A stretch of DNA of 64,000 nucleotides from Agromyces marinus (lineage in GTDB: Bacteria > Actinomycetota > Actinomycetes > Actinomycetales > Microbacteriaceae), in assembly GCF_021442325.1 (NCBI RefSeq), contig NZ_CP087879.1, positions 248,001 to 312,000 on the forward strand, read 5' to 3'. Both the position numbers and the translations under genes were made by a program. The notes below the pieces were generated by a model, which had not been told where the DNA came from, made no database searches, and saw only the letters and a program-made list of their open reading frames with translations. Positions 1-64,000 of this stretch are shown piece by piece. Position 1 is the first letter of the stretch. Each line of letters opens with the position of its first letter.

Positions 1-295
1 GCCGGCCGTGGCTGCACTGCAGCACGGTGCCGTCGCGGTCGAGCGCGCGCCCGTTGGCGAACTCGGCGCCGGTGCGGAAGACGTGCTGCTCGCCGGTCGC
101 GGCATCCCACTCGAGGATGCGGTCGTTCGGGATGTCGCTGAAGCGCACGCGGCGCTCGGATGCGAGCCAGACGGGGCCCTCGGCCCATGCCGCACCGGCG
201 CAGAGCGCCTCGAGCTCTGCACCGGGGGCGATCAGGCTCGATGCGGCGGGGGTCTGCGACGGAGCGGGGGCGTCCGAGTGGTGTGGTGTAGACAC
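1..295 (-). CDS. SMP-30/gluconolactonase-family lactonase (partial, C-terminus outside window)
   Basis: Reading leftward from a GTG at 295, about 98 codons are present and the frame runs off the window. The translated N-terminus carries the family signature AEGPVWLASERR..FSDIPNDRILEWD followed by GAEFANGRALDRDG, as in SMP-30/gluconolactonase beta-propeller enzymes, which hydrolyse sugar lactones using a bound divalent metal. A strong GAGGAGG ribosome site lies about 5 nt before the GTG. The gene diverges from the epimerase gene at 417, and the shared 120-bp gap holds a candidate FadR-family operator. A lactonase fits the aldose-to-aldonate step of the catabolic locus to its right. The exact substrate is inference. 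Confidence 0.85.
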   Translation of the reverse strand, partial: MSTPHHSDAPAPSQTPAASSLIAPGAELEALCAGAAWAEGPVWLASERRVRFSDIPNDRILEWDAATGEQHVFRTGAEFANGRALDRDGTVLQCSHGR

Positions 296-354
296 GATCC
301 TCCTCGATCGGCGAGCTGCAACAAGGTACTCGGGCGCGGCGCCCGGCAGGCTAC

Positions 355-370
355 AGGTCAACCGGTTCTG
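355..370. promoter_or_regulatory. Candidate FadR/GntR operator before the epimerase gene
   Basis: GGTCAACCGGTT occupies 356-367, built around the palindrome AACCGGTT. The same 12-mer occurs once more, at 2128-2139, before the DhaK operon next to the FadR-type regulator gene. It sits in the divergent gap between the lactonase (start 295) and epimerase (start 417) genes, so one site could control both. Confidence 0.5.
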
Positions 371-416
371 GGATATCGTAGCGTGGGGGCACAGCCCGAC
401 GAAGGGAACCACCACC

Positions 417-1292
417 ATGCGCATCGCTGTCACTGGAAGCTCGGGCAAGCTCGGCCGGGCCACCGTCGCCCGGCTCATCGACGACGGGCACGAGGTCACC
501 GGCTTCGACCTGCACGGAACCCCCGGCCCCGGATTCACCCGCGTCGACCTGAACGACTACGGCCAGACGCTCGACAGCCTGCTGGGCGTGACTGCCCGTC
601 ACGCGGGGCTCGACGCCATCGTGCACCTGGCCGCAATCCCGGTCAACGGCCTGGTTCCGGATGCCACGACCTTCACCACGAACATCACGGCGAGCTTCAA
701 TGTGGTCCATGCCGCGGCCCGCGCCGGCATCCGCACGATCGTGACGGCGTCGAGCATCACAGCCATGGGCTTCCCGTTCGACACGCCGCCTGCGGCGCTG
801 CCGGTCGACGAGACGCTGACCGAGGCGAACAACACCTACGGCCTCGGCAAGGTCGCCGAGGAGGCGATGTGGGGCCAGCTCGCCCGGTGGATGCCGGGCC
901 TGTCGATCACCTCGTTGCGGTTCACGAACGTGGTCGCACCGGGGGAGTACGGCGCGTTCGAGCGGGCGGAGGACCCGGACTACCGCCGGGACCTGCTGTT
1001 CAGTTATGTCGACTCGCGCGACGGCGCGGCTTCGGTCGCGCTCGCCCTGGCCGCTGCGGAGCCGGGGTTCGAGGTGTACGACATCGCCGCGTCCGATACC
1101 GGCAGTGCGGTGCCCTCGGCCGAGCTGTGCGCGCACCACTTCCCGGGCGTGCCCGTGCGCGAGGGGCTCGGCGAGTTCGAGACGCTCGTGTCGGTCGACA
1201 AGGCGCGCGACCGGCTCGGCTTCGTGGCGCGGCACCTCTGGCGTGAGGAGTACGCGGCGCAGCGCGCGGCCGAGGGTGGCGCGACGCGCTGA
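417..1292 (+). CDS. NAD(P)-dependent epimerase/dehydratase family (extended SDR) protein
   Basis: This 291-residue Rossmann-fold protein begins MRIAVTGSSGKLGRAT, the GxSGxxG dinucleotide-binding motif, and has the SDR catalytic pair as YGLGK near residue 141. Extended SDRs of this size include sugar epimerases and uronate or aldose dehydrogenases. ATG at 417 is preferred over upstream in-frame starts because the Rossmann motif starts right after it and GAAGGGA precedes it by about 11 nt. The divergent lactonase suggests a dehydrogenase that oxidises an aldose to a lactone, but a true epimerase cannot be excluded. A candidate FadR operator lies 50-60 bp upstream. Confidence 0.85.
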   Translation: MRIAVTGSSGKLGRATVARLIDDGHEVTGFDLHGTPGPGFTRVDLNDYGQTLDSLLGVTARHAGLDAIVHLAAIPVNGLVPDATTFTTNITASFNVVHAAARAGIRTIVTASSITAMGFPFDTPPAALPVDETLTEANNTYGLGKVAEEAMWGQLARWMPGLSITSLRFTNVVAPGEYGAFERAEDPDYRRDLLFSYVDSRDGAASVALALAAAEPGFEVYDIAASDTGSAVPSAELCAHHFPGVPVREGLGEFETLVSVDKARDRLGFVARHLWREEYAAQRAAEGGATR

Positions 1293-1319
1293 CGCCTCGC
1301 CGATCCGCGCGGTCGAGGC

Positions 1320-2060
1320 TCAGGCGTCGGCCGTGCGGGACAGTCGCTCCGACGCGGTGCTCATGTGCGAGGCCATGGCGGACGCCGCTGCGTCGGGGTC
1401 GTGCGCTCGAAGCGCGTCGAACACGGCCTCGTGCTCGGTCAGCGCCGTCCGCGCGTCGTCGGCGCCGTGGACGGCGCGGTCGACCCACACCCGGAGCAGC
1501 GACTGGACGACCTGCAGCAGCCCGACGAGGGTCGAGTTGCCGGCGATCGACGCGAGTTCGTGGTGCCACGCCAGGTCGGCCTTGACGAACGCGCGCAGGT
1601 CGTCGTCGACGTTCGCACGCATGCGGTTCAGGTGCCGTTCGAGGACCTCGACCCGGTCGTCGGTGATCCGGGCGGCGGCGAGCCGGGCGACGTAGATCTC
1701 GAGTCCTGAGCGGAGCTCGAGCAGTTCGGCGGTGCTGCGTTCGCCGATGAGGATGCCCCAGCTGAGCGTCTGGGGGAGCATCTCGCTCGCGGTGCCGCGC
1801 AGGTAGGTCCCGGACCCGGGGCGCACGTCGACGATGCCGAGGATCTCGAGCGCGGCGAGGGCTTCGCGTACGGCCGACCGGCCGACCTCGAGGCTCGCCG
1901 CGAGCTGCCGTTCGGGGGGCAGGCGGGTGCCCGGTGCGATGGAGCCGCTCGTGAAGAGGTCGAGCAGTCGGGTGGCGACGACCGAGACGGCCGAGCCCGA
2001 GGGGAGCGTGCCGAGGGCGGCGGCGATCTCGGCGGAATTGTCGTCTCTGAACACGGGCAT
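1320..2060 (-). CDS. FadR-subfamily GntR transcriptional regulator
   Basis: The 246-residue protein has an N-terminal winged helix (about residues 24-85, with APGTRLPPERQLAASLEVGR and SAVREALAALEILGIVDVRP) and a C-terminal all-helical FCD effector domain with the expected metal-binding pattern (DLAWHHELASIAGN and later HEAVFDALRAHD). FCD regulators bind organic acids or sugar acids. It is transcribed divergently from the DhaK-DhaL operon, and the gap between them holds the inverted repeat GGTCAACCGGTTTGAC. It probably represses the kinase operon and, through a second copy of the site, the epimerase and lactonase genes. The likely inducer is a sugar acid of that pathway. Confidence 0.9.
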   Translation of the reverse strand: MPVFRDDNSAEIAAALGTLPSGSAVSVVATRLLDLFTSGSIAPGTRLPPERQLAASLEVGRSAVREALAALEILGIVDVRPGSGTYLRGTASEMLPQTLSWGILIGERSTAELLELRSGLEIYVARLAAARITDDRVEVLERHLNRMRANVDDDLRAFVKADLAWHHELASIAGNSTLVGLLQVVQSLLRVWVDRAVHGADDARTALTEHEAVFDALRAHDPDAAASAMASHMSTASERLSRTADA

Positions 2061-2127
2061 GGGATCAACCTAACAACCGGATGGCGGGAGGGCGTGCGTC
2101 CCCAGTTTGCGCTCCGAGCTTGCAAGT

Positions 2128-2143
2128 GGTCAACCGGTTTGAC
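2128..2143. promoter_or_regulatory. Candidate FadR/GntR operator before the DhaK operon
   Basis: GGTCAACCGGTTTGAC (2128-2143) is a near-perfect inverted repeat, with arms GTCAA and TTGAC around CCGG and one extra T. It lies 60 bp before the kinase start and 68 bp before the divergent regulator start. A partial copy, AACAACCGG, lies at 2072-2080 close to the regulator start. The 12-mer GGTCAACCGGTT is shared with 356-367. Confidence 0.55.
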
Positions 2144-2203
2144 ACTATGGAGGTGAGTTGACCGCTGCCGGGGGCCACCCCGGCCCGATCTGGGGGGAGC
2201 CGG

Positions 2204-3955
2204 ATGACACGTCTCCACAATCGACCCGAGGACTTCGCGGACGAGATGATCGACGGCTTCGTCGCGGCCAACGCGCGCTCCGTCCGCCGCGTCCCCGGCG
2301 GCGTCGTGCGATCCACCCGCGTCCCCGACGGGCAGGTCGCGGTCGTCATCGGCGGCGGCTCCGGCCACTACCCGGCGTTCGGCGGACTCGTCGGCCAGGG
2401 CCTCGCGCACGGCGCGGCCATGGGCAACCTGTTCGCATCCCCATCGACGCAGCAGGTGCGTTCGGTCGCCCACGCGGCCGATCAGGGCGGCGGCGTGTTG
2501 TTCAGCTACGGCAACTACGCCGGCGACGTGTTGAACTTCGACGCCGCGCAGGAGCAGCTTCGCGCCGCCGGAATCCCCGTCGAGACCGTGACGGTCACCG
2601 ACGACATCTCGAGCGCGCCCCCCGCCGAGAAACACAAGCGGCGCGGCATCGCCGGTGACCTCACGGTCTTCAAGTCGGCCGCTGCCGCAGCCGAGGCCGG
2701 GTACGACCTGCCCCAGGTCGCCCGCGTCGCCCGGTTGGCGAACGAGCGCACCCGCTCCTTCGGTGTCGCGTTCACCGGCTGTACCCTCCCTGGAGCCGAG
2801 GCCCCGCTGTTCACCGTCCCCGTGGGTCGGATGGCGGTCGGCCTCGGCATCCACGGCGAGCCGGGCATCGACGAGACCGACGTGCCCACGGCCGACGGAC
2901 TCGCCGAACTCCTCGTCACCAGCCTGCTCGCCGAACTCCCCGACGGCCTCCGGCAGGCCGACGGAGCGCGCGTCGTCCCGATCCTCAACGGACTCGGCGC
3001 GCTCAAGTACGAGGAGCTCTTCGTCGTCTACCGCCGCATCGCGCAGCTGCTCGAAGCCGCGGGAGTGGAGATCGTCGACCCCCACGTCGGCGAGTACTGC
3101 ACGAGCTTCGACATGGCCGGCGGATCGCTGACCCTGTTCTGGCTCGACGACGAACTCGAGCGGCTGTGGCACGCTCCCGCCGACACCCCGGCCTACCGCC
3201 GTGGGTCGGTCGCCGCGGCCGAGCGGGTCGAGATCGACGAGGCGACGGATGACGCGGGCAGCGCCATCCGCCCCGGAACCCCCGAATCCCGGGAAGCCGC
3301 CGCCCGCGCCCTGGCCGCCCTCGAGGCCACGGTCGCGGTCGTCGACGCGCACGTCGACGAGCTCGGCCGGATGGACGCGATCGCCGGCGACGGCGACCAC
3401 GGCATCGGCATGCAGCGCGGATCAGACGCGGCCCTCGAGGCCGCCCGCGCCGCCGCCGAGGCCGGTGCCGGCGCGGCCACCCTGCTCGACCGGGCAGGCG
3501 ACGCCTGGTCGGATCGCGCCGGCGGCACCTCCGGCGCGCTCTGGGGCGTGGCGCTCCGCGCGATCGGCGGCGCGCTCGGCGACGAGGCGGCCCCCACCGC
3601 CCGCGCCGTCGCGGCGGGCGTCGCCGCGGCGCGCGACGGCATCCGGGCGTACGGCAAGGCGCAGGTCGGTGACAAGACCATGGTCGACGCCCTGGTCCCC
3701 TTCGCGGAAACCCTCGACCGCGACGTGGACGCCGACCGCGGCCTCGCCGACGCCTGGGTCGCCGCTGCGGCCGCGGCATCCGCTGCCGCAGCGGCCACCG
3801 CCGACCTGCTGCCCCGCATGGGCCGGGCCCGCCCCCACGCCGAGAAGAGCCTCGGCACGCCCGACCCCGGCGCCCACTCGTTCGCGCTCATCGTCACCGC
3901 GGTGGGCGAGGTCCTCACTGGCGACGCCGGCCCGTTTAAGGAGAACGCACGATGA
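2204..3955 (+). CDS. DhaK-DhaL fusion kinase (dihydroxyacetone/erythrulose kinase family)
   Basis: The 583-residue ATP-dependent kinase combines a DhaK domain (about residues 1-330) and a DhaL domain (about 360-583). DhaK shows [20 protein letters not shown] and the substrate-binding histidine in GIHGEPG (about residue 217), which forms a covalent hemiaminal with ketose substrates in this family. DhaL shows the Mg-ATP aspartates in [10 protein letters not shown] (about residue 394). It is the first gene of a five-gene operon with 1- to 4-nt overlaps. The neighbouring RpiB- and TIM-type isomerases make an L- or D-erythrulose kinase (LerK/DerK type) more likely than a glycerone kinase. That substrate is inferred from context. 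Confidence 0.9.
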
Positions 3956-4422
3956 CCGACCAGCTCCGCATCGTCGTCGGCAGCGACGACGCCGGCCACG
4001 ACTACAAGGAGATCCTCAAACGCGATCTCGAGCAGCACGCCGGCGTGGCATCCGTCGTCGATGTCGGGGTCGACGCCGACGGGCACACGCCGTACCCGAA
4101 GGTCGCCGTCGCCGCTGCCGAACTCGTCGCCGCCGGCGAGGCCGACCGCGCCCTGCTCATCTGCGGAACCGGGCTCGGCGTCGCGATCGCCGCGAACAAG
4201 GTGCCCGGCATCCGCGCCGCGACCGCGCACGATAGTTTCTCCGTCGAGCGCAGCGTGCTCTCCAACGACGCCCAGGTGCTCACGATGGGCCAGCGCGTCG
4301 TCGGCATCGAGCTCGCCCGCCGCCTCGTGCGCGAATGGCTCGGCTACCGGTTCGACCCGACCTCGGCGTCCGCCGAGAAGGTCGCCGTCATCGGACAGTA
4401 CGAGACCACGGGGTCCTGCTGA
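3952..4422 (+). CDS. RpiB/LacAB-family sugar phosphate isomerase (probable D-erythrulose-4-phosphate isomerase)
   Basis: The 156-residue protein matches RpiB/Lac[21 protein letters not shown] at the N-terminus, the active-site cysteine in [16 protein letters not shown], and [15 protein letters not shown] near the C-terminus. Family members isomerise ribose 5-phosphate or, as EryI/DerI, D-erythrulose 4-phosphate to D-erythrose 4-phosphate. Its ATG overlaps the kinase stop codon (ATGA). The adjacent TIM-type gene recreates the eryH-eryI pair of erythritol and threitol pathways, which supports the tetrose role over ribose. Confidence 0.9.
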
Positions 4423-5201
4423 TGAGCCCGCGTGTGTCGGTCGGGGTGAGCCTGAAGATGTACTTCGGGCACGCCGACGCGCGCCGCTGGTTCGAGCACG
4501 TCGCCGCGTCGGCGGCCGCGCACCCCGCCGTCGTCGACGGCCGCGTCGAGTGCTTCGTGATCCCCACCTACCTGCAGGTGCTGCCCGCGCTCGCCGCGTT
4601 CGAGGGCACCCCGGTCGTCGTCGGCGCGCAGGACGTGGCGACCGAGGACTCCGGCGCGTACACGGGCGAGGTCTCGGCGGCCGAACTCGCCGAGGTCGGC
4701 GTCGGCCTGGCCGAGATCGGCCACGCCGAGCGCCGGCGCCTGTTCGGCGAGACCGACGAGGTCGTCGCGGCGAAGGCCGCCGCGGCGCTGCGCAACGGCA
4801 TCGCCCCCGTGCTCTGCATCGGCGAGTCCGAGCGAGCGGATGCCGCGTCCGCCGCCGCAGACACGATCGCGCAACTCCGCTCGGCGCTCGCCGACGCACC
4901 GGCCGGACGGGTGCTCGTCGCGTACGAACCGGTCTGGGCCATCGGCGCCCCGGAGCCCGCGCCGGCCTCGCACATCGCGGAGGTGTCTCGCGCGCTCCGT
5001 ACCGAGATCGACGCGCTGCCCGGGCGCGAGGGCAGCCTCGTGATCTACGGCGGTTCGGCCGGCCCTGGCCAGCTCACGCGGCTCGACGGTTCGGTCGACG
5101 GGCTGTTCCTCGGCAGGTTCGCCCACGACCCCGCCGCCCTCGCCGACGTGCTCGACGAGGCGGCGCTGCTCGCCGACCGGCGAGCGGAGGCGGCCGCATG
5201 A
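4422..5201 (+). CDS. Triosephosphate-isomerase-family protein (probable L-erythrulose-1-phosphate isomerase, EryH/LerI type)
   Basis: The 259-residue TIM-barrel protein begins [15 protein letters not shown], the variant of the N-K-M substrate loop typical of EryH/LerI proteins and unlike the GNWKM of glycolytic TIM. The catalytic histidine lies in EIGHAERRRLFGE and the catalytic glutamate in AYEPVWAIG. IYGGSAGPG forms the phosphate loop. EryH/LerI converts L-erythrulose 1-phosphate to D-erythrulose 4-phosphate, the substrate of the RpiB-type enzyme just upstream. Its ATG overlaps the preceding TGA by one base. An ordinary glycolytic function is unlikely in this operon. Confidence 0.9.
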   Translation: MSPRVSVGVSLKMYFGHADARRWFEHVAASAAAHPAVVDGRVECFVIPTYLQVLPALAAFEGTPVVVGAQDVATEDSGAYTGEVSAAELAEVGVGLAEIGHAERRRLFGETDEVVAAKAAAALRNGIAPVLCIGESERADAASAAADTIAQLRSALADAPAGRVLVAYEPVWAIGAPEPAPASHIAEVSRALRTEIDALPGREGSLVIYGGSAGPGQLTRLDGSVDGLFLGRFAHDPAALADVLDEAALLADRRAEAAA

Positions 5202-5992
5202 TCGGCCTCGGCACCTACGCGTTCTTCTGGGAGCACTCCGACCGGGTCGAGACGCCGCTCAGCCTCATCGGCGCGTTCGAACGCACCCGCGAGCTCGACG
5301 TCGACCTGTTCCAGGTCTGCGACTACGCGCCGTTGCTGTCCATGTCGGATGCCGAACTCCGTGCGGCCGCGCTCTCCGCGCGCCGGCTCGGTTTGACGAT
5401 CGAGCTCGGCACGAAGGGTGTCGCACCCGAGCACCTGCGGACGTTCCTGCGACTGGCCGACGTGTTCGACGCCGGGCTCGTGCGGAGCATGCTCTACGCG
5501 CCCGGCTTCCGGCCGAGCCTCGACGAGGCGGCGAGCCTGCTCGGCGAGGTCATGCCCGACTTCGAGGCCGCGGGCGTGACCCTCGCGCTCGAGACCTACG
5601 AGCAGGTCCCGACATCCGCTCTCGTCGAACTCATCGACGGCATCGGAAGCGACCGGCTCGGCATCTGCCTCGACCCCGCGAACGTGGTCGCCGCACTCGA
5701 GACCCCGAAGGCCGCCGTCGAACGCTGCGCAGAACTCACCCGCAACATCCATGCCAAGGACTTCGCGTTCGCCCGGCAGGAGGGCTGGGTCGGTTTCACC
5801 TACTCGGGTGCCCCGATGGGGGAGGGCCTGCACAACTACCCGCACCTGCTCGAGACCGTACGCCCCGCAGAACGGGGCATCAACGAGGTCGTCGAGCACT
5901 GGCTGCCCTGGCAGGGCGACGCCGAGACCACCATCCGAACCGAACGCGAGTGGACGACCACCGCACTGCACCACCTGAGGAGCACACGATGA
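5198..5992 (+). CDS. Sugar phosphate isomerase/epimerase-family TIM barrel (candidate 3-oxo-isoapionate decarboxylase, OiaC-like)
   Basis: This 264-residue xylose-isomerase-like barrel (AP endonuclease 2 fold) has likely metal ligands in ALETYEQ, GICLDPAN and NIHAKDF, and a C-terminal EVVEHWLPW. The family includes hydroxypyruvate isomerases and ketose epimerases. From memory of the D-apionate pathway, the oxo-isoapionate decarboxylase also belongs to this fold, and its product L-erythrulose would feed the upstream kinase. The ATG at 5198 overlaps the TIM-type stop (ATGA). The fold is secure. The decarboxylase role is inference from operon partners. Confidence 0.8.
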   Translation: MIGLGTYAFFWEHSDRVETPLSLIGAFERTRELDVDLFQVCDYAPLLSMSDAELRAAALSARRLGLTIELGTKGVAPEHLRTFLRLADVFDAGLVRSMLYAPGFRPSLDEAASLLGEVMPDFEAAGVTLALETYEQVPTSALVELIDGIGSDRLGICLDPANVVAALETPKAAVERCAELTRNIHAKDFAFARQEGWVGFTYSGAPMGEGLHNYPHLLETVRPAERGINEVVEHWLPWQGDAETTIRTEREWTTTALHHLRSTR

Positions 5993-6867
5993 GCATCACC
6001 GGAATCGCCGCACCGGCGGACACCTATACGATCGCCGTCATCGGCGCGGGCGGCAAGATGGGCATGCGCGTCTCGAACAACCTCGTGAAGACGGCGCACA
6101 CCGTCTTGTACAGCGAGAACTCGCCCGCCGGTCAGGAGGGCGTGCGCGAGGCCGGCCGCGAGCTGACCGAGACCCCGGAAGCCGTGCGCGACGCCGACAT
6201 CGTCGTGCTCGCCGTGCCCGACCTCGCGCTGGGCCCGGTGACCGCCGACATCGTGCCGCTGCTGAAGTCCGGTGCGATCGTGCTGACGCTCGACCCGGCG
6301 GCAGCCTACGCGGGCCTGCTCGCCACTCGCGAGGACGTCATCCAGGCCGTCGCACACCCGTGCCACCCGTCGATCTTCCTGCAGCGCACCACCCCCGAGG
6401 AGTACGCGGACACGTTCGGCGGCATCGCCGCCCCGCAGGACGCGATCGCCGCGATCGAGTCCGACGACCCCGCCAAGGCTGCGATCGTCGAGGCGACCGT
6501 GCGCGCGATCTACGCGCCCGTCATCGACGTGCACTGGGTCACGGTCAAGCAGCTCGCGCAGCTCGAGCCGACGCTCGTCGAGACGATCGCGTGCATGGTC
6601 GGCGCCCTGCTCAAGGAGGCGCTCGACGAGGCCGTGAACACCATGGGCGTGCCCGAGCCGGCCGCCCGATCGATCCTGCTCGGACACACGCAGGTCGCGC
6701 TCGCGAACGGCCTGCGCGGCGATAACCCGTTCAGCGATGCGTGCCTGATCGCCATGGACTACGGCAAGGAAGCGATCATCAAGGACGACTGGAAGAAGGT
6801 CTTCCGCGACGACGAGCTCGACGCCAACCTGGCCCGCATGCTTCACCTCGACAAGATCGAGCGCTGA
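5989..6867 (+). CDS. NAD-binding oxidoreductase with phosphogluconate-dehydrogenase-like C-terminal domain (candidate D-apionate oxidoisomerase, ApnO-like)
   Basis: The 292-residue protein has a Rossmann N-terminus (TIAVIGAGGKMGMRVSNNL, about residues 13-31), the segment IVVLAVPDLALGPV, and a helical C-terminal half with TVKQLAQLEPTLVE and GHTQVALANGLRG. This architecture matches the family containing D-apionate oxidoisomerase (ApnO), which turns D-apionate into 3-oxo-isoapionate. ATG at 5989 is chosen because it overlaps the preceding stop (ATGA) and the Rossmann motif follows. It is the last gene of the operon and is followed by a hairpin at 6875-6893. A related dehydrogenase acting on another branched or C4-C5 acid remains possible. 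Confidence 0.8.
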   Translation: MSITGIAAPADTYTIAVIGAGGKMGMRVSNNLVKTAHTVLYSENSPAGQEGVREAGRELTETPEAVRDADIVVLAVPDLALGPVTADIVPLLKSGAIVLTLDPAAAYAGLLATREDVIQAVAHPCHPSIFLQRTTPEEYADTFGGIAAPQDAIAAIESDDPAKAAIVEATVRAIYAPVIDVHWVTVKQLAQLEPTLVETIACMVGALLKEALDEAVNTMGVPEPAARSILLGHTQVALANGLRGDNPFSDACLIAMDYGKEAIIKDDWKKVFRDDELDANLARMLHLDKIER

Positions 6868-6874
6868 GCCGCGG

Positions 6875-6893
6875 CCCGCGGGTCCTCCGCGGG
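6875..6893 (+). terminator. Hairpin terminator of the kinase/isomerase operon
   Basis: CCCGCGG (6875-6881) and CCGCGGG (6887-6893) form a perfect 7-bp stem with a 5-nt loop, 8 nt after the operon stop codon. There is no T-run, as is common in high-GC actinobacteria. It also separates the convergent MFS gene ending at 6916. Confidence 0.6.
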
Positions 6894-6915
6894 TCGGATC
6901 AACCCAGGGGCTCGA

Positions 6916-8394
6916 TCAGGCGGATGCCGCGGGCGGCCCGGTTCGCGCAGGGCGCTGCGTGCGCGGGGTGGGGCCGGGGCGTGGTGGCATGGTCCGGCGG
7001 GCGACATCCGCTGCGGGTGCCGGGGCACCGTCGCTCGCGCCACGTCTCGTCGGGTCGTCGACCAGCGGCACGTCGGCCTGCGCGGGCACGTCGATCGGCC
7101 GCGTGATGGGGACCGCGATGGACGCGGTCGGTGCTTCGGCGTAGGCGAGCGCGTAGCGCGGCATCCGCCCGCCGACCGGGTGCCGCACGACCCGCATGCC
7201 GCGCGCCACGATGAGCCAGCCCAGCCCGACGAGCGCGGCGAGGCCCGCGGCGACGGCCGCGAGGCCGAGCGCCCAGCGCGGCCCCCACGCGTTCGCCACG
7301 GCGCCGACGAGCGGCGCGCCGACGGGCGTGCCGCCCGAGAGGATCGCCATGTACAGCGCCATCACGCGCCCGCGCAGCAGCGGGTCGGTCGTGGTCTGCA
7401 CGTACCCGTTCGCGGTCGTGAGCAGGGTCACGGCGCCGAATCCGATGAGGACGGTGGATGCCGCGAACAGCCAGTAGCCCGGCATGATCGCCGAGATCGC
7501 GGTGGCGGCGCCGAACAGGGCGGCGGCGATGATGATGACGCGCATGCGTGCGCGGTCGCGGCGGGCCGCCATGAGTGCGCCGGTGAGGGATCCGATCGCG
7601 AGGATCGAGTTGAGCATGCCGTACTCGCCCGCGCCGCGGCCGAACTCGACGGCCATGGTCGAGGAGAAGATCGGGAAGTTCATGCCGAACGCGCCGATGA
7701 GGAAGACGATCACGAACACGACGACGAGGTCGGGGCGCCCGGCGACGTACCGGAAGCCCGCGATGAACGCGCCGCGTTCACGGGGCGCGCGCGCGGTGCG
7801 GCGGAGCGAGGAGCCGCGGAGCTTCGCGAGCGCGGCGAGCACCGCGATGAACGTGATCGCGTTGATGACGAATACCCAGCCCGTGCCGACGAGCACGATG
7901 AGCACGCCCGCGAGCGCGGGGCCGATCAGCCGGGCCGCGTTGAACGAGGCCGAGTTCAGCGCGACCGCGTTCGACATGTTCGACGATGAGACGAGGTCGG
8001 CGACGAACGTCTGCCGGGCGGGGATGTCGACCGCGTTGACGATGCCGAGCAGGCCCGCGAAGACGTAGAGGTGCCAGAGCTCGGCGTGCCCGAACAGCAG
8101 CAGGAGTCCGAGGGCGAGGCCGAGCAGCATGAGTGCCGACTGCGTGAACATGAGCACCTTGCGGCGTTCGAAGTGGTCGGCGATGAGACCGGTCACGGGC
8201 ACGAGCAGCAGCTGGGGGGCGAACTGGAGGGCCATCGTGATGCCGACCGCGAACGCGTCGTTGTCGGTGAGCTCGGTGAGCACGACCCAGCTCTGCGCGG
8301 TCGCCTGCATCCATGCGCCGATGTTCGACACGAGTGCGCCGACGAACCAGATGCGGTAGTCGACGGATGCAAGGGAACGGAACATGGATCTCAC
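6916..8394 (-). CDS. MFS transporter (drug/siderophore-exporter-like)
   Basis: The 492-residue membrane protein has about 12 hydrophobic segments and the MFS loop signature GLIADHFERRKVLMFTQSA between helices 2 and 3, plus RQTFVADLV typical of the EntS-like MFS_3 group. About 85 C-terminal residues are hydrophilic, rich in Pro, Ala and Arg, and probably cytoplasmic. GTG at 8394 overlaps the MarR stop (GTGA); an internal ATG at 8385 is the alternative start. Pairing with MarR suggests an efflux pump induced by its own substrate. That substrate is unknown. Confidence 0.85.
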   Translation of the reverse strand: MRSMFRSLASVDYRIWFVGALVSNIGAWMQATAQSWVVLTELTDNDAFAVGITMALQFAPQLLLVPVTGLIADHFERRKVLMFTQSALMLLGLALGLLLLFGHAELWHLYVFAGLLGIVNAVDIPARQTFVADLVSSSNMSNAVALNSASFNAARLIGPALAGVLIVLVGTGWVFVINAITFIAVLAALAKLRGSSLRRTARAPRERGAFIAGFRYVAGRPDLVVVFVIVFLIGAFGMNFPIFSSTMAVEFGRGAGEYGMLNSILAIGSLTGALMAARRDRARMRVIIIAAALFGAATAISAIMPGYWLFAASTVLIGFGAVTLLTTANGYVQTTTDPLLRGRVMALYMAILSGGTPVGAPLVGAVANAWGPRWALGLAAVAAGLAALVGLGWLIVARGMRVVRHPVGGRMPRYALAYAEAPTASIAVPITRPIDVPAQADVPLVDDPTRRGASDGAPAPAADVARRTMPPRPGPTPRTQRPARTGPPAASA

Positions 8395-8858
8395 TGGTCG
8401 GTGAGCCTCCTCAGGATCTCGGTCGCCTCGGCGAGCGTGTCGCGTTCGGCGGGGGTGAGTGCGGTGAAGCGCTTGGCGAGCCAGGCGTCGCGCCGGCGAC
8501 GGGTCTCGCGCACGATCTCGTGACCGGTGTCGGTCGCGTGCAGCAGCACCTTCCGGCCGTCGTCGGGCGAGCTCTCGCGCACGAGGAGCCCGGAGTCGAC
8601 GAGGCAGTTGACGGTGCGGTTCATGGACGGCGGGGTGACGCGCTCGAGCTCGGCGAGCCGGCCCGGGGTCAGCGGGCCGTCGATCGCGGTCCAGGCGAGG
8701 GCCGCGTACTGGGTCGCGCTGAGTTCGGTCTCGGCGCGCTCCTGGCGGATGCGTCGGGCGAGCCGCATCACGGCCATGCGGAGCTCGGTGCTCTGCTCCG
8801 CCAGGCTCGCCCTGCGGGCGCGGGTGGTGGTCGTCGGCTCGGGCATGACCGTTAGCAT
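8391..8858 (-). CDS. MarR-family transcriptional regulator
   Basis: The 155-residue winged-helix regulator has the MarR core LSATQYAALAWTAIDGPLTP, the recognition region RVTPPSMNRTVNCLVDSGLL, and the wing ESSPDDGRKVLLHATDTG. It is translationally coupled to the MFS exporter and probably represses both. Starts at 8858 or 8846 are both possible, and no ribosome site precedes either. The palindromes at 8851-8877 overlap the start region, which fits autorepression of a leaderless or short-leader mRNA. Confidence 0.88.
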   Translation of the reverse strand: MLTVMPEPTTTTRARRASLAEQSTELRMAVMRLARRIRQERAETELSATQYAALAWTAIDGPLTPGRLAELERVTPPSMNRTVNCLVDSGLLVRESSPDDGRKVLLHATDTGHEIVRETRRRRDAWLAKRFTALTPAERDTLAEATEILRRLTDQ

Positions 8859-8877
8859 AACAAATTAGTCAGGCTAA
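8851..8877. promoter_or_regulatory. Candidate MarR operator
   Basis: TTAGTCAGGCTAA (8865-8877) is an inverted repeat with TTAG/CTAA arms, and GTTAGCATAAC (8851-8861) is a second, overlapping-type palindrome. Both sit at the start of the marR gene in an AT-richer patch of otherwise GC-rich DNA, as expected for a MarR dimer site. Confidence 0.5.
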
Positions 8878-8933
8878 GTAATTCCACAGCAGGGCGGTGC
8901 GCATTCGGATGCCGCGCCTGCCATGATGACCCC

Positions 8934-9782
8934 ATGCCGACCTTCACCGACCCGCAGGGCGTGCACATCCACTACGAGTCGTGGCGGGTGCCCGATCCGG
9001 TCGCCGTCGTCCAGCTCGTGCACGGCGTCGGCGAGCACATCGGCCGCTACGGCAGGCTCGTCGAGTCTCTGAACTCCGCGGGCTACTCGGTCTGGGCCGA
9101 CGACCATCGGGGGCACGGGCAGACCGGGTTCGAGCAGCACGGGGGCGACCTCGATCGGATGGGGAAGCTCGGCCGCGGCGGGTTGCGTGCCGCGATCCAC
9201 GACGTGCACCTGTTCACGGGGGTCATCCGCGAGACCGAGGGCGACGAGGTGCCGCTCGTGCTCCTCGGGCACTCGTGGGGCTCGCTGATGTCGCAGATCC
9301 TGCTCGAGCGGCATCCGCACGACTGGGATGCGGTCGTGCTCACCGGAACGGCGTACCGGACGCCGATCCACATGAACTCGGGCGACCTGAACCGGCGCCA
9401 CCGGCATCTCGGCACGACGGGGCTCGAATGGCTCTCGCGCGACCCGGCGGTCGCCGAGGCGTTCGTCGCCGATCCGTACACGACCGCGGTTCCGCTGCAG
9501 CAGCTCTTCGGGCTCATCGAGGCGGCGCGCCTGCTCGGTCGCCCGGGCCGGAACCTCCCCGAGGAGCTCCCGCTGCTCATCATGGTCGGCTCCGACGACT
9601 CGCTCGGCGGGGAGCGGAGCGCGCTCAAGCTCGCGAACGCGTACACGCACCGGTCCGGCCTGGCCGATGTGACCCTCGTCGTGTACGACGGCGCCCGCCA
9701 CGAGATCTTCAACGAGACGAACCAGGAGGAGGTCCGCGGCGACCTGATCCGCTGGCTCGACGAGCGGTTCGCCGTCGACTGA
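8934..9782 (+). CDS. Alpha/beta hydrolase (monoacylglycerol-lipase/serine aminopeptidase S33-like)
   Basis: The 282-residue cytoplasmic hydrolase has the oxyanion motif VVQLVHGVGEHIGRYG near residue 25, the nucleophile elbow LLGHSWGS (about residue 115), a likely acid in IMVGSDDSLGG, and the catalytic histidine in DGARHEIFNE. These are the features of lysophospholipase/monoglyceride-lipase-like enzymes. A CATGAT box at 8922-8927 lies 6 nt before the ATG, suggesting a leaderless transcript. The real substrate (acylglycerol or other ester) cannot be read from sequence. Confidence 0.88.
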   Translation: MPTFTDPQGVHIHYESWRVPDPVAVVQLVHGVGEHIGRYGRLVESLNSAGYSVWADDHRGHGQTGFEQHGGDLDRMGKLGRGGLRAAIHDVHLFTGVIRETEGDEVPLVLLGHSWGSLMSQILLERHPHDWDAVVLTGTAYRTPIHMNSGDLNRRHRHLGTTGLEWLSRDPAVAEAFVADPYTTAVPLQQLFGLIEAARLLGRPGRNLPEELPLLIMVGSDDSLGGERSALKLANAYTHRSGLADVTLVVYDGARHEIFNETNQEEVRGDLIRWLDERFAVD

Positions 9783-9815
9783 GCACGGCGCCGGGCGTTG
9801 AGAGCGGATGCCGCC

Positions 9816-10478
9816 TCAGCGCGTTGCGGGAAGGTTGAAGCCGAGCAGCCGCGCCTGCATGCGCCCGCCGAGCCGCTCGAATCTCACCTGGGTGAGCGCG
9901 CAGTTCTCGACGGCCGGGAACACGTCTCGGTAGTGGTCGGGCTCGATGCCGAGCCAGTGGCACAGCAGCAGCCGCATGAGCGTGCCGTGCATGACGACGA
10001 GCACGCGGTGCCCGGCCCGGGACTCCGGTGAGCCGCCGACCGTCTCGTCGCCGAAGCCGAATTCGCGGACGAGGTCGAGCAGCGCGGGCGCCGCACGTGC
10101 GACTCCGTCGACGCCGGCTTCGCCGCCGGGCAGCGGTTGACGCGCGGGGTGCCGCTGGAATGCGGCCCACTCGGCCGGCATCTGTTCGGCGAGTTCGTTC
10201 GGGCCGAGTCCTTCGCCCGATCCGAAGTCGATCTCGGACAGGCGCGAGTCGGTGCGCAGTGACAGGCCTGCAGCGCTGGCGGCGGGCTCCGCGGTGTGCC
10301 TCGCGCGCACGAGTGTCGACGAGACGATCGCCGAGAGGCCCGCGTCGGCGGCCCACCGGGCGAGGCCTTCGGCCTGCTCGAGGCCGAACGGCGTGAGCGC
10401 GATGTCGGAGGAACCGGCGTATCGGTGTTCGCGGTGCCAGACGGTCTCGCCGTGTCGCGCGAGGAAGAGCGTGGTCAT
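9816..10478 (-). CDS. Histidine phosphatase family (phosphoglycerate-mutase-like) protein
   Basis: The 220-residue protein starts MTTLFLARHGETVWHREHRY, the RHG phosphohistidine motif, has the second conserved arginine in SSTLVRARHTAEP, and the conserved histidine in VVMHGTLMRLLL. Such enzymes dephosphorylate small metabolites and only sometimes act as true mutases. ATG at 10478 is preceded by AAGGGGGATG at a good distance, so the long open frame further upstream is spurious. It is convergent with the hydrolase ending at 9782 and divergent from the cellulase gene. Confidence 0.88.
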   Translation of the reverse strand: MTTLFLARHGETVWHREHRYAGSSDIALTPFGLEQAEGLARWAADAGLSAIVSSTLVRARHTAEPAASAAGLSLRTDSRLSEIDFGSGEGLGPNELAEQMPAEWAAFQRHPARQPLPGGEAGVDGVARAAPALLDLVREFGFGDETVGGSPESRAGHRVLVVMHGTLMRLLLCHWLGIEPDHYRDVFPAVENCALTQVRFERLGGRMQARLLGFNLPATR

Positions 10479-10561
10479 CGAGGCATCCCCCTTCGGCCGG
10501 CATGACGGCCGGCCTCTGTCGCCGAGCCTACGCGCACGCGTCACGCCATCGGCGTTCCCTC

Positions 10562-10612
10562 TTGACATGAGTGGGCAGGCACGGCACGCTGTGAGCGTGA
10601 GAGCGCTCTCAC
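10562..10612 (+). promoter_or_regulatory. Promoter and CebR-type operator of the GH6 cellulase gene
   Basis: TTGACA at 10562-10567 is a consensus -35 box; the -10 near 10585-10590 is weak. GTGAGAGCGCTCTCAC (10597-10612) is a perfect 16-bp palindrome matching the LacI-family CebR operator type (TGGGAGCGCTCCCA) and lies at the expected transcription start. The same core controls the cebE operon at 20296 and 20352. Confidence 0.75.
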
Positions 10613-10634
10613 AAATGAATCCGAGGAGGAACCG

Positions 10635-11870
10635 ATGACGTTTCCGCACCATCGACGGGCGACCGCGGCCGGGACGGCCGCCGCGTTCGTGGCCATGGCC
10701 CTTGCCGGCGCGCCCGCGTTCGCCGCCGACGAGGTGCTCCCGCCCGGGTCGGAACTCTGGACCAACCCGGCGAGCACGACCCTCGAGGCCGCAGCCGCCC
10801 TCGAGGGCGACGCCCGCGCCGACGCGCTGCTGCTCGGCTCGTTCCCGAGCGCCACGTGGATCAACGGCGGCACGCCGAACGAGGCCAAGCGCGACGTCAA
10901 GCGCGTCGTCTCGGCCGCCCACGCGGCTGACGAGGTGCCGGTGCTCGTCGCATACAACATCCCGTTCCGCGACTGCGCGCAGTACTCCGCCGGCGGGGCG
11001 ACCACGCCTGCCGAGTACACGGCGTGGATCGACGGCTTCGCGAAGGGCATCGGCAACAAGGACGCCGTCGTGATCCTCGAGCCCGACGGGCTCGGCATCA
11101 TCCCCTGGTACACGACGATCAACGGCCAGCTCGAGTGGTGCCAGCCGGACGAGGCCGATGCCGCGACGGCGGCCGACGAACGGTTCGCGATGCTGAACCA
11201 CGCGGTGGACGCCTTCGCTGCGCTGCCGAACACCGCCGTCTACCTCGACGGCACGCACTCGGCGTGGCTCGGGGTCGGCGACGTCGCCGACCGGCTCATC
11301 ACGGCGGGCGTCGAGCGCGCCGACGGCTTCTTCCTCAACGTGTCGAACTACGAGACGACCGAGCGCCAGCAGAAGTACGGCACCTGGATCTCGGACTGCA
11401 TCAACCTCGACCTGAACTCGTGGTGGCAACGGGAGTGGTGCGGGAGCCAGTACTACCCGGCGAACCCGTCCGACTTCTCCACGTGGGAGCTGACGGATGC
11501 CGCCTACGACCAGGCCTACGCCGACACCGGGCTCCAGCGCGATCCCGACGCGCAGGCGCACTTCGTGATCGACACCAGCCGCAACGGCGTCGGACCGTGG
11601 ACGCCGACCGCCGTCCACCCGGACCCGCAGGTCTGGTGCAACCCGCCCGACCGCGGCCTCGGCCTGCGCCCGACGGCCGACACGGGCGACCCGCTCATCG
11701 ACGCCTACCTCTGGGTCAAGGTGCCCGGCGAGTCGGACGGCGAGTGCCTGCGCGGCACCGCCGGCCCCGAGGACCCGGAGCGCGGCATCGTCGACCCGGC
11801 CGCCGGGCAGTGGTTCGTCGAGATGGCCGACGAGCTCATCGCGAACGCGGTGCCACCGGTCTCCCCGTAG
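10635..11870 (+). CDS. Secreted glycoside hydrolase family 6 cellulase (endoglucanase/cellobiohydrolase)
   Basis: The 411-residue protein has a Sec signal peptide (about 1-30, ending APAFAADE) followed only by a GH6 catalytic domain, with no cellulose-binding module. GH6 landmarks are YNIPFRDCAQYSAGG (about 105, carrying a key Asp; usual form YNIPGRDC), VILEPDGLG (about 150), YLDGTHSAW and WVKVPGESDGEC near the C-terminus. GH6 enzymes invert beta-1,4-glucan bonds and release cellobiose, the presumed ligand of the ABC importer at 18960. GGAGGAAC lies 7 nt before ATG 10635. Endo versus exo action cannot be told here. Confidence 0.93.
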   Translation: MTFPHHRRATAAGTAAAFVAMALAGAPAFAADEVLPPGSELWTNPASTTLEAAAALEGDARADALLLGSFPSATWINGGTPNEAKRDVKRVVSAAHAADEVPVLVAYNIPFRDCAQYSAGGATTPAEYTAWIDGFAKGIGNKDAVVILEPDGLGIIPWYTTINGQLEWCQPDEADAATAADERFAMLNHAVDAFAALPNTAVYLDGTHSAWLGVGDVADRLITAGVERADGFFLNVSNYETTERQQKYGTWISDCINLDLNSWWQREWCGSQYYPANPSDFSTWELTDAAYDQAYADTGLQRDPDAQAHFVIDTSRNGVGPWTPTAVHPDPQVWCNPPDRGLGLRPTADTGDPLIDAYLWVKVPGESDGECLRGTAGPEDPERGIVDPAAGQWFVEMADELIANAVPPVSP

Positions 11871-11880
11871 CCCCTCGCTC

Positions 11881-11927
11881 GGGCGGGAGCCGGCGCACCC
11901 CCGGAATGCCGGCGCCGGTTCCCGCCC
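11881..11927 (+). terminator. Strong hairpin terminator after the GH6 gene
   Basis: GGGCGGGAGCCGGCG (11881-11895) pairs with CGCCGGTTCCCGCCC (11913-11927) in a 15-bp stem with one G-U pair, 10 nt after the cellulase stop codon. It isolates the constitutive-looking ligase gene downstream. Confidence 0.75.
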
Positions 11928-11954
11928 GCCGGATGCACGATCCCGCGGCATCCG

Positions 11955-11960
11955 TAGGCT
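11955..11960 (+). promoter_or_regulatory. Leaderless-type -10 box of the lipoate ligase gene
   Basis: TAGGCT ends 6 nt before the ATG at 11967, so transcription should begin at or next to the start codon; no Shine-Dalgarno sequence is present. Confidence 0.5.
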
Positions 11961-11966
11961 GGGTGC

Positions 11967-13016
11967 ATGCACGGTGAGTACAAGGTTCCCGGCGGCAAGC
12001 TCGTGGTCGTCGACTTCGACGTGGTCGACGGCGCGATCCGGAACGCGCGCGTCGCGGGTGACTTCTTCCTCGAACCCGACGAGGCGCTGGAGGACCTGAA
12101 CCGGGCGCTCGACGGGCTGCCCGCTGCATCCGACGCCAAGCAGGTCGCCGCGGCCATCACGAAGGGGCTGCGCCCCGACGCCGTCATGCTCGGGTTCTCG
12201 GCCGAGGCGATCGCGGTCGCCGTGCGCCGGGCGATGACGGATGCCACGACCTGGTCGGACTACGAGTGGGAGATCGTGCACGACCCGGCCGTGCCGCCGC
12301 GCGTGCACCTCGCGCTCGACGAGGTGCTCGCGACGCGCGTCGGCGAGGGCCGCCGCAAGCCCACGTTGCGCATCTGGGAGTGGGACGAGTCGGCCGTCGT
12401 CATCGGCTCGTTCCAGTCGGTGAAGAACGAGGTCGACCCCGACGGCGCCGCCCGCTACGGCTTCGACGTCGTGCGCCGCATCTCGGGCGGCGGCGCGATG
12501 ATGATGGAGAAGGGCAACGTCGTCACCTACTCGCTCTACGTGCCGGCCGAGCTCGTGCAGGGCATGAGCTTCGCCGACTCGTACGCGTTCCTCGACGACT
12601 GGGTGCTGCAGGGGCTGCGCTCACTCGGCATCGACGCGACCTACCAGCCGCTCAACGACATCGCGAGCCCGGCCGGCAAGATCGGCGGCGCCGCGCAGAA
12701 GCGCCTCGGCTCGGGCAGCGTGCTGCACCACGTGACGATGGCGTACGACCTCGACAACGAGAAGATGCTCGAGGTGCTGCGCATCGGGCGCGAGAAGATC
12801 AGCGACAAGGGCATCGCGTCGGCGGCCAAGCGCGTCGACCCGCTGCGCTCGCAGACCGGGTTGGCCCGTGCCGAGGTCATCGAGCGGCTCAAGGAGACGT
12901 TCGCCGCGCTGTACGGTGCGACGCCCGGGGCGGTCACGGCCGACGAGCTCGCCGAGGCCGAGGCGCTCGTCGCCTCGAAGTTCGCGACCGAGGACTGGCT
13001 GCAGCGGGTGCCCTGA
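11967..13016 (+). CDS. Lipoate-protein ligase A family protein with N-terminal LplB-like domain
   Basis: The 349-residue protein starts MHGEYKVPGGKLVVVDF, typical of the accessory C-terminal/LplB domain of lipoate ligases (about residues 1-85). The biotin/lipoate ligase catalytic domain follows (about 95-340), with RRISGGGAMMMEKGNVVTYS matching the RRxxGGGxVxHD-type adenylate loop and GKIGGAAQKRLGSG matching the KIgGsAq motif with its catalytic lysine. It would attach lipoate to E2 or GcvH proteins using ATP. The domain order is the reverse of E. coli LplA. Confidence 0.88.
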   Translation: MHGEYKVPGGKLVVVDFDVVDGAIRNARVAGDFFLEPDEALEDLNRALDGLPAASDAKQVAAAITKGLRPDAVMLGFSAEAIAVAVRRAMTDATTWSDYEWEIVHDPAVPPRVHLALDEVLATRVGEGRRKPTLRIWEWDESAVVIGSFQSVKNEVDPDGAARYGFDVVRRISGGGAMMMEKGNVVTYSLYVPAELVQGMSFADSYAFLDDWVLQGLRSLGIDATYQPLNDIASPAGKIGGAAQKRLGSGSVLHHVTMAYDLDNEKMLEVLRIGREKISDKGIASAAKRVDPLRSQTGLARAEVIERLKETFAALYGATPGAVTADELAEAEALVASKFATEDWLQRVP

Positions 13017-13081
13017 GCGGTGCGGGCCGGGTCGAGCGGATGCCGCGCCCGCGCGTTCGAGGAAGGCTCAGGCGCGCCCGA

Positions 13082-13087
13082 TAGAAT
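13082..13087 (+). promoter_or_regulatory. Leaderless-type -10 box of the small membrane protein gene
   Basis: TAGAAT ends 6 nt before ATG 13094; no ribosome-binding site is present between them. Confidence 0.5.
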
Positions 13088-13093
13088 CGCCCG

Positions 13094-13414
13094 ATGGACT
13101 GGTGGATCTGGCTCGGCATCGCCGTGCTCGTCGCTGCGCTCGGCTGGGTCGCCGTGCGACGCGGCTGGATCGACCTGTCCGACAAGACCAAGAAGGGTCG
13201 GCCGTCCGGCGCCGGCCTCATGATGATCGGCGACGAGGTCTTCGCGCCGCGCAAGTACGAGGCGCAGCTCGAGGTCGACCGCCAGGCGCGGCTGCCCGTT
13301 CCGGCCCCGGTGCCTGGCGACGGAGACAAGGGCATCGCGTTCGCCGCGGCCGATGCCGACGACGACGATCCCGACCGCTTCCGCGGCCGGATCCGCCTCG
13401 ACGTCGAGCGCTGA
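13094..13414 (+). CDS. Small single-pass membrane protein of unknown function
   Basis: The 106-residue protein has one N-terminal membrane segment (WIWLGIAVLVAALGWVAV, about 4-21), then a basic stretch (DKTKKGRPSG) and an acidic C-terminal tail rich in Asp. It has no recognised enzymatic motif. The predicted topology leaves the tail in the cytoplasm by the positive-inside rule. It lies between the lipoate ligase and the methyltransferase with its own -10 box, so its function cannot be inferred from an operon. Confidence 0.75.
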   Translation: MDWWIWLGIAVLVAALGWVAVRRGWIDLSDKTKKGRPSGAGLMMIGDEVFAPRKYEAQLEVDRQARLPVPAPVPGDGDKGIAFAAADADDDDPDRFRGRIRLDVER

Positions 13415-13450
13415 GGCCGAGCGCGCCGCGGCCGCTGGCAGACTTGAGCG

Positions 13451-14347
13451 GTGCCTGCCGACGAGCCCGACCGCGTCATCCACGCCGACAACCTCGACGT
13501 GTTGCGCTCGTTCCCCGACGGCCGGTTCACGCTCGTCTACCTCGACCCGCCCTTCAACACGGGGAGGGCGCAGGCCCGGCGCTCGCATCGCCACGTGCGA
13601 CAGGGTCGAACGGATGCCGGCGACGCCGAGGCATCCGCTCACGCTGAAGGGCCCACGCGCTCGACGGTGACCGGCTTCGCCGGGCAGCGGTACGAGCGCA
13701 TCCGCGGCGACCTCATGCGATACGACGACCGGTTCGACGACTACTGGGGCTTCCTCGAGCCGCGGCTGGCCGAGGCCTGGCGGGTGCTCGCCGACGACGG
13801 CACGCTGTACCTGCACCTCGACTACCGCGAGGCGCACTACGCCAAGGTGCTGCTCGACGCGCTGTTCGGCCGCGAGTGCTTCCTCAACGAGCTCATCTGG
13901 GCGTACGACTACGGGGCGAAGTCGAAGCGCCGGTGGCCGACGAAGCACGACACGATCCTCGTCTACGTGAAGGATCCCGAGGCGTACTTCTTCGACTCGG
14001 ACGCGGTCGACCGCGAGCCGTACATGGCGCCCGGCCTGGTCACGCCCGAGAAGGCCGCGCGCGGCAAGCTGCCGACGGACGTCTGGTGGCACACGATCGT
14101 GTCGCCGACCGGGCGCGAGAAGACGGGGTATCCGACGCAGAAGCCCGAGGGCGTGCTGCGGCGCATCGTGCAGGCCTCCAGCAGGCCGGGCGACTGGGTG
14201 CTCGACGCCTTCGCCGGATCCGGCACGACGGGGGCGGTCGCGCGGGAGCTCGGCCGCCGCTTCGTGCTCGTCGACGAGCACCCGGACGCGATCGAGGTCA
14301 TGCGTCGCCGGTTCGCGGATGCCGCGGGCATCCGCTTCGAGCCCTGA
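13451..14347 (+). CDS. Site-specific DNA methyltransferase (N4/N6 amino-MTase)
   Basis: The 298-residue protein has motif IV as VYLDPPFNTG (about residues 30-39), the target-amine loop, and motif I (S-adenosylmethionine binding) as VLDAFAGSGTTGAVA near the C-terminus, preceded by GYPTQKPEGVLRRIV. The IV-before-I order marks the beta-type class. A hydrophilic insertion (about 40-75) follows motif IV. GTG at 13451 is used, with CAGACT 6 nt upstream. No restriction endonuclease lies beside it, so it looks like an orphan regulatory or housekeeping methyltransferase. The target site is unknown. Confidence 0.88.
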   Translation: MPADEPDRVIHADNLDVLRSFPDGRFTLVYLDPPFNTGRAQARRSHRHVRQGRTDAGDAEASAHAEGPTRSTVTGFAGQRYERIRGDLMRYDDRFDDYWGFLEPRLAEAWRVLADDGTLYLHLDYREAHYAKVLLDALFGRECFLNELIWAYDYGAKSKRRWPTKHDTILVYVKDPEAYFFDSDAVDREPYMAPGLVTPEKAARGKLPTDVWWHTIVSPTGREKTGYPTQKPEGVLRRIVQASSRPGDWVLDAFAGSGTTGAVARELGRRFVLVDEHPDAIEVMRRRFADAAGIRFEP

Positions 14348-14380
14348 CGCGCCGCCGGAGATCGCACTCCAACGGACCGG

Positions 14381-15433
14381 CTACGCCGACTGCCGTCGCA
14401 CCAGGCGGGTCCGCATGATGTTGCGGTGGGGCACGGGCTCACCCGCGAGCAGGCGGACGAGCAGGTCGGCCATGAGGAACCCCATCTCCTCCGACGGCTG
14501 ATAGACCGTGGTGAGCGGGATCGCGGACGACGTGGCCGCGGGGCTGTCGTCGAAGCCGACCACGGCGACGTCGTCGGGCACGCGCCGGCCACGTTCGCGG
14601 AGCACCGCGAGCGTGCCGGTCGCCATCAGGTCGCTCGCGACGAAGACCGCGTCGAGGTCCGGCACGCGGTCGAGCAGACGCCGGGTCGCTGCGATCGCGC
14701 CGGCGACGGAGAAGTCTGCCTCCTCGACCGCGTCGGCGGGCAGACCCGCGGTCTCCATCGACTGGCGGAACCCCGCGAGGCGGTCGACCGCGGCGGGCAT
14801 GTCGAGCGGTCCGGTGATGGTGCCGATGCGCTTGCGGCCGATCGCGAGCAGGCGCTCCGCCGCGGTCATCCCGCCCTCGAGGTTGTCGACATCGACGAAG
14901 ACGACGGATTCGTCGACGTTCGGCGGCCGACCGCCGAACACCATGGGAATCTCGCGGGCCGCATCGCGCAACGAACGGTCGCCCTCGTGATGGGAGACGA
15001 TGAGCGCGCCGTCGACCACGCCCGACTTGAGGTACCGCATGGTCTTCCGGCTCGGATCGCTCGTCGGGACGAGCAGGTTGAGCAGGTACTCGCTGTCGTC
15101 GAGGCGGCGCGCGATGCCCTGCACGATCGCCGAGAAGTACGGGTCGCCGAAGAACCGGGTGGTGTCTTCGGGGATGACGAGCGCGATCGCGCCCGACGTG
15201 CGGCTCGCGAGCGAGCGCGCGGCACGGTTCGGGACGTAGTTGAGCTTCGCGATCGCCGCGTTCACGGCGCGCGCGACCTCCGGCGACACCTTCGGCGAGC
15301 CGTTCACGACGCGACTGACCGTTGCGCGCGACACGTTCGCCTCGCGTGCGACCATCTCGAGGGTCGGCGCAGACGAGCGCGCCCCGGAACCGATTGCCGC
15401 CTGCATACTGGTCAGTCTATTTCCGGCAGTCAT
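14381..15433 (-). CDS. cebR: LacI-family regulator, probable cellobiose repressor CebR
   Basis: The 350-residue protein has a LacI helix-turn-helix (TLEMVAREANVSRATVSRVV, about 24-43, hinge LNYVPNRAARSLASR) and a periplasmic-binding-protein-like effector domain ending in [21 protein letters not shown]. It is the last gene of the operon cebEFG-bgl-cebR, about 30 nt after the beta-glucosidase. The palindromes TGAGAGCGCTCTCA before cebE and before the GH6 cellulase match the CebR operator type, and cellobiose is the known inducer of CebR. ATG 15406 (residue 10) is an alternative start. The name rests on context plus operator. Confidence 0.85.
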   Translation of the reverse strand: MTAGNRLTSMQAAIGSGARSSAPTLEMVAREANVSRATVSRVVNGSPKVSPEVARAVNAAIAKLNYVPNRAARSLASRTSGAIALVIPEDTTRFFGDPYFSAIVQGIARRLDDSEYLLNLLVPTSDPSRKTMRYLKSGVVDGALIVSHHEGDRSLRDAAREIPMVFGGRPPNVDESVVFVDVDNLEGGMTAAERLLAIGRKRIGTITGPLDMPAAVDRLAGFRQSMETAGLPADAVEEADFSVAGAIAATRRLLDRVPDLDAVFVASDLMATGTLAVLRERGRRVPDDVAVVGFDDSPAATSSAIPLTTVYQPSEEMGFLMADLLVRLLAGEPVPHRNIMRTRLVRRQSA

Positions 15434-15463
15434 GGGTCGTCGGTCCGGGGGCGCGCTCGTCGC

Positions 15464-16939
15464 TCAGTGATCGGATGTCGCGGGCAGGCACCGGTCGCGG
15501 ATGACCTGCTGGTACGCCAGGCCGCTGTCCTTGAGCGTGCGCTGCTGGGTCTCGTAGTCGACGCGGACGAGTCCGAAGCGCTTCTCGTAGCCCCATGCCC
15601 ACTCGAAGTTGTCGAGGATCGACCAGTAGAAGTAGCCGTGGACGGGCGTGCCCTCCTCGATCGCGTCGAGGATCGCGTCGAGGTGGGCGAGGAGGAACTC
15701 GGTGCGATCCGAGTCGTGCACCGCGCCATCCGCCGTCACCTCGTCGTCGTATGCCGCGCCGTTCTCGGTGACGAACATCCGTACGCCGGCGGGGCCGGTG
15801 TACTCGCGGTGCACTCGCCCGAGGAGTTCCCGCAGCCCGTCGGGCTGGACCTCCCACCCCATCGCGGTCTGCGGCAGGCCCTGCGAGTGGAAATGGACGT
15901 GGTCGGCCGCCGGGAACGGCGAGCGGATCGGCCGATCGGTGGGTGCATGTCCCCCGAGCGGATGGGTCGCGGGCTGATCGCTGACCGATTCACCGTGGTA
16001 GTAGTTCACGCCCAGCGCGTTGATCGGTGTCGAGATGATCTCGAGATCGCCGGGCTGGATCGCATCGCGCAGGCCGAGGTGGCCGACATCCGCCAGCAGG
16101 TCGCCGGCGTAGTGGCCGCGGAAGATCGGGTCGAGGAAGACCCGGTTGAATTGACCGTCGATGCGGCGGGCCGCGTCGACGTCGCCGGGGCGCGACGGGT
16201 CGACGGGCTTCGCGACCGTGAGGTTCAGCGTGATGCCGAGCTCGAGCGACTCGTCGCGCTCGCGGAGCGCCTGCACGGCGAGCCCATGGCCGAGCATGAG
16301 GTGGTGCGCGGCGCGGAGGCCGGCCCCGACGTCCTGCCGACCCGGTGCATGCGCGCCGCCGGTGTAGCTGAGGAACGACGAGCACCAGGGCTCGTTGAGC
16401 GTCGTCCACACCTTCACGCGGTCGCCGAGCGCGTCGTGCATCGTCAGCGCATAGTCGCGGAACCGGAACGCGGTGTCGCGGTTCGTCCAGCCGCCCTGCT
16501 CCTCGTGGGCCTGCGGCAGGTCCCAGTGGTAGAGCGTGAGCCACGGCAGGATCCCGGCGTCGAGCAGTTCGTCGACGAGTCGCGAGTAGAAGTCGACGCC
16601 CTTCAGATTGACCGGGCCGCCGTCGGGGTGCACGCGCGCCCACGACGTCGAGAACCGGTAGGTGTCGAGCCCGAGTTCTCGCATGAGCGCGACGTCGTCG
16701 CGATAGCGGTGGTAGTGGTCGCACGCGACATCCCCGTTGTCGGCGTTGATGACGGCGCCGGGCACGCGGCTGAAGGCGTCCCAGATCGAGTCGGCGCGGC
16801 CGTCCTCGTGAGCGGCGCCCTCGATCTGGTACGCGGCGGCGGCGGCGCCGAGGAGGAAGCCATCGGGGAAGCGGCGGGCATCCGCCGCCTTGGCCGCGGG
16901 TTCTGTCGTATTGGCGGTGATGGGCTGGATGGTAGTCAT
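15464..16939 (-). CDS. GH1 beta-glucosidase
   Basis: The 491-residue cytoplasmic GH1 enzyme has the N-terminal signature FLLGAAAAAYQIEGAAHEDG, the acid/base glutamate in TTLNEPWC (about residue 185) and the nucleophile in FVTENGAAYDD (about 395), plus SILDNFEWAWGYEKRFGLV near the C-terminus. It hydrolyses imported cellobiose and cellodextrins to glucose. The ATG at 16939 overlaps the upstream permease stop (ATGA), so it is translationally coupled to the transporter. Confidence 0.93.
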   Translation of the reverse strand: MTTIQPITANTTEPAAKAADARRFPDGFLLGAAAAAYQIEGAAHEDGRADSIWDAFSRVPGAVINADNGDVACDHYHRYRDDVALMRELGLDTYRFSTSWARVHPDGGPVNLKGVDFYSRLVDELLDAGILPWLTLYHWDLPQAHEEQGGWTNRDTAFRFRDYALTMHDALGDRVKVWTTLNEPWCSSFLSYTGGAHAPGRQDVGAGLRAAHHLMLGHGLAVQALRERDESLELGITLNLTVAKPVDPSRPGDVDAARRIDGQFNRVFLDPIFRGHYAGDLLADVGHLGLRDAIQPGDLEIISTPINALGVNYYHGESVSDQPATHPLGGHAPTDRPIRSPFPAADHVHFHSQGLPQTAMGWEVQPDGLRELLGRVHREYTGPAGVRMFVTENGAAYDDEVTADGAVHDSDRTEFLLAHLDAILDAIEEGTPVHGYFYWSILDNFEWAWGYEKRFGLVRVDYETQQRTLKDSGLAYQQVIRDRCLPATSDH

Positions 16940-17853
16940 CCCTTGACGGCTCCTTGCATGATTCCTGAGACGAGCTGCTTGCCGGCGACGACGAACAGCA
17001 GGAGGAGGGGAATGGTCGACAGAAGTACGCCCGCGAGCACGATCGAGTAGTCCACGAAGTGGTTGGACTGCAGGAGCGAGAGCGCGACGGGCAGGGTGGG
17101 GTCCCGGCGGTCGAGCACGATGAACGGCCAGAAGAAGTTGTTCCAGGCCGTGACGAACGTGAAGAGACCCAGCATCGCGGCGGCCGGGCGGGCGGCGACG
17201 ACGCCGACGGTCCAGAAGGTCCGGATCATCGACGCGCCGTCGACCCGGGCGGCCTCGATGAGCTCGTCGGGAACCGCCTGGCGCAGATACTGCGTCATCC
17301 AGAACACGCCGAACGCGCTCGTGATCGCCGGGATGATGATCGCGCCGATCTGTCCCGTCCAGCCGAAGTCGGAGAACAGGATGTAGAGCGGCACGACGCC
17401 GAGCTGCGTCGGTACGGCCATTGTCGCGACGACGAAGACGAGCAGCGCCTTCGACCCCGGGAACTTCAGCTTCGAGAACGCCCAACCGGCGAGGGTCGAG
17501 GTGACGACGACGGCGGCCGCGATGAGTGCCGAGCTGTAGGTGGAGTTCCACAGGGCCGGCCAGAAGTTCACCGCCGGGTCGTTCACGACGGTGGTCGCGT
17601 TGGCGAGGAAGTTGCCCGCCGGCCACCATGAGAAGTCGGGGTCGTTGATGGTGGTCGAGTCGCCCGAGCCGATCAGGAACGACCAGTAGAAGGGGAACAG
17701 CGAACCGATCAGGACGACGCCGAGACCCGCGTATACCCAGAACCCCGCGCGGCGGCCCTTGATGCGCGTCGTCCGGTTGCGCCGCCGCTGCGGGGTGTCC
17801 GGAATGCTCGATTCGACGATGGTCAGTGGGGCGGGCGAGTTGAGGGAGCTCAT
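16936..17853 (-). CDS. cebG: Cellobiose ABC transporter permease CebG
   Basis: The 305-residue inner-membrane protein has six hydrophobic segments and the binding-protein-dependent permease EAA loop as ELIEAARVDGASMIRTFWTV. It is a MalG-type carbohydrate (CUT1) subunit. ATG 17853 overlaps the cebF stop (ATGA); the longer upstream open frame lacks a ribosome site and is not membrane-like. It pairs with CebF and the binding protein CebE. No ATPase is encoded nearby, so it probably shares an MsiK-type ATPase. Confidence 0.9.
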   Translation of the reverse strand: MSSLNSPAPLTIVESSIPDTPQRRRNRTTRIKGRRAGFWVYAGLGVVLIGSLFPFYWSFLIGSGDSTTINDPDFSWWPAGNFLANATTVVNDPAVNFWPALWNSTYSSALIAAAVVVTSTLAGWAFSKLKFPGSKALLVFVVATMAVPTQLGVVPLYILFSDFGWTGQIGAIIIPAITSAFGVFWMTQYLRQAVPDELIEAARVDGASMIRTFWTVGVVAARPAAAMLGLFTFVTAWNNFFWPFIVLDRRDPTLPVALSLLQSNHFVDYSIVLAGVLLSTIPLLLLFVVAGKQLVSGIMQGAVKG

Positions 17854-18875
17854 GCGCGCACTCCCTTCTTCTTGCGACGGCCGTTGCGTGCGCCCTCGTC
17901 CCTGACGAGCGAGCGCGTCACCGCGAGGTTGATGAGGCCGATGACGAGGATGATCAGGAACAGGATCCAGGCGAGCGCCGCCGCCCGGCCGAAGTTCCAC
18001 TCGCCCCAGCCGATGTTGTAGAGGAAGAGCGTGATCGTCAGCCATTGCTGAGCGGGACCGCCCTCACCCGTGTTGTCGAACATCCGGGGCTCGTCGAAGA
18101 TCTGCAGGCCGCCGATCGTGGAGGTGATGATCACGAAGATGAGCGTCGCCTTGAGCGAGGGGAGCGTGATGCTCAGGAACTGGCGGAACGCGCCTGCGCC
18201 GTCCACGGTCGCGGCTTCGTAGTAGTCGCGCGGGATCGCCTGCATTGCGGCGAGCAGGATCAGCGTGTTGTACCCGGTCCAGCGGAAGTTCACCATCGTC
18301 GCGATCGCGACATGGCTCCAGAACGGGTCCTTGTGCCAGGGCACTGCCGGGAGTCCGAGGTCGGTGAGGATGCCGTTCACGAGACCATGGACATCTCCGA
18401 ACATGTTGCTGAAGATCAGCGCGACCGCGACCGGCGCCATGACGAACGGCACGAGGACGCTCATGCGCCAGAACGTCCTGGCCCGGATGTTGCGGTCGAG
18501 CATCGCGGCGATGAAGATCGCGACGATGAGCTGCGGCACGCTCGAGAGCAGGAAGATGCTGAACGTGTTCCGCAGCGCCGTCCAGAACTGCGGGTTCTGC
18601 AGGATCCAGGCGTACTGATCGAATCCGATGAACTCGCCGGAGTTGCGGACGAGGTCCCAGTCCATCAGCGAGATGACGGCTGTGTACGCGATGGGGAAGA
18701 GACCCACGATCGCGAACATGATGAAGAACGGGGAGATGTAGAGGTACGGCGAGACCTTCAGGTCCCACCGGCTGAGGTTCTGGCGGAACGAGAGCACCCG
18801 AACGCGTCGGGCGGGCGGTTCTGCCTGGTCGGTCTGGGGCGCCGACTCCGTCGGGCGCGTCTGCGTCGAGGTCAC
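17850..18875 (-). CDS. cebF: Cellobiose ABC transporter permease CebF
   Basis: The 341-residue MalF-type CUT1 permease has a cytoplasmic N-terminus of about 50 residues, six membrane segments and the EAA loop DYYEAATVDGAGAFRQFLSI. The GTG at 18875 is chosen because GGAG lies 5-8 nt upstream and a longer in-frame extension contains the inter-gene hairpin. It is separated from cebE by 84 nt that hold a strong stem-loop (18914-18949) and overlaps cebG by 4 nt. Confidence 0.9.
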   Translation of the reverse strand: MTSTQTRPTESAPQTDQAEPPARRVRVLSFRQNLSRWDLKVSPYLYISPFFIMFAIVGLFPIAYTAVISLMDWDLVRNSGEFIGFDQYAWILQNPQFWTALRNTFSIFLLSSVPQLIVAIFIAAMLDRNIRARTFWRMSVLVPFVMAPVAVALIFSNMFGDVHGLVNGILTDLGLPAVPWHKDPFWSHVAIATMVNFRWTGYNTLILLAAMQAIPRDYYEAATVDGAGAFRQFLSITLPSLKATLIFVIITSTIGGLQIFDEPRMFDNTGEGGPAQQWLTITLFLYNIGWGEWNFGRAAALAWILFLIILVIGLINLAVTRSLVRDEGARNGRRKKKGVRA

Positions 18876-18913
18876 GATGACTCCGGTTCGGGAGGAGGCG
18901 GTTGAGGGTGGGT

Positions 18914-18949
18914 GGGTGTGCGGGCCGGGGGAGGCCGGTCCGCACACCC
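18914..18949 (-). terminator. Intercistronic hairpin between cebE and cebF
   Basis: GGGTGTGCGG (18914-18923) and CCGCACACCC (18940-18949) form a perfect 10-bp stem, with an inner GGCC/GGCC pair in the loop. It sits just after the binding-protein stop codon within the operon, where such structures usually stabilise the upstream message or partly terminate, giving more CebE than permease. Confidence 0.65.
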
Positions 18950-18959
18950 GTGTCCCGGC

Positions 18960-20225
18960 CTAGAAGGCCTCGACCTCGGCGACCCAGGTGTTCCACGAGG
19001 ACTGCTGGTCCTCGGCACCGTCGAACACGCGGGTGACGGCGTTCTGGAGCGCGTCGTGGTACTTGAAGTAGTCGGCGTCCTTGTAGGGGGCGACCGTCAC
19101 GGCGGCGGCGCGGTCGGAGAGGATCTCACCGGTCGGCGCGTCGTTGAAGTACTCGTTGGTCGCGCTCGCGAGCTCATCGCTCTCGAGGGCCTCGAGCTGG
19201 CTCGGGAACGTGCCGGCGTTGGCGAAGGCCTTCATCTGCGTCTCGGGACTGGTGAGCCAGTCCGCCAGCTCGAGGGCGGCCTCGACGTTCTCCCCGTCGG
19301 CCGGGACGGTCAGGTACGAGCCGCCCCAGTTGCCGCCGCCGTTCGGGAACACGTCGGCGATGTCCCAGCCGGTGACGTCTGCCGCGTTGCCCGAGATGAC
19401 ACCGAGCATCCAGCCCGGGCAGAGCATGGTGGCGAACTCGCCGTTGGCCATCGAGGCGAACCAGTCGTCCGACCACTGGCCCGGGTATGCCGAATTCGGG
19501 ATGGCGCGCTCCGTGACGAGCTTGTACGCGTTCTCGATCTCGGGGTTGGTCGTGGCGATCACGTTGCCGTCGGGCTCCGCGTACGTGAACTCGATCTGGT
19601 TCACGATGCCCTGGAGCACCGAGTTGGCCGAGTCGATCATGGGCTTGCCGGTGGCCTCGCGGTACTGGTCCGCCACGTCGAGGAAGTGCTCCCAGTCGCC
19701 GTCGAAGAGCTCGGCGACGCTCTCGCGGTCGCTTGGCAGGCCGGCGGCCTCGAACAGGTCGGCGCGGTAGCAGATGCCCTGCGGGCCGATGTCGGTGCCG
19801 AAGCCGATGAGGCGGCCGTCTCCGTCGGTCGCAGCAGCTTCCTTCCAGTCGAGCCAGCGGCCCTTGACGCTGTCCGGCGCTTCGGCGAGCAGGTCGGAGT
19901 ACTGCATGGCCTCGGCGAACCAGTCGATCTCGACCGCCTCGATGTCGGCGAGGCCACCCTTGCCGAGCTTCTGGAAGTAGTTCGCGCGGGCGTCGCCCGA
20001 CTCGGCGGCGCGGTTGTGGACGATGGTGACGTTCGGGTGCTCGTCCATGTACTCCTGGAGCAGCTCGTCGGTGTAGCCGAAGTCGTTGAACGTGGCGACG
20101 GTCAGCTCGACCGGGCCACTGTCCTCGGAGGCGGTGTCGTCGCCAGCGGCGCAGCCGGTGGCGATGAGGGCGAACGATGCGGCGCCTGCGAGGGCTGCGA
20201 TCGCCTTGGTGCGTCGTGAAAGCAT
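18960..20225 (-). CDS. cebE: Cellobiose/cello-oligosaccharide ABC transporter substrate-binding lipoprotein CebE
   Basis: The 421-residue exported lipoprotein has a signal peptide with lipobox LIATGC (Cys about residue 25), then an extracellular solute-binding family 1 fold (VELTVATFNDFGYTDELLQEYM, later MLCPGWMLGVISG and GSYLTVP). It delivers beta-1,4-oligoglucosides to CebF/CebG. ATG 20225 has AGGAG 8 nt upstream; an upstream in-frame GTG at 20234 overlaps that site and is rejected. It is the first gene of the operon, under the operator-flanked promoter at 20296-20364. Confidence 0.9.
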   Translation of the reverse strand: MLSRRTKAIAALAGAASFALIATGCAAGDDTASEDSGPVELTVATFNDFGYTDELLQEYMDEHPNVTIVHNRAAESGDARANYFQKLGKGGLADIEAVEIDWFAEAMQYSDLLAEAPDSVKGRWLDWKEAAATDGDGRLIGFGTDIGPQGICYRADLFEAAGLPSDRESVAELFDGDWEHFLDVADQYREATGKPMIDSANSVLQGIVNQIEFTYAEPDGNVIATTNPEIENAYKLVTERAIPNSAYPGQWSDDWFASMANGEFATMLCPGWMLGVISGNAADVTGWDIADVFPNGGGNWGGSYLTVPADGENVEAALELADWLTSPETQMKAFANAGTFPSQLEALESDELASATNEYFNDAPTGEILSDRAAAVTVAPYKDADYFKYHDALQNAVTRVFDGAEDQQSSWNTWVAEVEAF

Positions 20226-20295
20226 CACGGTCACTCCTTCGTGTGCGTGGTGTAATGGTGCGCCATCTGGCCGCGAGACGTTCTCTCGAACATCG

Positions 20296-20364
20296 TGAGA
20301 GCGCTCTCAGCCTACAGGCGGAGACGCTACCCGCGCACGTCGGGGCTGTCAAGAGAGCGCTCTC
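20296..20364 (-). promoter_or_regulatory. cebE promoter flanked by two CebR-type operators
   Basis: On the minus strand, TTGACA (20347-20352) and TAGCGT (20324-20329) form a promoter with 17-bp spacing. A perfect TGAGAGCGCTCTCA lies at 20296-20309, just downstream of the start point. A second site, GAGAGCGCTCTC (20353-20364), abuts the -35 box. The centres are 56 bp apart, so binding could both block the promoter and form a loop. Confidence 0.85.
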
Positions 20365-20469
20365 ACATTTCCGGCGCCCGTGCGCCGCTCGGGCGAGGCG
20401 CGGTGGATCCACCGCCGGCATGCAGCCTGCTCCCGGCATCCTCGGAGCCGCCGCGCCTAGCGTGCTGGA

Positions 20470-21246
20470 GTGCCCCGTTCCGTAGCAGTGTCCCGTCGCG
20501 TCGCCGCGCTCCTGGCCGGCCTCGCCGCCTCCGGTGCGCTCTGCCTGACGGGCTGCGCCGGCGTGCCACCGCTTCCGCCCCAGGTCTCGTCGGCCGACGC
20601 GGGCAGCTCCAGCCTCCGCCCCGCGGGCGGCGACGACGCGACCGGTGCCGGGAAGTGGTCCGGAGCCGACGAACCCGGTGCGGTCGAACCCCGGGAGGAC
20701 TCGGATGCCGAGGCGACCGATCGCGGTTCCGACCCGACCCCCGAGCTCGTCGCCGATCAGACCGACGATGCCGCCGTATTGGCGCAACTCGACTACGTCC
20801 TCGCATACTGGTCGGACTACAACGTCGAGGAGTGGGGCGTGCTGGACGGAACGGATTGCGTCAACTTCGCCAGTCAGGCGCTGGTCGCGCGCGGATGGCA
20901 GCAGACCGACGAGTGGTACCACGGCGGCGACCCCTACTCCTCGAGCGCGGCCTGGCGCAGCTCGACGGCGATGCACGACTGGCTCGCAGCCCACCCCGAG
21001 CTCGCGACGCCGCTCGATGACCGCGACCGCGACCGCGTGCAGCTCGGCGACATCGTCCAGTTCGACTGGGACCGCTCGGGCGACCGCGACCACACCGGCA
21101 TCGTCACCCGCATCGAGCGCAACGGCGATGAGGTGCGCATCGCGTTCGCCGGGCACACGAAGGACAGCGACTTCCGCGACGTCGACGTCGCGATCACCGA
21201 GGAGCACCCCGGCGCAGCGGTCTACTACTGGCGGCTCGCCGACTGA
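20470..21246 (+). CDS. Putative lipoprotein with amidase domain (Amidase_6 type)
   Basis: The 258-residue protein has a lipoprotein signal (lipobox LCLTGC, Cys about 29), a 60-residue low-complexity linker, then a domain with YWSDYNVEEWGVLDGTDCVNFASQAL (Cys in DCVNFASQ) and GDIVQFDWDRSGDRDHTGIVTRI (His). This is the Cys-His arrangement of the putative amidase domain Amidase_6, an NlpC/P60-like fold. It probably acts on cell-wall peptide at the surface. GTG 20470 lies 6 nt after TAGCGT (20458-20463), suggesting a leaderless mRNA. A paralogue with a TIG domain lies at 23432. Confidence 0.8.
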   Translation: MPRSVAVSRRVAALLAGLAASGALCLTGCAGVPPLPPQVSSADAGSSSLRPAGGDDATGAGKWSGADEPGAVEPREDSDAEATDRGSDPTPELVADQTDDAAVLAQLDYVLAYWSDYNVEEWGVLDGTDCVNFASQALVARGWQQTDEWYHGGDPYSSSAAWRSSTAMHDWLAAHPELATPLDDRDRDRVQLGDIVQFDWDRSGDRDHTGIVTRIERNGDEVRIAFAGHTKDSDFRDVDVAITEEHPGAAVYYWRLAD

Positions 21247-22046
21247 TGGCGACCAGGCCGGGACCCTCTCCACGCGTACGCCGGAACCGCCTGATCGCAG
21301 GCCTCGTCGTCGCGATGCTCGTCGTCGTCGCGTCGGCCTGGGTGATCGCGGCGCTGGCCCCATCGGCCGGTTCCGCGAGCCCGTCCCCCTCGCCGTCGGC
21401 GACGCCCACCGCGACGCCGCGCCCGGCACCCACGGCCACGGCGACTCCGACGCCCGTCGACACGTTCGACAAGGCGGCGCACTCGATCGACGACCCGGAC
21501 AGCATCTGGGTCGTCGTCGACAAGCTCCGACCCCTGAACCCGGCCGACTACGAGCCCTCCGACCTCGTCGTCGTACCGGTCGCGCACACGTGGGAGCCGC
21601 TCATGCGCGCCGAGGCGGCCGATGCGATCGTCCGGATGTTCCAGGCGGCCGCCGACGAGGCGGGGCTCTCGCTGGCGTCGAACAGCGCCTACCGGTCCTA
21701 CGGTTCGCAGGAGCGCATCTACGACGGTGACGACACGCTCACGGCCCGTCCCGGATTCAGCGAGCACCAGACGGGCCTCACGATGGACATCGGCGCGGAG
21801 TCGGGGTACTGCTCCCTCGACGTGTGCCTCGCCGACACCGCAGAGGGGCAGTGGCTGCGCGACAACGCCCACCGGTTCGGGTTCCTGCTGCGGTACCCGG
21901 CGGATAAGGTCGACGTGACCGGGTACCAGTTCGAACCGTGGCACTTCCGCTACATCGGCACGGAACTCGCGCTCGAGATGCGCGAGAAGGGCATCACGAC
22001 GCTCGAGGAGTTCTTCGGTCTTCCGCCGGCTCCGAACTACGAGTGA
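21246..22046 (+). CDS. VanY-like D-alanyl-D-alanine carboxypeptidase (peptidase M15B)
   Basis: The 266-residue protein has one N-terminal membrane anchor (LIAGLVVAMLVVVASAWVIA, about 17-36), a Ser/Pro/Thr-rich linker, and an M15 catalytic domain. Zinc and catalytic motifs are visible: SEHQTGLTMDIG (SxHxxGxxxD) and FEPWHFRYIG (ExxH), with NSAYRSYGSQ upstream. It would trim D-Ala from peptidoglycan precursors outside the membrane. Its ATG overlaps the preceding stop (TGATG), so it is coupled to the amidase-domain lipoprotein. Confidence 0.9.
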   Translation: MATRPGPSPRVRRNRLIAGLVVAMLVVVASAWVIAALAPSAGSASPSPSPSATPTATPRPAPTATATPTPVDTFDKAAHSIDDPDSIWVVVDKLRPLNPADYEPSDLVVVPVAHTWEPLMRAEAADAIVRMFQAAADEAGLSLASNSAYRSYGSQERIYDGDDTLTARPGFSEHQTGLTMDIGAESGYCSLDVCLADTAEGQWLRDNAHRFGFLLRYPADKVDVTGYQFEPWHFRYIGTELALEMREKGITTLEEFFGLPPAPNYE

Positions 22047-22047
22047 G

Positions 22048-23331
22048 ATGACCTCCGAGACCTCAGAACACTTCCAGCGGATGCCGCATCGTGCGCCGTT
22101 GCGCGAGCGGCGCGGTCTCCAGCTCTCGCTCCTGATCGTCAACCAGCTCCTTGCCGGGATCGGCGTGGCGACCGGCCTGGCGCTCGCCTCGATCCTCGTG
22201 GCGGACCTCACGGGGGTGCCGGCGCTCGGCGGACTCGCGCAGTCGGCGAGCGTCCTCGGCGCCGCGGTGTCGGCGATCCCGCTCGCCCGGCTCGCGGTGC
22301 GCTCGGGCCGTCACGTCGCGCTCGCGGCGGGGTACGCCTCCTCCGCGGTGGGCGCGGTCCTGATCGTCGTCGCGGCGGCGAGCGGCCTCGTGCCGGTCGT
22401 CATCCTCGGCCTGGCGGCGTTCGGGGTCGGCAGTGCCGCGGGACTCCAGGCGCGCTTCGCAGCGACCGAGGTCGCCGCGCCGGGCTTCGAGGCACGTTCG
22501 ATGTCGCTCGTCCTGTGGGCGACGACGATCGGCTCGGTCGCCGGCCCGTTGCTGTCCGAGACGGGCGACGCGTTCGGCCGCTCCGTCGGATTGCCGGCCC
22601 TCGTGGGCCCGTTCGTACTTTCGGGCATCGTGTTCGCGACGGCGACGCTCGTCGCGGCGGCCGCGCTGCGGTTGCCGCGCGCTGGGCGGCTCGCGGCGGA
22701 TGCCACGGGGGCGGGGTCGGCGGAGCGGATCGGGTCGTGGCAGGCGTTCCGTGCTGCGTTCGGAGACCTCCGCGGCCGGCTCGCGATCCTCGCGATCGTG
22801 TGCGCGCACACCGTCATGGTCGGCGTCATGGTGATGACGCCCGTGCACATGACCGGGCACGGCGTCACGATCGGACTCGTGGGCCTGGTCATCAGCATCC
22901 ACATCCTCGGCATGTACGGGGCGAGCCCGCTCATGGGGTGGCTGGCCGATCGGGTCGGGCCCCCGAGGGTCATCGCGCTCGGCGGCGTGATCCTGCTGTC
23001 ATCGACGGTGATCGGGATGTTCGCGCCCGGCGACTCGATGGTGCTCGTGCCGCTCGCGCTGGGTCTGCTCGGTCTCGGCTGGTCGGCCGCGCTGATCGGC
23101 GGTTCGGCCCTGTTGACCTCATCGGTCGACCCGGCGTCGCGCGTGGCGCTGCAGGGGGCGACGGATGCCGCGATGAACGTCGCGGCGGCCGCGTCGGCCG
23201 CGCTGTCCGGCGTCGTGCTGGGCGTGGCGGGGTTCGCGGGCGTCAACGTCGTCGCGACGCTCGTGCTGGTGCCGCTCGTGGTCGCCGGACTCGCGGTCCT
23301 GCGTGATGCGCGTCGCCGCGTCGCGAGCTGA
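22048..23331 (+). CDS. MFS transporter
   Basis: The 427-residue membrane protein has about 12 hydrophobic segments and the MFS features ARLAVRSGRHVALAAGYASS (loop 2-3) and GWLADRVGPPRVIALGGVIL (loop 8-9). It begins one nt after the carboxypeptidase stop (TGAGATG), so it is in the same transcript as the two wall enzymes. The substrate is unknown; a cell-wall-related export or uptake role is only suggested by context. Confidence 0.85.
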   Translation: MTSETSEHFQRMPHRAPLRERRGLQLSLLIVNQLLAGIGVATGLALASILVADLTGVPALGGLAQSASVLGAAVSAIPLARLAVRSGRHVALAAGYASSAVGAVLIVVAAASGLVPVVILGLAAFGVGSAAGLQARFAATEVAAPGFEARSMSLVLWATTIGSVAGPLLSETGDAFGRSVGLPALVGPFVLSGIVFATATLVAAAALRLPRAGRLAADATGAGSAERIGSWQAFRAAFGDLRGRLAILAIVCAHTVMVGVMVMTPVHMTGHGVTIGLVGLVISIHILGMYGASPLMGWLADRVGPPRVIALGGVILLSSTVIGMFAPGDSMVLVPLALGLLGLGWSAALIGGSALLTSSVDPASRVALQGATDAAMNVAAAASAALSGVVLGVAGFAGVNVVATLVLVPLVVAGLAVLRDARRRVAS

Positions 23332-23393
23332 ACCCGCTCCCACGCTCCTCCCAGCGCCCGCGAGGGATCCTCACAACAACGCGTGATGGGCTG

Positions 23394-23421
23394 TCCGTGT
23401 CCCCCTTTCTGCCGACACGGA
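23394..23421 (+). repeat. Inverted repeat in the leader of the second amidase-domain gene
   Basis: TCCGTGTC (23394-23401) and GACACGGA (23414-23421) form a perfect 8-bp stem with a pyrimidine-rich 12-nt loop, ending 10 nt before the GTG at 23432. It could be a terminator of the MFS transcript or a leader structure. It has no T-tail. Confidence 0.45.
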
Positions 23422-23431
23422 AATCCCCCTC

Positions 23432-24844
23432 GTGCCCAAGCTCCCCTTCCTGCCCGGTGCCCGCCGGGCCACCTATCGAGCTCCCGACCCCGAGACCGCG
23501 CGGGAGTTCGACCTGAACCTCCGGTCCACGGAGACGGCGACCGTCGAGGACGCCGCCGTCCCGGTCACGGCGAGCCTTGCCGACGACGCCCCGCGTCCGA
23601 CGGTGAGCCGTTCCACGTTCGCGCCCACGGATCGCCCCGGCCCGGGGCTCGACCAGACGCCCGCAGGCGACGACGCCCCCTCCGGAGGCGACGCGTCCGC
23701 GGGAGGCGACGCACCCGCGGCTCTCCCGGATCCCGAACCCGACTTCGCCCCCGACCTCGACGCGATCCGCAACCCGCGGCACCGCGTCGACCGCCGCGGC
23801 AATCGGCGCGCCTCGAGCACCGGCAGGCGGAGCCTCGTCGTGGCATCCGCGGCGTTCCTGCTCGGCAGCGCGGTCGCGGCGGGCGTCGCCGTGGGCGACC
23901 TCGGAGGTGCGACGGATGCCGAGGCATCCGCCCGCGATGCCGCGCTCGCCGACGCGACGGGGTCCGACGGCGCGGACGACGTGGTCGTCCCGCCCGCCGC
24001 CTCCGACGCCCGGCCGGTGGTCACCTCCGAACTCTCCGCCGCCGAGGCTCCGTTCACGGGCGGCACGCTCGTGACGGTGGAGGGCCGCAACCTCGACCAC
24101 GTCTCCGAGGTGACCGTCGCCGGAAGCCCGGCACAGCTCGTCGAGTCCAGCCCGTCGGCCGTCACGTTCGCCGTCCCCGCGGTCGACGACGCCGTCCGCG
24201 GCGACGCCGTGGTCGTCCTCGCGGGCGCCGACGGCTCGGCCGTCGACGTCGAGGTGCCCGTGGCATCCGCCCCCGCCGCGGCGCCCACGTCGGTGCAGGG
24301 CATCATCGAGGCATCCGCCCCGACCGAGGCAGACCGGATCGACCGCACGCCGCTCTCGATCACCTACACCGCCGACCCCGGTATCGACGCCCAGGTGGCG
24401 TACGTGCTCGCGCACTGGTCGGACTACAACACCGCCGAGTACGCGGTGCTGAGCGGCGTCGACTGCGCCAACTTCGCCAGCCAGTCGCTCATCGCCCGCG
24501 GCTGGACGATGGACGCCGCATGGAACTACGACCGCGGCACCGGGCAGATGACGAGCGCGTGGTCGAGCTCGACCGCGCTCCGCGACTACCTCCGCACGCG
24601 CACCGACGTCGCGACCGAACTCACCGACGCGCAGCGCGGCGAGGTCAAGGTCGGTGACGTCGCCCAGTTCGACTGGGACGGCTCGGGCGACCGCGACCAC
24701 ACCGCCGTCGTCACGCGCGTCGAGCACACCGACCAGGGCACGAAGGTCTGGGTCGGCGGGCACACCAAGGACGCCGACTACTGGGACGTCGACGTCGCAC
24801 TCGCGAGCGGCGGCGGCTCGGTGTCGTACTTCTCGCTGAGCTGA
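23432..24844 (+). CDS. Membrane-anchored IPT/TIG plus amidase-domain (Amidase_6) protein
   Basis: The 470-residue protein has a long N-terminal cytoplasmic, acidic and proline-rich region (about 1-125), a membrane segment (SLVVASAAFLLGSAVAAGVAV, about 131-151), a TIG/IPT-like immunoglobulin fold (APFTGGTLVTVEGRNLDHVS through VVLAGADGSAVDVEVP, about 205-275), and a C-terminal domain with HWSDYNTAEYAVLSGVDCANFASQSL and GDVAQFDWDGSGDRDHTAVVTRV. The last domain matches the lipoprotein at 20470. GTG 23432 lacks a clear ribosome site. It is a likely surface wall-modifying enzyme. Confidence 0.8.
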   Translation: MPKLPFLPGARRATYRAPDPETAREFDLNLRSTETATVEDAAVPVTASLADDAPRPTVSRSTFAPTDRPGPGLDQTPAGDDAPSGGDASAGGDAPAALPDPEPDFAPDLDAIRNPRHRVDRRGNRRASSTGRRSLVVASAAFLLGSAVAAGVAVGDLGGATDAEASARDAALADATGSDGADDVVVPPAASDARPVVTSELSAAEAPFTGGTLVTVEGRNLDHVSEVTVAGSPAQLVESSPSAVTFAVPAVDDAVRGDAVVVLAGADGSAVDVEVPVASAPAAAPTSVQGIIEASAPTEADRIDRTPLSITYTADPGIDAQVAYVLAHWSDYNTAEYAVLSGVDCANFASQSLIARGWTMDAAWNYDRGTGQMTSAWSSSTALRDYLRTRTDVATELTDAQRGEVKVGDVAQFDWDGSGDRDHTAVVTRVEHTDQGTKVWVGGHTKDADYWDVDVALASGGGSVSYFSLS

Positions 24845-24856
24845 GCGCCGCTCGGC

Positions 24857-26053
24857 TCACCGGGCGATCTCGCCGGCGACGCGGTTGAACCACGCCGACA
24901 TCGCCGCTCTCGCGGCCCGGCGGTCGCGATCGGCCGACGCCCGCACCGTCTCGCGCGAGGCCCACACCCGCGCGAGCGCATCGCCTCCGGCCGGCGTCCA
25001 GGCCGTCGCGAGATCGATCACGCCGTCCTGTGCCCACCACCCCGTCGCGCCGCGCAGCTTCACGCCCGTGTACGAATCGACCGGCAACGCGGCGATCGGC
25101 ACTCCGGCCGGGCCGGCGAACACCGCGGGGTGGTAGCGGCTCGTGACGAGCATGCCGGCACCTCGCGCGAGCCGCGCCGCCGAACGCGGATCGCCCGTCG
25201 GGAGGACGACGGACGGTGAACGCAGCTCGGTGCGGACGGCGTCGTGGAGCACCTGGTCGCCGGCGAGCGTGCCCGGCACGAGCGAACCGAAGTGCGGGTG
25301 GAAGGCGGGCTCCAAGCCGGTCCGGTCGGCGAGCGCGTCGATCGAACGCGCCAGGCCCGAGATCGTCGCCCCGCGGGGGAGCCCGCCGAGGTGCACCGAG
25401 AGGCTCACGAGCAGCAGGTCGGCCGCGCCATCCGCCGGCTCATGCTCGTCGGCGCCGAGGAACGTGGCGTCGTCGCGATTGGCCGCGAGGCGGCCGGTCG
25501 GTACGCCGAGGTCGGCGGCCACGCCGGCCGACGGATGCTCGCGCACGCCCACCAGTCGTGCCGATCGCAGGAGGGCGCCGACCGTCGCTCGATCCACCGG
25601 ATCGAGCCGCGGCCCGAGGGTCTGGCCCGAAACGACCAGGGGCGTGCCGAAACGCTCGGCGAGCGTGCCGAGGATCGTGCGCTCGAAGATGCGATGGGGC
25701 CAGTTCGACGTGAGGTTGCCCCCGCCGGCGACGACCACTCCGTCTGCGGACGCGACGGCCTCGATCACCGCCAGGGCGGGGTCGTCCGCGGCGATCGTCG
25801 CTCGGCCGTCGGCCGCGGCGAGGACCGCGGCCGAACGGATCGACAGGTCCTCGCGGGACCCCGGGAACGCCAAGCCGCCGATCGCCTCGATCCCGTACCG
25901 ATCCGCGGTCTCCGCCGGCGCGTTCGAGATGCCGACGATGCGCTCGACGCCCCGCGCCCGGAGCGCCTCGACCATGGCGTCGAACATCGCCTCGTCGCCG
26001 ACGTGCATCATCCCGCCGACCACGCCGACGTCACCGATCACCACCACGCGCAT
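24857..26053 (-). CDS. Polysaccharide pyruvyl transferase family protein
   Basis: The 398-residue protein has the family pattern MRVVVIGDVGVVGGMMHVGDEAMFDAMV at the N-terminus, a central GGGNLTSNWPH, VVSGQTLGPR, and a C-terminal SRYHPAVFAGPAGVPIAAL. Members transfer pyruvate ketals to surface glycans (CsaB-like) or are related transferases. A textbook ribosome site (GAGGAGGTGA) lies 8 nt before ATG 26053. It is divergent from the HEAT-glycosyltransferase gene, and the two probably serve the same surface polymer. Confidence 0.85.
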   Translation of the reverse strand: MRVVVIGDVGVVGGMMHVGDEAMFDAMVEALRARGVERIVGISNAPAETADRYGIEAIGGLAFPGSREDLSIRSAAVLAAADGRATIAADDPALAVIEAVASADGVVVAGGGNLTSNWPHRIFERTILGTLAERFGTPLVVSGQTLGPRLDPVDRATVGALLRSARLVGVREHPSAGVAADLGVPTGRLAANRDDATFLGADEHEPADGAADLLLVSLSVHLGGLPRGATISGLARSIDALADRTGLEPAFHPHFGSLVPGTLAGDQVLHDAVRTELRSPSVVLPTGDPRSAARLARGAGMLVTSRYHPAVFAGPAGVPIAALPVDSYTGVKLRGATGWWAQDGVIDLATAWTPAGGDALARVWASRETVRASADRDRRAARAAMSAWFNRVAGEIAR

Positions 26054-26185
26054 CGCCCGTCACCTCCTCTCGGCGAATTGTCAAGCAGGTGACAGGAACG
26101 TACAACCTCCCGAAGTATCATCCAGAACGCTGTGCCGTCGCGATCGGGACGCCGTCCCGGGCGGCGACACGATCCGGGGGGCGTC

Positions 26186-28363
26186 GTGGGGATTCAGACC
26201 GCACTCGATTCCGTGGCGCACGCGCCGACGATCGTCGACGCGATGCGAGCGGCGGACGATCTCGCGTTCGAAGCAGCGCGCGACCCGGGTGCACGCACCC
26301 TGCGCATCCTCGACCGCGCCATGTCGGGGCAGGACGAGCTCGTCGTCGTCGGAGCCGTCCATGCGCTGGCCGGCGTGCTCGACGACGAGGCGGGGCGCAT
26401 CCTGGTGCGACTGCTCTCCGACGAGCGCCGGTTCGTGCGCGAGCACGCCGCGTGGGCGCTCGGCTCGGGCCTGCCGAGGTCCGATGCGGTCGGGCGGCTG
26501 CTGGCGATGGTCGTGGAAGGCGGATTCGCGGGCATGCTCGCGCAGCGCACGCTCGAGCACTGGTCGGGTGCGATCGCGACGGCCCTCGCGATCGGCATCG
26601 AGGGAGCGCTGCTCGGTGTGGGCGACCCCGGTGCCCGCACCAGGCTCGTCGAGACCCTCGGCCTGGTGCGCGACCCGGTCGCAGACGGGCCGCTGGTGCG
26701 CACGGCCGCCGATCCGACCGAACTCGACGCCGTGCGCGCCGCCGCGGTCTCCGCACTCGGCCAGCGGTCCGGTCGCGGTGCACTGACCGACCTGCTGGAG
26801 CGACTCTCGGCCGGCGGCGGATTCCTCGGCGAGGTCGCGCGGCTCGCGCTCGTGGACGTCGCGGTCGCCTCGCGTCCGGCCGCGCCTGTTCCGGCCCTCG
26901 AGCGCGGATCCGGGGGGATCACGGTCGCCCAGCTCTTCCTGCACGCCGACATCGACCCTGAGCTGAGCGCGGCGGGCGCGGGCGACAACGGGGGCATCGC
27001 GACGCTGCTCGTCCGGCTCGGCGATGCGCTCGTCTCGGATCGCACGGTCGGCGTCGACCGCGTGGTCACGATGTCGCGCGGGTCGGTCCGGGACGCGATG
27101 GGGGACCTGCTCGAGCTCGAATCCGCAGATCGCACCGGACATCGGTACGGCCGCATCCCGCTGCTGCACGATCCCGTTCCCTCGTCTGCTGCGTGGCCGA
27201 TGCGGGTCGCCGCCCGGAGGGGCATCCGTCGACTGGTCCGCGCCGTCGGCGGTGTCGACCTGATCCACCTGCGCATGGCGGACGTCGGCAGCCTCGCGGC
27301 ATCCGATGTCGCACGCGAGCTCGGGATCCCGGTCGTCTTCACCGTGGCGCCCGATCCCCACGCGGTGGTCGAATCGCTCGACCGGTCCGGTCGCCTGACG
27401 CGCGAGCGGTTCGGTCGGATCGACGTCGACGAGCACTACTGGTTCCGCACCAGGCTCGTCCAGCGACTGGCCGCCGATGCCGCCCACACCGTCCTCTTCC
27501 CGCGGCCGCGTCTCGCCGAGGACCTGCGGCGACTCGTCGGGATCGACCTCGGCGCGCATCCCGAGCGGCACACGGTCGTCCCGGAAGGCGTGGACCTCGA
27601 CACGATCGACCGTTCGGTGGCCGAGGCGATCGCGCACGCGCGCGGGGCGCCGGCGAGCCCGGCGCTCGCCGAGCTCGGCGACCTGGTCGAGCGGCTCGCC
27701 CCCGACCGACGCGGGCTGCCGTTGCTCGTGAGCATCGGCCGGCTGCATCGCGTCAAGGGCATGGCGGCGCTCGTCGAGGCATGGGCCGGCGGCCCGCTCG
27801 CCGAGCGCGCGAACCTGCTCCTGATCGGCGGCGACCTCGCCTCGCCCTCGCCCGACGAGCTGGAGCAGCTCGATCGCATCGACGAGCTGATCCCCGCCGG
27901 CGAGCGGAACCGCGTCGGCCTGCTGCTCCCGGGGCATCGGCCGAACGACGTCGCCGCGAGCTGGCTCGCAGCCGCTCGGTTCGGCCTGCCCGGGCTCGCC
28001 GCGGCCGGGGGAGTGTATGCGTGCGCGAGCCTGAAGGAGGAGTTCGGGCTCGCGCTGCTCGAGGCGATGGCGACCGGGCTGTTCGTCGTGGCCCCCGACG
28101 GGGGAGGCCCGGCGACCTACGTCGAGCACGGCGTGACGGGCATCCTCACCGCGACCGCTGACGTCGAACGGCTTCGCACGGCGCTCGATGCCGCGCTCAC
28201 GATCTCGGCGTCCGACCTCGCCGAGGATCGGGCGGAGCATGCCCGCGCGATGGTGCGCGATCAGTTCACCATCCAGCGGATGTCGGCCGCCCTCGGCAGG
28301 GTGTACGGCGGCGTCGCGCGCGAAGAGGCGGAGCTGTTCGAGCCCGCGAGGCGGGCCGGATGA
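26186..28363 (+). CDS. HEAT-like repeat domain fused to a GT4-type glycosyltransferase
   Basis: The 725-residue protein has an N-terminal alpha-helical repeat region (about 1-235; units such as DELVVVGAVHALAGVLDDE and ERRFVREHAAWALGSG) resembling HEAT/armadillo repeats. A GT-B glycosyltransferase follows (about 255-710) with GDNGGIATLLVRLGDAL, LLVSIGRLHRVKGMAALVEA and the GT4 nucleotide-sugar motif EEFGLALLEAMATGLFVVAPDGGG. GTG 26186 follows GGGGGGC and begins the first helix. It overlaps the next glycosyltransferase gene by 4 nt. The donor and acceptor are unknown. Confidence 0.8.
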   Translation: MGIQTALDSVAHAPTIVDAMRAADDLAFEAARDPGARTLRILDRAMSGQDELVVVGAVHALAGVLDDEAGRILVRLLSDERRFVREHAAWALGSGLPRSDAVGRLLAMVVEGGFAGMLAQRTLEHWSGAIATALAIGIEGALLGVGDPGARTRLVETLGLVRDPVADGPLVRTAADPTELDAVRAAAVSALGQRSGRGALTDLLERLSAGGGFLGEVARLALVDVAVASRPAAPVPALERGSGGITVAQLFLHADIDPELSAAGAGDNGGIATLLVRLGDALVSDRTVGVDRVVTMSRGSVRDAMGDLLELESADRTGHRYGRIPLLHDPVPSSAAWPMRVAARRGIRRLVRAVGGVDLIHLRMADVGSLAASDVARELGIPVVFTVAPDPHAVVESLDRSGRLTRERFGRIDVDEHYWFRTRLVQRLAADAAHTVLFPRPRLAEDLRRLVGIDLGAHPERHTVVPEGVDLDTIDRSVAEAIAHARGAPASPALAELGDLVERLAPDRRGLPLLVSIGRLHRVKGMAALVEAWAGGPLAERANLLLIGGDLASPSPDELEQLDRIDELIPAGERNRVGLLLPGHRPNDVAASWLAAARFGLPGLAAAGGVYACASLKEEFGLALLEAMATGLFVVAPDGGGPATYVEHGVTGILTATADVERLRTALDAALTISASDLAEDRAEHARAMVRDQFTIQRMSAALGRVYGGVAREEAELFEPARRAG

Positions 28364-29655
28364 GCCTGCTCGTGATCAGCCCCGACTACGCATCCCACCT
28401 GCTGCCGCTCGCCACGATCGCGACGGCGTGGCGGAACCGCGGCGAGCGCGTGGTCGTGGCGAGCGGCCCCGCGACATCCGGCATCGTCGAGGAGTTCGGG
28501 TTCGAATGCCACGACCTGCGACTCGGCAGGGGGTCGAACCCGGGCGTGATCTCGGCCGACGCCCAACCGGCCGACGAAGGCGACTCGCTGCGCGGCTTCT
28601 TCGAGGCGACCCGGCAGGGCGCCGTCGCGACACTGCGCTACCAGGCGGCCGAGCGATCGACCGACCTCATGTGGCGACCCGTCGAGTCGGCCCGCGCGAC
28701 CATGCGCGCCGTCGACGAGGTGCGGCCGAGGCACGTCATCGTCGACCACCTGGCCTTCAGCGCACGGCTCGGGCTGCAGACCGCGGGCGTCCCGTACGGC
28801 GACGTCGTGCTCGGGCACCCGAGTGCGCTGCCCGTCGGCGACGAGGTCTACGGCGTGCCGCCGGCATGGCCGCGTGCGATCGCGCCGGAACCGGCGGAGC
28901 TCGCCGACCTCCGCCGCCTGTGCGAGCGCGTCTCCGAGCGGTTCGCCGAGGAATGGAACCTGGCCGCCGCCGAGCTGGATCCCGGCCACGTCCCGGTGGA
29001 GGACGCGTTCGCGAGCCACGGCCCGCTCGTGCTGTACAACTCCCCGGCCGCGCTCGCGGACGACGACCGCCTGCGCCTGCTGCCCCGGCATCGCTTCCTC
29101 GGCTCGACGCTGCGCTCCGAGCGCGTCGACGCCGACGTCGTCGAGTGGGTCGGGCGGAGCGCCCCGTACGCGTACGTGAGCCTCGGCAGCTTCCTGTCGG
29201 TGCGCGGTGACGTGCTGCGGCGTATCGCCGACGCGCTGCGGAGCCTCGGCCTGCCTGCGGCGATCGCGACGGGGTCGACGCCGGCGGGCGACCTCGGGGA
29301 CCTCCCCGCCGACTGGTTGGTGCGGGACTACCTGCCGCAGGTGCGGCTGCTGGGCTCCGCCGCGGTCGCGGTGTCGCACGGCGGCAACAACTCGGTGACC
29401 GAGTCGATCGGCTCGGGCGTTCCGCTCGTCGTGCTGCCCCTCTCGACCGACCAGTTCGCGGGTGCGGCCTCGGTCGAGCGCAGCGGATTCGGCGTCGCGC
29501 TCGACCCGAACACCGCGACGGCGCGCGAGATCGCCGATGCGCTGCGCCGGATGCTCGACCTCCCGCCGGAGGCGCGGACTCGTCTCGAGGCCCTCGCGGC
29601 GGGTCAGGCCGCGAGACCCGGGCCCGAGGTCGCGTTCGACGCCCTCACCGCCTGA
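28360..29655 (+). CDS. GT1-family glycosyltransferase (MGT/UDPGT-like)
   Basis: The 431-residue GT-B enzyme has LLVISPDYASHLLPLATIATAW at the N-terminus and the GT1 donor-binding region RDYLPQVRLLGSAAVAVSHG followed by GNNSVTESIGSGVPLVVLPLSTDQF near residues 320-370. GT1 members glycosylate lipids, secondary metabolites or polyketides. The ATG overlaps the preceding stop (ATGA). Its 3' end overlaps the convergent GT2 gene by 52 nt. Confidence 0.87.
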   Translation: MSLLVISPDYASHLLPLATIATAWRNRGERVVVASGPATSGIVEEFGFECHDLRLGRGSNPGVISADAQPADEGDSLRGFFEATRQGAVATLRYQAAERSTDLMWRPVESARATMRAVDEVRPRHVIVDHLAFSARLGLQTAGVPYGDVVLGHPSALPVGDEVYGVPPAWPRAIAPEPAELADLRRLCERVSERFAEEWNLAAAELDPGHVPVEDAFASHGPLVLYNSPAALADDDRLRLLPRHRFLGSTLRSERVDADVVEWVGRSAPYAYVSLGSFLSVRGDVLRRIADALRSLGLPAAIATGSTPAGDLGDLPADWLVRDYLPQVRLLGSAAVAVSHGGNNSVTESIGSGVPLVVLPLSTDQFAGAASVERSGFGVALDPNTATAREIADALRRMLDLPPEARTRLEALAAGQAARPGPEVAFDALTA

Positions 29656-30314
29656 CCCTCGGCGACGAGCGCCCGCATCGCCTCCGGGTCGCCGGCGGCG
29701 GCGCGATACCGCGCCATGAGTTCGGCATTGCGGTCGTACTGCTCGCCGACGCGCGGCTCGGGCACGTGGTGCAGCGCGTACACGGTGCCGTCGTGCCGCT
29801 GCGGCCCGACGCCGAGCAGCGTCTCGTGTGCGAGCAGCCAGGCGGAGTCCTCGAAGCCCCATCCGCGGAACCGCTCGTCCTGGCCGCCGTGCGACTCCCA
29901 GGTGCGCCGGGTGGTGACGTAGACGCCCGAGCAGGCGCCGTGCACGAGCTCGTGCGTGCAGTCGGCGGGGTCCGCGCCCGCCGCGAGTTCGGCCGAACCG
30001 TCGGGGCCCAGCCAGCGGTAGGACGTGTACGGCAGGTGCACCCGCCCGCTCGTCGCAGCCGCATCGACGGCCTTGCGCAGCGGATCCGGGTGGGGGAGGG
30101 TGTCGGCGTCGTTGATGACGACGACGTCGTCGGGATCGGCGAGGCCGGCCACTGCGAGGTTGCGCGCCCCGGCGAGCACGAAGGCGTCGTCGCCGCCGTC
30201 GATCGTCTCGACGCGGAACTCGGGGAGCTCGCGGGCGTACCACGCGAGGAGTCGCTCGAACGCGTCGATGCGGGACGGAGCGGCGCGCCACGGGATGACG
30301 ACGAGGTTGGTCAC
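29604..30314 (-). CDS. GT2-like glycosyltransferase (galactosyltransferase-type)
   Basis: The 236-residue GT-A protein has an acidic metal-binding motif VVVINDADTLPHPDPLRKAV and a WGFEDSAWLLAHETL region (ED motif) like family 2/27 galactosyltransferases. GTG 30314 lies 6 nt after TAGAGT (30321-30326 on the reverse strand), indicating a leaderless message. It converges on and overlaps the GT1 gene. It may add one sugar to the same surface glycan. Confidence 0.83.
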   Translation of the reverse strand: MTNLVVIPWRAAPSRIDAFERLLAWYARELPEFRVETIDGGDDAFVLAGARNLAVAGLADPDDVVVINDADTLPHPDPLRKAVDAAATSGRVHLPYTSYRWLGPDGSAELAAGADPADCTHELVHGACSGVYVTTRRTWESHGGQDERFRGWGFEDSAWLLAHETLLGVGPQRHDGTVYALHHVPEPRVGEQYDRNAELMARYRAAAGDPEAMRALVAEGQAVRASNATSGPGLAA

Positions 30315-30387
30315 GCCGCAACTCTAGGCGCGTGGGGTGCGTGTCCGGAGCCGCTTGACAACGGGCGCGGTCGTCCCCCGAAACGGT

Positions 30388-30413
30388 GCCGGCGCGGCCG
30401 CGATCCCGCCGGC
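30388..30413 (-). terminator. Hairpin after pgm
   Basis: GCCGGCG (30388-30394) and CGCCGGC (30407-30413) form a perfect 7-bp stem beginning 6 nt after the pgm stop codon on the minus strand. No T-run follows. Confidence 0.55.
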
Positions 30414-30419
30414 GGGCGG

Positions 30420-32051
<1,632 letters not shown>

Positions 32052-32057
32052 CCTCCA

Positions 32058-32133
32058 ATCCTGCCGCGGCCGACGCTCCGGCGACAGCCCGGCCCGTCAC
32101 ACGGGCGGCGGCGCCCTCGCCCGTCGTTAGGCT
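32058..32133. promoter_or_regulatory. Divergent leaderless-type -10 boxes of pgm and pheA
   Basis: CAGGAT (32058-32063, reverse strand) ends 6 nt before the pgm ATG, and TAGGCT (32128-32133) ends 7 nt before the pheA ATG at 32141. Both genes would start transcription at or near the initiation codon. Confidence 0.5.
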
Positions 32134-32140
32134 GAACCGC

Positions 32141-33100
32141 ATGACGGATGCCGCCCAGCACAGCCCCGACGAGACGTACTCGTACCTCGGGCCGGCCGGC
32201 ACGTTCACCGAGGCGGCGCTCAAGCAGGTGCCCGAGGCGCAGGGCCGTCACTGGCGCAGCGTCAACAACGTCGGCGAGGCGCTCGCCGACGTCGTCGAAG
32301 GCCGTTCGACCGCCGCGATGATCGCCATCGAGAACTCGGTCGACGGCGGCGTGACGGCGACCCAGGACGCGCTCGCGACCGTTCCCGGCCTGCGCATCGT
32401 CGGCGAGTACCTGGTGCCCGTGGACTTCGTCCTCGTCGCGCGTCCCGGGACCCGCCTCGCGGACGTCCGGGTCGTCAACGCCCACCCCGTCGCGTACGCG
32501 CAGTCGCGCGGCTGGCTCGAGCAGCACCTGCCCGAGCACGGCCACATGCCCGCGACGAGCAACGTGCAGGCCGCGGCATCCCTGTTCGAGAACGGGCTGG
32601 CCGATGCCGCGGTCGCCCCGCCCGGCATCGTCGACCACCTCGACGTCGAGGTGCTCGCCGAGGGCATCGGCGACAACCCGAACGCCGCCACCCGGTTCGT
32701 GCTCGTCAGCCGCGCGCGCGGCGTCCCGCCCCGGACGGGTGCCGACAAGACGAGCGTCATCATCGAACTGCCCGACGAGGAGCCCGGCTCGCTGCTCGCG
32801 ATGCTCGAGCAGTTCTCCACCCGGGGCGTGAACATGTCGCTGCTGCAGTCGCGCCCGATCGGCGACGCGATGGGACGCTACCGGTTCGTCATCGACCTCG
32901 ACGGCCACGTCGAGGACGAACGCGTGTACGACGCGCTCCTCGGTGTCCGCCGCTTCAGCCCGAAGGTGATCTTCCTCGGCTCCTACCCGCGCGCCGATCG
33001 CCGCGAGGTCGAGTACCACTCCAAGTACGACGACGAGATCTTCATCGAGGCGCGCGACTGGCTGCGCGGCATCGTGAGTGGGGAGCCCGAGGGCGACTGA
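32141..33100 (+). CDS. pheA: Prephenate dehydratase
   Basis: The 319-residue monofunctional enzyme converts prephenate to phenylpyruvate for phenylalanine synthesis. The catalytic domain (about 10-195) has YLGPAGTFTEAAL, MIAIENSVDGGVTATQD and NAATRFVLVSR (TRF motif). An ACT regulatory domain follows (about 205-280) with GSLLAMLEQFSTRGVNMSLL. The usual ESRP effector motif reads QSRP. No chorismate mutase domain is present, as usual in actinobacteria. Confidence 0.95.
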   Translation: MTDAAQHSPDETYSYLGPAGTFTEAALKQVPEAQGRHWRSVNNVGEALADVVEGRSTAAMIAIENSVDGGVTATQDALATVPGLRIVGEYLVPVDFVLVARPGTRLADVRVVNAHPVAYAQSRGWLEQHLPEHGHMPATSNVQAAASLFENGLADAAVAPPGIVDHLDVEVLAEGIGDNPNAATRFVLVSRARGVPPRTGADKTSVIIELPDEEPGSLLAMLEQFSTRGVNMSLLQSRPIGDAMGRYRFVIDLDGHVEDERVYDALLGVRRFSPKVIFLGSYPRADRREVEYHSKYDDEIFIEARDWLRGIVSGEPEGD

Positions 33101-33116
33101 CGGGGCGGAACCCCGC

Positions 33117-34079
33117 TCAACTCGTCACAACGACGGATGCCGCGAGGGCTCGCCCCGTCGACTCATCCGGCTGGGCGCCGACGCCGCCGGGTCCTCGCGT
33201 GGATGCGGTCCCGCATGCCACGCCGAAGGCGAGCGCCTCCCCGGTCGACGCTCCGCGCAGGCGTGCGGCGAGGAACCCGGCCGCGAGCGTGTCGCCTGCG
33301 CCGACCGTGTCGACGAGCCGGCCCTCGACCGTCGGCACTGCGGCGTGGAGCGTCTCGGTGCGAGTGCCGACGCGGCTCAGTGCCGAGGCGCCGTCCGCGC
33401 CGAGCTTCGCCACGACGACGCCGCCCGGCGGCATCCGGTCGAGGGCCCACTCGACGGCACCGCCCAGGTCGCCGGCCTGCGAGATCCCGCACAGTTCCTG
33501 CTCGTTGCCGAAGAGGATGTCGGTGTGGGGGAGCAGATCGGCGATGCCTCCGTCCCACTCCTGCGCCGGGTCGAAGTTCCCGTCGACCGACGTGGTCAGT
33601 CCCTTGGCTCGAGCGCGTCGGAAGAGTTCGGCGGCGCCCGTCTGCAGGTCGTGTTGCAGGAAGTAGCTGCCGATGTGCAGGTGGGCGGACGAAGCGAGCG
33701 CGGTGTCGGGGACGTCGGCGGTCGTCACGGTCCCGATGGAGCCCATCGAGGTCAGGATCGCGCGGTCGCCGTCGGGACGCGTGAGATGGGTCGACGCGCC
33801 GGTCGGGCGCGTCGGGTCGATCCGGATGAGCGAGGTGTCGACCCGTCGGCGGTCGAGTTCGTCGGCGAGGAAGACCCCGAACGGGTCGTCGCCGCGCACG
33901 CTCACGAGGGATGTAGGGATCCCGAGTCGTGCGGCCCCGCATGCGGTGATCGCCGAGGAGCTGCCCATCGTGAGGGTCGTCGCGGGGACGATCTGTTCGT
34001 GCTGACCGAACCGGAGCTCTCCGTCGAGCTCCACGATCAGATCGACGCAGAGTTCCCCGACGACGAGCAACGCGTTCAC
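33117..34079 (-). CDS. PfkB-family carbohydrate kinase
   Basis: The 320-residue ribokinase-fold protein starts VNALLVVGELCVDLIVELDGE, has a substrate-side GSSSAITACGAARLG, and the ATP/catalytic signature DTVGAGDTLAAGFLAARL with the catalytic Asp. GTG 34079 overlaps the upstream stop (GTGA); ATG 34103, preceded by GGAG, is an alternative eight codons longer. It forms an operon with the Pro-1 protein and the SIS protein, opposite an ABC sugar importer. That arrangement resembles fructosamine kinase FrlD with deglycase FrlB. Ribose, adenosine or fructose-type substrates cannot be excluded. Confidence 0.87.
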   Translation of the reverse strand: MNALLVVGELCVDLIVELDGELRFGQHEQIVPATTLTMGSSSAITACGAARLGIPTSLVSVRGDDPFGVFLADELDRRRVDTSLIRIDPTRPTGASTHLTRPDGDRAILTSMGSIGTVTTADVPDTALASSAHLHIGSYFLQHDLQTGAAELFRRARAKGLTTSVDGNFDPAQEWDGGIADLLPHTDILFGNEQELCGISQAGDLGGAVEWALDRMPPGGVVVAKLGADGASALSRVGTRTETLHAAVPTVEGRLVDTVGAGDTLAAGFLAARLRGASTGEALAFGVACGTASTRGPGGVGAQPDESTGRALAASVVVTS

Positions 34080-34402
34080 GCGCTCGGCTGCGGCGTGATC
34101 CATTCGCTCCACGTCCCTTCGATTCGAATGCCGTGCTCCTCCGCCCAGTCTGCGACAGCGCCCGACGCGGCGTCGCACGCGCGCCCGTGCGCCTCGCGGC
34201 CGCGATCGGAGCCGTGGATGGTGACGACCGGCCACGGGTGCGTCGCTGCACCGCCGCTGGCGACCGCGGCCAGGACCGGGGTGCCCATGGCGATGACGTC
34301 GCCGGGGCCGAGCCCGAGACTGTCGGACACGGCGTCTGCCACGCGGGTCAGGAGGTCCGTGCCCGCCGAGTGCTCGGGGTGGATGACGGTGACGATCGGC
34401 AT
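34076..34402 (-). CDS. Small unknown protein with tautomerase-like N-terminal proline
   Basis: This 108-residue protein begins MPIVTVIHPEHSAGTDLLTRVADAVSDSL. Removal of Met would expose Pro-1 on a first beta-strand followed by an amphipathic helix. The second half repeats the strand-helix plan (PVVTIHGSDRGREAHGRACD). That is the beta-alpha-beta layout of the tautomerase/MIF superfamily, but I do not recognise a specific member. It overlaps both neighbours (1 nt with SIS, 4 nt with the kinase), so it is an integral part of the operon. Confidence 0.7.
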   Translation of the reverse strand: MPIVTVIHPEHSAGTDLLTRVADAVSDSLGLGPGDVIAMGTPVLAAVASGGAATHPWPVVTIHGSDRGREAHGRACDAASGAVADWAEEHGIRIEGTWSEWITPQPSA

Positions 34403-35310
34403 CAGTCGGTGACGAGGACGGAGCGGTTCAGGAAGGGCGGGGTGTCGGGGTTGCGTCCCTTGATCGCCGCGAGTTCGACCGCGAGCCGATGCACGAGCGG
34501 GAGGTTCGACTGGGCCTGGAGGTCGTTCGCGTAGACGGCGGCGCCGGTCGCGCGCACGTCGGCGACGACGACCTCGGGCGCTTCATCGAGGAACCAGACG
34601 AGGCTGCCCTCCCCGGCGCACGAGATCGGTCCATGCTGGTACTCCCAGACGGGGTAGGCCTCGGTCCAGAACCCGGCGGACTCGCGGACCTTGAGTGCTG
34701 CCTCCTGGGCGAGGCCGACGGAGGAACGATGTCCGAGGAACACGACGTGCCGGAGCGTGGCGGGGTCGGCCGGAAGGGGGAGCTCCAGTGCGGTCCGCGC
34801 CTCGGATGCCAGGGACGCGGGCGCCGCGCCGATCGACGCGCGGAGCGCGGTGAGCGCCGTCGTCGCGAATCGGGTCTGCACGATGGAGGTCTCGTCGGCG
34901 AACCCGAGGTGGACGATCCGGTCGGCGCAGAGCCGCCCGAGGGGGGTGTCCGCATCGCCCAGGATCGCGGTGATGCGGTTGGTCTCGCCGTAGCGTTCGA
35001 CGATGTCGACGACGTCGGCGGTGGTGCCCGAACGCGAGAGGACGACGATGTGCTCGTCGTCGTCGACCCAGGTGAGTTCGCTCGGGATCGCTGCGCGGGT
35101 TCGGCCGAGGCCTGCGTCGTTGCGAAGGTAGGCGTAGGCGTCGCCGATGTAGTACGAAGTGCCGCAGCCGATGACGAGGACCTTCTCGCCGGCCCGGGGG
35201 AGCAGTCCGATCTCCGAGTCCGGGAGGCTCATGGCGCGCTCCCACATCTCGGGCTGGGTCGCCAGCTCGCGTCGGGTGACGATGCCGGGCTGCTCTGAGT
35301 TGTCGTTCAT
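34402..35310 (-). CDS. SIS-domain protein (sugar-phosphate isomerase/deglycase, GlmS-isomerase/FrlB-like)
   Basis: The 302-residue protein has two SIS domains: VLVIGCGTSYYIGDAYAYL and VVLSRSGTTADVVDIV in the first, and VFLGHRSSVGLAQEAALKVR and WEYQHGPIS (conserved E and H) in the second, ending KGRNPDTPPFLNRSVLV. This matches GlmS-isomerase-like deglycases and deaminases acting on 6-phosphorylated amino sugars or Amadori products. ATG 35310 has GAGG 8 nt upstream. It is first in its operon and divergent from the importer genes. Confidence 0.88.
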   Translation of the reverse strand: MNDNSEQPGIVTRRELATQPEMWERAMSLPDSEIGLLPRAGEKVLVIGCGTSYYIGDAYAYLRNDAGLGRTRAAIPSELTWVDDDEHIVVLSRSGTTADVVDIVERYGETNRITAILGDADTPLGRLCADRIVHLGFADETSIVQTRFATTALTALRASIGAAPASLASEARTALELPLPADPATLRHVVFLGHRSSVGLAQEAALKVRESAGFWTEAYPVWEYQHGPISCAGEGSLVWFLDEAPEVVVADVRATGAAVYANDLQAQSNLPLVHRLAVELAAIKGRNPDTPPFLNRSVLVTD

Positions 35311-35358
35311 CACGTGATCCTCGAGGTCGGCCGCGACTGCGGCGGAACATGTGGTCAA

Positions 35359-35420
35359 ATTCAATCAGAAATGAGCAGGAATTGAAAGTTCTTGACAGAA
35401 ATGGCTCTGGTGGCTGATAC
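35359..35420 (+). promoter_or_regulatory. Promoter and candidate operator of the second sugar importer
   Basis: TTGACA (35391-35396) and TGATAC (35415-35420) form a promoter with 18-bp spacing. Immediately upstream, TTCAAT (35359-35364) and ATTGAA (35380-35385) form an inverted repeat enclosing AATGAGCAG, a 9-mer also found as its complement CTGCTCATT at 43121-43129. The region also serves the divergent SIS gene. Confidence 0.6.
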
Positions 35421-35487
35421 TGCTTGAATCAACTTGGCGCAGCGCAGCAACGGAGCTCGCCGTTCGATCACAGGAGGAGATCGCAGC

Positions 35488-36780
35488 GTGAAACTCATCA
35501 AGCGGACGCTCGGCATCGTCGGAGTCGTCACGGCGGGCACACTGGTGCTCAGCGGGTGTGCGGGCTTCGGCGGAGGCGGGTCAGAGGGCGACGAGCAGTC
35601 GCTCACCTTCACCACCTGGGGCAGCGAAGCCGAAGAGGTCAGCTTCCAGGAACTCATCGACCAGTTCGAAGCCGAGAACGAGGGCGCGGAGATCAAGCTG
35701 AACGTCGTGCCCTACGACCAGATGTTCTCGAACATCGACGCACAGCTCTCGTCGGGGAATGCCCCCGACCTCTTCCGCGCCGACTACGGCAACCTCGGCG
35801 TCTACTCGAGCCAGGGGCAGCTCCTGGACCTCTCCGATGCCTTCTCGGATGACGAGGCGTCGGAGTTCACCCCGGCGATGTGGGAGGCCGTCTCCTACGA
35901 CGGCGTGCCGTACGGCGTTCCCCACCAGACCGATGTCTCGGCGCTGCTCGTGAACATCCCGATGCTCACCGAAGCCGGCATCGACGTCGCCTCGCTGCCC
36001 ACGTCACAGGACGACGCATGGACCTGGGAGGAGTTCGCCTCGGTCGCAGGGCAACTGCGCGCGGCACTCCCGGCCGACGAGTACCCGTTCGTGTACAACT
36101 GGCAGCTCAACGGCGCGCCGCGGTGGCTGAGCTGGCTCTTCCAGGCCGACGGCACCTTCCTCGACGGCGACACCGCGACGATCGACTCGGCCGAGGGCGC
36201 GCGTGCGCTCGACTTCACCAAGAGCTTCTTCGAGAAGAACTGGGTGCCGCCGACGAGCTCGACCAAGGGCACCGTGTACGCCGACGCCCTGTTCACCGAG
36301 GGCACGGCCGCGATGGCCTTCATCGGGTCCTTCCTGGTTCCCGACATCGACCAGCTCGCCGGGTTCGAGTGGACCGCCATCCCGATGCCCAAGGATGAGC
36401 GTGGCGCGACCGACCTCGGCGGAAACGCCCTCGTCGCGACGAAGGACACCAAGAACCCCGAGCTCGCGGCCGAGTTCCTGAAGTTCATGGTCTCGGCCGA
36501 CGCGATGGCGCTGTTCTGCGGCAACACCAACGAACTGCCGACGCGCATCGACCTCGAAGGCGATGCGGTCGAGTTCAAGGTGCGTCCCGACGTCATGCCC
36601 GTCTTCGTCGATCAGGCGGCGACGATCGAGGCCGAAGACGTCAAGCAGCTGACCTCGCCGGCGATGGCCGCCGTGAACACCGCGCTCCAGGACCAGCTCG
36701 AGGCGGCCTTCATCGGCGGCCAGTCGACCGCCGAGACCCTGGAGAACCTCAGCGCGGCGATCGAGGAAGCGGCGAACTAA
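35488..36780 (+). CDS. ABC sugar transporter substrate-binding lipoprotein
   Basis: The 430-residue exported lipoprotein begins at GTG 35488, with GGAGGAG about 9 nt upstream. It has a lipobox LVLSGC (Cys about 21) and a family-1 solute-binding fold (LTFTTWGSEAEEVSFQELID, GVPYGVPHQTDVSALLVN, MAFIGSFLVPDIDQ). It is the receptor of a CUT1 importer with the next two genes. Divergence from the SIS/PfkB operon suggests a phosphorylatable sugar conjugate such as an Amadori product; this ligand is inference. Confidence 0.9.
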   Translation: MKLIKRTLGIVGVVTAGTLVLSGCAGFGGGGSEGDEQSLTFTTWGSEAEEVSFQELIDQFEAENEGAEIKLNVVPYDQMFSNIDAQLSSGNAPDLFRADYGNLGVYSSQGQLLDLSDAFSDDEASEFTPAMWEAVSYDGVPYGVPHQTDVSALLVNIPMLTEAGIDVASLPTSQDDAWTWEEFASVAGQLRAALPADEYPFVYNWQLNGAPRWLSWLFQADGTFLDGDTATIDSAEGARALDFTKSFFEKNWVPPTSSTKGTVYADALFTEGTAAMAFIGSFLVPDIDQLAGFEWTAIPMPKDERGATDLGGNALVATKDTKNPELAAEFLKFMVSADAMALFCGNTNELPTRIDLEGDAVEFKVRPDVMPVFVDQAATIEAEDVKQLTSPAMAAVNTALQDQLEAAFIGGQSTAETLENLSAAIEEAAN

Positions 36781-37721
36781 TGACCACCACGACCGCCCGC
36801 GGCCGGGAGAGCGCCCCCGCGCCGACCCGCCCGCGGGCGGCGCGCCGCGCCGCCCGCTTCAAGGAGTCCCTCGTCGGCTGGGGCTTCACCGCACCGAACC
36901 TCGTCCTGATGACGATGTTCCTGTTCGTGCCGATGGTCTGGGCACTCGTCCTGTCGTTCCAGGACACCCAGGGCTTCGGGGATCCGGAGTGGGTCGGCGC
37001 AGCCAACTACGCGACGCTCGTCAGCGACCCGGTGTTCTGGCGGAGCCTGTTCAACACCCTCGTCTTCACCGCGGCGACGGTCCCGATCGAACTCGCGGGC
37101 GGGCTCGGGCTCGCCGTGCTGCTGAACTCGGTCCTGCCCGCGCGTGGGGTCTTCCGGACGATCATCGTGCTGCCGATGGTCATCTCGGGCGTCGCCTCGG
37201 GCATGATCGCCGTCATCCTCTTCTACGAGTCCAACGGCCTCATCAACAAGGTGCTCGTCGCGACGGGGCTCGATCCCGTCGCATGGCAGTCGCAGGGCGG
37301 CCCCGCGATGGTGTCCGTCGTCATCGCCGCGATCTGGTTGCGGATCGGGTTCAACATGATCATCTACCTGGCGGGGCTCCAGAACATCTCGCCCGAGATG
37401 TACGAGGCCGCTCGCATCGACGGAGCGAGCCGGTGGCAGCAGTTCCGTTCGGTCACCGTGCCGCTCGTCGGCCCCTCCACGTTCTTCCTGCTCATCATGA
37501 ACGTCATCGCGTCGTTCCAGGTGTTCGACCTGATCTTCGTGATGACCGGCGGCGGACCGGGCAACGCGACGTCGGTACTCGGAACGTACGCCTACCGGAA
37601 CGGATTCCAGATCCGCGAGCAGGGCTACGGCGCGGCGATCGGCATCGTGATCCTCATCATCACGCTCATCTTCACGTACATCCAGTGGAAGACGAGCCGG
37701 ACGCGGGATCTCGCGGAGTAG
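36780..37721 (+). CDS. ABC sugar transporter permease (MalF-type)
   Basis: The 313-residue protein has a basic N-terminus, six membrane segments, the EAA loop EMYEAARIDGASRWQQFRSV and the family pattern FDLIFVMTGGGPGNATSVLGTY. Its ATG overlaps the binding-protein stop by one base (TAATG). It pairs with the next gene to form the membrane channel. No ATPase gene is present in the cluster. Confidence 0.92.
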   Translation: MTTTTARGRESAPAPTRPRAARRAARFKESLVGWGFTAPNLVLMTMFLFVPMVWALVLSFQDTQGFGDPEWVGAANYATLVSDPVFWRSLFNTLVFTAATVPIELAGGLGLAVLLNSVLPARGVFRTIIVLPMVISGVASGMIAVILFYESNGLINKVLVATGLDPVAWQSQGGPAMVSVVIAAIWLRIGFNMIIYLAGLQNISPEMYEAARIDGASRWQQFRSVTVPLVGPSTFFLLIMNVIASFQVFDLIFVMTGGGPGNATSVLGTYAYRNGFQIREQGYGAAIGIVILIITLIFTYIQWKTSRTRDLAE

Positions 37722-37730
37722 GAGCACATC

Positions 37731-38645
37731 ATGGCAAACACCACTGCGATGCTGGAGATCGCCGAGGCCGAGATCCTCGGCGACCGGAAGGCCGCAAGCC
37801 TGCGTCGTCGTCGTCGCCGTCGTCGCTCGGCCGACCGCAAGGGGGTCGTGCTGCGAACGATCGTCGCGATCGTCGTGGCGGCGATCGTGGTCTTCCCGCT
37901 CTACTGGATGGTCGTCGTCGCCTTCTCGCCGCGAGGCGAGGTGTTCGAGCCGGGGCTTCGGCTGTGGCCGTCGACGCTGACGATGGAGAACTTCGAGAAG
38001 GTCTTCGATCGCGTCCCCGTCGTCGCCTGGTTCGGGAACTCGGTCGTCATCGGGTTGTTCGTCACGGCGCTGACGGTCATCGTCAACCTGCTCGCGGGCT
38101 ACGCCTTCGCTCGGCTCCGCTTCCGCGGTCGCAACGCCGTCTTCCTGCTGGTCCTGTCCACGATGATGATCCCCGTGCAGGCGATCATGGTCGCGCAGTT
38201 CAAGCTCGTGACGGGTCTCGGGGTCTACGGAACCTACTGGGGCGTCATCCTCCCGGCTTCGGCGGCCGCGTTCGGCATCTTCCTCGCCCGGCAGTTCTTC
38301 ATCGGCATCCCCGATGAGATCGTCGAGGCGGCGCGAATCGACGGTGCCGGACACCTTCGGATCTTCCTCCAGGTCGTCCTGCCGCTGTGCAAGCCACTCA
38401 TCGCGGTGCTGACCCTGCTGACCCTCATGGGCAGTTGGAACGACTTCGCCTGGCCGTTGATCGCGCTGAACGACAACGAGCTGTTCACCCTGCCGATCGG
38501 TCTGCTGTACCTGCAGAACCAGACCGCGCCCGACTACAACGCGATCATGGCGCTCGCCCTCATCTCCGTCCTGCCGATGGTGCTGCTGTTCCTGTTCTTC
38601 CAGCGCTACTTCGTGCAGGGCTTCGCCAGGAGTGGAATCAAATGA
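37731..38645 (+). CDS. ABC sugar transporter permease (MalG-type)
   Basis: The 304-residue protein has an arginine-rich N-terminal patch (RRRRRRRRSADRKG, about 23-36), six membrane segments, and the EAA loop EIVEAARIDGAGHLRIFLQV. It is the second CUT1 permease. A GGAG lies about 6 nt upstream, and it starts 9 nt after the first permease. The Arg-run is encoded by repeated CGT codons, which could slow translation or simply anchor the N-terminus on the cytoplasmic face. Confidence 0.92.
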   Translation: MANTTAMLEIAEAEILGDRKAASLRRRRRRRRSADRKGVVLRTIVAIVVAAIVVFPLYWMVVVAFSPRGEVFEPGLRLWPSTLTMENFEKVFDRVPVVAWFGNSVVIGLFVTALTVIVNLLAGYAFARLRFRGRNAVFLLVLSTMMIPVQAIMVAQFKLVTGLGVYGTYWGVILPASAAAFGIFLARQFFIGIPDEIVEAARIDGAGHLRIFLQVVLPLCKPLIAVLTLLTLMGSWNDFAWPLIALNDNELFTLPIGLLYLQNQTAPDYNAIMALALISVLPMVLLFLFFQRYFVQGFARSGIK

Positions 38646-39649
38646 CCCTGACCTACCTCTGCACGCTGCCACTCCCGGACTCCTGGTTCGAGCAGCTCGC
38701 CGACCGAATGCCCGACGTCGAGATCCACAGGCACGCGCCCGACTCCACCCCGTCGGCGGAGCTGCTCGCCGAGGTCGACCTGTTGCACACGAGCGAATGG
38801 CTGCCCGAGGCCGCAGCGGTCCCGGCCCTGCGATGCGTGCAGCTCGACACCTCGGGTGTGGACCACGTCCGGGGGACGTCGTTGTGGGACAGCGAGATCC
38901 CGATCGCGACCCTCGGCGGCATCGCGCCGATCCCGATGGCCGAGTACGCGATGATGGCGATCCTCGAGCTCTCGCACCGGATGCCGCTCATCGAGCGCCA
39001 CCGCGCCGACAGGACCTGGCCGACGAACGCCGAGCGGCTCGCGACGCTGACGCCGAGGGAGCTGCGCGGGGCGACCGTGGGGATCGTGGGATACGGCCGG
39101 ATCGGCCGCGAGATCTCGCGACTCGCCGAGGTGTTCGGCATGAACGTGCTCGGTGTCAGCCGATCCGGTCGGCCGCCGGTCGACGCCGAGAAGTTCGACA
39201 CCGGGCGTCGCTCCGTCGCCGAGGACCGGGCCGAGCTGTTCGCAATGGACCGGCTCGATGAGGTGCTCCGTCGAAGCGACTTCCTCGTGGTCGTCGTCCC
39301 GCTCACGGAACTGACCCGCGGCATGATCGGCGCGCAGCAGCTCGACCTCCTGCCGCCGGGGGCCCACGTGATCAACATCGCGCGCGGAGGCATCGTCGAC
39401 GAGTCGGCGCTGCTGGAACGGGTTCGCGACGGCCGGATCGCAGGGGTGGCGCTGGACGTGTTCGACGATGAGCCGCTTCCGCCGACCTCGGCCTGGTGGT
39501 CGGAGCCGAACGCGCTGGTCACCCCGCACGTCGCCGGACTCGCGCCGCAGTACCATGCACAGACGCTGGATCTCGTCGTCGAGAATCTGACGCGTCTCGC
39601 CGAGAACAGGCCGATCGTGAATGAGGTGGACCGTGCCGCAGGCTACTGA
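38642..39649 (+). CDS. D-isomer-specific 2-hydroxyacid dehydrogenase family protein
   Basis: The 335-residue protein has the catalytic domain halves at both ends and a central NAD domain with TVGIVGYGRIGREISRLAEVFG (GxGxxG). Active-site regions are INIARGGIVDESALLERV (Arg), DVFDDEPLPPTS (Glu) and NALVTPHVAG (His), all present. It reduces a 2-keto acid or oxidises a D-2-hydroxyacid with NAD(P). ATG 38642 overlaps the permease stop (ATGA), placing it in the importer operon. Confidence 0.9.
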   Translation: MTLTYLCTLPLPDSWFEQLADRMPDVEIHRHAPDSTPSAELLAEVDLLHTSEWLPEAAAVPALRCVQLDTSGVDHVRGTSLWDSEIPIATLGGIAPIPMAEYAMMAILELSHRMPLIERHRADRTWPTNAERLATLTPRELRGATVGIVGYGRIGREISRLAEVFGMNVLGVSRSGRPPVDAEKFDTGRRSVAEDRAELFAMDRLDEVLRRSDFLVVVVPLTELTRGMIGAQQLDLLPPGAHVINIARGGIVDESALLERVRDGRIAGVALDVFDDEPLPPTSAWWSEPNALVTPHVAGLAPQYHAQTLDLVVENLTRLAENRPIVNEVDRAAGY

Positions 39650-40412
39650 ACCGCTGCTGGGGCCGAAGCGGCAACGCGAGCTGCTGAACTACATCCGTGC
39701 TTCGGGTGCAGGATCGGTCAACGAACTCGCCCGACACCTCAACGTGAGCGCATCCACCGTGCGCCGCGACCTCAACGAACTCCAGGACCGTGGCCTCCTC
39801 GAGCGGGTTCACGGCGGTGCGGCGCAGATCGATGACGACATCGAGCCGCTCCGCCAGCAGCGCGAAGTCTCGTTCGCTGCTGAGAAGCGGCGGATCGGGC
39901 AGGCGGCCGCCGCCCACATCGTCCAGGATTCCACCGTCCTGATCACCGGCGGCACGACCACCGAGGCGATGCTGCCGTTCCTCGGCGGGATCCAGGGGTT
40001 GACGGTGCTCACCAACAGCATCACGGTGGTCAATCGGCTCGCGCCGATGACGGACATCGACGTCATCGTGCTCGGGGGGCTGCTGCGCAGGCAGGAGATG
40101 AGTCTGCTCGGCCATCTCACGGTGGCGGCCGTCGCCGAGTTCGGGATCGACCAGGTGTACATCGGCGCGTTCGGCGTCGACCCCGAGAACGGCATCACCG
40201 GGACCAACCTCTCCGAGACCCAGACCGATCGCGCGCTCTCGACCTCCGCGGCCGAGCTCATCGTGCTCGCCGACCACTCGAAGCTCAGCCGGCGCGGACC
40301 GGTCCGACTGGTCCCGAACAGCGGTATCGCACGCCTGATCGTCGACGACGGCGCCGACGAACTGACGATCGCACGATTCAGGCAAGCCGGGGTGACCGTC
40401 GAGACATGCTGA
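39633..40412 (+). CDS. DeoR-family transcriptional regulator
   Basis: The 259-residue protein has a DeoR helix-turn-helix (GSVNELARHLNVSASTVRRD followed by LNELQDRGLLERVHGGA, about 26-62) and a sugar-phosphate-sensing C-terminal domain (TVLITGGTTTEAMLPFL, GAFGVDPENGITGTNLSE, SELIVLADHSKL-like). GTG 39633 is preferred because GAGGTGG precedes it; ATG 39621 is an alternative four codons longer. Such regulators respond to phosphorylated sugars and probably control this island, including the importer promoter and possibly the operon at 43190. Confidence 0.9.
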   Translation: MPQATEPLLGPKRQRELLNYIRASGAGSVNELARHLNVSASTVRRDLNELQDRGLLERVHGGAAQIDDDIEPLRQQREVSFAAEKRRIGQAAAAHIVQDSTVLITGGTTTEAMLPFLGGIQGLTVLTNSITVVNRLAPMTDIDVIVLGGLLRRQEMSLLGHLTVAAVAEFGIDQVYIGAFGVDPENGITGTNLSETQTDRALSTSAAELIVLADHSKLSRRGPVRLVPNSGIARLIVDDGADELTIARFRQAGVTVETC

Positions 40413-41302
40413 CTTCGACTGCCCACCTGGTGGGCGGGCTGGGCGCGAGCCTGCCCGCGATCGCCGCATTCAACGTCATCACGCTGGAGTTCGCACAGGG
40501 GATCGTCGCCGGCGCCGAGCGCGCGGGCGCACCGGTCCTCCTGTCGATCAGCCACAATGCCGTGAGGTTCCACGGCGGCCTCGGGGCCATCGCGGCCGGG
40601 TGCCTCGCCGTAGCCGAATCCGCCGCGGTGCCGGTGGCGCTGCACCTGGACCATTGCGAGGACGAGGAGCTCGTGCTCGAGGCCGCCGACGTGGGCTTCG
40701 CCTCGGCGATGTTCGACGCGTCCCGGCTCCCGTACTCCGAGAACGTGGCGGCGACGGCGCGCGTCGCCGGGCTCGGGCGAGAGCGCGGCCTCTGGATGGA
40801 GGCCGAACTCGGAGAGATCGGCGGCAAGGACGGCGCGCACGCTCCCGGCGTCCGAACCGATCCGGGCGAGGCCGCCGCGTTCGTCGCGTCGACCGGCGTC
40901 GACGGGCTGGCGGTCGCGGTGGGGACCTCCCATGCGATGACCACTCGCACGGCCCGGCCAGACGAGGAGCTCATCGCGAGGCTCGCGTCGACGCTCGAGG
41001 TCCCGCTGGTGCTGCACGGCTCCTCGGGGGTCGACGACGAGGGCCTGCGCGGTGCGGTGGCCGCCGGCATCCGGAAGGTCAACGTCGGGACGCAGCTCTC
41101 GGCGGCGTACTCGGGTGCGCTCGCCGAGTCCATCGGGGCACGCCCCGACCCCCGGCCGTCGTTGGCCGCTGCACGCGACGCGATCGCCGACGCGGTCGAG
41201 CATCTCGTGCGCGTCATCTCATTCCCCGCACGAACCGAACGTCCTGAAAGTGAGGAACACCATGTCCGCAACAGTGTCCGGACCCTCGACCCACGAGGGT
41301 GA
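40406..41302 (+). CDS. Class II (zinc) ketose-bisphosphate aldolase, FbaA/GatY/KbaY family
   Basis: The 298-residue protein shows PAIAAFNVITLEFAQGIV, the zinc/catalytic HLDHCEDEELVLEA, MEAELGEIGG, a zinc histidine in VAVGTSHAM, LHGSSGV and KVNVGTQL. These are class II aldolase landmarks. It would split a ketose 1-phosphate or 1,6-bisphosphate to DHAP and an aldehyde. It overlaps the regulator gene by 7 nt, and its last 13 codons overlap the next gene by 41 nt. The kinase at 47740 could supply its substrate. Confidence 0.88.
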   Translation: MLTSTAHLVGGLGASLPAIAAFNVITLEFAQGIVAGAERAGAPVLLSISHNAVRFHGGLGAIAAGCLAVAESAAVPVALHLDHCEDEELVLEAADVGFASAMFDASRLPYSENVAATARVAGLGRERGLWMEAELGEIGGKDGAHAPGVRTDPGEAAAFVASTGVDGLAVAVGTSHAMTTRTARPDEELIARLASTLEVPLVLHGSSGVDDEGLRGAVAAGIRKVNVGTQLSAAYSGALAESIGARPDPRPSLAAARDAIADAVEHLVRVISFPARTERPESEEHHVRNSVRTLDPRG

Positions 41303-41639
41303 GCCGACCGCAGCGGAGCTGCTCGCGGCCGGCGACATCGTCGGGCTCATGCGCGCCTGCCACGACCGCCGTCTGGAGCGCGAAGGGATCCCGATGGTCA
41401 TCGGCCTCGCGGATGAACGCGGTGCCGTGCCCACCGCCGGGTCCGAGGCGCAGCTCGCCGAGGGTCGCGCGTACGCCGACGTGTTCGAGCGGTACTCCGC
41501 TGCACTCGTGCCCTGGGCGCGCAACGACGATGAGGGCGCGGTGATCACCGCGATGCAGGTCGTCGCCTACACCCACTTCGCCCCCGGTGCGGCGCCGGTC
41601 ACCGACGCCGCGAACGACTCGGAAGGAACTCCCGAATGA
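41262..41639 (+). CDS. Hypothetical protein, 125 residues
   Basis: I do not recognise a family. ATG 41262 is supported by GAGG 8 nt upstream, and the gene overlaps its neighbours at both ends (41 nt with the aldolase, 4 nt with the deacetylase-like gene). The middle is mixed helical (ELLAAGDIVGLMRACHDRRL, YADVFERYSAALVPWARNDD). There is no signal peptide or membrane segment. Conserved-looking charged residues and its operon position suggest a small soluble enzyme subunit or partner of the next protein. Confidence 0.65.
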   Translation: MSATVSGPSTHEGEPTAAELLAAGDIVGLMRACHDRRLEREGIPMVIGLADERGAVPTAGSEAQLAEGRAYADVFERYSAALVPWARNDDEGAVITAMQVVAYTHFAPGAAPVTDAANDSEGTPE

Positions 41640-42316
41640 CACAGCCATCGTTCCAGGCGCAGCGCGACCAGCTCCGCCGTGGCCACTTCATCCGCGTCGT
41701 GAACTACCACTCGACGCCGAACTCAGCTCGTGAGGAGTTGGCCGCCGAACTCGCCGGCTTCGCACGCGACTACGCCCCGGTGACGCTCGAGGATCTGGAT
41801 CGGCTGTTCGAGACCGGCACGTGGCACAAGGACAAGCCCGGGCTCATCCCGGTGTTCTACGAGGGCTATCGCAACTCGGCCACCGTCGCAGCCCCGTTGT
41901 GCGACGAACTTGGGCTGACCGGCTGGTTCCCGATCGCGACCTCGTTCGTCGAATGCGACCCCGAGTACCAGGAGGCGTTCGCCCGGGCGCACTGGATCTC
42001 GCTCGTGGAGGAGGACACGCGGGGTGGTCGGATCGCCATGAACTGGGACGAGGTCGCCGCCCTGTCGCAGCGTCACGTCGTCTTCCCGCACACCGCGCAC
42101 CATGAGGGCTTCGACACCGCCCTGTCGGATGCCGACATCCAGCGCGAGGTCGTCGACTCCAAGCGGGCCCTCGAGGCCGTCACCGGCCAGGAGGCACCGG
42201 CCTTCGTGTGGCTGCACGGGTCGTCCTACGGCCAGAGCCCGCTTCACGACCAGGCGGTCCGGGATGCCGGCTACCGCTATCAGTTCGCCAACACGATGAT
42301 CCACCGGATCAACTGA
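41636..42316 (+). CDS. Polysaccharide deacetylase (NodB/CE4)-like protein with altered motif 1
   Basis: The 226-residue protein resembles CE4 enzymes: IRVVNYHSTPN at the start, a central FPIATSFVE, the metal motif HTAHHEGFD (HxxxH) and a C-terminal GYRYQFANTM. The usual TFDDG of motif 1 appears replaced by PVFYEGYRNSA, so deacetylase activity is uncertain. It has no signal peptide, unlike most wall deacetylases, which suggests a cytoplasmic substrate. It is the last gene of the importer operon and is followed by a strong hairpin. Confidence 0.7.
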   Translation: MTQPSFQAQRDQLRRGHFIRVVNYHSTPNSAREELAAELAGFARDYAPVTLEDLDRLFETGTWHKDKPGLIPVFYEGYRNSATVAAPLCDELGLTGWFPIATSFVECDPEYQEAFARAHWISLVEEDTRGGRIAMNWDEVAALSQRHVVFPHTAHHEGFDTALSDADIQREVVDSKRALEAVTGQEAPAFVWLHGSSYGQSPLHDQAVRDAGYRYQFANTMIHRIN

Positions 42317-42323
42317 GACCGCG

Positions 42324-42356
42324 GGGCCCAGTGCCGGAGTGCCCGGCGCTGGGCCC
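42324..42356. terminator. Strong hairpin between convergent genes
   Basis: GGGCCCAG-T-GCCGG (42324-42337) pairs with CCGGC-G-CTGGGCCC (42343-42356) in a 14-bp stem with one G-U pair and a 5-nt loop, 7 nt after the deacetylase-like stop. It can serve both converging genes. Confidence 0.75.
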
Positions 42357-42424
42357 GTCCGCACGGTGGCGGCATGGGTGGGCACGTCGCCCGACCCGTG
42401 CGCGGGCCGGGCAGGCGCCCGGCG

Positions 42425-43138
42425 TCACGAGGATGAGTCGGGCACTCCCAGGTGGCGGACGAGTCCGTCGGATCCGCGCCAGACGAGCTCCGTGGTCCCG
42501 CCGTTCCGCGTGGATCGCGCCGATCGGGCGCTTCCGGGCTCGGCATCCTCGACGCCCGCTTCGGCGAGCCTCGCCTGCGTCGGTCGATCGCCGATGCCAC
42601 CGATGCCCTCACCATCCACTCGCTCCCAGCTCCGCTCCGGATATGCCGCTCCCGTCGAGCGGCGGGTGAGCGTCGAGCCGTCGCGGAGCGACAGGTGCAC
42701 GGTGATCCGACCGTCGTCGTGCTCGGCGTCGAATGCGACGACCCCCGTCTCGACATCGGCGGTGCGTCGGGTGAAGCCGGGGCCCGGAGACCAGTACCAG
42801 CTCTGCAGGTCGCCGTTCTCGGTGAGCGCGATCACCTCGAGGTGATCCGGTCCGAGTGTCGACTGGAGGATGCAGACGTCGCGGTATCGGTGGCCCGCGG
42901 CGAAATGCAGCCCGTCGCTCCACGATCCGGGCGGGACGTCGGGCGTTTCGAGCGGGTCCGACGCGAGATCGGAGTTGAACCAGAAGACCCAGAGGCCGTC
43001 GGATCGGTCGCATGCGACCAGTTCGAGGTTTCCGCGTGCGCCGTACACGCCCTGAGTGACCGAGGCCGGCCCGACGGTGGGGCGTGATCGGCCCACCACG
43101 ACTGCTGTTTGTGAGTGCATCTGCTCATTCTTGCTCAT
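42425..43138 (-). CDS. Hypothetical protein, possible beta-propeller/lectin-like repeats
   Basis: The protein is up to 237 residues and has no signal peptide. It shows repeated short units, for example GNLELVACDRSDGLWVFWFN and LEVIALTENGDLQSWYWSPG, a pattern like the bladed repeats of PLL- or fucolectin-type beta-propellers; this is a guess. Starts at 43138 or 43120 are possible and neither has a convincing ribosome site. Both lie inside the candidate regulatory region of the FAH operon, so the true start may be further downstream, near GTG codons at VVVGRS. Confidence 0.55.
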   Translation of the reverse strand: MSKNEQMHSQTAVVVGRSRPTVGPASVTQGVYGARGNLELVACDRSDGLWVFWFNSDLASDPLETPDVPPGSWSDGLHFAAGHRYRDVCILQSTLGPDHLEVIALTENGDLQSWYWSPGPGFTRRTADVETGVVAFDAEHDDGRITVHLSLRDGSTLTRRSTGAAYPERSWERVDGEGIGGIGDRPTQARLAEAGVEDAEPGSARSARSTRNGGTTELVWRGSDGLVRHLGVPDSSS

Positions 43139-43177
43139 ATGTGAGTAGTTGTGGCAAGATGATCGCGACGGATCATC
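43121..43177 (+). promoter_or_regulatory. Candidate promoter and operators of the FAH-GH4-dehydratase operon
   Basis: TGCTCAT occurs twice as a direct repeat 10 bp apart (43122-43128 and 43132-43138). Its extended form CTGCTCATT is the complement of AATGAGCAG at the importer promoter. TTGCTC (43131-43136) and CAAGAT (43155-43160) could be -35/-10 boxes with 18-bp spacing. GATGATC (43158-43164) and GATCATC (43171-43177) form a 7-bp inverted repeat just after. Confidence 0.45.
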
Positions 43178-43189
43178 CGAAGGAGTGTC

Positions 43190-44029
43190 ATGAGAATCGC
43201 CCGCGTCCTGATCGACGGCCGACCGCGCATCCTGGTGCAGGACGGGGCATCCGCCCGCCTGGCACCGGCCGACCACCCCGACGATGCGCTCGCGGCCATC
43301 GAATCCGTTCGAACCGGCGCCGCCGCAGGCTGGACCGAGACCGAGATCGGCGAGGTCGAGTTCCTTGCGCCCGTCGCCGGCGCGGGCAAGATGATCGCGG
43401 TCGGGCTGAACTACGTCGACCACACCGCCGAGACCGGAATCACGCAGCCGGAGCGCCCCCTCACGTTCGCCAAGTACCCGACCTCGATCACCGGACCCAC
43501 CGCCGATGTCGTCGTTCCCGACCACGTCACGCAGGGAGTCGACTTCGAGGCCGAACTCACCCTCCTGATCGGTCGGCGCTGCGGCGGTTCGACGCCGGCG
43601 ACGCTCGACGACGTTGCGGCGTACACGGTCGCCAACGACGTCTCGGCGCGAGACGTGCAGTTCGGCGACGTCCAGTGGACGAGGGGCAAGTCGTTCGATA
43701 CGTTCACCCCCCTCGGACCCTGGCTCGTGACCGCCGACGAGTTCGGCGACCCCAAGGGCCACCGGATCTACGCGGACGTCGACGGAGAGCTGCTCCAGGA
43801 AGACGACACCGCCGAGATGATCTTCGACGTGCCGACGATCCTCGAGTTCGTCAGCGACGGCGTCACCCTCGAACCCGGCGACCTCATCCTCACGGGCACG
43901 CCCGCCGGGGCGGGCGGCTTCCGCACTCCGCCGCGCTACCTGCAGCACGGCCAGGTGGTCACCGTCGGCGTCGAGGGGATCGGCGAACTGCGCAACCGCG
44001 TCGTCTACCGCTCGCGACTGGCCGCCTAG
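43190..44029 (+). CDS. Fumarylacetoacetate hydrolase (FAH) family protein
   Basis: The 279-residue protein has the FAH core: MIAVGLNYVDHTAETG, metal ligands in VDFEAELTLLIGRRC, NDVSARDVQFGDVQWTRGKS, and LTGTPAGAGGF. Members cleave or hydrate acylpyruvates; in non-phosphorylating sugar-acid pathways they hydrolyse 2,4-diketo-3-deoxy acids to pyruvate plus a hydroxyacid. AAGGAG lies 7 nt before ATG 43190. Association with an IlvD/Edd dehydratase in the same operon favours the sugar-acid role. Confidence 0.9.
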   Translation: MRIARVLIDGRPRILVQDGASARLAPADHPDDALAAIESVRTGAAAGWTETEIGEVEFLAPVAGAGKMIAVGLNYVDHTAETGITQPERPLTFAKYPTSITGPTADVVVPDHVTQGVDFEAELTLLIGRRCGGSTPATLDDVAAYTVANDVSARDVQFGDVQWTRGKSFDTFTPLGPWLVTADEFGDPKGHRIYADVDGELLQEDDTAEMIFDVPTILEFVSDGVTLEPGDLILTGTPAGAGGFRTPPRYLQHGQVVTVGVEGIGELRNRVVYRSRLAA

Positions 44030-44061
44030 ACCGCACGACGAACGAACTGCAAAGGAGCATC

Positions 44062-45429
44062 ATGACCACCGAACGCCGCGTCCTCGTCCTCATCGGCGCA
44101 GGGTCCGCCGTCTTCACCCGCGGCCTCCTCGCCGACCTCATCGGGGCGGAAGACCTCGGCGCATGGGAGATCCGTCTCGTCGACGTCGACCCGGTCGCAC
44201 TGGACGTGGCCGCCGACCTGGCCGAATCCATGGTCGCGGCCCGCGGCGTCGGCGAGACCATCCGCGTCGTCCGCAGCACCGATCGTCGAAGCGTGCTCCG
44301 CGGCGCGGACTTCATCGTCACGTGCGTCGGGGTCGGAGGCCGGGCGGCCTGGCAGCTCGACCACGAGATCGTCCAGAAGCACGGCATCTACCAGCCCGTC
44401 GGCGACTCGATCATGCCGGGCGGCATCTCGAGGCTGCTCCGCACCACTCCCGTCCTGGTCGAGATCTCGCGCGACATCGCCGAACTCGCGCCCGACGCGT
44501 TCTTCTTCAACTACTCCAACCCGATGACCGCGAACGTGCAGGCCATCCACCAGGAGAGCGGGCTCGACGTCGTCGGCCTCTGCCACGGCATGCACCACAT
44601 CCAGCGCGAGCTCGCGCAGCTGATCGACGCGCCGTTCGATCGCACGTCGACGCTGTACGCCGGAATCAACCACCTCACCTTCATCTACGACTTCCGCCTC
44701 GACGGGCGGGACGCCTGGCCCATGATCCGCGAGCGCGTCGAACGCGAACTCGCCGAGGTCCCCGACCCCGACGACATCGGCAACATCTTCTACGACAAGC
44801 CCACGGCCTGGCACAATCCCTTCGCCTGGGAGCTGTTCGAACGATACGGAGCGTTCGCTGCTGCCGGCGACCGCCACGTGGTCGAGTTCTTCCCCGAGCG
44901 GTTCGCCGACGGCGACTACTACGGCAAGAAGCTCGGCATCGACGCGTTCTCGCTCCCCGAGATCCTGGAATGGGGCGAGAACCGGTACCAGGGGATGAAG
45001 CGGCAGGCGCTCGGCGAGGAGCCGCTGGACCAGTCGATCTTCGATCGATCGGGCGGCGAGCAGGAGCAGCTGATCGCGATCATCCGTTCCATCACGTTCG
45101 ACTCGCGCGAGATGTTCAGCTGCAACGTCGTCAACAAGGGCCTCGTGCCCGGCCTGCCCGACTGGTCCGCAGTCGAGATCCCCGGTGTCGCGACGGCCCG
45201 CGGCATCCGCCCCATCGAGGTCCCCGACCTCGGCAAGCCGCTCACCGCGATCCTCGCTCGTCGCCTCACCTCGGTCGACCTCGCGGTCGAAGCCGCGCTG
45301 ACCGGTGACCGCGACCTCGTCGTCGAGGCGATGATCGCCGACGGCGCCGTCTTCGACGCCGACAGGGCCGCGGCGCTCACCGACGACCTCGTCTCCGCCC
45401 AGGCGCAGTACCTGCCGAGGTTCGCGTGA
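44062..45429 (+). CDS. Glycoside hydrolase family 4 (candidate alpha-glucuronidase/uronidase)
   Basis: The 455-residue NAD- and Mn-dependent glycosidase has a Rossmann start VLVLIGAGSAVFTRGLLADL, FNYSNPMTANVQAIH, the Mn-ligand cysteine in GLCHGMHH and a histidine in AGINHLTFIYDF. GH4 cuts by an oxidation-elimination-addition route. The CHG form of the cysteine motif is the one I associate with alpha-glucuronidases, rather than CHE/CHS or the CN/CD forms of 6-phospho-specific members. AAAGGAG lies 7 nt before ATG 44062. The substrate is inference. Confidence 0.88.
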   Translation: MTTERRVLVLIGAGSAVFTRGLLADLIGAEDLGAWEIRLVDVDPVALDVAADLAESMVAARGVGETIRVVRSTDRRSVLRGADFIVTCVGVGGRAAWQLDHEIVQKHGIYQPVGDSIMPGGISRLLRTTPVLVEISRDIAELAPDAFFFNYSNPMTANVQAIHQESGLDVVGLCHGMHHIQRELAQLIDAPFDRTSTLYAGINHLTFIYDFRLDGRDAWPMIRERVERELAEVPDPDDIGNIFYDKPTAWHNPFAWELFERYGAFAAAGDRHVVEFFPERFADGDYYGKKLGIDAFSLPEILEWGENRYQGMKRQALGEEPLDQSIFDRSGGEQEQLIAIIRSITFDSREMFSCNVVNKGLVPGLPDWSAVEIPGVATARGIRPIEVPDLGKPLTAILARRLTSVDLAVEAALTGDRDLVVEAMIADGAVFDADRAAALTDDLVSAQAQYLPRFA

Positions 45430-47249
45430 GCGCTCGCAACCTGGGCAAGGAGGAGCGCGAGGCGCGCGCGGCGGCCGACGCCGCGGAGGCAGAGTTCGCG
45501 GGCCGCTCGGGCGTGCCGACCCGGGAATGGGGCGATGGCCTTCGCTCGCAGCAGTGGTTCGGTGCCGACGGCAAGACGGGCTTCATGCACCGGTCGTGGC
45601 TTCGGAGCGAGGGACTTCCCGACGACACGTTCCGCGGGCGGCCGATCATCGGCATCGCCAACTCGTGGAGCGAGCTGACCAGTTGCAACATCCACCTCCG
45701 GGCGCTCGCCGAGCACGTCAAGCGAGGGATCTGGCAGGCCGGCGGCGTGCCGTTCGAGTTCCCGACGACCTCGGCCGGCGAGCCCATCGTCCGGCCCACG
45801 GCGATGCTGTTGCGCAACCTGATGGCGATGGACCTCGAGGAGACCCTCCGGGCGAATCCGCTCGACGGCGTCGTACTCATGGCCGGGTGCGACAAGACGA
45901 CGCCCGCGTACCTGATGGGTGCGGCATCCGTCGATCTGCCCGCGCTGCTCATCACGGGCGGGCCGATGCTCAACGGCAAGCACCGGGGAACCGACATCGG
46001 GTCGGGAACATCGGTGTGGAAGTTCACCGAGGCGTACCGCGCCGGGCTCATGGACGATACGGCGATCACCGAGGCCGAGGGCTGCATGGCACGCAGCCAG
46101 GGCCACTGCCAGACGATGGGCACGGCATCGACGATGGCGTGCGTGTCGGAGTACATGGGCATGCAGTTGCCCGGTACCGCCTCGCTTCCGGCCAACGACT
46201 CCCGCCGCGCCACTGCGGCGCACCTCGCGGGCCGACGCATCGTGCAGATGGTCGAAGAAGACCTGCGTCCGTCCAAGATCCTCACTCGGAAGGCGTTCGA
46301 GAACGGCGTCCGAGCGAACGCGGCGCTGGGCGGCTCGACCAACGCGGTCATCCATCTGCTCGCACTCGCTCGACGCGTGGGCGTCGAACTGACGCTCGAC
46401 GACTTCGACACGCTCGTGCGCGACATCCCCGTCCTCGCCGACCTCATGCCGAGCGGCCGCTTCCTCATGGAGGACTTCGAGTACGCCGGGGGCACGGCCG
46501 GATTCGCCGAGACGCTCGGAGACCTGCTGCACCGGGATGCGCTCACGGTCACCGGCACGACGCTCGGCGAGAACTACTCCGGCGCCGAGGTGTTCGACCG
46601 CGAGGTCATCCGGCCGCTGGAGAACCCGGTCAAGCCGGTCGGGTCGGGCATCGCCGTCCTTCGCGGCAACCTCGCCCCGCGTGGTGCCGTGATCAAGCAG
46701 TCGGCGGCAGACCCCGAGCTCATGCAGCACTCCGGGCGCGCGCTCGTCTGGGATTCGCTGCAGGACTACCTCCGCGACGCCGACGACCCCGAGCTGGACG
46801 TCGAGCCCGAAGACATCCTCATCGTGCGCAACGTGGGTCCGAAGGGCTACCCCGGCATGCCGGAGGTCGGCAACCTCGCGCTCCCGCGCAAGATCCTCGC
46901 GTCGGGGGTCACCGACATGGTGCGCATCTCGGACGCGCGGATGAGCGGGACCTCGTACGGCACCGTCATCCTCCACGTGGTGCCCGAGGCGGCGGCGGGC
47001 GGCCCGCTCGCGCTCGTGCAGACCGGCGACCGCGTCACGATCGATGTCGCAGGTCGCTCGCTGCACATGCACGTCTCCGACGAGGAGCTCGAACAGCGTC
47101 GCACGCAGTGGCAGCCGCGAACGGTCCCGGGCAGTGAACGCGGGTGGACCCGGCTCTACATCGATCACGTCACCCAGGCCGACGAGGGGCTCGATCTCGA
47201 CTTCCTCCAGGGTCGCAGCGGTGCAGCCGTCGGGCCGCAGGCGTTCTGA
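45426..47249 (+). CDS. IlvD/Edd-family sugar-acid dehydratase
   Basis: The 607-residue protein has the iron-sulfur cysteines expected of the family in NSWSELTSCN, MAGCDKTTPA and SQGHCQTMGTAS, and the conserved ANAALGGSTNAVIHL and GYPGMPEVGNLALPRK. It resembles pentonate/hexonate dehydratases (arabinonate, xylonate or gluconate type) more than branched-chain IlvD. It would dehydrate an aldonate to a 2-keto-3-deoxy acid. GTG 45426 overlaps the GH4 stop (GTGA). Confidence 0.9.
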   Translation: MSARNLGKEEREARAAADAAEAEFAGRSGVPTREWGDGLRSQQWFGADGKTGFMHRSWLRSEGLPDDTFRGRPIIGIANSWSELTSCNIHLRALAEHVKRGIWQAGGVPFEFPTTSAGEPIVRPTAMLLRNLMAMDLEETLRANPLDGVVLMAGCDKTTPAYLMGAASVDLPALLITGGPMLNGKHRGTDIGSGTSVWKFTEAYRAGLMDDTAITEAEGCMARSQGHCQTMGTASTMACVSEYMGMQLPGTASLPANDSRRATAAHLAGRRIVQMVEEDLRPSKILTRKAFENGVRANAALGGSTNAVIHLLALARRVGVELTLDDFDTLVRDIPVLADLMPSGRFLMEDFEYAGGTAGFAETLGDLLHRDALTVTGTTLGENYSGAEVFDREVIRPLENPVKPVGSGIAVLRGNLAPRGAVIKQSAADPELMQHSGRALVWDSLQDYLRDADDPELDVEPEDILIVRNVGPKGYPGMPEVGNLALPRKILASGVTDMVRISDARMSGTSYGTVILHVVPEAAAGGPLALVQTGDRVTIDVAGRSLHMHVSDEELEQRRTQWQPRTVPGSERGWTRLYIDHVTQADEGLDLDFLQGRSGAAVGPQAF

Positions 47250-47743
47250 TGGGCGCCTCGGCGCAGCAGGTGCGGCCGTCGATCCTCGTGATCGGCGCAT
47301 CGGGGGTGCTGGCACCAGCCGTCGAGGCGCTCCGCCTCGACGCGCGCGTGACCGGAATCTCCCTGACCCGCCCCGCGCCGGACGGCGTCGAGTCGATCCT
47401 CGTCAACGCATCCGACCCCGTCGCGCTCGGCAGCGCCCTGGCCGGCAGGAGCTGGTCGGCAGCGGTCGTCTACGCACCGGCTGTCACCCGTGACACGCTG
47501 GCCATCATCGCTGCCGCATCCTCACGGCGCGCCGTCGTGGTGCGGACGAGCGACGCCGTCGATCCCGCCCACGGGGCCGTCGACGTTCCGGCGGACACAC
47601 TGCAGCTCGGCTGGGCCGTCGAGCCCGACGGGCGGCGGCGGTGGCATTCGGCCGAGGAGATCTCCGCGGCTGCGCTCGAGGTCCTCTCGGACGGCGTCGG
47701 ACGGGTGCTCGGCGCGATCCGTCCCTGGGAGGAACGCCCGTGA
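47249..47743 (+). CDS. Hypothetical Rossmann-like protein, 164 residues
   Basis: It starts VRPSILVIGASGVLAPAVEALR, a glycine-rich strand-loop-helix like a dinucleotide-binding motif, but at 164 residues it is too short for a full SDR enzyme and lacks a YxxxK pair. It overlaps the dehydratase stop by one base (TGATG) and the kinase start by four. It may be a small accessory protein or a reduced dehydrogenase of the pathway. No known function is recognised. Confidence 0.65.
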   Translation: MGASAQQVRPSILVIGASGVLAPAVEALRLDARVTGISLTRPAPDGVESILVNASDPVALGSALAGRSWSAAVVYAPAVTRDTLAIIAAASSRRAVVVRTSDAVDPAHGAVDVPADTLQLGWAVEPDGRRRWHSAEEISAAALEVLSDGVGRVLGAIRPWEERP

Positions 47744-48648
47744 TCGCGGCCGTCGCCCTCTCGCCCAGTCTGGATGTCACCTACGAGGTCGATCGGCTTC
47801 AGCGCGGCGGCATCGCGCGACCGGTCCGGGTGACGCGCGTGCCGGGCGGCAAGGCGCTCAACATGGCGCGCGTCGCCGCCGCGGTGGGTGCGGACGTTCG
47901 CGCCATCGCGCCGCTTGGCGGCGGAATCGGTCGTGAGATCGCCGCGATGCTCGAGCACGAACCGCTCGAGGCGACGGTGGTCGAGACCTCGGGCGAGACC
48001 CGGACGTGCATCGCGATCGTCGAGCGCGACGGCGGTGCGTCCAGCACCGACATCTACGAGCGATCCGCCCCGTTCTCCGCGCCCGACTGGACGGCGTGCA
48101 GGGCGGCCGTCGCGGAGCTCCGCGACGCGCAGCCGACGTGGATCGCGCTTGCGGGCTCGGTGCCGGACGGCGTCCCGCTGCCGGATCTCGCCGAGGCGTT
48201 GAGCCTGGGTGCATCGACCGGCGCGAGGATCGGCCTGGATGCGTCAGGAGCCGTGCTCCGGGAGCTCATCCCCGTCGCGAGCCTCGTCAAGGTCAACCGA
48301 GCAGAGGCCGAGGAGCTCATCGGCGAGCCGCTCGCCGACGCCGGCACCGCATGCGCGGCGCTGGCCGACCGATGGATGGTCGATTCCGTCGTCACCGACG
48401 GGATCGCAGGAGCGGCGGCGCTGATCGCCGGGGTCGAGTACGCCGTGCCGCCTCCGACCGCTCCGGGGAGGTTCTCGGCCGGGAGCGGGGACGCGTTCTT
48501 CGGTGGATTGCTGGCGTCCCTCGACCGCGGCTCGGAGGTCGAGGTCGCGCTCAGGTCCGCACGGGATGCCGCGGAGCGGAACGCCGCCGTGCCGGGCGCC
48601 GGGCGGCTCGTTCCACCCGGGGCGACCGACGCGCCCCTCACCCCTTGA
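47740..48648 (+). CDS. 1-phosphofructokinase/LacC-type hexose-phosphate kinase (PfkB family)
   Basis: The 302-residue protein has the LacC/FruK start VALSPSLDVTYEVDRLQRGG, GGKALNMARVAAAVGADVRA, and the catalytic signature GRFSAGSGDAFFGGLLASL (Asp in GSGD; usual GAGD). It would phosphorylate a sugar phosphate such as tagatose 6-phosphate or fructose 1-phosphate, whose product could be split by the aldolase at 40406. GTG 47740 follows GGGAGGAAC and overlaps the previous stop. Its 3' end overlaps the convergent lipid kinase by 11 nt. Confidence 0.88.
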   Translation: MIAAVALSPSLDVTYEVDRLQRGGIARPVRVTRVPGGKALNMARVAAAVGADVRAIAPLGGGIGREIAAMLEHEPLEATVVETSGETRTCIAIVERDGGASSTDIYERSAPFSAPDWTACRAAVAELRDAQPTWIALAGSVPDGVPLPDLAEALSLGASTGARIGLDASGAVLRELIPVASLVKVNRAEAEELIGEPLADAGTACAALADRWMVDSVVTDGIAGAAALIAGVEYAVPPPTAPGRFSAGSGDAFFGGLLASLDRGSEVEVALRSARDAAERNAAVPGAGRLVPPGATDAPLTP

Positions 48649-49636
48649 CGCGCACCACGAGCGACTTCGGCTCGATCGTGAACCGGGCCGCCGTGATCTC
48701 GCCCAGTGCGTCGCCGTCGACCTCGAACTCCTGTGCGGCGCCGTCGATGACGACGTCGATCGATCGGCCGGTCGCGTAGACGATGTCCCGGCTGCGGTTG
48801 CCGCCCGTGAGGTCGAGGTACTGCCGGCCGATCGCGGTCCTGCGGAGCACCCGGTTCTCCCAGGCGACCTTCCGCCACACGAGCAGCCACCGCCAGACGT
48901 TGCGCGGCTGGAGTCGCACGACGTCGAGTCGTCCGTCGTCGATCTCGGCGTCGGGGATGAGCTCGAGGTTCCCGGGCAGGTACCCGAGGTTCGCCACGAG
49001 CAGGCTCGACACGCGCGAGCGGTGGGTGCGGCCGTCGTCCATGCGGTGCGTGATGCGGAAGGGCTCGGAGTTCGGGATGGCGCGCAGCCCGGCGTCGACG
49101 TATGCGAGCCATCCGACGCGCTTCTTCAGCTCCGGGTCGGTCGTGGCCATCATCGCCGCGTCGATGCCGATGCCGCTCATGACGAGCGACACCTCGGTCT
49201 CGGTCGTGCCGTCCTCGCGGCGGACCCGGGCGCGCAGCACGTCGATCGCGCGATCGCGGCCGGTGAACGCGAGCCGCACGGCGCGCGGGATGTCGTTGAC
49301 CGGGAGCCCGAGGTTGCGGGCGAACAGGTTCCCCGTGCCGAGCGGCACGATCCCGACGGGGATCGGCTCGCCGTCCAGGCCCTCGGCGACCGAGCGCACG
49401 GTGCCGTCGCCGCCCGCGGCGATCACCAGGTCCGCGCCCGACTCGCGGGCCTCTCGGGCCTGCCCGGTGCCCGGATCCTCCTCGGTCGTCTCGATCCAGT
49501 CGATTCGCGTGTACCCGTGTTCGGCCGCGGTCCGGTCGATCGCGCGGCTCAGCTCGCCGACGCCGTCCTTCGACGGGTTCACGATCACCGCGACCCGTGA
49601 GCCCGCGGCATCCGCTCGCTTCGCGCCCCCACCCAT
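48638..49636 (-). CDS. Diacylglycerol kinase-family lipid kinase (DagK/YegS-like)
   Basis: The 332-residue soluble kinase has the nucleotide motif [31 protein letters not shown]-type loop ([16 protein letters not shown]) and [10 protein letters not shown], with a C-terminal beta-domain ending [14 protein letters not shown]. It phosphorylates diacylglycerol or a related lipid. ATG 49636 lies 6 nt after TAGATT (reverse strand), indicating a leaderless mRNA. It is divergent from serS. Confidence 0.9.
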
Positions 49637-49642
49637 GGCTCG

Positions 49643-49721
49643 AATCTAGGCCATCGCGGCGGCCGGCGGGCAGCACCCGCGTCGCACCGCTCCCGAGGGC
49701 GACGGATGCCGCGACTACACT
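49643..49721. promoter_or_regulatory. Divergent leaderless-type -10 boxes (lipid kinase and serS)
   Basis: TAGATT (49643-49648, reverse strand) ends 6 nt before the lipid kinase ATG, and TACACT (49716-49721) ends 7 nt before the serS GTG at 49729. Neither gene has a Shine-Dalgarno sequence. Confidence 0.55.
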
Positions 49722-49728
49722 TGCACGG

Positions 49729-50997
49729 GTGATCGACCCCGTGCTGCTCCGCGAGAACCCCGACCTGGTCAAGCGCTCGCAAGAGGCGCGCGGCGAGTCT
49801 CCCGCCTTCGTCGACGACGCGGTGGCGGCCGATGCCGCCAGGCGCGCGGCGATCTCGTCGTTCGAGTCGTTGCGGGCCGAGCAGAACGCGTTCGGCAAGC
49901 GGGTCGCGAAGGCTCCGAAGGAGGAGAAGGCCGCGCTCGTCGCGCAGGCGCAGGAGCTCGCCGCGAAGGTCAAGCAGGCGAACGCGGATGCCACCTCCGC
50001 AGAGGAGGCGTTCACCACGGCGGTGCAGCGCATCGGCAACGTCGTCATCGACGGGGTCCCCGCCGGCGGCGAGGAGGACTTCGAGGTGCTCCGCGAGGTC
50101 GGCGCGATCCCGTCGTTCGGGTTCGAGCCGCGCGACCACCTCGAGCTGGGCGAACTGCTCGGGGCGATCGACATGCCGCGCGGGGCGAAGGTGTCGGGCT
50201 CCCGGTTCCACTTCCTCCGCGGCGTCGGCGCGCGCCTGCAGCTCGCGATCATGAACATGGGCCTCGACACGGCCATCGGCAACGGCTTCACCCCGCTCAT
50301 CACGCCGACGCTCGTGCGCCCCGAGGTCATGCAGGGCACCGGATTCCTCGGCGCGCACGCCGAGGAGGTGTACCACCTGCCCGACGACGACCTCTACCTG
50401 ACGGGCACGAGCGAGGTCGCGCTCGCCGGGTACCACGCAGACGAGATCCTCGACCTCTCCGACGGTCCCATCCGCTACGCGGGCTGGTCCACCTGCTACC
50501 GCCGTGAGGCCGGCAGCCACGGAAAGGACACGCGCGGCATCATCCGCGTGCACCAGTTCGACAAGCTCGAGATGTTCAGCTACGTCGACCCGGCCGATGC
50601 CGAGGCCGAGCACGAGCGGCTGCTCGCCTGGCAGGAGGAGATGCTGCAGGCGCTGGGCCTGACGTACCGCGTGATCGACGTCGCCGCCGGCGACCTCGGA
50701 TCGAGCGCCGCGCGCAAGTTCGACGTCGAGGCGTGGGTGCCGACGCAGCAGGCGTACCGAGAGCTCACGTCCACGTCGAACTGCACCACGTTCCAGGCGC
50801 GTCGCCTCGACATCCGCCACCGCACCGAGAGCGGGAAGACCGCTCCCGTCGCGACGCTGAACGGCACCCTCGCCACGACCCGCTGGCTCGTCGCCGTGCT
50901 CGAGACGCACCAGCAGGCGGACGGCTCGGTGGTGGTGCCCGAGCGGCTGCGCGGCTACCTGGGCGGCCTCGAGACGTTCGACCCCGTCGCACGATGA
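49729..50997 (+). CDS. serS: Serine-tRNA ligase
   Basis: The 422-residue class II synthetase has an N-terminal coiled-coil arm (about 25-105, [20 protein letters not shown]) that binds the long variable arm of tRNA-Ser. Catalytic motifs follow: [15 protein letters not shown], motif 2 [20 protein letters not shown], the [16 protein letters not shown] serine-binding region, and motif 3 with [18 protein letters not shown] 49729 begins the canonical N-terminus [12 protein letters not shown]. Two tRNA-Ser genes lie within 5.3 kb downstream. Confidence 0.97.
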
Positions 50998-51806
50998 CCG
51001 CCGCACCCGGTCGGCGCTGGTTCGTCGCCCTCGACGTCGACGGCACCCTCATGCACGAGGACGAACGCATCGACGACGTGGTGGCCGAAGCCGTGGCATC
51101 CGCTGTCGCACGGGGCCACCTCGTCACGCTCGCGACCGGGCGGTCGTGGGCGACCACGCGGCCGGTCCTGGAACACCTCGGGCTCGAGCCCGAGTACGTG
51201 GTCACCGCCAACGGCGCGATCACGATGCGCCGCGACCCGGGGGCAGACGGCGGCTGGTCGCAGGCGCACGTCGAGACCTTCGACCCGAGCGACGCGCTCC
51301 GCAAGATCCGCGACGTGCTCCCCAGCGGGCGCTTCCTCGTCGAGCTGCCCGACGGCTACCGGCTCTACACGCGGGGGATGACCGACTGGAACCTCGATCG
51401 CGCGCGCGAGGTCGAGTTCGACGAACTGTTCGGCCAGGAGGCCACGCGCGTCGTCGCGACCAGCGTCGACCACGAGCTCGACGAGTTCTTCCGCATCGTC
51501 GAGCAGATGGGCCTGCATCACGTCAGCTACGCGATCGGGTGGACCGCGTGGCTCGACATCGCCCCCGACGGGGTGAACAAGGCGACCGCGCTCGAGCGCG
51601 TTCGCGGGTGGCTCGAGCTGCCGCTCGACCGGGTCATCGCGGTCGGCGACGGGCGCAACGACATCGAGATGTTCCACTGGGCGGGCTCGGCCGGGCGTGC
51701 GGTCGCGATGGGGCAGGCCCCGCCCGAGGTCGTCGCCGCCGCGAGCGAGCGCACGGGGGCGATCGACGAGGCCGGGCTCGTCGCGGTGCTCGACTCGCTG
51801 CCCTGA
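50994..51806 (+). CDS. HAD-superfamily hydrolase (Cof-type IIB)
   Basis: The 270-residue phosphatase has motif [16 protein letters not shown], motif [15 protein letters not shown] and motif [20 protein letters not shown], with a IIB cap between. Such enzymes dephosphorylate sugar phosphates, FMN or pyridoxal phosphate. ATG 50994 overlaps the serS stop (ATGA), so it is co-translated with serS; the substrate is unknown. Confidence 0.9.
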
Positions 51807-51877
51807 TCACACGCCGGACCAGGCCGTGACCGGCCGTTCCACGGCATGCGTCGGTAGGATCGCCCTCGGGGGCACGC

Positions 51878-53275
51878 GTGAGCGAACGGGTCGACGCACC
51901 GTCGGGCGACACGCCGTCTGCTGAGGACGGCGACGTCGTTCCCGTCGTGCTGTCGCCGCTGCTGCCGCCCCCGGCTCCGCCGAGGCCGCGACTTCCTGCG
52001 GTGCTGACGGATGCCGCGATCCCGCCGGCACGCCACGGGCGGCTCGCCCGTCGTGGTGCCGTGCGCGCGGCGCTCCGGGCGATCGGCAGCGGCCTGGCCG
52101 TGCTGCTCGTGGCATCCGTCGCGATCGTCGGGTACGCCATCGCCGACCTCGTCGCTCCGGTCGCGGCGAACCCGAGCGTGCAGTTCGAGAGCGAGCGCGT
52201 GCTCGACGCCGTGCCCGACATCGGCGCCATGGAGGGCGGGCTGAACTTCCTGCTCGTCGGCAGCGATCGCCGGCCCGAGGACGGATCGTTCGGGGATCCG
52301 CTCGTCGACTCCGCGGTGCTGAACGACGTCACGATGCTGCTGCACATCTCGGAGGACCACTCGCACGTCGAGGTCGTCAGCTTCCCGCGGGACATGCTCG
52401 TCGACGTGCCGTCGTGCCAGAACCCGGACGACCCCTCGACCGAGCTGTACGAGTTGTACGGCGTGAAGCTCAACACGGTGCTCGCCTACGGCGGGCTCTC
52501 CTGTGTGGGCCGGACGATCGAGGAGATCGTCGGCATCACGATCCCCGTGGGCGGGATGATCGAGTTCAAGGGCGTCGCGGCGCTCGCCGAGGCGGTGGGC
52601 GGCGTCGAGGTGTGCCTCACCGACCCGATCGACGATCCCTACTCGGGCCTGCGCCTCGAGGCGGGAACGCAGGAGATCACGGGGGCGACGGCGCTGGCCT
52701 TCCTGCGCACCCGGCACGCGGTCGGCGACGGCAGCGACCTCGCCCGCATCGCGGCCCAGCAGGCGTTCCTCGCGTCGCTCGCGCGGACCCTCCAGTCCGA
52801 CGGCACGCTCTCGGACCCGCTCAAGCTGTACTCCATCGCGCAGGCGGTGCTGAAGAACATGACCCTCTCGTCGGCCCTGCAGGACCCGGCGCGACTCGTC
52901 TCCGTCGCTCGCACCGTGCAGGACGTCGACCTGTCGAGGATCGTGTTCGTCCAGTACCCGACCGCGTACACCGCGGACTTCTCCGCGGTGGTGCCGACCG
53001 AGTCGGCGGAGGCCGTGAACCTCGCCCTGCAGCAGGACCGGCCGATGGGCATCGACCCCGAGGCGACCGACGACGCGTCGTTCGGCACGGTCGACGGTTC
53101 GGAACCGGTGCCCGGGACCGAGTCGCCCGATGACGGCGCGGCTGCGACGACCCCGCCGCCGACGGATGCCACGGCGCCGCCCGAGCCCACCGACGTCCCG
53201 GTCACGACGCTCCCGCCCGACGTGACGGGCCAGTCGGGCGCGGACGTTCGCTGCACGACCGCCAACGAGGGGTGA
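51878..53275 (+). CDS. LytR-CpsA-Psr (LCP) family wall-glycopolymer ligase, first paralogue
   Basis: The 465-residue type II membrane protein has a proline-rich cytoplasmic N-terminus, a membrane segment (GLAVLLVASVAIVGYAIADLV, about 71-91), and the extracellular LCP domain (about 115-370) with NFLLVGSDRRPED, VEVVSFPRDMLVDVP, VGGVEVCL, FLRTRHAVGDGSDLARI. A Thr/Pro-rich tail follows. LCP enzymes attach teichoic acid or arabinogalactan-like polymers to peptidoglycan from lipid carriers. GTG 51878 follows GGGGG; TAGGAT (51855-51860) is a likely -10 box. Confidence 0.9.
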   Translation: MSERVDAPSGDTPSAEDGDVVPVVLSPLLPPPAPPRPRLPAVLTDAAIPPARHGRLARRGAVRAALRAIGSGLAVLLVASVAIVGYAIADLVAPVAANPSVQFESERVLDAVPDIGAMEGGLNFLLVGSDRRPEDGSFGDPLVDSAVLNDVTMLLHISEDHSHVEVVSFPRDMLVDVPSCQNPDDPSTELYELYGVKLNTVLAYGGLSCVGRTIEEIVGITIPVGGMIEFKGVAALAEAVGGVEVCLTDPIDDPYSGLRLEAGTQEITGATALAFLRTRHAVGDGSDLARIAAQQAFLASLARTLQSDGTLSDPLKLYSIAQAVLKNMTLSSALQDPARLVSVARTVQDVDLSRIVFVQYPTAYTADFSAVVPTESAEAVNLALQQDRPMGIDPEATDDASFGTVDGSEPVPGTESPDDGAAATTPPPTDATAPPEPTDVPVTTLPPDVTGQSGADVRCTTANEG

Positions 53276-53412
53276 GCGGATGCCGCCGTGCAGCGGTGTC
53301 CCGGCGGTGGCTCAGCGCTCGCACAGCCAGGGCTGACAGGCTCGCTGGAATGCGCGTCGGATAGAATCGGGCGCGTTCGCGTGAGCGGCGCGCCCCCGGG
53401 CGTCGCGCGCAT

Positions 53413-53497
53413 GGAGGGCTGTCCGAGCGGCCGATGGAGCTGGTCTTGAAAACCAGTGGGCAGCAATGCCTCGTGGGTTCGAATCCCACGCCCTCCG
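53413..53497 (+). tRNA. tRNA-Ser (anticodon TGA)
   Basis: The 85-nt cloverleaf has a perfect acceptor stem GGAGGGC/GCCCTCC, an anticodon stem-loop CTGGT-CTTGAAA-ACCAG with anticodon TGA, the long variable arm of class II tRNAs, and the T-arm GTGGGTTCGAATCCCAC with discriminator G. No CCA is encoded. TAGAAT at 53362-53367 is a likely -10 box. It lies between two LCP genes. Confidence 0.97.
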
Positions 53498-53538
53498 CGG
53501 GGGCCTGAAGACCGACCAGCAGAGAGGAGATCTCCGGA

Positions 53539-54843
53539 GTGGAGGCTCACGAGTCGCGCAGCACCGCGCGCCGCGAAGATGAGACCCCGGCGATCGCCCG
53601 CCACGGCCGCCTCAGGTCGAACGGGGCATGGTCGACGATCTCGAAGGCGGCGGCATCCGTTCTCGCGGTCGTGCTCGTCTCGGGCACCGCGGTCGCCGCG
53701 TACGCCGCACTCGACCTCGCTGCGACGGCGAAGCCGACCATCTCGCTCGGCAACGAGGCGGCGCTCGAGGGGGTCCCCGACGTCGGGGCCATCGAGGGCG
53801 GCGTCAACATGCTCATCATCGGCAGCGACAGCCGTCAGGGGCAGGGCGACGGCTTCGGCGACCCCGACGAGGAGACGGCCGTCCTCAACGACGTGAACCT
53901 CCTGCTGCACATCTCGGAGGACCATTCGCACGCCGAGGTCGTGAGCTTCCCGCGCGACATGCTCATCGACATCCCCACGGGATGCACCGACCCGGATTCC
54001 GGCGAGGAACTGTGGGAGCAGTACGGCGTGAAGATCAACTCGGTGCTCGACTACGGCGGCATGCCGTGCGTGGTCAAGACGGTCGAGAACCTGACCGGGC
54101 TCACCATCCCGTTCGCCGGCACGGTGCAGTTCATGGGCGCCGCGGCGATCTCCGAAGCCGTCGGCGGCGTCGAGGTGTGCGTCGCCGAACCCATCGAGGA
54201 CGTGCACACCGACCTCTTCCTCGAAGCCGGCACGCACGAGCTCGCGGGCCTCGAGGCGCTCCAGTTCCTCCGCACCCGGTACGGCGTCGGCGACGGCTCC
54301 GACCTCGGGCGCATCTCGAACCAGCAGGTGTTCATGTCGGCGCTCGCGCGCGAGCTGCAGTCCGACGGCACGTTGACCGATCCGCTCAAGCTGTACTCGA
54401 TCGCCAAGGCCGCGCTCGACAACATGCAGCTCTCGTCGACCCTCGGCGACCCCACCAAGCTGGTCTCGATCGCGAAGGCTGCGACGGACATCGACCTCGC
54501 GAAGATCGCCTTCGTCCAGTACCCGACGGGGTACGTCGACGACTTCGCGGCGGTCGTGCCGACCGAGGCCGCCGAGGCGATCAACCTGGCCCTCCAGGAG
54601 GACCGGCCGATGCTCCTCGACCCGACCGCGAACGCCGACAAGGACTTCGCCTCGGCGGGGACCTCCGAGCCGACCGAGGCGCCGGCCGAGCCGGCCGAAC
54701 CCGAACCGTCGACGGATGCCTCGGCCGAACCCACCGAGTCCGCTGCACCCGAACCCACCGCGGAGGCCCTCTCCGGCGAGGTCTCCGGGCAGACGGCCGC
54801 CGAGACGCGGTGCTCGGCGGGCCGCACGCTGGCCGACCAGTAG
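53539..54843 (+). CDS. LytR-CpsA-Psr (LCP) family wall-glycopolymer ligase, second paralogue
   Basis: The 434-residue type II membrane protein has a TM segment (AASVLAVVLVSGTAVAAYAAL, about 36-56) and an LCP domain very like the preceding paralogue: NMLIIGSDSRQGQG, VEVVSFPRDMLIDIPTG-like core, VKINSVLDYGGMPC, FLRTRYGVGDGSDLGRI, LQSDGTLTDPLKLYSIAKAA. It ends in a Glu/Pro/Ala-rich tail and a Cys-containing C-terminus also seen in the first copy (ADVRCTT, AETRCSA). GTG 53539 has GGAG upstream. The close similarity points to a local duplication around the tRNA gene. Confidence 0.9.
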   Translation: MEAHESRSTARREDETPAIARHGRLRSNGAWSTISKAAASVLAVVLVSGTAVAAYAALDLAATAKPTISLGNEAALEGVPDVGAIEGGVNMLIIGSDSRQGQGDGFGDPDEETAVLNDVNLLLHISEDHSHAEVVSFPRDMLIDIPTGCTDPDSGEELWEQYGVKINSVLDYGGMPCVVKTVENLTGLTIPFAGTVQFMGAAAISEAVGGVEVCVAEPIEDVHTDLFLEAGTHELAGLEALQFLRTRYGVGDGSDLGRISNQQVFMSALARELQSDGTLTDPLKLYSIAKAALDNMQLSSTLGDPTKLVSIAKAATDIDLAKIAFVQYPTGYVDDFAAVVPTEAAEAINLALQEDRPMLLDPTANADKDFASAGTSEPTEAPAEPAEPEPSTDASAEPTESAAPEPTAEALSGEVSGQTAAETRCSAGRTLADQ

Positions 54844-54844
54844 A

Positions 54845-54860
54845 CCGGCCGCACGGCCGG
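54845..54860 (+). terminator. Hairpin after the second LCP gene
   Basis: CCGGCC (54845-54850) and GGCCGG (54855-54860) form a 6-bp stem with a GCAC loop, 1 nt after the LCP stop codon and before the tRNA promoter (TATGAT, 54897-54902). Confidence 0.45.
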
Positions 54861-54933
54861 CGTCGCCGCCGAATCGTCTTTCGGCGCGATGCCGGTTATG
54901 ATGGCAGTCGCGTTCGCCTTCGGGTGTTCGCGA

Positions 54934-55022
54934 GGAGACGTCGCATAGTCCGGTCGAGTGCACCACCCTGCTAAGGTGGAGTCCCCGTAAGGGGACCGCG
55001 GGTTCAAATCCCGCCGTCTCCG
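54934..55022 (+). tRNA. tRNA-Ser (anticodon GCT)
   Basis: The 89-nt class II tRNA has acceptor stem GGAGACG/CGTCTCC, anticodon arm CCACC-CTGCTAA-GGTGG with anticodon GCT, a GTCCCCGTAAGGGGAC long variable arm, T-arm GCGGGTTCAAATCCCGC and discriminator G. CCA is not encoded. TATGAT at 54897-54902 is a likely -10 box. Confidence 0.97.
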
Positions 55023-55199
55023 CTCGATGAATGCCTTCGGGTATCCGGGGGATCGTGTCTGGCGTGAGGTCGTCCGCCGGGTCGATCGCCGAGTTCATGC
55101 GCAACTGTCGCGTGTCCTCTTCCGCCACTACTTCGCACGGGCGGTCGGCGCGGGGGACTATGCTCCAATCTGTTCCATCGAAACAGGGGGAGTTTCACT

Positions 55200-55661
55200 A
55201 TGCGACGTATCACCATGCCCGCCGCGCTGGTCTTCGCCGGTGCGCTCGCGCTCACGGGTTGCGCGAGCGGCGGCGACAGCACCGCGTCAGGGGAGGAGAG
55301 CTGTGCGACCGCCGCGGCCGAGGTGCGCGACATCTCGAACGGCGTCCAGAACAACATCGCCGCGCCGTCATCGCTCGCGGGCCTCCAGGAGTACCTGGCC
55401 GAGGCCTCGGAGCGGACCGACGCGCTGATCGAAGACGCGGGCGACGATGACGCGCTCATCGACGCACTGGGCGGGTTCCAGACGGCGTTGAACGAGGTGT
55501 CGACGTACGCCGACGGCCTCGAGGAGGTCCCCTCCGAGGAGGATCCCTCGGCCATGACCATCGAACAGGACCCCGACCAGCTCGCCGCGCAGCAGGCCGC
55601 GGTGCAGGAGGCCTCGGCCGAGGTCTCCGCGTCCTGCGAATCCGACCCCGACTCCGAGTAG
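55200..55661 (+). CDS. Putative small lipoprotein
   Basis: The 153-residue exported protein has a signal peptide and lipobox LALTGC (Cys about 21), then an acidic mostly helical domain with two cysteines (SCATAAAEV and SASCES) that could form a disulfide. No known family is recognised. GGGGGAG lies 8 nt before ATG 55200, and TATGCT near 55160 may be a -10 box. It is monocistronic, ending at a strong bidirectional hairpin. Confidence 0.75.
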   Translation: MRRITMPAALVFAGALALTGCASGGDSTASGEESCATAAAEVRDISNGVQNNIAAPSSLAGLQEYLAEASERTDALIEDAGDDDALIDALGGFQTALNEVSTYADGLEEVPSEEDPSAMTIEQDPDQLAAQQAAVQEASAEVSASCESDPDSE

Positions 55662-55690
55662 GAACCGGTCCGGGCGCAGCACCCGACGAG

Positions 55691-55721
55691 GGCCGGGGCG
55701 CGACGAGGTCGCGCCCCGGCC
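55691..55721. terminator. Bidirectional hairpin terminator between the lipoprotein gene and ku
   Basis: GGCCGGGGCGCGAC (55691-55704) pairs perfectly with GTCGCGCCCCGGCC (55708-55721) in a 14-bp stem with a 3-nt loop. It lies between the convergent ends at 55661 and 55730. Confidence 0.8.
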
Positions 55722-55729
55722 GCTCGCGC

Positions 55730-56704
55730 TCAGCCCGCCTTCTTGGCGGCTCGCCGCTTCGCAGCAGGCTTCTCGTCGGCCGACTCGGCCGAGTCGGACT
55801 TCGCCTTCGAACCCGACCCCTTCGCCGCGCCCTTCGTGGCAGACGACGCCGACGCCGCCGACGACGACTTCGACGCCGACGCCGACGCCGACGCCGATGG
55901 CGCCGAGGCATCCGTCCCGCCCCCGCGCTTGGCCGCGATCGACTGCCGCAGCGCCTCCATGAGGTCGATGACCTCGCCGCCGGCCTCCTCCTCGGGTGCG
56001 CCGAACGTCGCCGCGGTGTCGAGCGCGTCGCCCTGTTCGAGCTTCGCCTCGATGAGGGTGCGCAGGTCTCGCTGGTACTCGTCCACGTACTGGTCGGGCT
56101 CGAAGTCGTTCGCGAGGCTCTCGATGAGCTGCTTCGACAGGTCGAGCTCGCCCTTGGTGATCTTCACCGGCTCCTCGAGCGCGGGGAACGCCGCCGCGCG
56201 CACCTCGTCGCTCCAGAGCAGCGTCTGCACCATGAGCACGTCGCCGTGCACGCGGAGCGCGGCCAGCCGGGTCTTCTGGCGCAGCGACATCCGCACGATC
56301 GCGGTCCGATCGGTCGAGTCGAGCGCCTCGCGAAGCAGCACGTACGCCTTGTTCGACGCCGAATCGGGTTCGAGGTAGTAGCTGCGGTCGTACATGATCG
56401 GGTCGACCTGATCGGTCGGCACGAACTCGACGACCTCGATCTCGCGGCTGCGTTCGGCGGGCAGCGACTTGAGGTCCTCGTCGGTGATGATGACCGTGCG
56501 TTCGCCGTCGTCGTACGCCTTGTCGATGTTCTGGTACGGCACGATCTCGCCGTCGATCTCGCACACGCGCTGGTAGCGGATGCGTCCGCCGTCCGCGTCG
56601 TGCACCTGGTGCAGGGACACGTCGTGGTCCTCGGTGGCGCTGTACAGCTTGACGGGCACGTTGACGAGGCCGAACGTGACCGCCCCCTTCCACACGGCTC
56701 GCAT
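55730..56704 (-). CDS. ku: Non-homologous end-joining protein Ku
   Basis: The 324-residue protein matches bacterial Ku: MRAVWKGAVTFGLVNVPVKL at the start, SLHQVHDADGGRIRYQRVCE, and EFVPTDQVDPIMYDRSYYL. Homodimers ring DNA ends and recruit LigD. The C-terminal tail (about 255-324) is a low-complexity Ser/Ala/Lys region ending AAKRRAAKKAG, a DNA-binding basic tail seen in actinobacterial Ku. ATG 56704 lies 6 nt after TGTACT. It is divergent from ligD. Confidence 0.96.
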   Translation of the reverse strand: MRAVWKGAVTFGLVNVPVKLYSATEDHDVSLHQVHDADGGRIRYQRVCEIDGEIVPYQNIDKAYDDGERTVIITDEDLKSLPAERSREIEVVEFVPTDQVDPIMYDRSYYLEPDSASNKAYVLLREALDSTDRTAIVRMSLRQKTRLAALRVHGDVLMVQTLLWSDEVRAAAFPALEEPVKITKGELDLSKQLIESLANDFEPDQYVDEYQRDLRTLIEAKLEQGDALDTAATFGAPEEEAGGEVIDLMEALRQSIAAKRGGGTDASAPSASASASASKSSSAASASSATKGAAKGSGSKAKSDSAESADEKPAAKRRAAKKAG

Positions 56705-56710
56705 GCCCCC

Positions 56711-56790
56711 AGTACACACCCGCACGCGCGCGAGCGGTACCCCCGCGACATCCGCTTCGCATACCCATCGGCAGCCCGGACGGGCAGGAT
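56711..56790. promoter_or_regulatory. Divergent leaderless-type -10 boxes of ku and ligD
   Basis: TGTACT (56711-56716, reverse strand) ends 6 nt before the ku ATG, and CAGGAT (56785-56790) ends 6 nt before the ligD ATG at 56797. The two starts are 92 bp apart, so the repair genes share one short control region. Confidence 0.5.
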
Positions 56791-56796
56791 GGGGGC

Positions 56797-59271
56797 ATGG
56801 CGCAGGGTCCCGCCCAGGTGGTCGACGTCGACGGACGTCGCGTCCGCCTGACCAGCCTCGACAAGGTCATGTACCCCGAGACCGGCATGACCAAGGGCGA
56901 GGTGATCGCCTACTACGCCGAGATCGCGCCCGTGATGCTGCCGCACCTGGCGGGTCGCCCGATCACGCGCAAGCGGTGGGTGAACGGGGTGGGCACCCCG
57001 CGGCATCCGCTCGATGCGTTCTTCGAGAAGCACCTCGAGGAGCATGCGCCCGACTGGATCCACCGCGAGGTGCAGCACCATTCCGACGGCGACAAGACGT
57101 ACCCGGTCGCCGACAGCCGGGCGACGCTCGTGTGGCTCGCGCAGATGGGCGCGCTCGAGTTGCACGTCCCGCAGTGGCGATTCGAGCGGGTGGCGGCCGG
57201 CGCCACGAGCCGAGCGGATGCCGCGGGCCCGGCGAACCCGGACCGCATGGTGTTCGACCTCGACCCCGGGGAGGGCGTCGGGCTGCCCGAGTGCGCCGAG
57301 GTCGCGCGCCTCGTCCGCGGCCTGCTCGACCCGATCGGACTCGAACCGGTGCCGGTCACGAGCGGAAGCAAGGGCCTCCACCTGTACGCAGCGCTCGACG
57401 GCCGTCAGAGCTCCGACCAGGTCTCGGCCGTGGCGCACGAGGTCGCCCGGGCGCTCGAGGCCGACCATCCCGACCTCATCGTCTCGAGCATGCGCAAGAG
57501 CATCCGGGGCGGGCGCGTGCTCATCGACTGGAGCCAGAACAACGGCAGGAAGACCACGATCGCGCCGTACTCGCTGCGCGGCCGGTTCCGCCCGACCGTC
57601 GCGGCGCCGCGGACCTGGGCCGAACTCGACGACCCGGGCCTGCGCCACCTCGAGGCCGGCGAGGTGCTGGCGAAGCTCGCCGAACGCGCCGACCCGATGC
57701 TCGCCGTGACGCACGCGTCGGCCGACGGCCCGCTGCGCACCTACCTGTCGATGCGCTCGGCGGATGCCACGCCCGAGCCCATGCCCGACTCGACCTGGGG
57801 GGTCCCGAACGACGGCGACCCGCGTTTCGTGATCCAGGAGCACCACGCCCGCAGGCTGCACTTCGACCTGCGGCTGGAGCGCGACGGCGTGCTGCGCAGT
57901 TGGGCGGTGCCGAAGGGCGTGCCCGAGTCGCCGGGCACGAACCACCTCGCGGTGCAGACCGAGGACCACCCGATGGAGTACCTCGGTTTCGCGGGCACGA
58001 TCCCCGAGGGCCAGTACGGCGCCGGGTCGATGACCGTGTGGGACACCGGAACATACGAGACCGAGAAGTGGCGCGCCGACGAGGTCATCGTCACGCTGCA
58101 CGGTCGCGTCGGCGGCCCGCTCGGCCGCGTGCGGGTCGCGCTCATCCGCACGCAGGGCGAGGGTGAGAAGAGCCAGTGGCTCCTGCACCGCATGAAGTCC
58201 CAGCGTCCGGCCGTCGACCCGGATGCGATGGCGGATGCCGCGCCGCGGCCGGTCGCGCAGGCCCCCTCGCGCACGGCGACGAGGACCGGAACGGATGCCG
58301 CGCGGCAGCCGTCCGCGTTCCCGAAGCCGATGCTCGCGGCCGCCGGAACCCCGGGGCTCGTCGCCGGCGACGAGTGGGCGATCGAATGGAAGTGGGACGG
58401 CGTGCGCGTCATCGCGCGCGTCGAGGACGGCGCGGTGCGCCTTGTCACCCGGACGGGCCTGGACCGTTCGAAGACGTACCCGGAACTGGCGGCGCTCGCC
58501 GCGGCGGTGCGCGCGGACGCGGTCCTCGACGGCGAGGTCGTCGCACTCGACGAGCACGGCCGGCCGGACTTCGGGCTGCTCCAACAGCGCATGAACCTCG
58601 AGCGTCCGCGTGAGATCGCCGCGGCCGCGGCATCCGTCCCGGTCGGGCTGCGCCTGTTCGACGTGCTCGAGATCGCCGGGGTCCCGACGATCGGCGAACC
58701 GTACGACCAGCGTCGCGAACGGCTCGAACGGATGCTGCGACCGGGGGTCGACGCGCCCGTCGAGGTGTCGCCGCGGGTCGACCTCGGCGCCGATGCGGCG
58801 CTCGAGCGGGCGAGGGCCGACGGACTCGAGGGCATCGTCGCGAAGCGACGCTCCTCGCCGTACCGACCGGGGGTCCGCAGCGACGACTGGGTCAAGATCA
58901 AGGTCGCGCGCACCCAGGAGGTGGTGATCGGCGGCTACCGGCCGGGCGTCGGCACCCGTGCCGGCCGGATCCGTTCGCTCCTCGTCGGCGTGCCGACATC
59001 CGCCGGCCTGCGCTATGCCGGGCGGGTCGGGTCGGGCCTGCGCGAGCGCGACGCGGAACGCCTGCTCGCACGGCTCGACGCGATCGCCATGGTCGAGTCC
59101 CCGTTCCTCGAGGTGCCCGAGACGGATGCCGCCGATGCCGTCTGGGTCGAACCCGAGATCGTCGGCGAGATCGAGTTCGGGGAGTGGACGCGGACGGGGG
59201 TGGCGCGCCATCCGCGCTGGCGGGGGCTGCGGCCCGACAAGCGCCCCGACGAGGTGGTCGAGGAGCGGTGA
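56797..59271 (+). CDS. ligD: ATP-dependent DNA ligase LigD (polymerase, phosphoesterase and ligase domains)
   Basis: The 824-residue multidomain NHEJ enzyme has a polymerase/primase domain (about 1-295; MVFDLDPGEGVGLPECAE holds the metal aspartates), a 3'-phosphoesterase domain (about 320-470; EHHARRLHFDLRLERDGVLR and IPEGQYGAGSM), and an ATP ligase domain (about 505-824; nucleotidyl lysine in IEWKWDGVRV, DGEVVALDE, EGIVAKRRSSPYRPG, DWVKIK). The Pol-PE-Lig order is that of mycobacterial LigD, not of Pseudomonas. Confidence 0.97.
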   Translation: MAQGPAQVVDVDGRRVRLTSLDKVMYPETGMTKGEVIAYYAEIAPVMLPHLAGRPITRKRWVNGVGTPRHPLDAFFEKHLEEHAPDWIHREVQHHSDGDKTYPVADSRATLVWLAQMGALELHVPQWRFERVAAGATSRADAAGPANPDRMVFDLDPGEGVGLPECAEVARLVRGLLDPIGLEPVPVTSGSKGLHLYAALDGRQSSDQVSAVAHEVARALEADHPDLIVSSMRKSIRGGRVLIDWSQNNGRKTTIAPYSLRGRFRPTVAAPRTWAELDDPGLRHLEAGEVLAKLAERADPMLAVTHASADGPLRTYLSMRSADATPEPMPDSTWGVPNDGDPRFVIQEHHARRLHFDLRLERDGVLRSWAVPKGVPESPGTNHLAVQTEDHPMEYLGFAGTIPEGQYGAGSMTVWDTGTYETEKWRADEVIVTLHGRVGGPLGRVRVALIRTQGEGEKSQWLLHRMKSQRPAVDPDAMADAAPRPVAQAPSRTATRTGTDAARQPSAFPKPMLAAAGTPGLVAGDEWAIEWKWDGVRVIARVEDGAVRLVTRTGLDRSKTYPELAALAAAVRADAVLDGEVVALDEHGRPDFGLLQQRMNLERPREIAAAAASVPVGLRLFDVLEIAGVPTIGEPYDQRRERLERMLRPGVDAPVEVSPRVDLGADAALERARADGLEGIVAKRRSSPYRPGVRSDDWVKIKVARTQEVVIGGYRPGVGTRAGRIRSLLVGVPTSAGLRYAGRVGSGLRERDAERLLARLDAIAMVESPFLEVPETDAADAVWVEPEIVGEIEFGEWTRTGVARHPRWRGLRPDKRPDEVVEER

Positions 59272-59302
59272 CGCCTGCGACGCGCCCGACCAACCGGCTC
59301 GA

Positions 59303-59332
59303 TTGGCGCGTGCGGTCCGACTGGGTTAGAGT
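59303..59332 (+). promoter_or_regulatory. tRNA-Arg promoter
   Basis: TTGGCG (59303-59308) and TAGAGT (59327-59332) are spaced by 18 bp and lie about 40 nt before the mature tRNA 5' end. Confidence 0.55.
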
Positions 59333-59377
59333 AACGGGGTTGCCCGATGAACCACGAGGTCCCGGGCGGCATCCCAT

Positions 59378-59450
59378 GCGCCCGTAGCTCAATGGATAGA
59401 GCATCTGACTACGGATCAGAAGGTTGGGGGTTCGAGTCCCTCCGGGCGCG
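59378..59450 (+). tRNA. tRNA-Arg (anticodon ACG)
   Basis: The 73-nt cloverleaf has acceptor stem GCGCCCG/CGGGCGC, D-arm AGCTCAATGGATAGAGC, anticodon arm TCTGA-CTACGGA-TCAGA with anticodon ACG (inosine-modified to read CGN codons), T-arm GGGGGTTCGAGTCCCTC and discriminator G. CCA is not encoded. Confidence 0.97.
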
Positions 59451-59596
59451 CAGAAGGAAGCGGTTCGCAGCATGCGAGCCGCTTTCGTCGTCTCCGGGGT
59501 CGATCCGGGCTCGTCGTCCCCGGCCGAGCCGCCACCCGGCCCTTGCCCTCCCGTGGTCACCGTGCCAGCCTGCCGGGAGGGGCGGAGGGGACGCGC

Positions 59597-61474
59597 ATGG
59601 CGAAGACGTATCCGGACATCAGCGACCACGGCCTGATCGGCGACCTGCAGACTGCCGCCCTCGTCTCGACCGACGGCACGATCGACTGGTTCTGCTGCCC
59701 GCGATTCGACTCGCCGAGCGTGTTCGGTTCGCTGCTCGATCCCGAGCGGGGCGGGTTCTTCCGCGTCCGGCCGATCGGCGCCGAGTACGTCACCCGCCAG
59801 CTCTACCTGCCGGACACGGCGATCCTCATCACCAGGTTCCTCACCGATGCCGGAGTCGGCGAGGTGATCGACTTCATGCCCGTCGCCGACGGGGTCGAGA
59901 CGGATCGGCACGCGATCGTGCGCATGGTACGCGTCGTGCGCGGCGAGATGACCTTCGAGGGCGAGATCCAGCCGCGGTTCGACTACGGGCGCGCGCCGCA
60001 CCGGCTCGTCCGTTCCGGGGTGGGGGCGAAGTTCGTCTCGGACGACCTGACCATCACCCTGCACCGCGTGGGCGAGCCCGTCGTCCACGACGACGAGCGT
60101 GCGGCGCGGGTCGAGGTGGTCGGCGAGGGGGTGCGGGTCTCGATCACGCTGCGAGCGGGCGAGCTGACCGGGGTGATGCTCGAATCGGGGGATGTCGAGG
60201 CTCGCCAGATCTCGGAGGACGAACTCGTCGAGACGTTCCTCGCGACCAGGCGGTACTGGCGGGGATGGGTGGACCGGTCGACGTACACCGGGCGGTGGCG
60301 GGAGATGGTGACCCGGTCGGCCATCACCCTCAAGCTGATGACCTACGCCCCCACGGGCGCGCTCATCGCGGCGCCCACCGCGAGCCTGCCCGAGCAGGTC
60401 GGCGGTGGCCGCAACTGGGACTACCGCTACACGTGGGTGCGCGACGCCTCGTTCTCGGTGTACGCGCTGCTCAGCCTCGGGTACGACCGCGAGGCCGAGG
60501 CGTTCGTCGGCTGGCTGCTCGACCGCATCCACGAACAGCCCGGAGGCGAGGGCGGGCCGCTTCGGATCATGTACCGGGTCGACGGTTCAGCCGACCTCGA
60601 CGAGGCGGAGCTCGAGCATCTCGCCGGGTACCGCGGGTCGCAGCCGGTCCGCGTCGGCAACGGCGCCTCGGGGCAACTGCAGCTCGACATCTACGGCGAG
60701 GCGATGGACTCGATCCGGCTGGCCGACACGCACGGCGTCGAGCTCTCGCACGCCGGGTGGGTGAAGGTCCGATCGATGCTCGACTGGCTCTGCGACCACT
60801 GGGACACCCCGGAGGAGGGCATCTGGGAGACCCGCGGCGGGCCGCAGCGGTTCACCTACGGCAGGTTCATGTCGTGGGTCGCGCTCGACCGCGGCATCCG
60901 TCTCGCCGAGGCGCACGGCAGGCCGTCCTCGTTCACGAGGTGGATGCACGAACGCGACCGCATCTACGAGCGGATCATGGAGGTCGGATTCGACCCCGAA
61001 CGCGGTGCGTTCGTCCAGCACGAGGGAAGCGACGTGCTCGACGCCTCCCTGCTGCGGATGCCGCTGCTCGGCTTCGTGACGCCCAACGATCCGATGTGGC
61101 ACTCGACGCTCGACGCGATCGACGAGCAACTCGTCTCCGACAGCCTCGTCTACCGCTACGACCCCGAGGCCGCTCCCGACGGGCTCGCCGGCGGCGAGGG
61201 GACCTTCACGCTCTGCTCGTTCTGGTACGTCGACGCGCTCGCCCGGTCGGGGCGACTCGACGAGGCGCGCCTCGTGTTCGAGAAGATGCTGACCTACGCC
61301 AACCACCTCGGCCTGTACGCCGAGGAGATCGGCCTCACTGGCGAGCAGCTCGGGAACTTCCCGCAGGCGTTCAGCCACCTCGCACTCATCAACGCGGCCG
61401 TGAACCTCGACTACCAGCTCGACCACGGGTCGGGCGACGTCGGGCCGGTGCTCCGTCGCCGGCGCATCGACTGA
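59597..61474 (+). CDS. Glycoside hydrolase family 15 protein (glucoamylase/trehalase-like)
   Basis: The 625-residue cytoplasmic protein starts ISDHGLIGDLQTAALVSTDG (GH15 N-terminal beta-domain) and has an alpha/alpha-barrel with NWDYRYTWVRDASFSVYALL, EGIWETRGGPQRFTYGRFMSW (catalytic acid Glu region) and YAEEIGLTGEQLGNFPQAFS (catalytic base Glu region). Actinobacterial members of this type include trehalases and alpha-glucosidases. It lacks a signal peptide. ATG 59597 is preceded by GGAGGGGACGCGC. The substrate is unresolved. Confidence 0.9.
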   Translation: MAKTYPDISDHGLIGDLQTAALVSTDGTIDWFCCPRFDSPSVFGSLLDPERGGFFRVRPIGAEYVTRQLYLPDTAILITRFLTDAGVGEVIDFMPVADGVETDRHAIVRMVRVVRGEMTFEGEIQPRFDYGRAPHRLVRSGVGAKFVSDDLTITLHRVGEPVVHDDERAARVEVVGEGVRVSITLRAGELTGVMLESGDVEARQISEDELVETFLATRRYWRGWVDRSTYTGRWREMVTRSAITLKLMTYAPTGALIAAPTASLPEQVGGGRNWDYRYTWVRDASFSVYALLSLGYDREAEAFVGWLLDRIHEQPGGEGGPLRIMYRVDGSADLDEAELEHLAGYRGSQPVRVGNGASGQLQLDIYGEAMDSIRLADTHGVELSHAGWVKVRSMLDWLCDHWDTPEEGIWETRGGPQRFTYGRFMSWVALDRGIRLAEAHGRPSSFTRWMHERDRIYERIMEVGFDPERGAFVQHEGSDVLDASLLRMPLLGFVTPNDPMWHSTLDAIDEQLVSDSLVYRYDPEAAPDGLAGGEGTFTLCSFWYVDALARSGRLDEARLVFEKMLTYANHLGLYAEEIGLTGEQLGNFPQAFSHLALINAAVNLDYQLDHGSGDVGPVLRRRRID

Positions 61475-61770
61475 GGGCCGGCGGGCCGGCGCGGTTCGCT
61501 CGCCCGTCGTCCGTCGCCCGTTCGCCGTTCGCCGTTCGCCCGTTCAGGATGCCGGTGGCGACACGCCGTACGTCGGGCGGTCCGGCACGGCGTGTCGGGC
61601 TGATCGTCCTGAATGGCGTGGCGTGGCGTGGCGAGCTGGCCGAACGGCGAGCCCCGGCTGGCTGGGAATTCCCTCGGGATATCGGCCTTCGACGTCGACC
61701 GGAGTTCAGCCGGGTGTCGCCCTCCGGATACGCTCGGAGACCTGATTCCCGCGGAACGAGGGGTCGGCAG
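61475..61770. repeat. Non-coding stretch with nested inverted repeats and short tandem repeats
   Basis: No gene is seen in these 296 nt. CGCCGTTCG (61530-61538) with CGAACGGCG (61641-61649), TTCAGGA (61543-61549) with TCCTGAA (61607-61613), and CGACACGCCGT (61559-61569) with ACGGCGTGTCG (61587-61597) are nested in order and could fold into one long hairpin. Short tandem repeats flank it: TTCGCCG-type units at 61521-61540 and GGCGT units at 61615-61632. Confidence 0.6.
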
Positions 61771-62967
61771 ATGACGGATGAACGGGGCGCCAGACGCGTG
61801 TCGGCGCGGTTCGTCCACCATGCGAGCGCGGCCGCGGCGATGGTCGCGATCGCGGCGGCAGTCGCGGTGGCCGTCGGGAACCTGTTCGTGCACATGGCCC
61901 ACAGCGCCGCGCACGCCGCCGGCATCGCGCATCCGCACTTCGACCTCGTGTCCGTGTCGGTGGCGGTCGTGTTCGCGGTGGCGTCGCTGACCGCGCTCAC
62001 GCTCGCCACGGTCGGAAGCGGCCGCCGCGGCGGCAGGTGCCGGATCGCGTGGGTGTCGCCGGGCCTCGGCGCGATCGCGAACGCGTCGGTGTGGGCGACG
62101 ATCGCCGCGCTCGCCGTGGTGAGCGCGGCCGAGGCCTTCGCCCCGTTGCCGGGTGGCCACCTCGCGGCGTGCGCGGTGCTCGCCGGAGGGCTCGGCGCGG
62201 TCACCGGAATCGTGCATCGGCGCGCGCACCACCAGCCGATATACCGGTCGTTCAACCTCGTCGCGATGCTCCTCGCCGCGGGTGCGCTCGCGAGCATGAG
62301 CCTGACCCGGACCGGGGCGTGGTGGGCGCTGAACTTCAGCACCCTCGGCACCTCGGACGACGTCGCCGCGACCTGGTTCAACGCGGGTCTCGTGTTCTCC
62401 GGTGCGGGCATGGCCGTGATGGCCGGCCCCCTCTCCCGCGGACTCGCCCGACCCGAGCACCGTGCGCGCCGCGCCGCGCCGGCCGTGGTCCAGACGCTGA
62501 TCGGGGTGATCGGCATCTCGCTTGCCGGGGTCGGCCTCGTGCCGATCGACGCCGACGAAGTCGTGCACAACGTGTTCGCGAGCGCCGCGGGCGCGGCGTT
62601 CTTCGTGCTGGCGGCGGGCACCCCGTGGATGGTCGAGCGGATGCCGCGGCGCCTCAGGGCGGCATCGTTCGCGTCGCTCGGGCTCGAGGCCGCGGCGTGG
62701 ATCGCCTACGACCGACTCGGGTGGGCGTCGCTGACCGTGTTCGAGGTGGTCGCGTTCGCGCTCGTGTTCGTCTGGCTGATCACCCTCGTCGTCACGACGC
62801 ACCCGGAGCGCGAACCGTCGCTCGGAGCCGCTGCCGAGGCGATCCGGGCAGGAGGGGTTGTGCTCGGCCCGGCGATCCGCGAGCGTGTCCGTACGGCGAC
62901 GGTGCCCGTGATGCCGCTCGCGGGCGGTGCCCCGGGAATGGCGCCGCGGCTGGTGCGTTCCAGTTAG
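61771..62967 (+). CDS. DUF998-like multipass membrane protein
   Basis: The 398-residue protein has about ten hydrophobic segments and FSTLGTSDDVAATWFNAGLVFSG, resembling the DUF998 pattern in which a conserved short loop precedes a membrane helix. The function of DUF998 proteins is unknown. ATG 61771 is preceded by GAGGGGTCGGCAG. The 59 C-terminal residues are hydrophilic. It stands alone between the GH15 gene and the small acetyltransferase. Confidence 0.75.
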   Translation: MTDERGARRVSARFVHHASAAAAMVAIAAAVAVAVGNLFVHMAHSAAHAAGIAHPHFDLVSVSVAVVFAVASLTALTLATVGSGRRGGRCRIAWVSPGLGAIANASVWATIAALAVVSAAEAFAPLPGGHLAACAVLAGGLGAVTGIVHRRAHHQPIYRSFNLVAMLLAAGALASMSLTRTGAWWALNFSTLGTSDDVAATWFNAGLVFSGAGMAVMAGPLSRGLARPEHRARRAAPAVVQTLIGVIGISLAGVGLVPIDADEVVHNVFASAAGAAFFVLAAGTPWMVERMPRRLRAASFASLGLEAAAWIAYDRLGWASLTVFEVVAFALVFVWLITLVVTTHPEREPSLGAAAEAIRAGGVVLGPAIRERVRTATVPVMPLAGGAPGMAPRLVRSS

Positions 62968-62998
62968 ACACGGGTCTTCGGACCGGAAGGGGGTCGAC

Positions 62999-63316
62999 GT
63001 GACCGACGACGAGGTCGAGATCGTGCGCGATGACGAGGCGCGACGCTACCGGTTGCTGCTCGGCGGCGCGGAGGCGGGTCGTGCGGAGTTCCGGTTGCGG
63101 GAGGGCAGCATCGTGTTCACCCACACGATCATCGATCCGGCGTTCGAGGGTCGGGGATTGGGCTCGCGGCTTGCGCGGTTCGTGATCGAGGACGCGATCT
63201 CCCGCGGCGAGCGCATCGTTCCGCGCTGTCCGTTCATCCGCGGGTGGCTGCTCAAGCACCCCGGCTACGAGGACGCGATCGAGTGGCCGGAGCGGCGTGC
63301 CGTGGGCGGGGCCTGA
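62999..63316 (+). CDS. Small GNAT-like N-acetyltransferase (YjdJ/NATD1 type)
   Basis: The 105-residue protein has the acetyl-CoA loop in IIDPAFEGRGLGSRLARFVI (R/QxxGxG/A) and PRCPFIRGWLLKHPGYEDAI at the C-terminus, diagnostic of the minimal YjdJ-like GNAT fold. GTG 62999 is preceded by GGAAGGGGG. The acceptor is unknown for the family. Confidence 0.9.
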   Translation: MTDDEVEIVRDDEARRYRLLLGGAEAGRAEFRLREGSIVFTHTIIDPAFEGRGLGSRLARFVIEDAISRGERIVPRCPFIRGWLLKHPGYEDAIEWPERRAVGGA

Positions 63317-63343
63317 CGTCCGAGGGGATCCTCCGGTTCGTGA

Positions 63344-63357
63344 CCCCCGCTCGGGGG
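63344..63357 (+). terminator. Small hairpin after the GNAT gene
   Basis: CCCCC (63344-63348) and GGGGG (63353-63357) form a short stem with a GCTC loop, 28 nt after the stop codon. Confidence 0.4.
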
Positions 63358-63395
63358 CGCTGCGACCGCCGCATGCGCGGCGATAGAATTCCTCA

Positions 63396-63570
63396 AAGCC
63401 CGAGTCGGGGCCCGACCCGACCATTCGCCGTGCAGCGGTGATCGCGACCTGATGTCCCAAGCGGTCGCTCGGGAGGTGGCTCGCCGAGCTCAGTTCGGGT
63501 CGCTCGGCGGGGAGGGCCTCCCCGTGAGGCCGCGGTGGGGCGGGAGGTAGGGTTCCCGTCCCACCGTCTT
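63396..63570 (+). ncRNA. Candidate structured non-coding RNA
   Basis: A good -10 box TAGAAT (63384-63389) has no coding gene downstream on the plus strand. The following 175 nt contain five hairpins in series: GTCGGG/CCCGAC (63404-63421), GCGACC/GGTCGC (63444-63468), GCCGAGC/GCTCGGC (63483-63508), GGGGAG/CTCCCC (63509-63523) and a 13-bp terminal stem, 63533-63545 with 63554-63566, followed by TCTT. The stretch ends just before the convergent MarR gene. I do not recognise a known RNA family. No clear -35 box is visible. Confidence 0.5.
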
Positions 63571-63574
63571 CATG

Positions 63575-64000
63575 TCAGTCGGCGTGTGCCTGCTGCGCTT
63601 CGCGCAACCGATCGCACAGGGCCGTGAGCTTGCGCAGTTCGTCGTCGTCGAGCGCGGTGCCGACGTGCTGCGTGATGCCCTGCATGTGGTGGATGGCCGC
63701 GCGCCGGAACTCCTGGTAGCCGGTCGAGGTGAGCTCGACGATCGTTCCGCGCCCGTCGAGCGGGTCGTCGACCTTCTCGACCCATCCTCGGCCGACGAGG
63801 CGGTCGACCAGCCGGCTGACGCTCGGCTGGGAGATGAGCACGTGCCGGTTGAGGTCCTTGAGCCGGAGGCGACGGGATGGCGCCCGGCTGATGTTGAAGA
63901 GCACGTCGTACTCGTTCAGCGACATGACCTCGGTCGGGAACTCGGCCGAGAGCTCCCGCATCACCGCGACCTGGGCGCGGAACAGCGCCTCCCACGCCGC
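63575..64000 (-). CDS. MarR-family transcriptional regulator (partial, N-terminus outside window)
   Basis: The frame is open to the window edge: residues AWEALFRAQVAVMRELSAEF precede the first internal ATG and fit the usual MarR first helix, so the start lies beyond 64000. The winged helix is clear: LRLKDLNRHVLISQPSVSRL followed by VDRLVGRGWVEKVDDPLDGRGTIVELT. The C-terminal dimerisation helices end at AQQAHAD. Its target genes are probably outside the window. Confidence 0.88.
   Translation of the reverse strand, partial: AAWEALFRAQVAVMRELSAEFPTEVMSLNEYDVLFNISRAPSRRLRLKDLNRHVLISQPSVSRLVDRLVGRGWVEKVDDPLDGRGTIVELTSTGYQEFRRAAIHHMQGITQHVGTALDDDELRKLTALCDRLREAQQAHAD

Follow-up and report, generated by a model that had tools for sequence, protein, structure and literature searches.

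Galactosamine and N-acetylgalactosamine are broken down by an Aga-type pathway, which employs AgaS, a tagatose-6-phosphate kinase, a tagatose-bisphosphate aldolase and the regulator AgaR. Enzymes of the GlmD/AgaS type remove ammonia and isomerise to the ketose 6-phosphate. To our knowledge, no Pro-1 tautomerase has been assigned to amino-sugar-phosphate catabolism. The Bacillus frl operon, frlBONMD-frlP, encodes with FrlP its own ATPase, while MsmX is a second one (PMC12632257). Consequently, the statement in the preliminary description of the present locus that the Bacillus frl system comes without an ATPase is incorrect.

Within the stretch of 64,000 nucleotides that was analysed (the window), the locus belongs to a more extensive actinobacterial gene cluster, which is kept in several families and probably serves the breakdown of an imported amino-sugar compound. 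Positions 33117-38645 had been taken for the whole system. However, the cluster continues to about 48648 (33117-48648, about 15.5 kb in total) and the earlier limits therefore cut it, leaving out every gene listed below from the dehydrogenase onwards:

33117..34103 (ATG at 34103) or to 34079 (GTG), minus strand: PfkB/ribokinase-family sugar kinase, kin (Pfam PF00294, E 4.5e-45)
34076..34402, minus strand: 108-residue predicted tautomerase-superfamily protein with Pro-1 (AF2 model, Pro-1, relatives located after SIS)
34402..35310, minus strand: SIS protein of the GlmD/AgaS/GlmS type, not FrlB (Pfam SIS E 5e-10, profiles, tree)
35311..35487, no strand: divergent promoter region of 177 bp (motif, conserved stretch, promoter-like site)
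35488..36780, plus strand: ABC solute-binding protein, SBP (Pfam SBP_bac_1, E 1.7e-37)
36780..37721, plus strand: ABC permease 1 (Pfam BPD_transp_1)
37731..38645, plus strand: ABC permease 2 (Pfam BPD_transp_1)
38642..39649, plus strand: D-2-hydroxyacid dehydrogenase family (Pfam 2-Hacid_dh_C, E 1e-51)
39621..40412, plus strand: DeoR-family regulator (best model AgaR, below cut-off, 155 vs 260 bits)
40406..41302, plus strand: class II fructose/tagatose-bisphosphate aldolase family, FBA (Pfam F_bP_aldolase, E 8e-74)
41262..41639, plus strand: hyp125, no family in Pfam or NCBIfam, precedes the CE4-like gene in most clusters
41636..42316, plus strand: CE4-like (polysaccharide deacetylase) protein (Pfam Polysacc_deac_1, 27.5 bits)
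42425..43138, minus strand: hyp237, divergent from FAH, weak beta-propeller-lectin similarity (NCBIfam NF052348, E 1.2e-4, below cut-off)
43122..43138, no strand: second motif copy, direct repeat TGCTCATTCTTGCTCAT, upstream of FAH/hyp237 and overlapping the hyp237 start as called
43190..44029, plus strand: FAH-family hydrolase (Pfam FAA_hydrolase, E 2e-66)
44062..45429, plus strand: GH4 glycosidase with CHGM motif (Pfam Glyco_hydro_4)
45426..47249, plus strand: IlvD/Edd sugar-acid dehydratase, L-arabinonate-dehydratase-like (NCBIfam PRK06131, 880 bits, above cut-off)
47249..47743, plus strand: hyp164, Rossmann-like (profile search)
47740..48648, plus strand: second PfkB kinase, PfkB2, 1-PFK/LacC-like (Pfam PfkB; NCBIfam 1-PFK, 158 of 216 bits)

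Several structural observations made earlier were confirmed. Pfam and the ORF positions put the PfkB kinase, the 108-residue protein and the SIS protein on one strand and the SBP with both permeases on the other, while the small gene overlaps both of its neighbours: it shares 1 bp with SIS (TGATG), and with the kinase 4 bp if the latter starts at GTG or 28 bp if it starts at ATG. The divergent halves share a promoter region: part of the 177-bp intergenic stretch is conserved in 11 loci, and a promoter-like TTGACA-18-GATACT is located at 35392-35421. A 12-bp motif, TGCTCATTTCTG, was found at 35366-35377 on the minus strand, inside the conserved stretch TCAATCAGAAATGAGCA..AATGAAAGTT. Since this conserved motif occurs in both divergent promoter regions of the cluster, a single regulon is suggested, and the DeoR regulator would bind the shared motif. 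The SBP and the two permeases make up an importer, a set that is not specific to frl systems, and a UgpC/MsiK-type ATPase above its model cut-off is encoded, unlinked, elsewhere in the window genome.

In the preliminary description, the locus had been assigned to a fructosamine (Amadori) system, in which the kinase would generate a fructosamine 6-phosphate and the SIS protein would deglycate it. The accompanying claim that all parts of the Bacillus system are present is correct for the generic ones, i.e. SBP, two permeases, SIS and PfkB kinase, but SIS protein and kinase belong to other subfamilies. The kinase is 25% identical to FrlD (BLASTP E 1e-17); however, it scored only 65 bits with the FrlD-type fructoselysine 6-kinase model, for which the cut-off is 247, while several other PfkB models gave 69-101 bits and no NCBIfam equivalog reached its cut-off. 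The FrlB model NF008481 did not match the SIS protein even at E 10, and its sole match in the whole genome, at 2501230, is the locus of a GlmS-like protein and not the SIS gene. BLASTP of the SIS protein against E. coli FrlB delivered an E value of 0.19. When searched against the PDB, a SIS-protein profile matched GlmD, deaminase, GlmS and AgaS-type structures, with the FrlB/FraB-type structures 3eua, 3fkj and 9otr not among its matches. In our trees, from which the row for the window genome's own GlmS was left out, the SIS protein groups with actinobacterial amino-sugar-type SIS proteins (100/99), while FrlB/FraB form a separate group (100/99) apart from the cluster SIS proteins. Forcing both into one clade was disfavoured, yet not formally rejected, by a borderline AU test (p=0.055), and thus the tree alone does not settle the frl question. 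Since models, PDB profile and trees all place the SIS protein away from FrlB, it appears from these comparisons that the protein essentially groups with AgaS or GlmS, an outcome that the preliminary description itself had set against its assignment. Furthermore, GH4, aldolase and second kinase would have no place in an frl system. On the combined evidence of the models, the BLASTP comparison, the search of the whole genome, the PDB profile and the tree, with only the AU test borderline, we rejected frl membership, and a fructosamine system is a very unlikely explanation of this locus.

The phylogenetic neighbourhood of the SIS protein points to amino sugars instead. Its sister clade comprises actinobacterial SIS proteins that are often encoded beside FBA, PfkB and DeoR, some with ROK and NagA, and the window genome harbors a second cluster of the order DeoR-FBA-PfkB-ROK-SIS. 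The SIS clade is thus encoded with a ketose-bisphosphate aldolase, PfkB and DeoR, as expected for an Aga-type pathway. Nevertheless, the SIS protein reached no cut-off of the curated AgaS, GlmD and NagB-II equivalog models, with 25.7 bits against the 529 needed for the AgaS family TIGR02815. Another actinobacterial SIS enzyme, Streptomyces NagS, has an unsaturated product (PMC12680351), and the window protein might likewise be an N-acetylhexosamine-phosphate dehydratase with the tautomerase handling what it releases. However, NagS was grouped with MurQ, its gene adjoins dmdR1 and it is restricted to Streptomycetaceae (PMC12680351), while the window SIS protein is closest to GlmD-type deaminases. 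A NagS-like dehydratase was ruled out on the published description, and we consider this explanation extremely improbable.

The 108-residue protein gave nothing significant by sequence in Pfam, NCBIfam or the PDB, and fold prediction was therefore needed. Its AF2 model is of high confidence (pLDDT 95.8), displays the beta-alpha-beta repeat fold of the tautomerase superfamily and matches the fused 4-OT 6vvr with a Z of 13.6 and an rmsd of 2.7 over 103 residues, residue 2 of the model being aligned with residue 1 of 6vvr. Predicted membership in this superfamily, from AF2 and VIA-align, is well supported and agrees with the tautomerase-like Pro-1 protein proposed earlier. The proline directly follows the start residue in 12/12 aligned sequences and in 9 remote members from a distant family, f35.

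Among the 59 other sampled genomes of the window's genus, 7 show the arrangement in synteny, and so do Salinibacterium soli, one actinobacterial MAG and a pair of genomes from a further genus, one of which is Microbacterium sp. K24; gene positions in related loci were taken from tblastn. Because the arrangement is syntenic across these genomes, it is more than chance. Every one of the 12 clusters of the same type as the window cluster, one of which comes from a MAG, has the tautomerase gene directly after SIS. In f35, a remote Pro-1 homologue directly follows SIS in 9/9 clusters, eight of which show the order kin-SIS-taut-PfkB2-FBA in a single direction, which looks like pathway order. The f35 similarity was found with the A3 HMM (E 1e-4 for one member) and hhalign (96.7%). 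In Foldseek, the poor f35 model (pLDDT 75) had no tautomerase among the matches listed, and none of the matches had an E value of 0.001 or lower; the f35 homology thus rests on profiles and position. The loci fetched for about 80 ordinary relatives yielded no homologue of the 108-residue protein. Open-licence literature on tautomerase, SIS and tagatose, on GH4, SIS and dehydratase, and on tautomerase-superfamily neighbourhoods contained no such pathway and no published example of the pairing.

Strict adjacency with start/stop overlap would also fit a Pro-1 protein that partners or stabilises the SIS enzyme without any catalysis of its own, as would its fast change (40-55% identity vs 69-78% for SIS, dN/dS about 0.4-0.8). 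However, Pro-1, the HGSDR arginine and a C-terminal tryptophan are kept across two lineages, as expected for a catalytic member, and we regard a purely supporting role as rather unlikely. A second option comes from meta-cleavage pathways, where a tautomerase and an FAH enzyme work one after the other: IlvD/Edd, dehydrogenase and FAH might form a 2,4-dioxo-3-deoxy acid and cleave it, and the Pro-1 protein would ketonise its enol. The FAH protein, with 2,4-didehydro-3-deoxy-L-rhamnonate hydrolase as best model (below cut-off), indeed shares the cluster with IlvD/Edd, and in genome G166 an acetaldehyde dehydrogenase and a 4-hydroxy-2-oxovalerate-aldolase-like gene follow SIS. Yet co-occurrence of tautomerase and FAH, examined in G056, G166 and G490, was not supported: G056 has the tautomerase but no close FAH (best 39-41%), while in G166, which has IlvD/Edd, no tautomerase was found. 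In addition, the tautomerase gene always lies beside SIS and never adjoins FAH or IlvD/Edd. A role of the tautomerase in such a sugar-acid branch is therefore doubtful.

What we propose is an inducible catabolic regulon for an imported amino-sugar glycoside, with a SIS-dedicated tautomerase and an aga-like route (kinase, SIS, second kinase, aldolase), a reading to which we give an even chance. We infer its substrate, reaction order, tautomerase target and DeoR-motif binding as follows. The ABC importer, powered by a shared ATPase, would take up an amino-sugar-containing glycoside, whose trimming is probably the task of GH4 and the CE4-like protein. The GH4 protein has the LplD alpha-galacturonidase 3fef among its best PDB matches, at full length; the CE4-like protein carries VFYEG in place of the TFDDG motif and lacks the usual catalytic Asp. 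The PfkB kinase would then phosphorylate the amino sugar, the SIS protein would remove ammonia and isomerise to the ketose 6-phosphate, and the second PfkB with the class II aldolase would lead to triose phosphates, both proteins being assigned at family level (PfkB2, F_bP_aldolase). The 108-residue Pro-1 enzyme, dedicated to the SIS step, would most likely act on the SIS product ahead of the next kinase, speeding a conversion of the enol(amine)/imine or keto-enol type. In G056 and G166, FBA is absent from the new cluster and an FBA (52-53% identical) lies in the region of the ordinary amino-sugar SIS gene; thus the two routes probably converge.

This pathway is consistent with the SIS sister clade (100/99), the second aga-like cluster of the genome, the f35 order, the tautomerase-SIS adjacency, the predicted tautomerase fold and the motif. 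Against it count IlvD/Edd, FAH and 2-hydroxyacid dehydrogenase, which a pure amino-sugar route does not explain, the kin-SIS pair of the window's SIS clade in G166 that has no neighbouring tautomerase, the CE4-like protein's missing Asp, the AgaS, GlmD and NagB-II cut-offs that were not reached, and the f35 Pro-1 proteins, whose homology is based on profiles and position. That a Pro-1 enzyme step is coupled to a SIS deaminase/isomerase in an undescribed actinobacterial amino-sugar-glycoside pathway using GH4 and an unusual CE4-like protein is, in our view, plausible at somewhat below even confidence. The constant pairing in two actinobacterial lineages is a candidate for a new sugar-phosphate tautomerisation step by two small soluble enzymes. 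It also illustrates how easily SIS, PfkB and an importer are mistaken for a fructosamine system.

Compared with known systems, the window cluster resembles Bacillus frlBONMD-frlP in its generic SBP, two permeases, SIS and PfkB kinase, but differs from the Bacillus and E. coli frl systems in the subfamilies of the latter two, its DeoR regulator and its extra genes. While Bacillus has FrlP, the candidate ATPase here is unlinked. With the fused 4-OT, cis-CaaD and MIF groups, the 108-residue protein shares the predicted beta-alpha-beta-beta-alpha-beta fold, the N-terminal Pro and one conserved Arg; however, it is only about 10-22% identical to solved superfamily members among the matches listed, and its gene lies beside an amino-sugar-type SIS gene instead of belonging to a pathway for aromatic compounds or haloacids. 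Archaeal GlmD (2cb0, 2dec) provides the best solved-structure relatives of the SIS protein (93-95 bits by profile), although the latter is far under the GlmD equivalog cut-off and the GlmD C-terminal Lys (FLDKVV) is replaced by Arg (FLNRSV). From the Aga-type pathway and its apparent actinobacterial form (SIS, FBA, PfkB, ROK, NagA), the cluster differs in its PfkB-type instead of ROK sugar kinase, the lack of a NagA deacetylase, a SIS protein below the AgaS cut-off and the added tautomerase, GH4, CE4-like, IlvD/Edd, FAH and 2-hydroxyacid dehydrogenase genes. Nevertheless, the sister-clade SIS, class II aldolase, PfkB and DeoR/AgaR-like regulator are alike, and the genome's second cluster shares this gene set.

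Judged by its sequence, the locus is probably of the aga-like amino-sugar type and, on present evidence, not the actinobacterial fructosamine (frl) system of the preliminary description. The genes on which that proposal was built were found in place, those for a solute-binding protein and two permeases on the plus strand and the following on the minus strand:

33117 to 34103 or 34079 (alternative starts), minus, PfkB-family kinase
34076-34402, minus, 108-residue protein beginning Met-Pro
34402-35310, minus, SIS protein

As described earlier, the 108-residue gene overlaps both neighbours: its start shares one base with the SIS stop (TGATG), and it runs into the kinase gene. However, the cluster does not end at 38645 as proposed, since plus-strand genes continue to 48648. 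These encode, in order, a D-2-hydroxyacid dehydrogenase, a DeoR regulator (best model AgaR, 155 of 260 bits), a class II bisphosphate aldolase, an unknown 125-aa protein, a CE4-like protein, FAH, GH4, an IlvD/Edd dehydratase, an unknown 164-aa protein and a second PfkB protein. Within the length of each fetched stretch, this order is shared by seven further genomes of the genus (one without aldolase, FAH and the 237-aa protein), by two genomes from a second genus of the family, by Salinibacterium soli and by an actinobacterial MAG. The CE4-like protein (41636-42316) lacks the usual catalytic Asp, with VFYEG in place of TFDDG, although few proteins of the cluster are better conserved. Together with the 125-aa protein it also stands alone in genome G473 (L137 9223-10184), in a stretch where a reading of the sequence shows formate dehydrogenase-like and selenium-related genes as well.

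The 64-kb window holds exactly two copies of a 12-bp motif, against an expectation of 0 from shuffles:

35366-35377 and 43122-43133, TGCTCATTYYTG, one copy per divergent promoter region

Since both divergent promoters carry it and a direct repeat (TGCTYATTCT-TGCTCAT) lies upstream of FAH in most related loci, a single regulon is suggested, with DeoR the presumed binder. The gene divergent from FAH, which shares its motif-containing promoter region, encodes a 237-aa protein (42425-43138) with weak beta-propeller-lectin similarity; it is missing in genome G056.

The SIS protein had been taken for an frl-type deglycase. The NCBIfam FrlB model did not match it at E up to 10; the only match of this model in the whole genome, at 2501230, is the site of a GlmS-like protein according to the search with the SIS protein. 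BLASTP gave E 0.19 for E. coli FrlB and 5e-7 for AgaS, and no curated equivalog cut-off was reached. Among structures, a profile of the SIS group matched archaeal GlmD best (95 bits), followed by a Thermotoga deaminase, NagB-II, GlmS and AgaS-type proteins, whereas the 3eua, 3fkj and 9otr-type SIS structures found by E. coli FrlB were not matched. The proposed phylogeny, a 40-row tree, unites the cluster SIS proteins (support 98/93) as sister to other actinobacterial SIS proteins (jointly 100/99), with FrlB/FraB-type proteins apart (100/99). Forcing cluster SIS and Frl proteins together was 26.5 log units worse (AU p 0.055, long branches involved), so that such a clade appears strongly disfavoured, short of formal rejection. 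Despite this borderline value, model, BLASTP, structure profile and tree placement argue strongly against FrlB.

Sister-group SIS genes were present in about 80 fetched loci; in most of them a class II aldolase gene lies no more than a few kb away, and many hold DeoR or PfkB. The window genome's own copy (G000:C1 86867-91384, locus L119; SIS 43% identical) combines DeoR, aldolase, PfkB, ROK kinase and SIS, while the ordinary SIS loci of G056 and G166 hold NagA-type deacetylases below the equivalog cut-off. A route from N-acetylhexosamine to ketose bisphosphate is made up of such genes. In G056 and G166 the new cluster lacks the aldolase, and one 52-53% identical lies in the region of the ordinary SIS gene, an arrangement that points to a single ketose phosphate supplied by both SIS enzymes. 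In genome G490, genes for an importer, GH4 and a CE4-like protein are present, but a search at E 1e-20 found no relative of the cluster SIS; a separate cluster there (L176 1983-15000) comprises GH4 (33% identical), DeoR, ABC transporter genes, PfkB, an aldolase that shares 60% identity with that of the window, and a member of the AgaS family (489 of 529 bits).

Sequence searches of Pfam, NCBIfam and PDB with the 108-residue protein found nothing significant. Its AlphaFold2 model (12-sequence alignment, mean pLDDT 95.8, beta-alpha-beta-beta-alpha-beta) falls into the tautomerase superfamily by Foldseek and VIA-align, which bears out the suspected tautomerase-like character. In the match to fused 4-OT 6vvr (Z 13.6, rmsd 2.7 over 103 residues), residue 1 of that structure superposes on residue 2 of the model, and Pro-1 is kept in 12/12 aligned sequences. 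Pairwise dN/dS of about 0.4-0.8 points to a constrained but fast-changing protein.

With the CE4-like protein as search marker, clusters turned up in further actinobacterial families. Nine clusters of one distant family (f35) encode, immediately downstream of SIS, a Met/Val-Pro protein of 95-112 aa; its gene is placed between SIS and the second PfkB in eight of them, ahead of the aldolase, 125-aa and CE4-like genes. The window-lineage model found one of these proteins (E 1e-4), the f35 model found the 108-residue protein (E 2e-4), and hhalign gave 96.7% probability; Pro-1, the Arg of HGSDR/RGRLR and a C-terminal Trp are common to both. The predicted f35 structure was of low quality (pLDDT 75), with no tautomerase among its listed matches, so the proposed homology rests on profiles and position. 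In one f35 locus (L155 3727-5874) the dehydratase adjoining FAH belongs to the IlvD subfamily (720 bits, above cut-off), not to the L-arabinonate type, possibly a replacement at the same position. No tautomerase homologue was detected in the fetched ordinary SIS loci (up to about 20 kb, some of them truncated), nor at an exceptional locus within the clade (G166, L136 11170-15100), where the first kinase and SIS are followed by an acetylating acetaldehyde dehydrogenase (model above cut-off) and a 4-hydroxy-2-oxovalerate-aldolase-like gene.

Since SIS is the tautomerase's constant neighbour and FAH can be missing where the tautomerase is present (G056), our preferred reading is a step that acts on the product of SIS, e.g., an enolamine/imine or keto-enol conversion, which would precede the 1-kinase. 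This leaves the sugar-acid-type genes unaccounted for; IlvD/Edd, FAH and the dehydrogenase may process the other half of a glycoside freed by GH4. The SIS-tautomerase pair is conserved and new, and the reading as an aga-like locus containing it is testable. The comparison with Bacillus, supposedly also devoid of an ATPase, holds for one side only: the frlBONMD-frlP operon includes its own (PMC12632257), whereas in the window none adjoins the solute-binding protein and permease genes, and an ATPase above the cut-off of a UgpC/MsiK-type model is encoded elsewhere in the genome.

Follow-up and report, generated by a model that had tools for sequence, protein, structure and literature searches.

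6S RNA forms a single long rod with a large bubble at its center. 6C RNA carries runs of C, and the ANTAR-target RNAs are paired hairpins in whose hexaloops position 1 must be A and position 4 must be G. The Ms1 RNA of Mycobacterium and Streptomyces adjoins genes for a HAD hydrolase and an oxidoreductase, according to PMC9130861.

We have analyzed 64,000 nucleotides of DNA (contig NZ_CP087879.1, positions 248,001 to 312,000; termed here the window) from Agromyces marinus, a member of a genus that includes soil bacteria. At the right-hand end of the window the intergenic stretch 63384-63570 (+ strand), between a GNAT-type acetyltransferase gene and a convergent gene for a MarR-type regulator, contains a predicted RNA (Table 1) that has a partial likeness to each of these systems. 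Like 6S RNA it is independent, strongly folded and about 180 nt in length. The initial annotation had noted the closeness to 6S RNA in size, and this holds, but the architecture is different. The Agromyces RNA has a closed 5′ domain and three separate 3′ hairpins, and its comparative structure contains no long rod with a large central bubble. It shares with Ms1 RNA (PMC9130861) an actinobacterial origin, an intergenic location, a transcription unit of its own and weak distant sequence conservation, but it lies between GNAT (PF14542) and MarR (PF12802) genes and has another architecture. Like 6C RNA (RF01066) it is a small actinobacterial RNA with hairpins, yet its conserved loops are G-rich. 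Lastly, P6 bears a conserved hexaloop as ANTAR-target RNAs do, but on inspection of alignment A6 there is a single conserved hexaloop, GUAGGG, with G at position 1, in one hairpin.

The absence of a family signature noted in the initial annotation is borne out by Rfam. Searching the whole window with Rfam 15 at the gathering score gave three tRNAs and nothing at the RNA, and the same threshold gave no match at six RNA loci; below threshold, the three copies scanned gave chance-level matches alone. RF01066 was not found in the one genome searched, its own, with limited sensitivity in that a control search gave a below-cut-off match in 1 of 14 genomes. In the available part of PMC9130861, Microbacteriaceae, Agromyces and MarR are not named, and a word search of the accessible text of PMC11077062 gave no match. 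The RNA is also unmentioned among the matches listed from the open literature, from work on small RNAs of Microbacteriaceae, Clavibacter, Agromyces and Leifsonia, and from surveys of structured RNA, as far as the text of these sources was available. We conclude that this is very probably an unlisted RNA gene family, present in part of the Microbacteriaceae, which is known in kind and new as a family within the literature and Rfam searched. To a bacterial family that has no comparable RNA in Rfam or the searched papers it adds an RNA gene family whose covariation is unusually clear. It is one further small RNA family, and introduces no new principle.

Table 1. Positions of the predicted RNA, its structural elements and the flanking features, numbered within the window
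Feature	Position	Strand	Remarks
GNAT-type acetyltransferase gene (PF14542)	ends 63316	+ (RNA strand)	upstream neighbor of the RNA
Promoter palindrome CCCCC-GCTC-GGGGGC	63344..63358	+	begins 40 nt ahead of the −10 box, with 25 nt between its end and the box; candidate activator site
−10 box TAGAAT (TACGAT in most relatives)	63384..63389	+	T1 51/51, A2 47/51, T6 49/51
Predicted RNA, about 173 nt	63396..63568	+	predicted start and end; homologues across the genus
P1, 5′ side, CCCGAG	63399..63404	+	long-range stem with 63468-63473; 94.1% of cells paired
P2 hairpin GUCGGG-GCCCGA-CCCGAC	63404..63421	+	first base shared with the last of P1
P2 loop CCCGA	63411..63415	+	predicted kissing partner of 63495-63499
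P3 region, variable hairpins	63422..63467	+	from the fold of the window sequence; poor conservation
P1, 3′ side, CUCGGG	63468..63473	+	partner of 63399-63404
P4 hairpin, 10 bp, loop UCAGUUCGGGUC	63480..63511	+	changes on both sides in 7/10 pairs
P5 hairpin GGCCUC/GAGGCC	63515..63531	+	changes on both sides in 6/6 pairs, in the model-fitted alignment
P6 terminal hairpin, 14 bp, hexaloop GUAGGG (63547-63552)	63533..63566	+	probable 3′ end
MarR-type regulator gene (PF12802)	stop at 63575, continues past window end	convergent to the RNA	downstream neighbor

The predicted RNA and its fold

The predicted transcript agrees in length with the 175 nt or so initially estimated, and the five consecutive hairpins noted there 3′ of the −10 box are found as P2 to P6. 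A terminal stem of 13 bp with TCTT had also been described. The stem is present, formed by 63533-63546 with 63553-63566, but it comprises 14 pairs, including two G-U pairs, and the TCTT of the following TCTTCA is no real U-run. A consensus scan of 60000-64000 found no intrinsic terminator, and no U-run follows P6. In G+C-rich actinobacteria the U-run is often weak, and we therefore do not count its absence as excluding a bacterial structured small RNA.

The RNA from the window folds at −103.8 kcal/mol (z = −3.04), and 1 of 200 dinucleotide shuffles is equally good. That minimum-energy fold pairs differently upstream of P6 from the comparative fold, which has an energy of −99.0 kcal/mol without the kissing contact. 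The weight of evidence for the RNA lies in its conservation rather than in the fold of a single sequence.

Distribution of the RNA

The sequence 63317-63575 was used as the blastn query against 60 Agromyces genomes, its own included. Matches were obtained in 53, mainly in the 3′ half of the query, with weak second matches in some; UUCGGGUCGC followed by GGGAGGUAGGG is common to all 53 copies. A covariance model applied to the seven blastn-negative genomes gave four diverged copies between GNAT and MarR, with E values of 2.2e-4 to 3.6e-3, bringing the total with the RNA to 57 of the 60. No copy was found by the covariance model in G005 and G017. The single match in G050 (77% complete) was judged to be chance, as was a second match in G015.

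A pattern scan gave 38 stretches, of which 32 are in Agromyces, three in Leifsonia and one each in Cryobacterium, Microterricola and Glaciibacter, and related copies adjoin MarR in other Microbacteriaceae. Model R1 matched 14 of 249 genomes of the family, five of these being Agromyces, in 4 of 85 genera. Model R3, built after removal of one antisense match of L047, was then run on 80 hand-chosen genomes (71 from other genera of the family, two copy-less Agromyces and seven from other families), scoring 107 candidates per genome and considering E values up to 0.1. Five matches were obtained at that limit. One was accepted (L147 in genome G119, E = 0.0027); it adjoins MarR, keeps GUUCGGG and carries UUAGGG at P6. 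The weak matches in G098, G092, G111 and G305 are missing both conserved loops and were judged to be chance. Outside the family there was no match to R2 in 248 genomes from the order or to R3 in 296 from the phylum, with 17 and 14 candidates scored per genome, a depth that would miss diverged copies. No match to the RNA was found on plasmids. All copies recovered come from a subset of the genera of a single family.

Covariation and the RNA strand

The core of the structure (P4, P5 and P6) was compared in 46 distinct Agromyces sequences. Pairing is retained in 97.0% of cells and 11 pairs have changes on both sides, giving 54 double-changed cells compared to 16.5 in shuffles, which here and below do not preserve the relatedness of the sequences. 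The full-length model including P1, P2 and the kissing contact was examined in 49 of 53 Agromyces sequences, using an alignment (A2) that was made without the structure and excludes the four sequences that have no recognized −10 box. There 96.7% of cells are paired, with 48 double-changed cells against 10.8 in shuffles. Over 31 sequences chosen from all types, 95.3% of cells are paired and 22 of 30 pairs are double-changed (94 cells against 24.0 shuffled). The model structure guided this alignment, which hence leans towards the model. When the pairing partner in this alignment is slid by 1-3 columns the pairing falls to 41-52%. P1 has an exchange of CG to AU at columns 14/111 in five sequences. 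In P2, columns 18/47 are occupied by UA, CG, UG or AU and columns 20/33 by GC or CG, and P6 has 98.6% of its cells paired with changes on both sides in 9 of 14 pairs. The predicted stems P1, P2, P4, P5 and P6 are held by compensatory changes. The absence of a transcript together with a lack of stem conservation in relatives had initially been named as evidence that would speak against the RNA; the stems are strongly kept by such changes, and the promoter elements are conserved alongside.

The distribution of G-U and A-C variants distinguishes the two strands. Read on the + strand, P4 and P6 have 130 G-U and 6 A-C cells, and 49 and 6 once two positions with G-U as their usual pair are removed. 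The G-U cells so far outnumber the A-C cells that the + strand is likely to be that of the RNA. P5 contains 16 G-U and 17 A-C cells, in poorly aligned columns. The antisense strand as the RNA is disfavored, the variants in P4 and P6 being G-U and not A-C on the + strand, with P5 neutral.

We are highly confident that this is a real RNA gene. At the level of sequence comparison, the stem covariation and the co-conserved promoter elements support the self-contained structured RNA unit that was proposed in the initial annotation.

Conserved loops and a predicted kissing contact

The core of the P4 loop, GUUCGGG, is present in all rows of alignments A1 and A6, and both this sequence and the GUAGGG of P6 are unchanged in 31 of 31 rows of A6 while the stems are rewritten. 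The P2 loop is complementary to that of P4. A stem of at least 5 bp combined with a loop match of at least 5 nt occurs in 42 of the 53 Agromyces sequences, which are related and not independent, compared to 52 of 1060 mononucleotide-shuffled sequences; the other 11 copies fail this test. In the Leifsonia, Microterricola and Glaciibacter copies, and in that of Agromyces G006, the P2 stem is GGAG/CUCC as opposed to GUCGG/CCGAC, and the loop is CCCGAA. The spacing of P2 and P4 in the Leifsonia/Glaciibacter-type and Microterricola-type copies (L062:1385-1520, L060:1343-1520) is fixed for each type, at 131 or 173 nt, despite sequence divergence.

In the predicted contact between the two loops 87.6% of cells pair; as the P4 loop is invariant, covariation is not seen. 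No clear partner for the P2 loop was seen in L052, L059, L067 and L084. In the diverged Agromyces type the candidate partner is either indistinct or lies inside the P4 loop itself, and our confidence in the kissing fold is slightly lowered by this. On balance there is a good probability that the typical Agromyces form adopts a kissing-loop fold. The loop-loop contact provides a concrete hypothesis for the fold, and there are two nearly invariant loops to probe.

The region between P2 and P4 in Leifsonia-type copies contains a frame beginning MEPEL, raising the question of whether the transcript encodes a short protein. Its AUG is preceded by GAAAGG, the frame is open in the type-B copies bearing the motif, and the start and end residues recur. 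However, the substitutions are flat over the three codon positions (e.g. 19/22/20 and 12/14/14), and of the changed codons 31 of 37 and 22 of 26 specify another amino acid. Moreover, L053 has the frame shifted, and the ATGGAGCCCGAACTC start is missing from typical Agromyces copies. With no coding constraint in this frame, the sole candidate examined in type-B copies, the MEPEL reading was rejected, and we regard a coding function for the transcript as extremely improbable.

Promoter elements

The −10 box had been described as lacking a following gene. The box is indeed there (Table 1), but a + strand frame of 197 amino acids does start at 63572, directly behind the RNA and opposite MarR; we have taken this for an artefact of high G+C content. 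A scan of 60000-64000 gave no consensus sigma-70 promoter and no consensus −35 element. All 51 anchored promoters among the 53 Agromyces loci have a CCC-N-GGG palindrome that begins 36-41 nt before the −10 box, a result favored by the preference given, where there were several −10 candidates, to one with an upstream palindrome. The strict pattern CCCC-N(3-5)-TCGGGGC-N(20-27)-TANNATTC occurs in 14 of the 60 genomes and always at the RNA locus, and the reversed control gave 0. The copy in the window does not conform to the strict pattern. By eye, the arrangement of palindrome and −10 box is also seen in the diverged Agromyces type and in Leifsonia, and is not evident in Microterricola-type copies. 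The RNA would therefore appear to have conserved promoter elements of its own, and the position of the palindrome suggests an activator site. With the fold hypothesis, the two loops and a promoter element seen in its strict form at the RNA locus only, the partner and the regulator can be sought directly.

The palindrome was also considered as an operator for MarR. A loose CCC-N-GGG match is present in 20 of 77 stretches upstream of MarR genes. Among the matches listed these often lie over the −10 region of MarR and do not repeat the arrangement at the RNA promoter, and this candidate was rejected.

Neighboring genes and the question of a cis role

GNAT lies upstream on the same strand as the RNA in 52 of the 53 Agromyces loci, a convergent gene lies downstream at most loci, and in the window P6, a strong hairpin, ends 8 nt before the stop codon of MarR. 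Together these would fit a bidirectional terminator or 3′ UTR shared between convergent GNAT and MarR genes, with hairpins that have no role of their own. Against this, there are promoter elements conserved between GNAT and the RNA, stems P1, P2, P4 and P5 covary as well as P6, and the G-U/A-C asymmetry in P4 and P6 favors a single strand. Furthermore, the RNA is kept at all 11 non-Agromyces loci searched, where GNAT was not found, and is present at all of the 20 Agromyces loci (of 53) where no MarR was found within about 1.5 kb. We therefore think a shared terminator unlikely.

Where MarR is found it is always convergent, in 33 of the 53 Agromyces loci and at 11 of 11 others, where it is 18-74 nt from the RNA. 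This constancy of orientation could be explained by cis-antisense regulation, with the RNA or its 3′ end pairing with the 3′ end of the MarR mRNA. Yet the RNA and the MarR frame share no bases, and the RNA is present in the 20 loci where no nearby MarR was found, while at two further loci MarR is separated from it by 509 and 1141 nt. Conversely, MarR occurs in 66 of the 85 genera of the family and the RNA was not detected in most of the MarR-bearing genera examined. Antisense control of MarR is accordingly rated as rather improbable.

The 197 amino acid frame opposite MarR raises another cis-acting possibility, that the RNA serves as leader or attenuator for a gene that follows it on the same strand, and in L002, L003 and L005 there are downstream genes of related sequence on that strand. 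But the downstream gene is convergent in the 33 Agromyces loci with MarR and probably in 16 of the 20 loci without a nearby MarR, where the best-scoring downstream frame by codon-position G+C is on the RNA strand in only four. No same-strand downstream gene is constant, and a leader function is most improbable.

Since GNAT or MarR was not found at many loci that carry the RNA, the RNA is not bound to any one neighboring gene. A role in cis is unlikely because no neighbor is constant, and it is somewhat probable that the RNA is a trans-acting regulator rather than a cis element.

A possible role in trans

Overall, the conserved features point to an independent gene that probably encodes a structured, non-coding, trans-acting sRNA of about 173 nt, with a compact kissing-loop fold and a P6 that displays GUAGGG. 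In such a scheme a putative DNA-binding protein at the C-rich/G-rich palindrome would switch on transcription under some condition. P1 would close the 5′ domain of the RNA, and the loop of P2 (CCCGA) would kiss that of P4 (GUUCGGG) to create a compact body. The terminal P6 hairpin would end the transcript and might present GUAGGG for recognition by a partner, either RNA or protein. Our analysis found neither a target of the RNA nor a protein that binds it.

One candidate partner would be RNA polymerase, the RNA acting like 6S or Ms1 RNA as a lineage-specific stand-in. Its size, its own promoter elements, its strong fold and the single main locus per genome are all in keeping with this, and 6S RNAs are stated in PMC9130861 to be widespread in bacteria except Actinobacteria. 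On the other hand, the pairing is mostly in separate 3′ hairpins in place of a long rod with a central bubble, there is no Rfam match at the gathering score, and the HAD hydrolase and oxidoreductase genes that adjoin Ms1 RNA (PMC9130861) are missing at the locus. Polymerase binding of this kind seems doubtful. We would hold out equally little expectation for a more far-reaching version of the trans-acting sRNA, in which the compact kissing-loop scaffold would show the invariant GUAGGG to a protein and, with a dedicated activator, serve as the lineage's global regulator in the place of 6S or Ms1 RNA.

A second element upstream of MarR

Upstream of MarR (L108:6140-6280, − strand), about 140-280 bases past the right-hand end of the window, lies a further RNA-like element that is strongly conserved. 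In order, it comprises a promoter-like CGTTACC...TTATATATT, TGTTTGCTGTGGC, TGATTGCAGGACACTCTTGGTGCAAGG and, last, a strong hairpin. The motif at its core is found no more than 600 nt before MarR in 67 of 77 MarR loci, among them loci of genera in which the first RNA was not detected. There is no credible Rfam match to the element. A blastn search over the order found it in 10 of 119 genomes, eight in the family and two, weakly, outside. Contact between the first RNA and this element was assessed in 28 genomes, where the duplex energies were no better than the best of 20 shuffled partners, and such a contact was rejected; the duplexes are near whole-molecule, making this a crude test.

Upstream of the second element in the genome of the window there is a CCCCGCATTCGGGGC palindrome (L108:6300-6340, − strand) that resembles the promoter of the first RNA. 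It is shared by L004 and missing in most other Agromyces copies among those listed. In some Agromyces (L018, L030) the loop of the terminal hairpin of the second element and the 3′ half of that hairpin are repeated about 100 bases downstream, and a genome of another genus (G271; L172 and L177) carries the element twice, with about 10 kb between the copies.
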